Position numbers and translations under genes: made by a program
Notes under the pieces: generated by a model
Databases searched by the model: none
What the model was told of the DNA's origin: nothing
The model's input: the letters and a program-made list of their open reading frames with translations, nothing else
Source of the DNA: a virus
DNA length: 23,690 bases
IMG/VR virus record: IMGVR_UViG_3300020215_000662
Location: 1-23,690 of that record
Reading direction: 5' to 3' (one strand)
Shown: positions 1 to 23,690 of the stretch, piece after piece
Layout of the letters: each line of letters starts with the position of its first letter
Numbering within the stretch: the stretch's first letter is position 1

Positions 1-242
1 TCCCCGATGGAGAGCATGCGAATTGAGTCGGCTTTAATGCCTTCGAAGCTAATCTCTTCAACACCTGTATAAGTGGTTGAGAGTCGCCCTTCGGTCATGG
101 GCCATTTCTTAAATGACGTTGCCCATCGGGTCGCGCTCTGAATCCAGTCGTTAATCATGTCATCCGTATAGAATGTCGTTGTTGTGTTGATATTCGCCCG
201 AACGATGACCTGATCTTTAATATCTCCAAAAGTTGTAATCAT
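1..242 (-). CDS. Head-tail adaptor-like protein, partial
   Basis: The gene starts with ATG at 242 and runs off the left edge, so only the N-terminal 80 residues are visible. The protein begins MITTFGDIKDQVIVRANI and contains a helical stretch with FYTDDMINDWIQSATRW followed by KKWP. This pattern, an N-terminal helix then an aspartate-rich INDWI helix, resembles small tailed-phage neck or head-tail adaptor proteins that follow the capsid genes, but I recall the pattern only loosely. Its place as the last visible gene after capsid and propeller-like genes agrees. The start follows the upstream stop with one base between them (TAATATG), suggesting translational coupling. No Shine-Dalgarno sequence is seen. 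The family call is moderate; that it is coding is well supported by the continuous frame and the junction. Confidence 0.5.
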   Translation of the reverse strand, partial: MITTFGDIKDQVIVRANINTTTTFYTDDMINDWIQSATRWATSFKKWPMTEGRLSTTYTGVEEISFEGIKADSIRMLSIG

Positions 243-243
243 A

Positions 244-453
244 TTATGTGAGTGTGACGTACTTCCACGTCGTGTTTTTAGTGTCGTAAAAATAAGCTGC
301 AGTGCTTCCTCCTGCACGGACCAAGACAATCTGTTCAGAGAACTTACGTGGTGCTACTGACGGTGCTTCGGTCAGTGTCTGAATGAATCCCTCAAGGTTA
401 AACACGTGAGAGATTCCCGGGAGGATGTCACTAGGCTTGTTCGACTGGTTCAT
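244..453 (-). CDS. Small hypothetical phage protein
   Basis: A 69-residue protein starting MNQSNKPSDILPGISHVF and ending KNTTWKYVTLT. I chose the ATG at 453 rather than the far upstream start of the open frame (579) because the latter would lie deep inside the upstream gene. With the start at 453 the overlap with that gene is only 23 bases. The stop is followed one base later by the next start. There is no membrane segment and no recognisable domain; the second half has alternating hydrophobic residues (EQIVLVRAGG, STAAYFYD) that suggest beta strands. Position between a structural gene and an adaptor-like gene suggests a minor virion or connector component, which is inference only. Confidence 0.6.
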   Translation of the reverse strand: MNQSNKPSDILPGISHVFNLEGFIQTLTEAPSVAPRKFSEQIVLVRAGGSTAAYFYDTKNTTWKYVTLT

Positions 454-1789
454 AGAAAATTTGTATGAGCTTATACCCCAAATCATCATTTTGAGGAGCA
501 ATGTAGAGTTGGAACATGTCGGTTTGGATGTCGCAGTCAATGACGGTCTTATATGTTGACTGATTGGTATACTGCACATCCTTGATGTCGCTCAGCGATC
601 CGTTGATATCGTTGTAACCTAGGGTGAAACGGCTGGTACCTGCACTATTGGTCTCATCGTGAAAAATTTTGATACGACGAATGATGACCTCACCTCCAAA
701 GGTATAGCGGTTGCTATAAAAATCACCGATGATGCCTGCATTGTCGTAATCTATTTCATAGAGGTCACCCCCACCTGCGCCGTCACTAAAGGCAACCAGT
801 AACTTGTTATCTCCTTTGTAGTGAATGTTGTTGATATTATTCGTGGCGCTCCCATAGAGTTTCCAGAACGTATTCCCTGCTCCCAAATCTCCGTAGGCCA
901 CCACCTTCTTGCCGTCACGGAAAATGAGAATGTCCTCAATGTTGCTGATGTTGTGTGAGTACGTCGTGGTTGAGGTCTCGAATCGATAGAGCGGCTGCAG
1001 ACCGTTACCATCGTAGTAGCCGAAGTTGGAACCGTAGGTTACAAAGATCGTGCCACCTACGACACGGCTTCCCTCAACTTGAGCCTCGAGCTGAACTTCA
1101 CGCTCCCAATCGCGTAGCACCGGGTTGCAGTAGTACACCTTACCTCCACCACCGAGCGTGTGTGAAAAGTTCTGTTCATTGTCTGAGGTGAATGCAAGGA
1201 GCGTCCGGCCATCCGGCGCTTTTCTGAGTGAGGTGACAGCAATGCGGCTGTCAGGAAGGGTGAATGCGATTCCACTTGATGAACCGTTCCAGTAGTAGAT
1301 GACGTTCTTATCTGCAATGAATAGCTCGTCCTCAATTGCTTCCATTGGGTGACGGTAGCCTGCTGTTAATCCCGACCACCAGTTTTCAGTCATGGAACTC
1401 ATTTGGTCATTGAGCTGTGCAACAGCAGTCTGCGAGGTGGCATAAATTTGGCTCTTGAAGTTAATGAGCTCTGAGGTGCCGAGCTGATAGGTATTTGCTC
1501 CTGTCTGTCGCTTTGTGAGCGTGGTACCGCTATAGGTATAAAAATTCGCCTCGTCGTCAACGTGGAGCGAGTCATTGCCCGATGCGCGGGGATCAAACGT
1601 GGATGCGACAATGTTTCCTGTCAGTGTCGAGGAGCCTACCTCACTTCCTGATTCACGAAAGTAGAACATGCCGCGCGTCTTCGTAAGATTGAGTCCGTTA
1701 CTTTTGGGAGAAAATCCCCGATCAGATACCAGATCAGAGGTGCTCTCCCCAGCTATGAAATTTTTGGCTCCAATCTCGATGACGGGCAT
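431..1789 (-). CDS. Putative beta-propeller phage structural protein
   Basis: A 452-residue protein with little helix and many short strands. From about residue 70 onward, segments of roughly 40-50 residues alternate hydrophobic strands with polar turns (for example NFYTYSGTTLTKRQ, KVIYYWNGSSSGIAF-like, GGKVYYCNPVLRDWERE, IFVTYGSNFGYYDGNGL, NTFWKLYGSATNN, GGGDLYEIDYDNAG). This rhythm is typical of beta-propeller blades, and the last third (RFTLGYND to LIQIFYEP) looks like a separate beta domain. Beta-propeller or tail-hub proteins are common among short-tailed phage virion genes after the capsid gene. The ATG at 1789 lies two bases after the upstream stop (TAA CT ATG). No catalytic motif is seen. 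The specific role (tail hub, receptor binding) is not determined. Confidence 0.55.
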   Translation of the reverse strand: MPVIEIGAKNFIAGESTSDLVSDRGFSPKSNGLNLTKTRGMFYFRESGSEVGSSTLTGNIVASTFDPRASGNDSLHVDDEANFYTYSGTTLTKRQTGANTYQLGTSELINFKSQIYATSQTAVAQLNDQMSSMTENWWSGLTAGYRHPMEAIEDELFIADKNVIYYWNGSSSGIAFTLPDSRIAVTSLRKAPDGRTLLAFTSDNEQNFSHTLGGGGKVYYCNPVLRDWEREVQLEAQVEGSRVVGGTIFVTYGSNFGYYDGNGLQPLYRFETSTTTYSHNISNIEDILIFRDGKKVVAYGDLGAGNTFWKLYGSATNNINNIHYKGDNKLLVAFSDGAGGGDLYEIDYDNAGIIGDFYSNRYTFGGEVIIRRIKIFHDETNSAGTSRFTLGYNDINGSLSDIKDVQYTNQSTYKTVIDCDIQTDMFQLYIAPQNDDLGYKLIQIFYEPVEQA

Positions 1790-1791
1790 AG

Positions 1792-2580
1792 TTAGTAATC
1801 AAACTTATCCAAATCAACTTTGAAATATTTACCCCTGAAAAAGTACTTGTCTGCTTTCGAAAGCTTGACCTTATTCCAATCGACCTCTCTGCATAGCTTG
1901 AGAAAATTGTCTCGAAATGCAGGATCGCTCAGTACCACCATAAGCACACGCCGGAGCAAGCGAATGCGCTCCTTCATATCGCCAATTACCTCTGCATGCT
2001 CGAGCATTGTGAGCGCGTACTCAAACTGCGTAATCGGATTGCCGAACAGACGCATCCACCCATTCGGATTAAAGTAGGTGACTAGCCACTGCACTCTGAA
2101 GCGGTACGAATCATCTTCTTGAAGAATAAAGCAGATGAGGTCACGGAGCTTGAGCGAGTTGTTTCCGGGAGCAACCTTTGTCCAAGCGCGGTGAATCTCC
2201 TTGACTGCAGGTACCATCCGCTCAAGGGGGACCATATCGTAGCGGCTCTGCTCTAAGAGCTCGAAGATTCGCGGCAGTGCTTTTTCCTTGATGTGCTCAA
2301 TGATGACAGGAGTGCGTACACCTGCCTCGAGCGAAGCCCAGCTGTCATTGAAGATTTGGTTTTTCACCTCGTGCTTCAATTTTGAGAGCTTGCCATACAA
2401 GAGGTGACCGCGTGGGAATCCCGGGAACGGGTACTTCTCGCCATCCATATGCATGACAATGACCCCGTCTTTATCCTTAGTAACCTTTGCCTCGACTTTG
2501 TCTTTTGACTTCCAGTACTGCACCATCTCCATATCTGCAGGTGACTTTTTCAGTATTTTGAAGAACCATTTGGTAATCAT
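1792..2580 (-). CDS. Hypothetical helical phage protein, downstream of capsid gene
   Basis: A 262-residue, highly charged protein (begins MITKWFFKILKKSPADMEMV) with no recognised family. The first 60 residues contain a small beta-like region (KVTKDKDGVIVMHMDGEKYPF). The remainder looks alpha-helical with regular hydrophobic spacing, and there is a lysine-rich C-terminus (KVKLSKADKYFFRGKYF). It has no signal peptide and no convincing membrane segment. It is the first gene after the major capsid gene, separated by an unusually structured 86-base intergenic region, and its ATG at 2580 lacks a Shine-Dalgarno sequence. By position it could be a head-completion or connector protein, but the sequence itself does not show it. 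Confidence 0.6.
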   Translation of the reverse strand: MITKWFFKILKKSPADMEMVQYWKSKDKVEAKVTKDKDGVIVMHMDGEKYPFPGFPRGHLLYGKLSKLKHEVKNQIFNDSWASLEAGVRTPVIIEHIKEKALPRIFELLEQSRYDMVPLERMVPAVKEIHRAWTKVAPGNNSLKLRDLICFILQEDDSYRFRVQWLVTYFNPNGWMRLFGNPITQFEYALTMLEHAEVIGDMKERIRLLRRVLMVVLSDPAFRDNFLKLCREVDWNKVKLSKADKYFFRGKYFKVDLDKFDY

Positions 2581-2589
2581 TTATTTCAG

Positions 2590-2656
2590 GAATAGCTCAT
2601 TTCCTGACGTGGTGGGGAATGCTCCGTCAGGTACACCCCCCACAAACGAGCTATTC
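2590..2656 (-). promoter_or_regulatory. Structured RNA element between capsid gene and next gene
   Basis: In the minus-strand transcript a perfect 9-bp outer stem (GAATAGCTC with GAGCTATTC, 2648-2656 and 2590-2598) encloses two further perfect stems. One is GTGGGG with CCCCAC (2638-2643 and 2612-2617), the other CCTGACG with CGTCAGG (2625-2631 and 2603-2609). The two inner stems interleave, so they can form either a pseudoknot or two alternative hairpins. No U-run follows, so it is not a standard intrinsic terminator. It begins 10 bases after the capsid stop codon and ends 9 bases before the next ATG. Possible roles are capsid mRNA 3' stabilisation, processing, or control of the downstream start. 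Confidence 0.6.
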
Positions 2657-2666
2657 TAATTAGTTA

Positions 2667-4001
2667 TTAGAACGAGCCGAAGAGCACAGCACCATACTTG
2701 CGGCGGTAACGAGGTACTTTCGCTCCGAAGAGGAAGAGACCCTGATACTTCTTCGCAAACTGGTTTTCTGCGTCAACAACACGTGACTCACTCCACTTGT
2801 CCGCATAGGTGATGAAACCAATGTGGTTAGCCGAGAGAATGTAGCCTGTTGAACCTGCAGTGAGGGACGTATCCGAACCCACACCTGAAGCAGTCGACAA
2901 TCCGGCGCGTGATGAAACACGAGCACCTGCTGCCGAGTGGACATCGAAGGCACCTACGCGCATGACACGACCATTGAGGACCGTACCGCTGTAGATTTCT
3001 GCAATACCCGTTGGCTGCATTTCTGACGACTGGCGGAGCTGCGTAACGATCTCCGGAGTAACGGTGAGCTTTCGGCTATCTGCCGGAACCTCTTCCTTGT
3101 CCAGAGCTTCTGCAAGCAGGGTGACCTGATCGTAGATGGTTGAAGCAGATACTGATGTTGCAATAGCTGCCTGAATTTCCCACCCGAGACCTGCCATCGT
3201 CAAGAGCGATGCGTTACCATCTCCATACTTAGGGAAGTTCTTGCCATCGCCGCCGAAGAGACCGCGAAGTGTATGGCCTTCCTCAAAGTCTGAACCGCTC
3301 GTTGCCTCATCCCACTCAGTGAGTGTTGCCACCATTGAGTTTGTGATGCCCGAGATTCGGTACCATGGAGAGACAAACGTTGCTGTTGATCGCAAGCGGA
3401 ATCCCTTATAGAGCATTGATGTTTCAAATGCTGTTGAGTAGGTCTGTCCGTCACGTGGGTTTTCAACGGTTGCAGGGCCTGTGTTGCCATCACCACCGTT
3501 GACAACGTTGGTTGAGAGTGTGACCGTACCACCTGTTGAAGTCGTAACGATCGAAGCCATGGTCTGGCCTGAACCGACAACAACAAGATCAACACCAATC
3601 CAGTTACCCGCCTTTACGTCTTCACCGAACTTGTTCAAAACATACTTATCGATTTCTCGTTCAAGTACCATTGCTGCATCCTTGAGAAGGTTCTCAGGAA
3701 TGTCACCGCCGTAGGTGAACAGATCTTCAAGTCGATCGAGCGAGAAGTTGTAGTACTTCCGCTTTTCAACGACGAGCTGATCTTCCGCATCCACAATGGT
3801 CTCAGAACTCATGTCAGTACCAACTTGGTAGTCTGACAAGAGAATTGAGTTCAAGAATGAGAGAATGTTTACACGATCTCCCGGCTTCTTGATTTCACCC
3901 TCGTAGTCGCGGTTAGCAATGGCGTCGACAACTGCATTCTGATAGGTCTTTTCGAGGACCTTCGATGCAAATTGTTCACCAAAATTTGTAAGCGCAGTCA
4001 T
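2667..4001 (-). CDS. Major capsid protein, HK97-fold type
   Basis: A 444-residue protein directly after a scaffold gene, with the layout of large HK97-fold coat proteins. An N-terminal helix (GEQFASKVLEKTYQNAVVDAI) is followed by a GDRVNIL strand, the YNFSLDRLEDLF and AAMVLEREIDKYVL spine-helix regions, and a variable middle (about residues 150-280). It then has an EEVPADSRKLTVTPEIVTQL segment and a C-terminal strand region (GRVMRVGAFDVHSAAGA, GYILSANHIGFITYADK, FAKKYQGLFLFGAKVPRYR). The latter matches the usual 'valine-tyrosine-strand, helix, final strand' end of P-domains. The threonine/glycine-rich middle insert may be an added surface domain. An AGAGGAG sequence lies about 13 bases upstream of the ATG, longer than ideal spacing. 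The frame ends with TAA followed immediately by a second TAA. Confidence 0.85.
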   Translation of the reverse strand: MTALTNFGEQFASKVLEKTYQNAVVDAIANRDYEGEIKKPGDRVNILSFLNSILLSDYQVGTDMSSETIVDAEDQLVVEKRKYYNFSLDRLEDLFTYGGDIPENLLKDAAMVLEREIDKYVLNKFGEDVKAGNWIGVDLVVVGSGQTMASIVTTSTGGTVTLSTNVVNGGDGNTGPATVENPRDGQTYSTAFETSMLYKGFRLRSTATFVSPWYRISGITNSMVATLTEWDEATSGSDFEEGHTLRGLFGGDGKNFPKYGDGNASLLTMAGLGWEIQAAIATSVSASTIYDQVTLLAEALDKEEVPADSRKLTVTPEIVTQLRQSSEMQPTGIAEIYSGTVLNGRVMRVGAFDVHSAAGARVSSRAGLSTASGVGSDTSLTAGSTGYILSANHIGFITYADKWSESRVVDAENQFAKKYQGLFLFGAKVPRYRRKYGAVLFGSF

Positions 4002-4019
4002 TTTAGGTTAAGCGCTCCT

Positions 4020-4616
4020 CTATGCAATTTTGAGCTGCCCTTTTTTGATCATCTCGCGGTATTTGCGAGGATCATTTTCACGAAGCCGTTTGACTTCGTC
4101 GGCGCTCATACCCGATGGGATCGGGGTTCTATCCCCTCCTGTCGGTCCCTCAAGTCCTTTGCGCTCAGTTTCGAGAAGATCTTTCTCGATCATGAACGCT
4201 TTTGCCGCAGTCATCATATTCATACCCTTGTTTTCGGGAAGCTCTCGGAAAGATTCAAAATCATCCCACGCCTCCTTAATCAACGGGTATTTTTCGATGA
4301 CCTTACTCTTGTAGAGTTCTTTCTGGATTTCAGAGAGAGTCTCTTTCGTCTCAGAAAGTTGGGTCTTGAGTAAACCAACGGTCTCATCATCGTCGAACAT
4401 AGAAGGAACTGTTTCTACTGATAAATTGTCTTCTTCTAACTCTTTATTCCGCTGTTCTGCTTTCTTAGCCCGCTCATAATTTTGAGAGGACTGTGAAGCT
4501 TTGAACTGCAGAGCGTCGTATTCCTCTTTGGTAAGAGTCACGACTTCGGGCGTTTGCGGTAGCTGATCACCGTCAGAAGGATTTTGAGGCTCCTGAACCT
4601 CTAATGGGTTGTCCAT
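4020..4616 (-). CDS. Capsid scaffolding protein
   Basis: A 198-residue protein placed immediately upstream of the major capsid gene. It has an acidic, proline- and glutamine-rich N-terminus (MDNPLEVQEPQNPSDGDQL). A long charged coiled-coil-like centre follows (residues about 30-110, EEYDALQFKASQSSQNYERA and KELEEDNLSVE). A small basic C-terminal helical segment (ADEVKRLRENDPRKYREMI) ends the protein. Acidic coil plus short basic C-terminal helix-turn-helix is the usual scaffolding arrangement, in which the basic end contacts the coat protein. No protease catalytic residues are seen in it. The start ATG at 4616 has no good Shine-Dalgarno; 54 bases separate it from the preceding small gene. The function is inferred from composition and position, both strong. 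Confidence 0.8.
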   Translation of the reverse strand: MDNPLEVQEPQNPSDGDQLPQTPEVVTLTKEEYDALQFKASQSSQNYERAKKAEQRNKELEEDNLSVETVPSMFDDDETVGLLKTQLSETKETLSEIQKELYKSKVIEKYPLIKEAWDDFESFRELPENKGMNMMTAAKAFMIEKDLLETERKGLEGPTGGDRTPIPSGMSADEVKRLRENDPRKYREMIKKGQLKIA

Positions 4617-4670
4617 TTTTTGAGATGGTTACTCTTAATCTGCGTGTAGGATGCGGCAGCCCCCGTGTAC

Positions 4671-4847
4671 TTACTCAGCGCGAGCAATGAGGTTTTCCAA
4701 ATCGCTGATGCTGCGGATGTTCAAACTCTTCAGTGTTTCGTAGAGCGCGAGCAAAGCTTCTTTCTGTGAAATCGGCTTAAGCTCCATGGGTTCGAGAACT
4801 TGTGCGGTTCCCTCAACCTCGTCGACGTTTTTCTTTGTCTTTGCCAT
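4671..4847 (-). CDS. Small hypothetical protein, 58 residues
   Basis: A short gene between the HExxH protein and the scaffold. It starts ATG at 4847 (MAKTKKNVDEVEGTAQVLEP), two bases after the upstream stop in the recurrent TAA-CT-ATG arrangement, and ends LENLIARAE then TAA. The first 20 residues look disordered and charged. The rest forms amphipathic helix (KEALLALYETLKSLNIRSIS). Dense packing between two coding genes, a sensible composition and the conserved junction style support that it is real. No family is recognised. It could be a minor scaffold partner or a small regulator of assembly, but there is no direct evidence. Confidence 0.6.
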   Translation of the reverse strand: MAKTKKNVDEVEGTAQVLEPMELKPISQKEALLALYETLKSLNIRSISDLENLIARAE

Positions 4848-4849
4848 AG

Positions 4850-5161
4850 TTATTTGATGTTACTGGTAACGACCTTTGACGATTGGGTGTAGGTAATCTC
4901 TCGCTTGGGGACAACATTCTGAGCGCGTTCGTGGGTATCGAGCAGGAGCTTTGCCATTTCGGGGAGTGACATGTTGCCCTCAATCTTGCGTGATTCGCTG
5001 TAGACTTTCGGGTGGTCCATTTCGGGATGTTCCGCGTGCAGGTTTTCGTGAATGATGGTGTTGACCACATCCCCCTTCTTGAGGTTGAGCGTAATCTCTT
5101 CTTTCTGATAATCCGTGCGTCCGAAAACCTTTATACGGTTGTTGATTCTGACGTTGAACAT
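4850..5161 (-). CDS. Small HExxH putative zinc metallopeptidase
   Basis: A 103-residue protein with start ATG at 5161 (MFNVRINNRIKVFGRTDY), immediately after the upstream stop (TAG T ATG). A longer TTG-start version would overlap the previous gene and is less likely. The first 30 residues look like paired beta strands. They lead to a helix carrying HENLH (residues 38-42), which fits the HExxH zinc-binding and catalytic motif. H45, H50, E56 and E62 follow and could supply a third ligand. Minimal metallopeptidase cores of this kind (strand, HExxH helix) occur in phages and small protein families. It lies two genes upstream of the scaffold gene, so a role in head maturation is conceivable, but no activity can be shown from sequence. 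HExxH can arise by chance, though its position after a hydrophobic VVNTII stretch is typical. Confidence 0.6.
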   Translation of the reverse strand: MFNVRINNRIKVFGRTDYQKEEITLNLKKGDVVNTIIHENLHAEHPEMDHPKVYSESRKIEGNMSLPEMAKLLLDTHERAQNVVPKREITYTQSSKVVTSNIK

Positions 5162-5162
5162 A

Positions 5163-5489
5163 CTACTGTTGAGATTCAATTTGTTGGATTAATAACTGCT
5201 CGAGTGCTGCACGTTCTGCTTGGGGTGAATCAATCGCCTGCAAAATGACTTTGTAGACCGTAAAGTAGGGAATGAGCTCTGCTTTTTTGGCTTGATCGAT
5301 GTTAAAGTCTTTCCACCGCGTTTCGATAATAGAGAGCTGACCTTCGAGAAATTGCTTGATATCTGCTACGGTCAGTTCCTTTTTTGAGAGAATCTGCTGG
5401 TATCCGTCAAAGGTTGCCCGCTCCTCTTTTGTAAGTTCTTCGAGGCTTTTAATATTTCGCTTTTCGAGAAGTTTTGTTAACAGGCTCAT
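5163..5489 (-). CDS. Hypothetical helical protein, first gene of capsid module
   Basis: A 108-residue, wholly helical-looking protein (MSLLTKLLEKRNIKSLEEL to IQQIESQQ) with no membrane segment and no recognised domain. Charged and hydrophobic residues alternate as in small helical bundles. It is the first gene behind the promoter and hairpin leader at 5490-5589. Its ATG abuts the T-run that follows the hairpin, so there is no room for a Shine-Dalgarno sequence. It is one base from the HExxH gene. Being the promoter-proximal gene of a module that encodes scaffold and capsid suggests a structural or assembly function, which is inference. Confidence 0.65.
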   Translation of the reverse strand: MSLLTKLLEKRNIKSLEELTKEERATFDGYQQILSKKELTVADIKQFLEGQLSIIETRWKDFNIDQAKKAELIPYFTVYKVILQAIDSPQAERAALEQLLIQQIESQQ

Positions 5490-5533
5490 AAAAAATTGGG
5501 CGAAGTCTTGAGATAAGACTCCGCCCGTTTTTT
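5490..5533 (-). terminator. Hairpin with U-run in capsid-module leader
   Basis: On the minus strand GGGCGGAGTCTT pairs with AAGACTTCGCCC (5515-5526 and 5498-5509) around a 5-base loop. This gives 12 pairs including one G-U, which is an A-C mismatch on the plus strand, so the minus-strand RNA forms the better stem. Six U residues follow after two A (5490-5495) and touch the ATG of the next gene. A run of six T on the plus strand (5528-5533) makes the element potentially bidirectional. Because a good promoter lies just upstream, this may be an attenuator in the leader rather than only a terminator of the preceding operon. Confidence 0.6.
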
Positions 5534-5561
5534 GGGTTGGGAAATATTTAAATGTACTTAA

Positions 5562-5589
5562 ATTATACTAAAAAACGGTGCCTCGTCAA
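5562..5589 (-). promoter_or_regulatory. Sigma70-type promoter of the capsid module
   Basis: The minus strand reads TTGACG (5584-5589), 16 bases, then TATAAT (5562-5567). The -35 box lies directly beside the stop codon of the upstream gene. Transcription would start near 5555 and give a leader of about 65 bases containing the hairpin at 5498-5526 before the ATG at 5489. The -10 is a perfect consensus and the -35 matches five of six. Confidence 0.7.
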
Positions 5590-6273
5590 TTATCCAACAT
5601 TCAAGAGTGAGAGCGTGCTGACGGGACTTATAATGACCCCTCCTGCTCCGGCAGGAGCAAACGAGGCTCCAATGACTGTCCCCTTTTGGTTGCCGACACC
5701 TGTTGCTTCAAAGCCCACCGTGTATAGCCCTGCCGGAGACCTTGCTGCGTTCGTATCGCCGAATGATGTACCGTTTCCTGAAGTTGTGCCGCGTTGCGTG
5801 ATATTCACCGTTCCGGGTGAGCCGTCATTGTCAACTTGGGCAACACAGACAATCCAACAGTTATCTACAACTGTGGTGACGCCCGTGGTGATCTGTGTCT
5901 GAGATGCAGCAGCGTAGGCAGTCTTGTTCGATGCATCGGGAACGCCTGTTTGCTTTGCTCCGGTGTACGATGTACTGAACCCGCCGAGGAACCCCGTCGA
6001 GGTTGAACGGGAAATCACCACATTATTTGCTCCGGTTGAGGGGTTGATGAGGTAATAGAGATAAATATAGTGGTTAGCACTGATACCTCCTGAAATTTTA
6101 TCAATGAGGGTCATTGCAGCACCCCCGTAAGTAATGCCTGTCAGATTGTCGCCATCGTCCATCGTTGCTCCGACAAAGAGAATGGTGTTACTTCCCGTGA
6201 CCGTGTGCGAATACGTGAGCGATGAAGCTCCCGTATTTGAAGACTGAGCAGCGGCATCGAATGCAATTGGCAT
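5590..6273 (-). CDS. Beta-sandwich virion or fibre-associated protein
   Basis: A 227-residue protein, almost all beta by composition, rich in Gly, Ser, Thr and Ala, without a signal peptide. The N-terminus (SSLTYSHTVTGSNTILFVGA) then TGITYGGAAMTLIDK and NNVVISRS resembles secreted or virion beta-sandwich domains with the pattern 'N-T-I-L-F-V-G, G-I-T-Y-G-G, strand, strand'. The end (GTVIGASFAPAGAGGVIIS) closes the sheet. It follows the second repeat-containing fibre-like gene with a two-base gap (TAA GT ATG). A role as a fibre tip, decoration or carbohydrate-contacting domain is plausible from neighbours. No catalytic residues are visible. The promoter of the capsid module begins at its stop codon. 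Confidence 0.6.
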   Translation of the reverse strand: MPIAFDAAAQSSNTGASSLTYSHTVTGSNTILFVGATMDDGDNLTGITYGGAAMTLIDKISGGISANHYIYLYYLINPSTGANNVVISRSTSTGFLGGFSTSYTGAKQTGVPDASNKTAYAAASQTQITTGVTTVVDNCWIVCVAQVDNDGSPGTVNITQRGTTSGNGTSFGDTNAARSPAGLYTVGFEATGVGNQKGTVIGASFAPAGAGGVIISPVSTLSLLNVG

Positions 6274-6275
6274 AC

Positions 6276-7586
6276 TTAGATTTCGCGCGTAAAGAGTCCG
6301 GTAAGTGAGACGGTAGTACCGGTAATGTCCCCCATATCAGCAGTCCAGTTATTCCCGGTGTCGTTCTGTGGATAGGGAAGCGGGAGCGTAAAACCTGCCG
6401 TACCATTAGCCGGAATTTGGAGCGTCGTTGCCACGTTGCCGCCCGTGACCGCGCGAATGTCAACTGATACTGCTGCATCTGAGTTATTCGCACCTACCAC
6501 GGCAATCAAATCGTGCATGTGACCTGCACTGGCCGCTAAGAATGTTGTTTCAGTTCCATTGGTCAGTTGTACGTAAGCGGTTTTTGTGAGGTCGCGCACC
6601 TGAATGGGCCGGATGAGCATGCGCCCCAAATCGTCAAAAATTGCGTCGGCTCGGTCGGCGTTATCCAAGGATGTACTTGGGAGTGTCTGTCGTACCTTAC
6701 CGCCGATTTTCACGGGATTTCCGGTGTCGGTGACATCATTAGCAACATTTCCGCTCGTTTCCGTAGTCCATCCCGATCCTGATACCTGCATAACAGGCAC
6801 GGCCGATGCACGGAGTTCTGAATCAGTGAGTCCGGAACCCCCTGTTTCCACTGAGACTTTGATCCGGTTATCTGCATTGAAGACACTTGACGCTGAAGTC
6901 GAGCCAAAAATATCAATCACTGCAACACTCCAGTTTGCCCCCGATACTTGCGAGACCGGAACTGCGGAAGCGCGCAATTCCCCATCAGTCAATCCCCCTG
7001 TCGCAGAACTCGACATTGTAACCTTCAGAGCCCCCGTGTCTTGATCAATGAGCGATACCGAAGAAGCTCTAATGTCCTTGATGGTAAAGAAGTCTGCCTT
7101 CCCGCCTCCGGCACTACTGACACTCTGATTGAAGCTCACCGGATTGCCGTGCATGTCGCGCAGTTGGACCGGAAGTGGATTGTTGAGATCAACCCCCATC
7201 AAGCTAACCCACCCGCGAATCTGCATTTCCTCAGGCATAATCACCTCCGGTACTTTAATGGGCGGTACATTGACCATCACGCGCGGCTGCACCTTGCTCA
7301 TCGTCTGCTCAATGATACTGATGATGGGTGCAGTATCGACATCTTTAATGCCCCGATTTGCAACCTCAGCGGAGAGTTGTTGCATGAGTTCGCGCATTTC
7401 TGCTTTGCTCAGATTCGATGATCGTGCAATTTCCATCAAGAAGGGCGTCAACATGGTTGCCAGATTCTGTCCCACTGTATTGAGCAGTCGGTGCGAAGCG
7501 GCCTCATTGCCTGCAGCTGCTCGCGCTGTTGCAAGTGAGCTCTCAAGAATCCCTTTAAACTGTTTGATGATGTCGTTGTTGTTCAT
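6276..7586 (-). CDS. Repeat-containing fibre-like protein, short paralogue
   Basis: A 436-residue paralogue of the protein at 8570-10534. Residues 1-100 are helical. Then come two VP repeats (VNVPPIKVPEVIMPEEM) and the shared block RGWVSLMGVDLNNPLPVQLRD (about 124-144). The segment GGGKADFFTIKDIRASSVS follows. Two copies of the 54-residue repeat begin LTDxELRASAVPV at 199 and 253. The C-terminal beta domain is shared too (TNGTETTFLAA, GNNWTADMGDITGTTVSLTG). From the KADFF block to the first repeat about 57 of 62 residues match the longer paralogue. The LTDxELRA-VPVS repeat is known from many tailed-phage virion proteins. The ATG at 7586 comes four bases after the upstream stop. Fibre or decoration protein is an inference from repeats and position. 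Confidence 0.7.
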   Translation of the reverse strand: MNNNDIIKQFKGILESSLATARAAAGNEAASHRLLNTVGQNLATMLTPFLMEIARSSNLSKAEMRELMQQLSAEVANRGIKDVDTAPIISIIEQTMSKVQPRVMVNVPPIKVPEVIMPEEMQIRGWVSLMGVDLNNPLPVQLRDMHGNPVSFNQSVSSAGGGKADFFTIKDIRASSVSLIDQDTGALKVTMSSSATGGLTDGELRASAVPVSQVSGANWSVAVIDIFGSTSASSVFNADNRIKVSVETGGSGLTDSELRASAVPVMQVSGSGWTTETSGNVANDVTDTGNPVKIGGKVRQTLPSTSLDNADRADAIFDDLGRMLIRPIQVRDLTKTAYVQLTNGTETTFLAASAGHMHDLIAVVGANNSDAAVSVDIRAVTGGNVATTLQIPANGTAGFTLPLPYPQNDTGNNWTADMGDITGTTVSLTGLFTREI

Positions 7587-7590
7587 AGTG

Positions 7591-8265
7591 TTAACCTACT
7601 TTCATAAGGAGTAAGCGTGGTTTGGTAGTAACTACAGCTGCAGCTGAATTAAAGTCATTGGCTTCAAGAACATCGAAAAAAATAGAGTCAGTATCTGCAG
7701 AACCGTTAAAGTAATAGGCTCCGACTAAATGATTGGTATTATTAAGTGTCGCGTCGGTCGTATCGATATCCCATGTCGACGGCTCAGAACCTGACGCCGC
7801 CCAGAACCGCCCTCTAATCGTTGAGCCGCTTGCATAGGCCTTAATATAGTAATGCGTTGCAGCACTGTATGAAACAGTCGCTGTTACTTTTACAGTTTCA
7901 GTCGTTCCAGAGAGATAGCTGAATCGAAAACTGTTTCCGGCGCGAAGAGCCATGAAATATCCTTCATTGGTTGTAGCATCCTTACCCCGGAAAACCGGAC
8001 CTCCACGCAGTGTTGCATCGATAAAATAAACAGTTGCTTTAACCTCGTATTCTCCTGTGCCGGGGCTCGTGACAGTATCAATTGCAAACCAGTGGCTTGA
8101 AGTTGGAGCCGTACTCAGCTTAGTGAGCTGAACACATTTTGTCCCCTCAAAAGCATTTGAAGTAGAGATGACCGGGAGGAAGTTTGTGGTATCGTTGCGC
8201 TCCCAACCTGCGGGAGTATTGCCTGTCGTGTCTGAGTTGTAATCGGCGTAATAGACGCGGGTCAT
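7591..8265 (-). CDS. Jelly-roll (lectin-like) virion protein
   Basis: A 224-residue beta-rich protein starting MTRVYYADYNSDTTGNTPAGW. Features such as a threonine/tyrosine-rich N-terminus (FEGTKCVQLTK), paired strands (GEYEVKATVYFIDA, GYFMALRAGNSFRFSYLSG, THYYIKAYASGSTIRGRFW) and a closing SADTDSIFFDVLEAND fit a concanavalin-like jelly roll. This fold is used by phage receptor-binding and carbohydrate-binding modules. The pattern 'strand, GSTIRGRFWAASGSEPSTW, strand' is common in these domains. It starts inside the stop of the upstream gene (TAATG, one base shared), a typical coupled junction, and lies between two paralogous fibre-like genes. Ligand and exact family are not determinable here. 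Confidence 0.6.
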   Translation of the reverse strand: MTRVYYADYNSDTTGNTPAGWERNDTTNFLPVISTSNAFEGTKCVQLTKLSTAPTSSHWFAIDTVTSPGTGEYEVKATVYFIDATLRGGPVFRGKDATTNEGYFMALRAGNSFRFSYLSGTTETVKVTATVSYSAATHYYIKAYASGSTIRGRFWAASGSEPSTWDIDTTDATLNNTNHLVGAYYFNGSADTDSIFFDVLEANDFNSAAAVVTTKPRLLLMKVG

Positions 8266-8567
8266 TATTCGAGGCGATTAAGAATAGAGCGTGCTGCTTG
8301 AGGAATCTTTGAGCTGACATCCTCATCTTTTAATCGATTCAAAGCACGATTCAATGGAATGAGGCCCGCGCCTTGCAGCTCTGCTTCAATTTCGGGTGAT
8401 ACACGAGTTTCGAGAATGACTTTCTGTCCGGGCTTGTTTGCATAGTCTTTAAACGAATGGCGTATACATGCGTAGCCCCGGCCTTCAACTAAGTCCCATC
8501 CCTTAGGCTTGTAGCATACTTCTACCTCATCAAGATACATTTCTGTGAGCCAAAACATCGATTGCAT
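8265..8567 (-). CDS. Hypothetical protein between fibre-like genes
   Basis: A 100-residue protein (MQSMFWLTEMYLDEVEVCYK to AARSILNRLE). The first half suggests a small mixed alpha/beta domain with aromatic residues; the second half has helix with charged residues (EIEAELQGAGLIPLNRALNRL). No known family. It has one of the few Shine-Dalgarno-like sequences in the window (AGGAAG about 7 bases before the ATG), which lies inside the end of the upstream gene. The stop overlaps the next start by one base. Its size and position suggest a fibre assembly accessory or chaperone, but nothing in the residues proves it. Confidence 0.55.
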   Translation of the reverse strand: MQSMFWLTEMYLDEVEVCYKPKGWDLVEGRGYACIRHSFKDYANKPGQKVILETRVSPEIEAELQGAGLIPLNRALNRLKDEDVSSKIPQAARSILNRLE

Positions 8568-8569
8568 AG

Positions 8570-10534
8570 CTAGACTTCCTTAGTGAATAGTGCAGAGACA
8601 TTGACTGTTGTTCCCGTAATATCCGGCATATCAATAGTCCAGTTATTATTTGCGTTGCCCTGAGGCCACGGTACGGAGAACGCAATACCCCCCGGAGAGT
8701 TAGCAGGAACTTCAATCGTGAATTCGACATTGCCTGCTGTAACTGATCGGACATCGAGGGTAACTGCAACGCTTGAATTGTTTGAAGCCATGATGGAAAT
8801 ACAGTCATGGAATACACCTGTACCGCCTGCAGCAAGAAGTGTTGTTTCGGTTCCGTTGGTGAGTGCAACAAAGGCTGTTGCAATGAGGCCGCGAGCCTGT
8901 ACGGGTCGGACCAACTGCCTTCCGAGGTTGTCAGATGAAAAGCTCACAGTATCGCCTCCTGAAACAGCAGAAGGGTTTGCAGTGCGGGCAATGCCACCCA
9001 TTTTGACCGGAGCAGAGTTGTCGTCGACAGCATCAGATGCAGTGGTTCCCGTTACAACAGTTGAGGTGATTGAACCGGAAACCGTCACTGTTGGCGTTCC
9101 CTGAATTGTTGCAGCAGTTGATACAGCACTGTCACCAGCAATGACAACGCGAATGGTCCTTGAGTCAGTGTCGCCCTGATTTGCTGCAACACCTGCAACA
9201 CCTGAAATGATGTTTACTTTTGCACGGTCTGATTCGTCCCAATCATCGAGTACTGAAAGTGAGGCGGTCTGAGTTTGCTGTTCAGCGAGTGTTGCTGCGC
9301 CAGACGGCAAGGCAGAAGAAACAACATTCGTGCTCCACGTTGATCCGCTGACCTGCTCAACGGGCACCGAAGTAGCTCTCAGTTCAGAATCAGTTAAGCC
9401 GCTGCTCCCCGTAGGTAACTCTACTTTCAATCGTCCATCGGGGTTAACGATATCAGTTGCAGCTGAGTTAAAGATTTCTTTGACGTAGACTGTCCATGCT
9501 GCGCCCGAGACTTGAGACACCGGAACAGACGCTGCACGCAGCTCAGAATCGGTAAGACTACTCGAGCCCGTTGGTAGTTCAACCTTAAGTCGCCCATCGG
9601 GGTTGATCACATTGGTTCCCGTTGAGCCAAAGACATCTGTAACATACACGCTCCAATTGGCACCACTCACTTGACTTACCGGGACTGATGATGCTCTCAA
9701 TTCACTATCCGTTAATCCTGAACCTCCGGTTTCAACTGACACCCGCAAGCGGTTATCGGCATTGAAGACGCTCGTTACAGCAGTTGATCCAAAGGCATCT
9801 ACGACATTGACAGAATAGGTTGCTCCGGAGACTTGCGAGACTGGGACTGATGAAGCACGCAGTTCTGCGTCAGTAAGCCCTCCGGTCGCAGAACTCGACA
9901 TGGTGACTTTCAGTGCTCCGGTATCTTGGTCGATGATTGATACTGATGAGGCGCGGATATCCTTGATCGTGAAGAAATCGGCTTTGCCGCCACCTCCCCC
10001 ACCAATAATCTGGGTAAGGTTTTCAAAGAGATTGACGGGATTCCCCTTTGCATCACGCAACTGAACCGGGAGCGGGTTGTTCAAATCAACACCCATGAGT
10101 TGTACCCAACCCCGGATGTTCATCTCTTCGGGCATAACCACATCGGGAATCTTGATCTTCGGTACTTCTATTTTAGGGACTTTAACCGTGACTTCTGCTT
10201 TCGGAACTTTGATCTCCGGGAGCTTAATCTCGGGAACATTGACCGTGACTTTCGGTTCCGGGACATTAATCACCGGAAGTTTGACCTCCGGTACATTGAC
10301 CTCAATGTTGGGCGTCGGAACTTCGATGTTCGGATTAACGCTAATTTGCGCGACCGCATTGAGAAAATCCTCCTTTGAAACTTTTGCGTTGTCAGCTACT
10401 TCATCGAGCACGGGGCGCAGAATTTCGACAATTGCCGGGCCGAGCACTTGGAGCAACTCTTTGGTTGCCTTCTTGTGTGCAATTGCCTCTTCGAGTGCTT
10501 GTTTTGCTTGTTTGAGTACGTTGTTAGGTTCCAT
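8570..10534 (-). CDS. Large repeat-containing fibre-like protein
   Basis: A 654-residue protein. Residues 1-65 are helical. Residues about 68-135 are a tandem short repeat of VP-E-I/V-K type (VNVPEVKLP, VNVPEIKLPEIKVP, VKVPKIEVPKIKIP). About 140-165 is the block shared with the short paralogue (RGWVQLMGVDLNNPLPVQLRD), then a polyglycine linker (178-183) and KADFFTIKDIRASSVSI. Four copies of a 53-54-residue repeat start LTDxELRA at 220, 274, 327 and 380. A low-complexity threonine/serine/valine region and a C-terminal beta domain end in GTTVNVSALFTKEV. It follows the portal gene with one base between (TAG T ATG). Repeated beta motifs plus a helical start fit an elongated fibre, head-fibre or spike subunit. 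Its location between portal and scaffold is not the usual tail-fibre place. Confidence 0.75.
   Translation of the reverse strand: MEPNNVLKQAKQALEEAIAHKKATKELLQVLGPAIVEILRPVLDEVADNAKVSKEDFLNAVAQISVNPNIEVPTPNIEVNVPEVKLPVINVPEPKVTVNVPEIKLPEIKVPKAEVTVKVPKIEVPKIKIPDVVMPEEMNIRGWVQLMGVDLNNPLPVQLRDAKGNPVNLFENLTQIIGGGGGGKADFFTIKDIRASSVSIIDQDTGALKVTMSSSATGGLTDAELRASSVPVSQVSGATYSVNVVDAFGSTAVTSVFNADNRLRVSVETGGSGLTDSELRASSVPVSQVSGANWSVYVTDVFGSTGTNVINPDGRLKVELPTGSSSLTDSELRAASVPVSQVSGAAWTVYVKEIFNSAATDIVNPDGRLKVELPTGSSGLTDSELRATSVPVEQVSGSTWSTNVVSSALPSGAATLAEQQTQTASLSVLDDWDESDRAKVNIISGVAGVAANQGDTDSRTIRVVIAGDSAVSTAATIQGTPTVTVSGSITSTVVTGTTASDAVDDNSAPVKMGGIARTANPSAVSGGDTVSFSSDNLGRQLVRPVQARGLIATAFVALTNGTETTLLAAGGTGVFHDCISIMASNNSSVAVTLDVRSVTAGNVEFTIEVPANSPGGIAFSVPWPQGNANNNWTIDMPDITGTTVNVSALFTKEV
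9320..9880 (-). repeat. Four tandem 53-54-residue LTDxELRA repeats
   Basis: Within the large fibre-like protein, copies begin LTDAELRASSVPVSQVSGA, LTDSELRASSVPVSQVSGA, LTDSELRAASVPVSQVSGA and LTDSELRATSVPVEQVSGS. Spacing is 54, 53 and 53 residues, so units are about 160 bases. Copies two and three also share the intervening NPDGRLKVELPTGSS segment. The short paralogue carries two more copies. Confidence 0.85.
10130..10339 (-). repeat. Tandem short VPEI/VPKI protein repeat
   Basis: Residues about 66-135 of the large fibre-like protein are built of approximately 5-10-residue units with Val-Pro followed by Glu or Lys and an aliphatic residue. The units extend without insertions until MPEEMNIRGW. 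The charge changes along the array from glutamate-rich to lysine-rich. Such regular valine-proline strands are expected to form an elongated beta structure. The short paralogue keeps only about two units. Confidence 0.75.
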
Positions 10535-10535
10535 A

Positions 10536-12257
10536 CTACATTGTTTGGAGCTGCATTAAATTCTGCTGGATATCGTTCATGATCGGGCCATTCTCTCCGC
10601 CCTGTTCCATGGGATTCATGAGCGCCATTTCTTCAATACGCCTCTGCTCATTTTCTACCTCTTTTAGCTCTTCGGGAGTCAGATCAAGTAACTCGAGGTT
10701 TCGCTTGAGTGAAATCTTCTTGAGCGCCATGTTGTTAGGATTCTGCGAGAGGACAAACTGCCACTTTTGGAGAGATTTGACCTCGCTCTGCTCCTGTTCA
10801 GAGGTTGACTGAACAATCGGTTCGTACCCCACATCAGACTTCCAGTCCGAAGCGTATACCCGCTGAGTGTACATCTTGCCTGAGCGCGAGGTTTTATAGA
10901 GGCTCACGAGCTTGGGTGCATTGGCGTGAATGAGCTTATCCCACTTGCAGGCGAGCTCGTAGCGTGCCAGTCGGTAAAACTTCTGCATGCCAATCGTACG
11001 TTCCATCGCCTTACCCACCAAGACTTGTACTTCACCGAGTGTTTGTGTTCCCTCTTCACCCTCACCCTTTTCAATGGCCGTAGCACCGGATGCACGTTCA
11101 ACAATTTGCGTGAGTGCAGAAATGGCTTGGAGTGTATCATCAAGCCCCGAAATCTCGACAGGCTTAATTACCTTGTTAATGTCATCACCCGGAGGTGCAG
11201 GGAGCATGACCCCCGGCCCCGGCGTATAGGTCTGTGGCGTGTAGCCCTGCTGGGGCAAGAACCAGTGCATCTGAAAGTTCTTGAGTGTTCGGTTCTCAAT
11301 CAACTGACTAAACCATACGTTAATGACCTTATTTGGTGTTCGAACCAAATCATCAATCGAATCTGGGTAGATGTCGATATTCTCTGGGTCTTCGCTCCAC
11401 ACGATGAATGGCCAGAAGTCGACCCCAATGAGCTTCTTGAGGGGTTCATTCATGAGCTCTATGTGATCTTCAGCGTATACGACAACACGGCGTTCCCAAT
11501 CCTGCTTTTTGGTATTCCAGACATTGGTGTAGTGTTCAGTGAGATTGATGATCCGATCTCCTCCTGCAAAGAGGGCAAAGTCGCTGTGCTCAACACCCAT
11601 GCTCTTGAGACGCTCAATTTTCTCTTCCCAGTGCTTCTTATTGTCTTGACTCTGTGTCATACCCGGCGCTGAATCAACCCAGAGCTTGAGTTTATTTTTC
11701 CCCTCTTCGGTATATCGATCATCAGCCAGAATCTCACGCACTGATCGGAAGATGTTCTGACGCACAATAAAGCGTGCTGTCTCGATGTCGGCAGGATTCA
11801 TGAGCGGATCAAAGACGATATCGTAGACATCGAGGACATGTACGGAAATTCCCCTTTTGCCAATGTTGAGCATCATCGTGCTCAGTCCATAGCGGAGAAC
11901 ATTTTTCTTATCGAGAATATCAAGCAACTCGAGCTTGTTCTCCTTCATGGTCATATCCCAGAGCTCCTGATAGAGAATCTCCTTATCCTCATTTCCGCCC
12001 TTTTCTTTCCACTTTACGTTAGGAGCATCATCAATTTTCGAGAGTAACGTTTTCTCCGTCTCTTTCATGAGCGGAATATTGACCGCTTGTCGTTGCGTCA
12101 AACGGTTGGTTTTGACTTTGTTGCGGCACAGCTCATAGTTATCATCCCAGTCAGCGTGTTTGCGCTGCTGTAATTCGTTGGCGGCTTTCTTTTCTGCTTT
12201 CAGTTTTTCTAAAAGCGTGCTCGTTTCCCATGTTCCGTTTATGACTTCGTTAGACAT
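10536..12257 (-). CDS. Portal protein
   Basis: A 573-residue protein downstream of the terminase module and upstream of scaffold and capsid, as expected for the portal. It has a long helical N-terminus (LLEKLKAEKKAANELQQRK). Then come a segment describing coordinated helices and strands (LDVYDIVFDPLMNPADIETARFIV), a central beta/alpha wing, and NIYPDSIDDLVRTPNKVIN-like stem residues. A conserved-looking loop follows (RASGATAIEKGEGEEGTQTLGEVQVLVGKA), with helices ending in an acidic and glutamine-rich tail. 'FDP' plus 'PN.VINVWFSQLIENRTL' and 'GATA..G..E...QTLGEVQ' fit portals of P22-like or related families. The ATG at 12257 directly follows a strong hairpin and has no Shine-Dalgarno sequence. 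The family call is high because of motif plus position; the precise portal subfamily is not fixed. Confidence 0.82.
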   Translation of the reverse strand: MSNEVINGTWETSTLLEKLKAEKKAANELQQRKHADWDDNYELCRNKVKTNRLTQRQAVNIPLMKETEKTLLSKIDDAPNVKWKEKGGNEDKEILYQELWDMTMKENKLELLDILDKKNVLRYGLSTMMLNIGKRGISVHVLDVYDIVFDPLMNPADIETARFIVRQNIFRSVREILADDRYTEEGKNKLKLWVDSAPGMTQSQDNKKHWEEKIERLKSMGVEHSDFALFAGGDRIINLTEHYTNVWNTKKQDWERRVVVYAEDHIELMNEPLKKLIGVDFWPFIVWSEDPENIDIYPDSIDDLVRTPNKVINVWFSQLIENRTLKNFQMHWFLPQQGYTPQTYTPGPGVMLPAPPGDDINKVIKPVEISGLDDTLQAISALTQIVERASGATAIEKGEGEEGTQTLGEVQVLVGKAMERTIGMQKFYRLARYELACKWDKLIHANAPKLVSLYKTSRSGKMYTQRVYASDWKSDVGYEPIVQSTSEQEQSEVKSLQKWQFVLSQNPNNMALKKISLKRNLELLDLTPEELKEVENEQRRIEEMALMNPMEQGGENGPIMNDIQQNLMQLQTM

Positions 12258-12264
12258 ATGAGAA

Positions 12265-12294
12265 GGGCGGAACTTCTGTAGTGAAGTTCCGCCC
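12265..12294 (-). promoter_or_regulatory. Perfect hairpin in portal mRNA leader
   Basis: GGGCGGAACTTC (12283-12294 on the minus strand) pairs perfectly with GAAGTTCCGCCC (12265-12276) around a 6-base loop. The stem ends 7 bases before the portal ATG and has no clear U-run after it. It closely resembles the leader hairpin of the capsid module at 5498-5526 (same CGGGCGGA left arm start and CGCCC end), although loops and flanks differ. A stabiliser or attenuator is possible. Confidence 0.65.
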
Positions 12295-12326
12295 GGTGTA
12301 AGGGGTTAGGATATTGAATTACTCTC

Positions 12327-12355
12327 ATTATAGCTGAACTTTTTGTGAGGGTCAA
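12327..12355 (-). promoter_or_regulatory. Near-consensus sigma70-type promoter of the portal operon
   Basis: The minus strand reads TTGACC (12350-12355), exactly 17 bases, then TATAAT (12327-12332). Transcription should begin near 12320 and give a leader of about 63 bases that contains the hairpin. The -35 box overlaps the stop codon and last residues of the microprotein gene at 12352-12462. This is the best promoter match in the window. Confidence 0.78.
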
Positions 12356-12462
12356 TCATCTAAAAGACTCATCCACCAATCATGCCCTGTGTACATAATC
12401 ACATAGCCGAGTAGATAAATGGGAGCAAGGACTATGAAGAGTGTGAGTTTAAATGCTCTCAT
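12352..12462 (-). CDS. 36-residue single-span membrane microprotein
   Basis: The reading frame ATG at 12462 to TGA at 12352 encodes a 36-residue protein, MRAFKLTLFIVLAPIYLLGY then VIMYTGHDWWMSLLDD. Residues about 4-24 form one hydrophobic segment after two positive residues, so a single membrane span with the short acidic, tryptophan-containing tail outside is likely. The start codon overlaps the stop of the upstream gene by the ATGA arrangement, strong evidence for translation. The end lies in the -35 box of the portal promoter. Size and topology fit small phage membrane proteins such as holin partners or superinfection proteins, but this is not shown. No family is recognised. Confidence 0.6.
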   Translation of the reverse strand: MRAFKLTLFIVLAPIYLLGYVIMYTGHDWWMSLLDD

Positions 12463-12794
12463 GAATGGTGGTGGCGGTTATGGTGGTCGATGAGTTCATT
12501 CATTTTTTCAGCAATTGACCAAGATCTAGTTCCATCTATACGTTCTATCGCCCCCTCAGCCGCGTCGGGGGTGGTTGTTGTGGCTTGATGCTGTTCATTA
12601 CACTGCCGGCAGCATCTCAAACCTACTATTGCATCAATGAAATGGCAGCCACAGTAGCAGTGTTGATACTCCTCCCCCGCTTCCACGGGCTCTGCCTCCA
12701 GTTCGATGAATGCTGGGAGCGTATATGTTTCAATCCATCGATCCTTGTATGTACATAGTTTTTCCAGCTCTTCTCTACTTACTCGTACCTTCAT
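12459..12794 (-). CDS. Small cysteine-rich (zinc-ribbon-like) protein
   Basis: A 111-residue protein starting MKVRVSREELEKLCTYKDRW. The middle holds HCYCGCHFIDAIVGLRCCRQC, which has paired cysteine knuckles and flanking histidines suited to bind zinc. An acidic/threonine stretch (residues about 69-82) and a C-terminal helix ending in HHNRHHHS follow. The ATG at 12794 is 76 bases behind the acetyltransferase stop. The stop is shared with the next microprotein start. It may bind nucleic acid or regulate, as small phage zinc proteins do, but the target is unknown. The histidine-rich tail is natural in this sequence. Confidence 0.6.
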   Translation of the reverse strand: MKVRVSREELEKLCTYKDRWIETYTLPAFIELEAEPVEAGEEYQHCYCGCHFIDAIVGLRCCRQCNEQHQATTTTPDAAEGAIERIDGTRSWSIAEKMNELIDHHNRHHHS

Positions 12795-12870
12795 AGTGTG
12801 TGGTGGTTAGCTTGTAGTGGTTTGATGGTAAATGAATGCCGAGTACAACGCCCCCGGCAATGGCGTAATC

Positions 12871-13389
12871 TTACTGTGTTTCGAAATGTCGTAGCTCCTC
12901 GCTCCACTCATGCTCGGTCGGGTAGTTAATTCTTCGAGCAGGATTCCCCACCCACGTTTCGCCGTCAGGAACGCACTTGGTAACGACAGACCCCGCGCCA
13001 ATCAGTGCATTTTTTCCAATGGTGATACCCGGAAGAATGACGCAGCCTGCACCAATGCGTGCGCCCTCGCGGACACGTGTTGTGAGCCAATTACGGTTAC
13101 CCGGAATGAGCTGCTTATCATTGGTGAAGGTTACCCGAGGTCCGATGAACACGTTGTCGTAAATCATCACCTTAGGTGGGATGAAGCTGAATGCTTGGAT
13201 GCTGACATTGTTGCCAATGATCACCCCATCCCCAATCCAGACGTGCGAGTGAATGGTGCAGTTTCTGCCGATCGAGCACGTGCCGATATTGGAGAGCTGA
13301 GGATACCAGAGCATGGTTCCATGCCCGATGCGATAGCGCACCTCGTCACCGCGCAGGTACTTGAGGAACGATTTTAGCCACGCTTTCAT
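12871..13389 (-). CDS. Left-handed beta-helix N-acetyltransferase (WbpD/WlbB-like)
   Basis: A 172-residue protein with repeated hexapeptides of the left-handed beta-helix (IGTCSIGRNCTIHSHVWIG, GVIIGNNVSIQ, RIGAGCVILPGITIGKNALI). It also has the family end GAGSVVTKCVPDGETWVGNPARRI. The internal VFIGPRVTFTND motif with a following extended loop matches UDP-sugar N-acetyltransferases of the WbpD/WlbB group, which transfer acetyl from acetyl-CoA onto amino sugars. H48 lies in the usual region of the active-site histidine, but other histidines are possible. The start at 13389 is preferred to the TTG at 13407 because AGAGGAG lies six bases upstream, the strongest ribosome site in the window. It sits between terminase and portal genes, about 2.5 kb from the other sugar genes. 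Confidence 0.78.
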   Translation of the reverse strand: MKAWLKSFLKYLRGDEVRYRIGHGTMLWYPQLSNIGTCSIGRNCTIHSHVWIGDGVIIGNNVSIQAFSFIPPKVMIYDNVFIGPRVTFTNDKQLIPGNRNWLTTRVREGARIGAGCVILPGITIGKNALIGAGSVVTKCVPDGETWVGNPARRINYPTEHEWSEELRHFETQ

Positions 13390-13395
13390 GACACA

Positions 13396-13402
13396 CTCCT
13401 CT
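13396..13402 (-). promoter_or_regulatory. Strong ribosome-binding site of the acetyltransferase
   Basis: AGAGGAG on the minus strand is spaced six bases before the ATG at 13389 and decides that start. Nearly all other genes here lack such a site, so this gene may have been acquired with its own initiation signal or be translated independently of neighbours. Confidence 0.7.
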
Positions 13403-13411
13403 TGCAAAGAA

Positions 13412-13618
13412 CTACGTCGACTTTCGACGTTTAAAGGCCCAATACTCTAACTGAACGCCCTGAAAGGTACTATCAGCATCAAAGTGTATAATTGCCTTGC
13501 CGTTTTTCAGGTCAAACGCCCCGGACCCGATGAGGGCAACAATGATCTCTTGGTACTTCAAGATTTGATCTTGGTCGCGTACCGGGTCTTTATCGGGGAG
13601 TTTAACTTGAATAATCAT
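13412..13618 (-). CDS. Small hypothetical protein after terminase
   Basis: A 68-residue protein starting MIIQVKLPDKDPVRDQDQIL and ending YWAFKRRKST. The pattern suggests a small alpha/beta fold: an N-terminal strand, a helix around residues 17-30, then strands KAIIHFDADSTFQGVQLEYW. It has no membrane part. It follows the zinc-finger gene with the TAG-GT-ATG junction and is tightly placed before the acetyltransferase. No family was recognised and no function can be assigned; it may be a minor packaging or regulatory protein. Confidence 0.55.
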   Translation of the reverse strand: MIIQVKLPDKDPVRDQDQILKYQEIIVALIGSGAFDLKNGKAIIHFDADSTFQGVQLEYWAFKRRKST

Positions 13619-13620
13619 AC

Positions 13621-13815
13621 CTATTTACGATATTTCCTCTTTTTCGTTAAATGCCATGCGTTACACTGCGGACACGGATAGATTCTGAGCCGTTCGCGTC
13701 CTAATCGTTCCAGTGAGTTACGTTTAGTCTGAGCAGTCTTTTTATCAAACGATACCTTCCCACATTTCCCCCGTGGATTTCGATCACCGTTTGAGAGTAA
13801 GCGCCACGGTTTCAT
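13621..13815 (-). CDS. Small basic zinc-finger protein
   Basis: A 64-residue, strongly basic protein (MKPWRLLSNGDRNPRGKCGK) ending with YPCPQCNAWHLTKKRKYRK. The CPxC and the following W-H, with the earlier C18, suggest a compact zinc site. The CPxCxxWHLTK pattern is frequent in small phage proteins near packaging genes and probably binds nucleic acid. The start overlaps the stop of the large terminase (ATGA, four bases), arguing for coupled translation. No catalytic centre is visible; an HNH nuclease is not supported because no H-N-H triad can be placed. Confidence 0.65.
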   Translation of the reverse strand: MKPWRLLSNGDRNPRGKCGKVSFDKKTAQTKRNSLERLGRERLRIYPCPQCNAWHLTKKRKYRK

Positions 13816-15017
13816 ACGCCAATGTCGGGATAGTATGCCCCAATCGGTTTAGACTGCTCGGGAATCTTGAACGCGGGCTTCTTGATAATGGAGGTCATGG
13901 CATACCGCCCAGCATCGAGTGCATGGTCATTCCCTTTCTCAGGTTGATTGGGAATCAGATAGTTTCCATCCTTGTCTGTTTTCCAAAGATAACTTCGATA
14001 TTCCTTGAGAAGATTGACCGACCGCTTGGTAACAGAGATACGCTGTGCTTGCACGACAGCAATACCATTGCGGACTGAGTCGGGACCCTTTTCAGCAGGC
14101 ATAATATTTACCCCGTGGAGCTTAATTTCATCGATGGATTTGGGCTCGGCGGAATCGGCAATGACGAGTGTTTCCGGGTATGGGAGATTGCGAATGAAAT
14201 CTGCAATGGGTTTGTTGAGCATGGAGCGTTGGTAGAGTTGCTCATCCCAGATGTACCCGCCGTTGTAGTAGTAGATATCAAGGAGTGCCGACGGATGGTT
14301 TGTGTACCCGAAGTCGAGTCCCCGGCGCTCAAGGCGTGCATGGTGCGGTATCTCGTCAATAACTTCCCAATCTTTGTAGATCAACCCCTCGACTTGTCCC
14401 AATTGTCCGAGTCCATATACTTGCCACCACATTTTGTTATTGCGGTGACTCTCAATTTCGTGCCGGATCACCGCATCCAGTGCTTCATTGTCCAAGTAGG
14501 TCAGGGTAATGAAGTCAATGTCATCGCGGTTCGGCCGCATCTCCGTATAGAACCAAAACTCAAACGTCGGGTTCCAGTCGAGCCAGACAATCTTGCGCGT
14601 ACGGGTGATCAGCTGATCGACAATTTTGTACTCAAGGTTGTTTGCTTCGTTTACAAAGAGCACGTCACGGCGGGGCCCGTGTGCCTTTCCGTAGCTATCA
14701 ACACTGAAAAACTCGATCTTCGTTCCGGTCTCAAAGGTATAGGTGTGCTTAGTTTTATTCCAGCGTGACTCGTTCCAGTACCCTTGAGCCTTCATGATGT
14801 TTTCGAAATCGAACATCGCCCCCTTTTCGAGGTGCGGGTACGATTCGGAAACAACGCTGATGAGCTCTCCATAGGTGCTCTGTGCATAGTCAATGCACCA
14901 GACCAGAATAGAGATGGTCTTTGAGGCAGAAGTACCTCCAGCAACAGCCCTAATTCGTTTCTTCAGGCTGAATATCTTCTTCGTTGCTGTCGTGTTCTTG
15001 AACACTATTTCCGCCAT
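13812..15017 (-). CDS. terL: Large terminase subunit
   Basis: A 401-residue packaging motor protein. The N-terminal ATPase has a Walker-A-like P-loop GGTSASKT at 27-34, a Walker B segment VLFVNEAN at about 119-126 with E124 as likely catalytic glutamate, and a motor strand LDWNPTFEFWF near 146. The C-terminal nuclease begins with GLDFGY (D235). It has IADSAEPK (D288), the PAEKGPDSVRNGI loop and HALDAGRYA (D368), acidic residues that bind metal for DNA cleavage. This is a Terminase_3/Terminase_6-like layout, slightly short. It translocates DNA into the prohead with the small terminase and portal. The ATG at 15017 lies within the end of the small terminase gene (68-base overlap), unusual but supported because the P-loop follows close to this start. 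Confidence 0.92.
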   Translation of the reverse strand: MAEIVFKNTTATKKIFSLKKRIRAVAGGTSASKTISILVWCIDYAQSTYGELISVVSESYPHLEKGAMFDFENIMKAQGYWNESRWNKTKHTYTFETGTKIEFFSVDSYGKAHGPRRDVLFVNEANNLEYKIVDQLITRTRKIVWLDWNPTFEFWFYTEMRPNRDDIDFITLTYLDNEALDAVIRHEIESHRNNKMWWQVYGLGQLGQVEGLIYKDWEVIDEIPHHARLERRGLDFGYTNHPSALLDIYYYNGGYIWDEQLYQRSMLNKPIADFIRNLPYPETLVIADSAEPKSIDEIKLHGVNIMPAEKGPDSVRNGIAVVQAQRISVTKRSVNLLKEYRSYLWKTDKDGNYLIPNQPEKGNDHALDAGRYAMTSIIKKPAFKIPEQSKPIGAYYPDIGV

Positions 15018-15348
15018 AGATCGGTTTAGGTAAGACTACATTGGTCGTATTCTCATCCTTCCAACCGTAATTCTTCAAGGCAAAGATCGCACCTGTTGCC
15101 TTGATGTGCGGGCTGTAGAGTATTTTTTCTGCGTAGTTTTCACAGCGTAGCTTGGCTTGAGCAACAATATCTGCATATGCTTCCCGTGCACCGTAGTTGA
15201 TGAGCGTTTGTCGGTTCGTGTCTAACGCCAAAGCGAGCCCCGTGATCGTGTAGGGTTCTTTCTTCTTGTCACACTGGTTGAAGTACTCGGTGATCTTTTT
15301 CTTGAGCGCTTCAGCTGTTTTAAATTTGAGCGGGCGTCCTGCTTCCAT
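14950..15348 (-). CDS. terS: Small terminase subunit (gp3-like packaging protein)
   Basis: A 132-residue protein with the pattern GRPLKFKTAEALKKKI, then YTITGLALALDTNRQTLINY, a helix-turn-helix that recognises DNA. It continues with LRCENYAEKILYSPH and TGAIFALKNYGWKD, characteristic of terminase small subunits of the gp3-type DNA-packaging family. The C-terminal 35 residues are acidic and likely flexible, contacting the large terminase. The first part of terL overlaps the final 68 bases in another frame. The start ATG at 15348 follows the coiled-coil gene stop with a four-base gap. Very confident from consecutive motifs and its neighbour. Confidence 0.9.
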   Translation of the reverse strand: MEAGRPLKFKTAEALKKKITEYFNQCDKKKEPYTITGLALALDTNRQTLINYGAREAYADIVAQAKLRCENYAEKILYSPHIKATGAIFALKNYGWKDENTTNVVLPKPIYGGNSVQEHDSNEEDIQPEETN

Positions 15349-15352
15349 AGGC

Positions 15353-15823
15353 CTAGACTTTCTTAACCCAGTCTCTGAGCATGCCGACGAGTTCTTGCAG
15401 TGATTCGATCTGCTGCACTATGCCGTCATAGCCGTCAGGGTGCTCGTTGGTTGGCCGTGAGCCTTCTACCTCGACGTCGAGCCGTTTCATTTGTTCTTCA
15501 AACCGATCTCGGTCAACTTCAGCGCGTGCTTTTTGGTCAACGAGTGTCTGCTTTTCTGCTTCGTCACGGTCTGCAGGCCAGTTTTCAATCTGGGCTTCGA
15601 GCGTTGCGATGCGGGATTTCAAGAAGTCGTACTCTTGCCGCACATCTTCTCTGATTTCACGGGTCTTAAAGGCTTTGAATTCGAGGTCCCAGATCATTTT
15701 CTGCGTACCCTCAAGTTTCTGTCGAAAGTGCTCTTTCTTCGTTACTTTTTTGTGCGTGAGCACGAGGCGCGTGACCTCAGACGCAGCGATAACGAGGAGG
15801 AGCAATACAGTGAGTATCTCCAT
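15353..15823 (-). CDS. Membrane-anchored coiled-coil protein
   Basis: A 156-residue protein. Residues 1-22 (MEILTVLLLLVIAASEVTRL) form an N-terminal membrane anchor. Residues about 25-125 are a long charged coiled coil (RQKLEGTQKMIWDLEFKAFK, EKQTLVDQKARAEVDRDRF), and another short helix ends in MLRDWVKKV. Such layout occurs in inner-membrane spanin-like, holin-associated and other phage accessory proteins, but no cleavable signal or lipobox is evident and no partner gene is seen, so spanin is not claimed. It lies between the sugar cluster and the terminases; a possible promoter at 15938-15965 would serve it. Confidence 0.6.
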   Translation of the reverse strand: MEILTVLLLLVIAASEVTRLVLTHKKVTKKEHFRQKLEGTQKMIWDLEFKAFKTREIREDVRQEYDFLKSRIATLEAQIENWPADRDEAEKQTLVDQKARAEVDRDRFEEQMKRLDVEVEGSRPTNEHPDGYDGIVQQIESLQELVGMLRDWVKKV

Positions 15824-15843
15824 ATAAATAAAATAACTAGTAA

Positions 15844-16494
15844 TTACTTGCGCTTAGGCGCTTTAGCGACAACAACATAGCCGATTTTTTCTTGATACCC
15901 ACCACCGGGCCATGCGTCAGGAGGAATTTTGTACATTATTATATCATAAAATCCGTGTTTTTCAAGCAGTGACTTATAATCGTGTGCATAGTACCCCGAC
16001 CTGTACTTCACCATCATGCGCTTAAACCAATTGGGCTCATGAAATTCGCACAGCACCACGTAGTGCCTCGCGATACGCTTGATTTCATGCATGACTTTTT
16101 CCATGCGGTGAGGACTGATGTAGATGAGACACATATCCGTGAGCACCACATCCACTGAATTGTCAGACATCATGACATCATCCACAGGACAAACTTTGAA
16201 GTAGCCACCTTTAAAGGTTTGCTGGGCAAGTTCAATGGCCTCCGGGTTCACATCACAGCCCCCGACTTGCTTCCCGGTGAAGTGCTTGATGATGTTGACG
16301 AGGTTCGGCCCCGGCCCCGAGCCCAGTTCCACGAGCGACATCCACGGAAAGGTCTTGAGTATCGCCGAAATCATAAAGCGGTGTGGGTGGTTCCACGTAT
16401 CGAGGTACGACGTTTTCCAGTCGATCTTACGGTCACGCCAGTACTGCGCGTGCTCGTCGGTTGTTCTGAACAGTCTAATTCCTAAGAAACTCAT
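15844..16494 (-). CDS. SAM-dependent class I methyltransferase
   Basis: A 216-residue protein if started at ATG 16494 (MSFLGIRLFRTTDEHAQYW); a GTG at 16518 would add eight residues and enlarge overlap with the upstream gene. VELGSGPGPN (about 55-64) is SAM-binding motif I, CDVNPEAIELA motif II region and VDVVLTDMCLIYI the post-II strand. EFHEPNWF and the YRSGYYAHDYKSLLEKHGF segment follow, then a final strand pair ending in VGYVVVAKAPK. These fit small class I methyltransferases of the type that modify sugars or lipids. The position at the end of the glycan cluster suggests O- or N-methylation of the glycan, but substrate is not identifiable. Confidence 0.8.
   Translation of the reverse strand: MSFLGIRLFRTTDEHAQYWRDRKIDWKTSYLDTWNHPHRFMISAILKTFPWMSLVELGSGPGPNLVNIIKHFTGKQVGGCDVNPEAIELAQQTFKGGYFKVCPVDDVMMSDNSVDVVLTDMCLIYISPHRMEKVMHEIKRIARHYVVLCEFHEPNWFKRMMVKYRSGYYAHDYKSLLEKHGFYDIIMYKIPPDAWPGGGYQEKIGYVVVAKAPKRK
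15938..15965 (-). promoter_or_regulatory. Possible promoter for the packaging module
   Basis: Inside the 3' part of the methyltransferase gene the minus strand reads TTGAAA (15960-15965), 16 bases, then TATAAT (15938-15943). It would transcribe the coiled-coil gene and terminase genes with a leader of about 108 bases. It lies in coding sequence, so chance similarity cannot be excluded. Confidence 0.4.
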
Positions 16495-17404
16495 AGATTT
16501 TGTGATAAAAACGTTCACCCACCCAGTAGCGGAGCTTACGCTGCCACCCGTGGGGAAGTTTCCGCATGATAATTCTCCGGAGGCTCATTCTGATTTTGAG
16601 AGGCTCAACATGTCCTAGACCAAAAGTCGCTAATACAATTTCTTTTTCTCTGTAAGACACCTCTTTACCCGCAAATGGATGGTTGAAGATGGTGCTGATA
16701 TTCTCTCCATGAGTACCAACAAGGAAACTGCGCTGATCAACGTACAGTGCGGGCAAAAAATCCTTAACATACTCATGACTCTTATACGGTCCGGTGTACT
16801 GAACGTGTTTGAGCGGGTCCGTAAAAATGTCCCGGGGAAAGCGAATAGTATAAAACGGCGGTGTTGTGGTGGGATTCCACTCACAAATTTTTTGTTTTAT
16901 ATAATCCATGACATACCCTCTCGAGTAACCATAGACGTGAATCTCCCTGTTTTTTGCAAAGAATTTCTGAATATCATCGACGACAAGAGCGTCATAGCAA
17001 TCATCTGACGGCTGTATTGTCATGAGCACGGTGTCTGCTTCGCCGATTACATTCAGGAGTTCACCCATGGAGCCGTGGATGGAGTCAACGAGTCGTTTAT
17101 GGGCAATTGCATCTGGGTACTTATCATCCCAAAAACAAATACCTGCGTAGGTAAAGACATTCCTGAGTCCTAGCTCATCGAGATACTTTTTGAGCTCTAT
17201 GACCTGCGGATTGCTGCGTTCCTCATAGCGCCATGCACACCAGAGGATGAAGTTCTTGTTGGTCTGGGCTTGAAGCGAGGGAACGACAAACTGCTTGAAG
17301 ATTTTAATGCGATTCCGCAACCACCGATTGCCCCGAAAGCCTCCGTAAAGGCCAAGCCCGGTCCACGGGACGTGCAGCAAGTGAACTACTTTTTGAGATT
17401 CCAT
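16475..17404 (-). CDS. Putative rhamnosyltransferase-like glycosyltransferase
   Basis: A 309-residue protein with the pattern RNRIKIFKQFVVPSLQAQTN at residues 30-49, followed by NFILWCAWRYEE. This resembles the N-terminal nucleotide-sugar region of the putative rhamnosyltransferase family (PF11316-like). A DxD-like SDDCYD lies at about 133-138 with a second DD at 143-144, suitable for metal and sugar-nucleotide binding. The C-terminal quarter is basic (RMSLRRIIMRKLPHGWQRKL) and may touch the membrane surface. It probably transfers a sugar to a surface glycan. It overlaps the methyltransferase start by 20 bases and starts 19 bases inside the upstream glycosyltransferase. Donor and acceptor are unknown. 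Confidence 0.7.
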   Translation of the reverse strand: MESQKVVHLLHVPWTGLGLYGGFRGNRWLRNRIKIFKQFVVPSLQAQTNKNFILWCAWRYEERSNPQVIELKKYLDELGLRNVFTYAGICFWDDKYPDAIAHKRLVDSIHGSMGELLNVIGEADTVLMTIQPSDDCYDALVVDDIQKFFAKNREIHVYGYSRGYVMDYIKQKICEWNPTTTPPFYTIRFPRDIFTDPLKHVQYTGPYKSHEYVKDFLPALYVDQRSFLVGTHGENISTIFNHPFAGKEVSYREKEIVLATFGLGHVEPLKIRMSLRRIIMRKLPHGWQRKLRYWVGERFYHKIYEFLRN

Positions 17405-18237
17405 GGATAGTTATTTAATACTCCTTTGTAATAGCGATAACCGAGGATGTTCGGCTCTGTCTTGTTTTTTAATTTGTTGATCTCGGAAACCTCGAGCATG
17501 TGTGGGTACTCGATGAGCGACACGGGCCACTGTCCCATGAGTACACTTTTCGCCAGAATTTCCGAGAAGCCGTCAAACTCGGTAAGCCTCAATGCTCCCT
17601 GCATGTCCCTGATCTCCCGGTTCATCTCCTCTTTGGAAACACGGCCATGAATAAAAATGTTTGCAGGCTTAAATACCGTATCGGGAAAAGGAGGTTCGGT
17701 ATTTCCGTAGAGGTGAAACTCAATATTCGGATTTTCTTGAGCAAGCTGGGGAATCTTATCCCATCCATAGAGCTTGAAGTTATTCCCGCTGACGCTCGTA
17801 TACACCTTTGGTTTTTCGCTCGGCTGGTAGGATATTTCAAAATCATCACTGTTTCCCATGAATGAGGGGCAAATTTGTGATTCAATACCCCATCCATTTA
17901 GTGCTATCCTTTCCACATCGTTTTCAACCCAACTTTCGCAGTTTTCAATTATCCAATCAGAAAATGCTTGTGGATCTACTCGAATCTCACCCTTCTCATC
18001 GAGCCAGTACCCATTTCTAAAATGCGTAATATCCGATCCCGCCCAGAGAATCCACTTCTTGCCCCGGTGCCGCCAGAGTGCATAGAAGTCCGGAAATCCG
18101 TAGAGCCCAAAGAACACGCACGGTTTGTCTAAGTCTGTTTCAGGATTGTAGGGTGTGGTTCCCCAAACTGCGTCTGAGGTCCCTTCGAGCAATCCGAGTG
18201 AGGGAGCCCAGCGGCATTTTATTTCTGTTTCTTGCAT
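17386..18237 (-). CDS. GT-B type glycosyltransferase
   Basis: A 283-residue protein. The first half has an alpha/beta arrangement (VFFGLYGFPDFYALWRHRGK, KKWILWAGSDITHFRNG). The second half has the GT4-like layout: a strand-helix nucleotide fold (KPKVYTSVSGNNFKLYGWDKI), NIEFHLYGN, NIFIHGRVSKEEMNREIRDM and RLTEFDGFSEILAKSVLMGQ with the E-x7-E-like acidic pair (EFDGFSEIL). This marks retaining GT-B enzymes. It is shorter than typical 350-400-residue GT4 proteins, so an N-terminal part may be reduced. It overlaps both neighbours by 19 bases, showing tight coupling with the glutaminase and the second glycosyltransferase. It likely extends an oligosaccharide. Confidence 0.72.
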   Translation of the reverse strand: MQETEIKCRWAPSLGLLEGTSDAVWGTTPYNPETDLDKPCVFFGLYGFPDFYALWRHRGKKWILWAGSDITHFRNGYWLDEKGEIRVDPQAFSDWIIENCESWVENDVERIALNGWGIESQICPSFMGNSDDFEISYQPSEKPKVYTSVSGNNFKLYGWDKIPQLAQENPNIEFHLYGNTEPPFPDTVFKPANIFIHGRVSKEEMNREIRDMQGALRLTEFDGFSEILAKSVLMGQWPVSLIEYPHMLEVSEINKLKNKTEPNILGYRYYKGVLNNYPWNLKK

Positions 18238-18776
18238 ACTTCGATAAATTCAGCGAGTAATGGATGGGGCTTGTCTTTGGATGATTGGTACTCAGGGTGG
18301 TACTGAACTCCCACATAGAAGGGATGTCCCTTGAGCCGCATCTCTTCGACAATCGGACCTTCGAACATGAGGTTGAAGTTACTGCTCATGAGGCTGGTAA
18401 CGAATCCGCTCAAGAGTGCAAAGTTGTGCCAGTGGCTTTCCATCTGTCCATTGACGGGGCGCATACCGACGCGGGTTTCAGGTAACCGTTCAATAATTCT
18501 CAACCCCTCATCGCCAAACTCTTCAGAGGTTGCGTCGAGGTTGAGCTCATCGCGGGCGTACTCAATTGCCATCAACTGCATGCCGAGACAGATACCCAAG
18601 GTAGGTACTCTCCCCTCGCGTGCATTTTTGAGCGCCTCCAATTTCTGGGCAACGAGTTCTGGCTTGTGTGACCCTGCAATGATCAGCCCCGGGTAGTCAC
18701 GCCAGAGCGGGTCAATCTCGGTGAGTGCCTTTTCGAGCGTAGCAGTAAAATCTTGTGGACCAACTAAGAATTCCAT
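18219..18776 (-). CDS. Free-standing CTP-synthase-like glutaminase
   Basis: A 185-residue class I glutamine amidotransferase. The nucleophile elbow GICLGMQLMAIEYAR (C63) and the C-terminal GVQYHPEYQSSKDKPHPLL (H160, E162) complete the C-H-E triad. They are closer to the glutaminase domain of CTP synthase (PyrG) than to HisH. The synthetase domain of PyrG is absent and the N-terminal 30 residues are unlike it. Where PyrG has GGFG for the oxyanion region, this protein has AGSHK (34-38). The gene overlaps the end of the N-acetyl-sugar amidotransferase by 13 bases, so it is inferred to supply ammonia to that enzyme. No HisF-like gene is present in the window. Function is inferred; the fold and residues are clear. 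Confidence 0.82.
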   Translation of the reverse strand: MEFLVGPQDFTATLEKALTEIDPLWRDYPGLIIAGSHKPELVAQKLEALKNAREGRVPTLGICLGMQLMAIEYARDELNLDATSEEFGDEGLRIIERLPETRVGMRPVNGQMESHWHNFALLSGFVTSLMSSNFNLMFEGPIVEEMRLKGHPFYVGVQYHPEYQSSKDKPHPLLAEFIEVCKKQK

Positions 18777-19816
18777 ACGCGGCGGAGTAAGCGGATTAGC
18801 GAGCTAATAAAGTTGAAGAGCTTTTCATCTTTAGGAAAATCATCATGTGAACGCTTGGGATACTCCATGATCTTCTTTTCAAGCCCAATTTGCGGGTACA
18901 CCGGATTCTTGCCCAATTCGTGCAGTGCCTGCTCTCGGGTCATCTGTCCTGAGTTGATGAGCGATGAGAGGTGTGCTTTCCGCTTATCAATCCCGAACTT
19001 CTCAAAGAGGTAGAAGTTCTGAAACCACCACGTGAAGATGTTCTCGCAGTGCTTTTCACCGTACGGTTGGTAGCCATATCTTATTTCGAGAGATCTGATT
19101 GCTTGTTCGCGGTTGTAATCGTAATAATCGAGCAAATATAGCGTCTTAATCCCACGCCCCCATTTGTAGAGATTGAAGTCGAGGAGTGAGCAGACGGGCA
19201 ACCCCGCAAGTTCTTCACCGTGTGCCCAGCGGTAGATTGCTCTGATGTGCTTTAAGTCTCTCGCGTTATAGCCCCACGACGGCGGCATGATACTTTCTGT
19301 TGCCACGTTGCCGCCTGAGAGAATCCACTTGATGTTGTACTTTGCGGCCAGTTCATAGCTGACGGCCATGAGAATGTGATCAGTGGGAATCTCGATGTTG
19401 GGAACCCCCGCTTTAATGAATGCTGCTTGGAGTTCTCTAAAGCGCTTCAGATCAATTGTATAGCGATAGAAGGGTACCTTGAGTCCTTCAACCAAGCGCA
19501 TAATGTTTTCGTCTGCTTTGGGATCATTCCAGCCGTTGTCGACAGAGAAGCAGAGCGGGCGCAATCCGAGCTCGAGTGCGTAGTGCAGCACGAGGGATGA
19601 GTCTACCCCACCCGATAATCCAATGAGACAGTCGTACTGCTTTCCCCTGCCTGCACGTATGATCTCGGCAATTCGAGCATTGCGGTTCTCCTTCTCATCC
19701 TCAATCTCATCCAATGCATCTTGTGCTTGGCGGCAAAAGTTGCAGATGCCCTGCTCGTCAAAGACGATTTCAGCAGCTGACTTATCCATGACACAATTTA
19801 CGCACTGGGTTTGCAT
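18764..19816 (-). CDS. N-acetyl sugar amidotransferase (WbpG/PseA family)
   Basis: A 350-residue enzyme with an N-terminal zinc-binding pair C5-x2-C8 and C25-x2-C28 and the PP-loop ATP-pyrophosphatase motif SGGVDSS (68-74). Later it has SVDNGWNDPKAD, LSGGNVATESIM and PSWGYNARDLKHIRA. These match the N-acetyl-sugar amidotransferase family that converts an acetamido group of an activated sugar to acetamidino using ATP and ammonia, as in WbpG and PseA. The C-terminal 100 residues are helical with many aromatic residues. A one-base junction (TAG T ATG) separates it from the upstream SPFH-tail gene. The overlap with the glutaminase suggests co-production. Confident in family; the precise sugar is not known. 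Confidence 0.88.
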   Translation of the reverse strand: MQTQCVNCVMDKSAAEIVFDEQGICNFCRQAQDALDEIEDEKENRNARIAEIIRAGRGKQYDCLIGLSGGVDSSLVLHYALELGLRPLCFSVDNGWNDPKADENIMRLVEGLKVPFYRYTIDLKRFRELQAAFIKAGVPNIEIPTDHILMAVSYELAAKYNIKWILSGGNVATESIMPPSWGYNARDLKHIRAIYRWAHGEELAGLPVCSLLDFNLYKWGRGIKTLYLLDYYDYNREQAIRSLEIRYGYQPYGEKHCENIFTWWFQNFYLFEKFGIDKRKAHLSSLINSGQMTREQALHELGKNPVYPQIGLEKKIMEYPKRSHDDFPKDEKLFNFISSLIRLLRRVWNS

Positions 19817-19817
19817 A

Positions 19818-20234
19818 CTATCGCTTGCCTGACTCTAAGATGGGTAATCCTGCTTCGGTCGGAACATAGATCACCTGACTATTCCCCGAGAGCTTATCGA
19901 TCCACAGATAACGCAAATATGATTCATTTCCTTGGAGACTATTTGCAATAATCTTATTTGCTTCTGCTACACCTTTAGCACGAACAATTTCAGCCTCTGC
20001 TTCGGCCTGAGCTTGTTTTATTCTTGCTTCTGCATTGAGTGTTGCAGCATCATTCTGAGCGCGGGCTTGCTCAATGAGAATCTTCTTTTCCCACTCCTGC
20101 TGTCGCAAGTTTGCCTGACCCGCTAAATCTTGTTTATAAATGCGATACTTCGGGATGCCCCACATTCCGAGCGTGATAATGGAGCCGACAACAACAAGAA
20201 TCAGTGTGGATACAATAAAAACATCTGAGCGCAT
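19818..20234 (-). CDS. Membrane protein with SPFH/prohibitin-like C-terminal tail
   Basis: A 138-residue protein (MRSDVFIVSTLILVVVGSII start at 20234; a longer TTG start is rejected because it would overlap the epimerase by 89 bases). Residues 5-25 form a transmembrane segment. Residues about 47-98 are coiled coil rich in Ala, Glu, Gln and Lys (QAQAEAEAEIVRAKGVAEA). The end NESYLRYLWIDKLSGNSQ and VIYVPTEAGLPILESGKR is like the conserved tail of prohibitin/flotillin-type SPFH proteins, but the SPFH domain itself is missing. It may act as a scaffold in the membrane. It occurs in the middle of a sugar operon with one base to the upstream stop. No enzymatic function is expected. Confidence 0.7.
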   Translation of the reverse strand: MRSDVFIVSTLILVVVGSIITLGMWGIPKYRIYKQDLAGQANLRQQEWEKKILIEQARAQNDAATLNAEARIKQAQAEAEAEIVRAKGVAEANKIIANSLQGNESYLRYLWIDKLSGNSQVIYVPTEAGLPILESGKR

Positions 20235-20235
20235 A

Positions 20236-21090
20236 TTATTTAGAGCTAAACATATCTTGTAATCCCTCCTTGAATGAGTACTTCGCTTTGAATCCCAGCA
20301 TGCGTTCTGCCTTTGAACAGTCAAACCAGAACCGATCAGGGTCTACTGTTCGCTGTTCTTTGATTTCGATTTGCTCTTTCGGCCAGTTGAGCGCTTCGCA
20401 GACGGCTTCCCCAGCTTCTTTCGCAGTGAGTTCTTCTCCCGTGCCGACATTGTAGATTTGGTTCCACTTATCCCAAGGAGCCGTAAGTGCAAGGTAATTC
20501 GCAGTTGCAACATCCAGAATATATGTGAAATCGTTGGATTGTTTACCGCCGTAGAGAGTCGGCGAAAGTCCTCTCTCAATACGTTCAAGAAAACCTCCGA
20601 TGAGTCCGTGCATTCTTTTTTCTTTGCCATAGAGATGGGCGTAACGAAGAATAATGTAGGGGTTGCACTCGCGAATGTAGGTTTCTCCGGCGTACTTGGA
20701 GCAGCCATAGACGGAGTTCCCCTTTGCAGGCCAATCTTCTTTGATTGAGCCGTTGAGGTCTTGAATCGGCATGTAGACAGAGCCTGTTGAGGAGTACACC
20801 ACGGGAACGTGTAATCTACCTGCAACATTAGCAACGTTTTTAGTTCCCAAAACATTCGTCTCATATGCTAATTGAGGGTCTTTATCTGCATCGGCAAAGC
20901 GTGCGATAGCTGCAAGATGCAATATGCGTGCTGGATTTTCTTTCCTAATCATTGCCTCAAACTGGTTTTTGTCACGAACATCGAAACCATCCATGATGTC
21001 GTACCCTACCACCTCATGTCCCTCTGCTTCTAAGAGCTTCTGCGTGGCACTTCCCACAAAGCCCCGATTGCCTGTAATTAAGATTTTCAT
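20236..21090 (-). CDS. NAD-dependent epimerase/dehydratase, extended SDR
   Basis: A 284-residue protein beginning MKILITGNRGFVGSATQKLL, with the NAD-binding GxxGxxG (GNRGFVG, 7-13). It has the YSSTGSVY strand with Ser near 100-102 and the catalytic YxxxK (Y128, K132). Later segments (ILRYAHLYGKEKRMHG, DFTYILDVATANYLAL, NVGTGEELTAKEAGE) place it among extended SDR nucleotide-sugar 4-epimerases or related dehydratases/reductases. ATG at 21090 overlaps the previous stop by ATGA; the upstream TTG version is not favoured. In this pathway it could epimerise or reduce the 4-keto or hexose intermediate. Exact stereochemistry cannot be read from sequence. Confidence 0.85.
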   Translation of the reverse strand: MKILITGNRGFVGSATQKLLEAEGHEVVGYDIMDGFDVRDKNQFEAMIRKENPARILHLAAIARFADADKDPQLAYETNVLGTKNVANVAGRLHVPVVYSSTGSVYMPIQDLNGSIKEDWPAKGNSVYGCSKYAGETYIRECNPYIILRYAHLYGKEKRMHGLIGGFLERIERGLSPTLYGGKQSNDFTYILDVATANYLALTAPWDKWNQIYNVGTGEELTAKEAGEAVCEALNWPKEQIEIKEQRTVDPDRFWFDCSKAERMLGFKAKYSFKEGLQDMFSSK

Positions 21091-21947
21091 TTGATTATCC
21101 AAAAGTTATCGCTTTTAATTGCTCGACTCTTTTCTTCTTGGGTCATGAGCTCTTCGGTTAAGGTTTCTCCGGGTCTGAGGCCTGTGATAATCACCGGGTC
21201 TCCTGCTTTTCCGCTCTTCTCCAACACCTTGAGGGCGAGATCATAGATGTTGACCTTTTCTCCCATGTCCATGATGAAGGTCTCGCCACCCTCGCCCTGT
21301 TGTGCTGCTTCAATAACGAGCGATACTGCTTGCGGAATGGTCATCATGTAGCGTTCCATGCGCTCATCAGTTACGGTCAGTGGCTGATTGTTATCCATTT
21401 GTCGCTGCCAGATGGTGAGGAGTGATCCCCGTGACCCCATGACGTTGCCAAAACGGACCACCACGAAGCCTTTTCCTTGATTGAGGGTGATGATCTCACT
21501 CAGTCGCTTGGTTGCACCCATAACCGAATGTGAGTTCACGACCTTATCCGTTGAAATAAACACGAACTTTTCAACGCACTCCCACGTTTTGGCGACATGG
21601 ACGAGGTTATAGTTGCCGTTGACGTTGGTTTGAATCGCCTCGAGTGGGGTGTACTCCATGAGCGGAACGTGTTTGTACGCTGCACAGTTGAAAACGATCT
21701 GCGGTTTGAAGTCTTGGAAGATGTCTTGCACGGTTTTGTAGTCCCGGATGTCCCCCACACGCCCCCAGACCTCATGCCCCTGCAGTTCATCGGTCAAATC
21801 GAAGAGTCCTGACTCGTTGATGTCCACGACATAGACCTTGTTGAGTGCTGCAAGCTGTCGGACGAGCTCTGAACCGATGCTTCCGGCACCGCCAAAGACA
21901 ATGACACGTTTATTGACGATAGAATTCTTTAATTTTTTCGATGACAT
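21087..21947 (-). CDS. WbpM/CapD-type UDP-sugar 4,6-dehydratase
   Basis: A 286-residue soluble protein with GGAGSIG (19-25) for NAD, VVDINESGLFDL, NCAAYKHVPLMEYTPLEAI and STDKVVNSHSVMGATKR. The last region has T133-D134-K135 and the family variant M143-x3-K147 in place of the usual Tyr. These features are characteristic of the FlaA1/WbpM/CapD group of UDP-GlcNAc 4,6-dehydratases. The membrane domain of full-length WbpM is missing, as in short PseB/FlaA1-like forms. The start at 21947 lies 38 bases inside the upstream aminotransferase gene. It would make the 4-keto-6-deoxy intermediate that the aminotransferase then uses. 5-epimerising activity cannot be ruled in or out. Confidence 0.87.
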   Translation of the reverse strand: MSSKKLKNSIVNKRVIVFGGAGSIGSELVRQLAALNKVYVVDINESGLFDLTDELQGHEVWGRVGDIRDYKTVQDIFQDFKPQIVFNCAAYKHVPLMEYTPLEAIQTNVNGNYNLVHVAKTWECVEKFVFISTDKVVNSHSVMGATKRLSEIITLNQGKGFVVVRFGNVMGSRGSLLTIWQRQMDNNQPLTVTDERMERYMMTIPQAVSLVIEAAQQGEGGETFIMDMGEKVNIYDLALKVLEKSGKAGDPVIITGLRPGETLTEELMTQEEKSRAIKSDNFWIIK

Positions 21948-22932
21948 AGAGGGCTTCTTGATATAAGAGAACGTCGTTACAAGGAATGCGGAGCGTATTG
22001 GCTTCGTACTCGAGTGATTGCGGAAGTTTTTGAATTGGGAAGGGGTACTCGTTCTTCATGGTTTCAACCCCCTGTTGCTTTAGGTACTCATAGAGCTCAT
22101 CGCGGTCAGCCACGTGGATGATGAAGTCTTGCCAGACCCGGCCTTCGGGGTTATCGGGGAGGCCTACTACCTCGTCGAGCTCTGTGAGGTAGAGGCGTGC
22201 AATGCTCTCGCGCTTCGCCAACATATCGGGAAGGTACTTCAGCTTCACGTTGAGCACAGCAGCTTGGATGTTATCGAGCCGTGAGTTGACCCCCCACTCG
22301 CTCCCCGTGGTCTTGCAGTGGTTTCTGAGCTCTTTGACGTGGGTGTAGAGGTCTTCGTCATTTGTCACGAGGGCTCCGGCGTCTCCCACCGCACCCAGAA
22401 TTTTTGCCGGATAGAAGCTGAATGCTCCTGCAATGCCAAAGGAGCCTGCTTTCTTACCATTTTGGACTGCACCGAGGGCTTGGCATGCATCTTCGATAAC
22501 AAAGAGTCCATCTTTCCGTACATTTTCTAGCATCACTTCCATGTCTCCAAAAAATGCACCTGCAATATGGGCAACAATAATGCCCTTCGTTTTCTCGGTA
22601 GTTGTTACTACTGCATCCATATCATAGAGCACAGGCGTTGCCCCTAATTGCTTCACTACTTGCGCGGTCGCGACAAAGGTATGACTCGGAACTAAGACTT
22701 CATCGCCGGGGCCAACGCCTAAGTGCCAGAGTGCGAGGTAGAGTGCATCGGTCCCTGAGTTTAAGCCGACCGCGTACTTGGTACCCACAAACGCGGCTAA
22801 ATCCTGTTCAAACTGCTCTACATCGGCTCTCAAGATAAGATCACCATTGGTGAGGACGCGGGTAATAGCCTGATCGATTTCAGGCTTGTACTTCTCATAC
22901 TGCTTTCCGGGGTCGAAGAATCGTACGTGCAT
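21910..22932 (-). CDS. DegT/DnrJ/EryC1 sugar aminotransferase
   Basis: A 340-residue PLP enzyme, MHVRFFDPGKQYEKYKPEID, started at ATG 22932; the TTG at 22965 would extend into the transketolase end. LNSGTDALYLALWHLGVGPGDEVLVPSHTFVAT (57-89) is the cofactor-binding entry. EDACQALGA (D148) follows the strand that contacts the pyridine nitrogen, and FYPAKILGAVGDAGALVTN carries the likely Schiff-base lysine K177. RNHCKTTGSEWGVNSRLDNIQAA is the usual downstream motif. It would transfer an amino group from glutamate to a keto-sugar nucleotide formed by the neighbouring dehydratase. The C-terminal 100 residues are typical but shorter. A 14-base gap separates it from the transketolase gene. Confidence 0.9.
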   Translation of the reverse strand: MHVRFFDPGKQYEKYKPEIDQAITRVLTNGDLILRADVEQFEQDLAAFVGTKYAVGLNSGTDALYLALWHLGVGPGDEVLVPSHTFVATAQVVKQLGATPVLYDMDAVVTTTEKTKGIIVAHIAGAFFGDMEVMLENVRKDGLFVIEDACQALGAVQNGKKAGSFGIAGAFSFYPAKILGAVGDAGALVTNDEDLYTHVKELRNHCKTTGSEWGVNSRLDNIQAAVLNVKLKYLPDMLAKRESIARLYLTELDEVVGLPDNPEGRVWQDFIIHVADRDELYEYLKQQGVETMKNEYPFPIQKLPQSLEYEANTLRIPCNDVLLYQEALYVIEKIKEFYRQ

Positions 22933-22946
22933 AGATTTAAAATTAC

Positions 22947-23423
22947 TTATAAGCGGAAATACCAAGGTTCGGGTGAGTAATAGGCTGCACTCATTTCAAA
23001 TTTGAGCTGCTCTTCATCTTTCGGAAAGCTCATATGGAGATTCGGTAGGTGGCGGAGAATGTTACTGTCCTCGTTGTCGGAGATGTTGTGACTGAATCCT
23101 AAGAATTTGTAGTGTACTGAGCCCTGTACGCCGATGATTTTGACGTTGGCATTGTTGTAGCAGACATCATTCCTCAATTGCTCATAGCAGCGCATGGTCA
23201 CAAAGGGAATCATCGAGTACACGTAGGGTTTCCATCCAGTGAGGGCTAATCCTGCAGCCATGCCCATCATAGATTGTTCGGTCACGCCGCAGTTGATGAA
23301 CTGATTCGGGAACTCTTGTGCAAAATCTTCAATGAATGAAAATCCCACATCACCGACGAGGAGGATGATCTTACTGTCCTTGCGGGCCAATTCGCTTAGT
23401 TGTTCGATGAAAGCTCTTCGCAT
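22947..23423 (-). CDS. Transketolase C-subunit, pyrimidine-binding domain only
   Basis: A 158-residue protein starting MRRAFIEQLSELARKDSKII. The segment FINCGVTEQSMMGMAAGLAL holds the glutamate that activates thiamine diphosphate (E at about 48), and IGVQGSVHYKFLGFSHNISD matches the pyrimidine-binding (PYR) domain of transketolase. It ends PEPWYFRL then TAA, where the PYR domain of related subunits ends. The roughly 120-residue transketolase C domain is lacking. The start lies 28 bases inside the gene for the N-subunit, which should form the other half of the active site. GAGGAG is seen 11 bases before the start. A two-subunit TPP enzyme shifting a two-carbon unit in sugar precursor synthesis is inferred. 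Confidence 0.8.
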   Translation of the reverse strand: MRRAFIEQLSELARKDSKIILLVGDVGFSFIEDFAQEFPNQFINCGVTEQSMMGMAAGLALTGWKPYVYSMIPFVTMRCYEQLRNDVCYNNANVKIIGVQGSVHYKFLGFSHNISDNEDSNILRHLPNLHMSFPKDEEQLKFEMSAAYYSPEPWYFRL

Positions 23424-23690
23424 GCTAGTTGGTACTCCTCATCGGAGATGTTCTTGTAATGCCAGAGGTTATTGTTTTCCATGAATGAGACGCCTTTGCC
23501 TTTGGTGGTGTTGCAGATAAGTACCCGAGGTTTTCCGGGTTCGTAGTAAATACTAGCAAGGTGAGTACTATTCTTTCCTGCAGCATTTAGATCGATTTCA
23601 AGGTTTTCATGATTATGTCCATCAGTTTTTGAGACTGACCACCCAAAAGCACGCCACTTATCGAATAGTGGTTCAATGTTTAAAATATCC
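23396..23690 (-). CDS. Transketolase N-subunit, C-terminal part (partial)
   Basis: The open frame enters from the right edge and ends TAA at 23396, giving about 97 visible residues. It includes NIEPLFDKWRAFGWSVSKTD, a DGHNHENL segment and PRVLICNTTKGKGVSFMEN followed by NNLWHYKN. The DGH, TKGKGVSFMEN and WHYK motifs are diagnostic for the thiamine-pyrophosphate-binding N-terminal subunit of split transketolases. The start and most of the domain lie outside this window. It overlaps the C-subunit start by 28 bases, so the two halves are encoded as one translational unit. Read by eye from the sequence; high confidence in family. Confidence 0.85.
   Translation of the reverse strand, partial: DILNIEPLFDKWRAFGWSVSKTDGHNHENLEIDLNAAGKNSTHLASIYYEPGKPRVLICNTTKGKGVSFMENNNLWHYKNISDEEYQLACEELSSNN

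Follow-up and report, generated by a model that had tools for sequence, protein, structure and literature searches.

A 23-24-nt RNA element overlapping terminator-like hairpins before portal and capsid-side operons of uncultured phages

Late control in phages is usually credited to DNA-binding activators or to antiterminators that ride on the polymerase, and the put RNA of HK022 and the nut sites of lambda are RNA elements that lie early in the phage transcript and overcome terminators. To our knowledge, late-gene timing in phages of uncultured bacteria is largely unknown. In the BglG/SacY/LicT systems, the RAT is a hairpin of 23-30 nt that overlaps a terminator and excludes it when stabilised by the protein (PMC4347634), and RNA-binding proteins also choose between terminator and antiterminator in cspA-type cold-shock antitermination and in the PyrR and TRAP attenuators (PMC4347634).

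We analysed 23,690 bases of an uncultured phage, deposited as a virus record in IMG/VR (the whole stretch is called the window here), in which two leaders share a small hairpin element comparable to these systems. As with a RAT, the hairpin overlaps an intrinsic terminator at its 5' arm and the two are mutually exclusive; by eye, the bgl RATs of E. coli can also be drawn with two short helices flanking an asymmetric internal loop of 3 nt against 1 nt, very like the WAA/C loop of the element. However, that loop is UUA/G by inspection in the bgl RATs, model R2 of the element, run without filters and with E values up to 10 allowed, passed over both bgl RATs in E. coli K-12, and RATs serve sugar-use operons whereas the element precedes phage structural operons and in places a start-codon sequestor. 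The gene for the BglG-type CAT RNA-binding domain (CAT_RBD, PF03123) was found in none of 18 phage records (controls positive). The choice between terminator and antiterminator recalls the cspA-type, PyrR and TRAP systems, but the same 18 records had no cold-shock domain, and the element starts at most about 15 nt from the predicted transcript start, leaving no space for an anti-antiterminator. Unlike put and nut sites, it shares bases with the terminator hairpin and shuts it out, and in some copies a start codon would be the target instead. With riboswitches it has in common one conserved sensing domain, variable platforms and alternative helices, but it is much smaller, has no known ligand and is absent from Rfam 15, where permissive thresholds gave no match and no cis-regulatory family came near its gathering score. 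A search of open-licence papers found nothing on such an element. We regard it as a new family of RNA elements with good support, RAT-like in its probable working but not a RAT.

The two leaders and their hairpins

All window features described here lie on the minus strand. PHROGs assigned the major capsid gene to positions 2667-4001. The 573-aa product of the gene at 10536..12257 is the portal protein, as judged from fold comparison; the match of its model to the SU10 portal (Foldseek E 7.6e-12; predicted structure, mean pLDDT 58.4) supports this assignment. The sequence-only reading had placed the leaders before the capsid and portal operons, which holds for the operons themselves, except that the capsid-side leader is directly 5' of a conserved 108-aa gene of unassigned function (5163..5489); this gene opens the operon, and the capsid gene follows about 1.5 kb on. 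The window also contains, 5' of the packaging genes, a long sugar/glycan cassette (15844-23423) that almost every relative conserves, with transketolase-like, DegT aminotransferase, nucleotide-sugar epimerase, N-acetyl-sugar amidotransferase-like, class-I GATase, and glycosyltransferase- and methyltransferase-like genes. Upstream of the portal gene is a gene of about 70 aa (13412-13618) that is conserved in 12 of the 18 genomes analysed, and the kin of its protein end in a YWPWRRK-like motif.

Each leader begins with a sigma-70-like promoter matching the consensus at 11 of 12 positions, TTGACG-16-TATAAT on the capsid side (5562..5589) and TTGACC-17-TATAAT on the portal side (12327..12355); these are the best 2 of 16 matches in window positions 1-14000. 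Both sit on the stop of the preceding gene, as had been noted earlier, with a TAA (5592-5590) immediately 5' of the capsid-side promoter and the TGA of a 36-aa ORF immediately 5' of the portal promoter. This ORF (12352-12462) encodes a hydrophobic single-span peptide. The lack of a Shine-Dalgarno sequence, which had been remarked on as well, is true of the leaders but does not distinguish them, since such sequences are scarce throughout these phages (an SD-like motif precedes 7.9% of 317 other conserved genes versus 1.6% of leaders).

The sequence-only reading further described AATAT and AACCC motifs common to both leaders, a 12-bp hairpin in each (here P2), the capsid-side one with a single G-U pair, and a U-run touching the capsid-side ATG, all of which are present. 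On the capsid side, P2 (5498..5526) joins the arms GGGCGGAGUCUU/AAGACUUCGCCC in 12 bp, one of them the G-U pair, with a folding energy of -21.2 kcal/mol (z -7.7); TTTTTT (5490..5495) comes next, giving the GC-rich stem and U-run of an intrinsic terminator. The portal P2 (12265..12294), with the arms GGGCGGAACUUC/GAAGUUCCGCCC in 12 bp (-24.1 kcal/mol, z -9.2), is followed by UUCUCAU and the ATG at 12257. None of 200 shuffles was as stable as either hairpin. Terminator prediction made no call for the portal P2, whose sole U tract is the weak UUCUCAU, so that blocking there may be translational.

Overlooked in that first reading was that AACCC and CGGGCGGA are opposite arms of one conserved small hairpin. 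The element so formed, 23-24 nt in length, consists of a 3-bp helix (P0), an internal loop in which WAA (5' strand) faces C (3' strand), a second helix of 3-4 bp (P1) and an A-rich loop. The capsid-side copy (5520..5542; identified with models R1 and R2 and by covariation) has P0 UCC/GGA (5542-5540 with 5522-5520), P1 CCC/GGG (5536-5534 with 5526-5524), the internal loop CAA (5539-5537) / C (5523) and the apical loop AAAAAAC, and it scores 30.1 bits with R1 (E 3.9e-6) and 27.6 bits with R2 (E 2.7e-5). The portal copy (12288..12311; models R1 and R2) has the same helices, P0 UCC/GGA (12311-12309 with 12290-12288) and P1 CCC/GGG (12305-12303 with 12294-12292), around the internal loop UAA (12308-12306) / C (12291) and the apical loop CUUACACC, with scores of 26.8 bits (R1, E 3.1e-5) and 29.5 bits (R2, E 8.3e-6). 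No third element scored above 12 bits in the window, and weak matches near 15010 and 9984 fall in coding sequence. The predicted energies of the element are -4.6 kcal/mol on the capsid side and -5.9 kcal/mol on the portal side, where it is predicted to fold on its own, versus -21.2 and -24.1 kcal/mol for the respective P2. Its 3' arm GGGCGGA doubles as the 5' arm of P2 (5526-5520 on the capsid side), which makes the two hairpins mutually exclusive.

Conservation and covariation among relatives

Relatives were collected by capsid and portal protein similarity, and their portal leaders were inspected without a motif filter. Nearly all leaders of portal homologues (60-74% protein identity) have the module, laid out as TTGACA/TATAAT, a few bases, approximately AUAUCCUAACC-(U)AACAAA-GGCGG, a hairpin, U-rich sequence and ATG. 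Model R1 found 46 sites in 53 loci, almost always on the sense strand, and 20 of 22 relative phage records have one to three copies of the element. The 12-bp hairpin had itself been considered as the conserved unit and was rejected, given that the terminator stem varies freely and only its 5' base and the upstream arm are constant.

Pattern scans of all viral contigs returned mostly chance matches, yet revealed a second portal family that looks unrelated to the first (L176, L164 and L204-L216), with the element at the same place and in new pair combinations. The portals of this second family and of TM7 phage DolZOral124_53_65 are distant relatives (27%), a kinship that hints at Candidate Phyla Radiation hosts. 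Model R2 had no match in this TM7 phage or in a spring-water phage, 493 kb of other phage DNA gave it none at E<0.2, and no portal relative was found among the isolated phages of INPHARED. In this analysis the element was met in phage DNA only, three weak chromosomal matches in the Elusimicrobia MAG that contains relative L114 being coding-sequence-like on inspection. Two phage contigs of the group are binned in MAGs, L114 with Elusimicrobia and L115 with an archaeon, and both are probably mis-binned because other genomes sampled from either phylum lacked the portal. A further copy (L248:13392-13420, minus strand, in G011) has a terminator, lies downstream of an 1860-aa ORF and is followed by small ORFs.

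Conservation and covariation in relatives were what the sequence-only reading had staked itself on, and both were found. In 35 leaders, aligned by sequence, double changes occur in all 7 pairs, with 48 cells compared to 17.9 ± 3.6 after shuffling (0 of 500 shuffles as high) and at most 12 in slid controls. For 63 leaders from the two portal families, all 7 pairs again covary, with 89 double-change cells compared to 28.5 ± 6.9 (0 of 500), and the slid controls did not exceed 20; cells here count sequences rather than independent events, and part of the copies came from a scan requiring P1, a bias absent from the homology-chosen portal leaders and the slid controls. Paired cells make up 87.8% of P0 and 88.4% of P1, and the outermost P0 pair occurs as C-G, U-A, G-C, A-U and U-G. 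The unpaired positions are the best conserved (A11 in 62 of 63 leaders, C28 in 58, U9 and A10 in 49 each), a pattern typical of a binding site.

These results bear on whether the leaders could be passive devices, with P2 stabilising the 5' end or acting as insulator or terminator, and with terminator composition (A-tract, GGCGG) giving rise to the upstream complementarity without any switching. P2 is the stablest feature and comes right after the stop of the preceding gene, and purine/pyrimidine bias does raise chance pairing; however, the P0/P1 covariation is far above column composition and slid controls and includes U-A, G-C and A-U replacements, the unpaired UAA/C is conserved, and copies without P2 keep the element. 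Such a passive role is already disfavoured and appears highly improbable.

Of the 63 elements, 35 are preceded by a promoter that agrees with the consensus at 10 or more of 12 positions (background 1.1%), and between its -10 box and P0 lie 7-23 nt. From this spacing we infer that the element is the first stretch transcribed, a position that would leave no space for the upstream leader ORF of ribosome-mediated attenuation (a leader peptide) or for the specifier domain of a T-box. In one relative (G016), a tRNA-Met gene (L157:113-189) ends 2 nt 5' of the portal element with no promoter between them.

Two expression platforms and a candidate switch

At least 2 of the 3 P0' bases pair downstream in a competing fold in 63 of 67 leaders, and in 56 of 67 at least 5 of the nine bases after that fold are U, as in a terminator. 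Other copies have no terminator and involve the start codon. In the third copies of L006 and L016, the 5' side of the element pairs with the start codon (UCAUACC...GGUAUGA and CAUAUCAC...GUGAUAUG); the gene concerned has too few relatives for comparison. The portal leader of G012 has CCAUUGG...CCAAUGG across the start codon, those of L100 and L147 have the start codon in or at the competing stem, and in the capsid-side leader of G010 the stem abuts the AUG. Some of these translational folds are weak relative to shuffles (z -0.3 for L147 and -1.6 for G012), and the element scores low in G012 (17.3 bits) and G010 (14.2 bits), the location of these last two copies at the expected genes supporting their inclusion. 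One element set against two kinds of blocking structure is, on the predicted folds, the hallmark of a switch.

Processive antitermination of the put or nut type would have the element recruit RNA polymerase or an N-like protein, so that P2 and later terminators are ignored. The element's place at the 5' end of late transcripts with a terminator-like hairpin directly after it agrees with this, and P1 with a 5-nt A-rich loop is superficially boxB-like. Overlap with a terminator would nevertheless be needless in such a system, yet the 3' arm overlaps P2 in the 63 leaders above; the start-codon-capturing copies without a terminator would be left unaccounted for; and there is no lone boxB-type stem, the internal loop being conserved instead. 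We therefore consider it very unlikely. Of the earlier suggestion of a shared control element, what stands is the repetition before both operons and the idea of attenuation relieved by an antiterminator, which fits exclusive, covarying helices. Its other proposals, a put-like RNA and a plain 5' stabiliser, gain no support, as they explain neither the P0/P1 covariation over the terminator arm nor the start-codon platforms.

One copy may be wired in the opposite direction. In G021 (L246:1806-1834), an element outside the training set (AUCU-UAA-CC-aagacaaAU-GG-C-AGAU, 30.0 bits) includes the AUG of a transketolase-like gene in its 3' arm, and a near-identical copy is found in G019 (L144; G019:2168-2196). 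With the AUG inside the element, control there would have the opposite sign, as would suit a feedback site at which a structural or other phage protein represses by holding the element as the OFF state. In every terminator and sequestor copy, though, formation of the element breaks the blocking hairpin and so predicts ON, making general repression through the element extremely doubtful.

We consider it probable, with some reserve, that the leaders are antiterminator/anti-sequestor switches in which a putative trans-acting factor stabilises the element and turns portal and capsid expression ON. The first 25-40 nt or so of each late mRNA would fold into the P0 - WAA/C - P1 - A-rich loop hairpin, and because element and P2 share an arm, only one could be complete at a time. 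P2 alone would block expression, mostly as an intrinsic terminator and in some relatives by pairing with or abutting the start codon. By default the operon would be off, for with a weak element and a strong P2 the latter should prevail unless something stabilises the element. The putative factor, for which an RNA-binding protein that recognises the UAA/C loop is the likeliest candidate, would do so, P2 could not close, and the portal or capsid genes would be expressed. What the sequences show is conservation, covariation, the overlap with P2, two kinds of platform and a place at the 5' end behind a promoter-like site; transcription start, termination, the ON direction (drawn from the structure) and the factor, both that there is one and of what kind, are inferences.

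Possible partners and significance

Clustering of 17 phage records together with the window found no regulator-like gene common to all carriers, only structural and sugar-cassette genes being common to them. The two portal families likewise had no regulatory gene in common. The early genes of two phages comprised ordinary replication genes and one helix-turn-helix protein. Without a common regulator gene, the partner could be a host factor or a metabolite. The same two-state RNA might accordingly be a small-molecule riboswitch, with the element as a minimal aptamer for a host metabolite and no protein involved, and its compactness, conserved unpaired bases and interchangeable expression platforms, along with a signal that could be host-derived, would agree with this. 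On the other hand, the genes controlled are structural (portal, capsid) rather than metabolic, the element has only 6-7 bp, and it matches no Rfam riboswitch, so that we regard a riboswitch as unlikely. More broadly, and only tentatively, the element may represent an undescribed RNA switch family in unrelated phage lineages of uncultured hosts that senses, through one minimal hairpin, a factor or metabolite supplied by the host, controls the genes for virion assembly accordingly, and has been repeatedly rewired between transcriptional and translational control.

For the antiterminator/anti-sequestor switch that we favour, the same tiny device would stand at the head of late operons in two phage groups or more, and since dozens of relatives and a second group have it before these same genes, it probably sets the timing of particle building. 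Few candidate sensing elements are as small as its 23-24 nt, and it comes with dozens of natural variants whose stems covary, and the many variants on both terminator and start-codon platforms make its rules testable in an ordinary reporter. The partner, once found, would add either to the RNA-binding antiterminators or to the riboswitch ligands now known.

Follow-up and report, generated by a model that had tools for sequence, protein, structure and literature searches.

In the O-antigen pathway of the P. aeruginosa type, the sugar amidotransferase WbpG is supplied with ammonia by HisH2 and HisF2. The phage contig fragment IMGVR_UViG_3300020215_000662, analysed here over its whole length of 23.7 kb (the window), raises the question of what could serve a WbpG whose gene overlaps that of a small glutaminase of another kind, termed here the mini-glutaminase (mini-GAT). 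The two genes are arranged as follows.

18764..19816, minus strand: WbpG/WbuX-family N-acetyl sugar amidotransferase, 350 aa (TIGR03573; PP-loop SGGVDSS; CxxC...CxxC)
18219..18776, minus strand: mini-GAT, a class I glutaminase of 185 aa with Cys63, His160 and Glu162, descended from the glutaminase domain of CTP synthase
18764..18776, minus strand: overlap of the wbpG and mini-GAT genes, 13 bases (from the ORF coordinates)

The original prediction had given these ORF coordinates and the 13-base overlap, together with C63, H160, E162, the AGSHK segment and the motifs GICLGMQLMAIEYAR and GVQYHPEYQSSKDKPHPLL of the glutaminase, and all are present as described. The fragment carries a sugar-biosynthesis cassette alongside genes that identify it as phage. 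Rfam and tRNA scans returned zero matches.

2667-4001: major head protein (PHROGs match)
10536-12257: putative portal, kept among relatives and without a PHROG match
13812..15017, minus strand: terminase large subunit (PHROG terL)
14950-15348: terminase small subunit (PHROGs match)

Two further putative virion proteins, at 6276-7586 and 8570-10534, have a common domain (MPEEM.IRGWV.LMGVDLNNPLPVQLRD) and SGLTDSELRASSVPVSQVSG repeats, the second of them with additional VPEIKLPEIKVPK repeats.

The larger partner scores 225.3 bits on TIGR03573, above the cut-off of 203.2, and is thus a member of the WbpG/WbuX family, as its proposed designation as a WbpG-type amidotransferase implied. Enzymes of this family use ATP to activate an amino sugar at its N-acetyl group, which becomes an acetamidino group. 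The SGGxDSS motif and the zinc-type cysteine pairs (C5, C8, C25 and C28) are invariant in the ten phage WbpGs aligned (alignment A2), and the AF2 model of the window protein (pLDDT 94.9) has 8wex as its best fold match. In one related phage (L024, IMGVR 3300024520_000149) wbpG is split by an insert at 5372-6142 encoding what is by eye a NUMOD3/HNH homing endonuclease-like protein; this protein is probably encoded in an intron, and a search for an Rfam match to an intron found none.

The mini-GAT scores 74 bits on PF00117 against a cut-off of 22.8, and its triad is intact, so that from its sequence it qualifies as a class I glutamine amidotransferase. Its best profiles are those of CTP synthase, NF003792 (93.7 bits, cut-off 308) and TIGR00337 (80.9 bits, cut-off 462.75), both scores lying below cut-off; the profile search also agrees that the protein stands alone with no synthetase domain, and thus it is not itself a CTP synthase (PyrG). 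Scores fall below cut-off likewise for NF004836, a CTP synthase C-terminal region-related family (60 bits against 260), and for HisH (TIGR01855; 25.0 bits against 105.4). In a tree of 62 glutaminase sequences the mini-GATs form one clade (94/94) that is joined to PyrG at 100/99, apart from HisH, GuaA and TrpG, with the eight smallest as a sub-clade. Profile score and tree together rule out a HisH identity and uphold the PyrG-like assignment first made from the window alone. All 50 of the 50 best PDB fold matches of the mini-GAT AF2 model (pLDDT 96.7) are CTP synthases, the input alignment of this model having included PyrG domains, which may bias it. NF004836 proteins are bacterial, PyrG-like and likewise separate from a synthetase; the one member sampled fell, on a long branch, among PyrG and outside the mini-GAT clade.

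By sequence, tree and fold search the PyrG glutaminase domain is thus the closest relative of the mini-GAT and has the triad in common with it, yet the two differ by more than the missing synthetase domain. Aligned with PyrG (alignment A3), the mini-GAT keeps the first strand and helix, whereas a stretch of ~30 residues with the second strand is gone, and lengths are 142–196 aa compared with 232–262 aa for the PyrG domains in the set. The PyrG motif GGFG is replaced by G[ST]H, with His for Phe in 16/17 mini-GATs, and ERHRHR by E..W, with Trp for an Arg in 17/17. The altered oxyanion segment noted at the outset is therefore a conserved trait, and may reflect dependence on contact with a partner. 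C63 and H160 are kept in 17/17 mini-GATs and E162 in 16/17, at about 45 % identity; the exception (L009) has HAS in place of HPE and so has lost the triad Glu, a residue of uncertain function in class I glutaminases (PMC6085368). A truncated pseudogene or a missed upstream start was rejected, as the upstream frame meets a stop ~10 codons before the ATG and the short start is kept in all homologues. One could also imagine that the protein imitates PyrG, binding the CTP synthase of the host and altering CTP pools in infection. Descent from PyrG is clear enough, but the contact motifs GGFG and ERHRHR are replaced, the triad is retained, and linkage to WbpG is strict and overlapping, so that this idea is scarcely credible.

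IMG/VR was scanned with each protein and with alignments, and GTDB genomes were also scanned. The survey for the same gene pair elsewhere, proposed along with the original prediction, recovered it in 17 distinct contigs: the window, 14 IMG/VR phage contigs, and two phage-like contigs in MAGs (Elusimicrobia L061 and nzgw467 L135), both of which bear phage genes. Gene order is WbpG then mini-GAT in 17/17, and the genes always overlap, by 10, 13, 14, 17, 20, 26, 38 or 55 nt, an arrangement consistent with translational coupling. Because the overlapping pair recurs in 17 distinct contigs, a chance or one-off gene is ruled out. In both viral scans each mini-GAT lies directly after a WbpG, the remaining matches to the glutaminase being full-length PyrG. 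Searches among 150, 380 and 398 genomes of three phyla for mini-GATs in bacterial chromosomes matched only the two phage-like contigs, the 398-genome search having been run without a positive control. A short GATase in a WOR-3 genome (G023) was considered and proved to be another protein, whose gene has no WbpG gene adjoining; the WbpG of that genome has no HisH/HisF nearby. Assignment of a host from the Elusimicrobia MAG contig was dropped: its portal protein occurs in just 1/295 genomes of that phylum, and mis-binning of the contig is therefore possible.

Comparison of neighbourhoods shows that the surrounding cassette is shared by most of the 17 contigs, often with terL and portal near. In the window it lies on the minus strand upstream of the phage genes, in the order transketolase-like halves, DegT, CapD/PseB-like, SDR, WbpG, mini-GAT, GT1, GT2 and methyltransferase.

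23396..23689, minus strand: transketolase-like subunit of the N-terminal half type, adjoining the C-terminal-half gene, kept beside the pair in related phages and cut by the contig end
22947..23423, minus strand: transketolase/DXS-like subunit of the C-terminal half type (profile match; kept in related phages)
21910..22965, minus strand: DegT-family sugar aminotransferase (PF01041, 272.7 bits)
21087..21947, minus strand: CapD/PseB-like nucleotide-sugar 4,6-dehydratase (PF02719, 292.2 bits)
20236..21102, minus strand: NAD-dependent sugar epimerase/dehydratase, SDR (PF01370)
17386..18237, minus strand: conserved cassette protein GT1, directly after the pair in relatives, by eye like the C-terminus of a GT4-type glycosyltransferase, with no family match
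16475..17404, minus strand: putative rhamnosyltransferase-like glycosyltransferase, GT2 (PF11316, 23.9 bits, cut-off 23)
15844..16518, minus strand: SAM methyltransferase (PF13649/PF08241; TIGR03587 weak)
12871..13407, minus strand: hexapeptide acyltransferase (PF00132)

The split transketolase (22947-23689 in the window) is common to the cassettes of most of the phages. Between the SDR gene and wbpG, at 19818-20324, lies a gene for what appears by eye to be a membrane-anchored, prohibitin-like coiled protein with no family match. Within these cassettes the distance correlation between mini-GAT and WbpG is modest (r 0.43, against 0.22–0.26 for GT1, GT2, methyltransferase and CapD, 0.38 for DegT, and 0.58 for the SDR on fewer contigs), and these sequence distances are only suggestive support for the pairing.

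Two phage lineages (L051/L058/L059 and L053) have a WbpG but no mini-GAT next to it, and their contigs (up to 45 kb) yielded no class I glutaminase; a third such WbpG (L054) stands where the contig end cuts. In L051 two genes that by eye are Gfo/Idh-like oxidoreductase and nucleotide-sugar dehydrogenase-like lie just upstream of wbpG, and L053 has additional methyltransferases behind GT1. Because two lineages have WbpG without it, the mini-GAT may not be strictly required by phage WbpG. WbpG might then take free ammonia in vivo, with the mini-GAT an optional booster or a gene being lost, an explanation that absence of the glutaminase from at least two WbpG-bearing lineages, the reduction of some mini-GATs to 142 aa and the missing triad Glu of L009 would all fit, as would the precedent of NAD synthetase, which comes in ammonia-only and glutaminase-coupled forms (PMC3376133). 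It is nevertheless unlikely, given that the catalytic Cys and His (17/17) and the gene overlap (17/17) have been kept across deep divergence.

HisF was sought in the related phages with the curated model PF00977 and found in 0/19 records, all of them fragments, while the control was positive in 14/14 genomes. Wherever a PF00117 protein occurs in these records the mini-GAT is the sole one, and the three-part WbpG-HisH-HisF system is present in none of the 19, so that the absence of HisF, thought distinctive when only the window was in view, extends to its relatives. Since the window is itself a 23.7-kb fragment, it is only by analogy with its relatives, whose contigs reach 45 kb, that a HisF gene further out can be excluded. 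The bacterial situation differs. HisH and HisF are both near WbpG at 53 of 78 sampled bacterial loci, HisF only at 4 and neither at 21 (L077, L099, L100, L101, L105 and L109, for example), as counted within the fetched flank, some of the 21 being cut by contig ends, and with working profiles built from those loci and seeded by E. coli sequences in place of curated models. Because those 21 loci show neither gene, a local glutaminase may in some cases be dispensable to WbpG. The mini-GAT was found at 0/78 of these loci.

The phage WbpGs, a single clade in the tree (SH-aLRT 100), also lack a segment of ~16 residues (type DKEYV.KKLGLSEEE) that is present in 78/78 of the sampled bacterial WbpGs (loci L062-L140), whether or not HisH/HisF adjoin. 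A tie between loss of this segment and a change of partner is only suggestive from such alignments because the phage WbpGs are one branch. HisH and HisF are present in most bacteria, and those of the host could in principle serve the phage WbpG in trans, leaving the mini-GAT to do something else such as making ammonia for another enzyme. The cassette, however, holds no recognised ammonia-using enzyme other than WbpG, the mini-GAT is seen only directly adjoining WbpG, and the segment missing from phage WbpG is fixed in the bacterial enzymes, those associated with HisH/HisF included. Service by the host proteins is accordingly very improbable.

The reading preferred here, at a probability of roughly 0.8, is that the pair forms a two-subunit glutamine-dependent amidotransferase in which a PyrG-derived mini-GAT replaces HisH/HisF and feeds ammonia directly to the phage WbpG. 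In an ancestor of the phage lineage a CTP synthase glutaminase domain would have been freed from its synthetase, lost the strand-2 segment and had its PyrG contact loops rebuilt; recruited to feed WbpG, it would have taken the place of the HisH/HisF pair usual beside the bacterial enzyme. The mini-GAT would hydrolyse glutamine through its Cys-His-Glu triad, ammonia would pass directly to the PP-loop synthetase, and WbpG would use it to turn the ATP-activated N-acetyl group of an amino sugar into an acetamidino group.

Compared with the WbpG-HisH2-HisF2 system, the phage pair has in common the TIGR03573 PP-loop enzyme and a presumed need for ammonia, but is without HisH/HisF, has a PyrG-descended glutaminase and a WbpG shorter by ~16 residues. 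A Sphingomonas EPS cluster likewise has WbuX together with AlgZ/HisF2 and HisH (PMC11340318). A separate class I glutaminase subunit is also a feature of MurT/GatD, where it feeds, probably through a channel, an ATP-dependent enzyme other than PyrG (PMC6085368); the glutaminase subfamily and the synthetase differ from those of the phage pair. In two-subunit NAD synthetase a glutaminase has likewise been recruited by an enzyme family able to use ammonia, although it is of the nitrilase type and the reaction is another (PMC3376133). By analogy with these two systems, mini-GAT and WbpG may form a physical complex with ammonia channelling. No description of the pairing was found in the literature searched, a set omitting most subscription journals.

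From what is known of the WbpG family, the product is probably an acetamidino sugar, for which these phages encode much of a pathway, and the sugar may go into a phage-encoded glycan, be it on the host surface or on the virion. Of the 19 related phage records, 4 encode an initiating sugar-phosphate transferase (PF02397), which in those slightly favours a lipid-linked glycan as the destination. Acetamidino groups have been met in phage biology before: the Campylobacter phage protein Gp047 recognises an acetamidino modification on host flagella (PMC4690887).

It is likely that a phage lineage made a new amidotransferase by detaching the PyrG glutaminase, shrinking it and docking it on WbpG without HisF. 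At 142–196 aa the mini-GATs would then perhaps count as some of the smallest functional class I glutaminases, and the HisF barrel would perhaps not be needed for ammonia transfer to WbpG. If true, two ancient glutamine-dependent enzymes have cleanly exchanged partners here, and the pair makes testable both the part played by HisF in the bacterial WbpG system and the minimum of the class I glutaminase fold that suffices.
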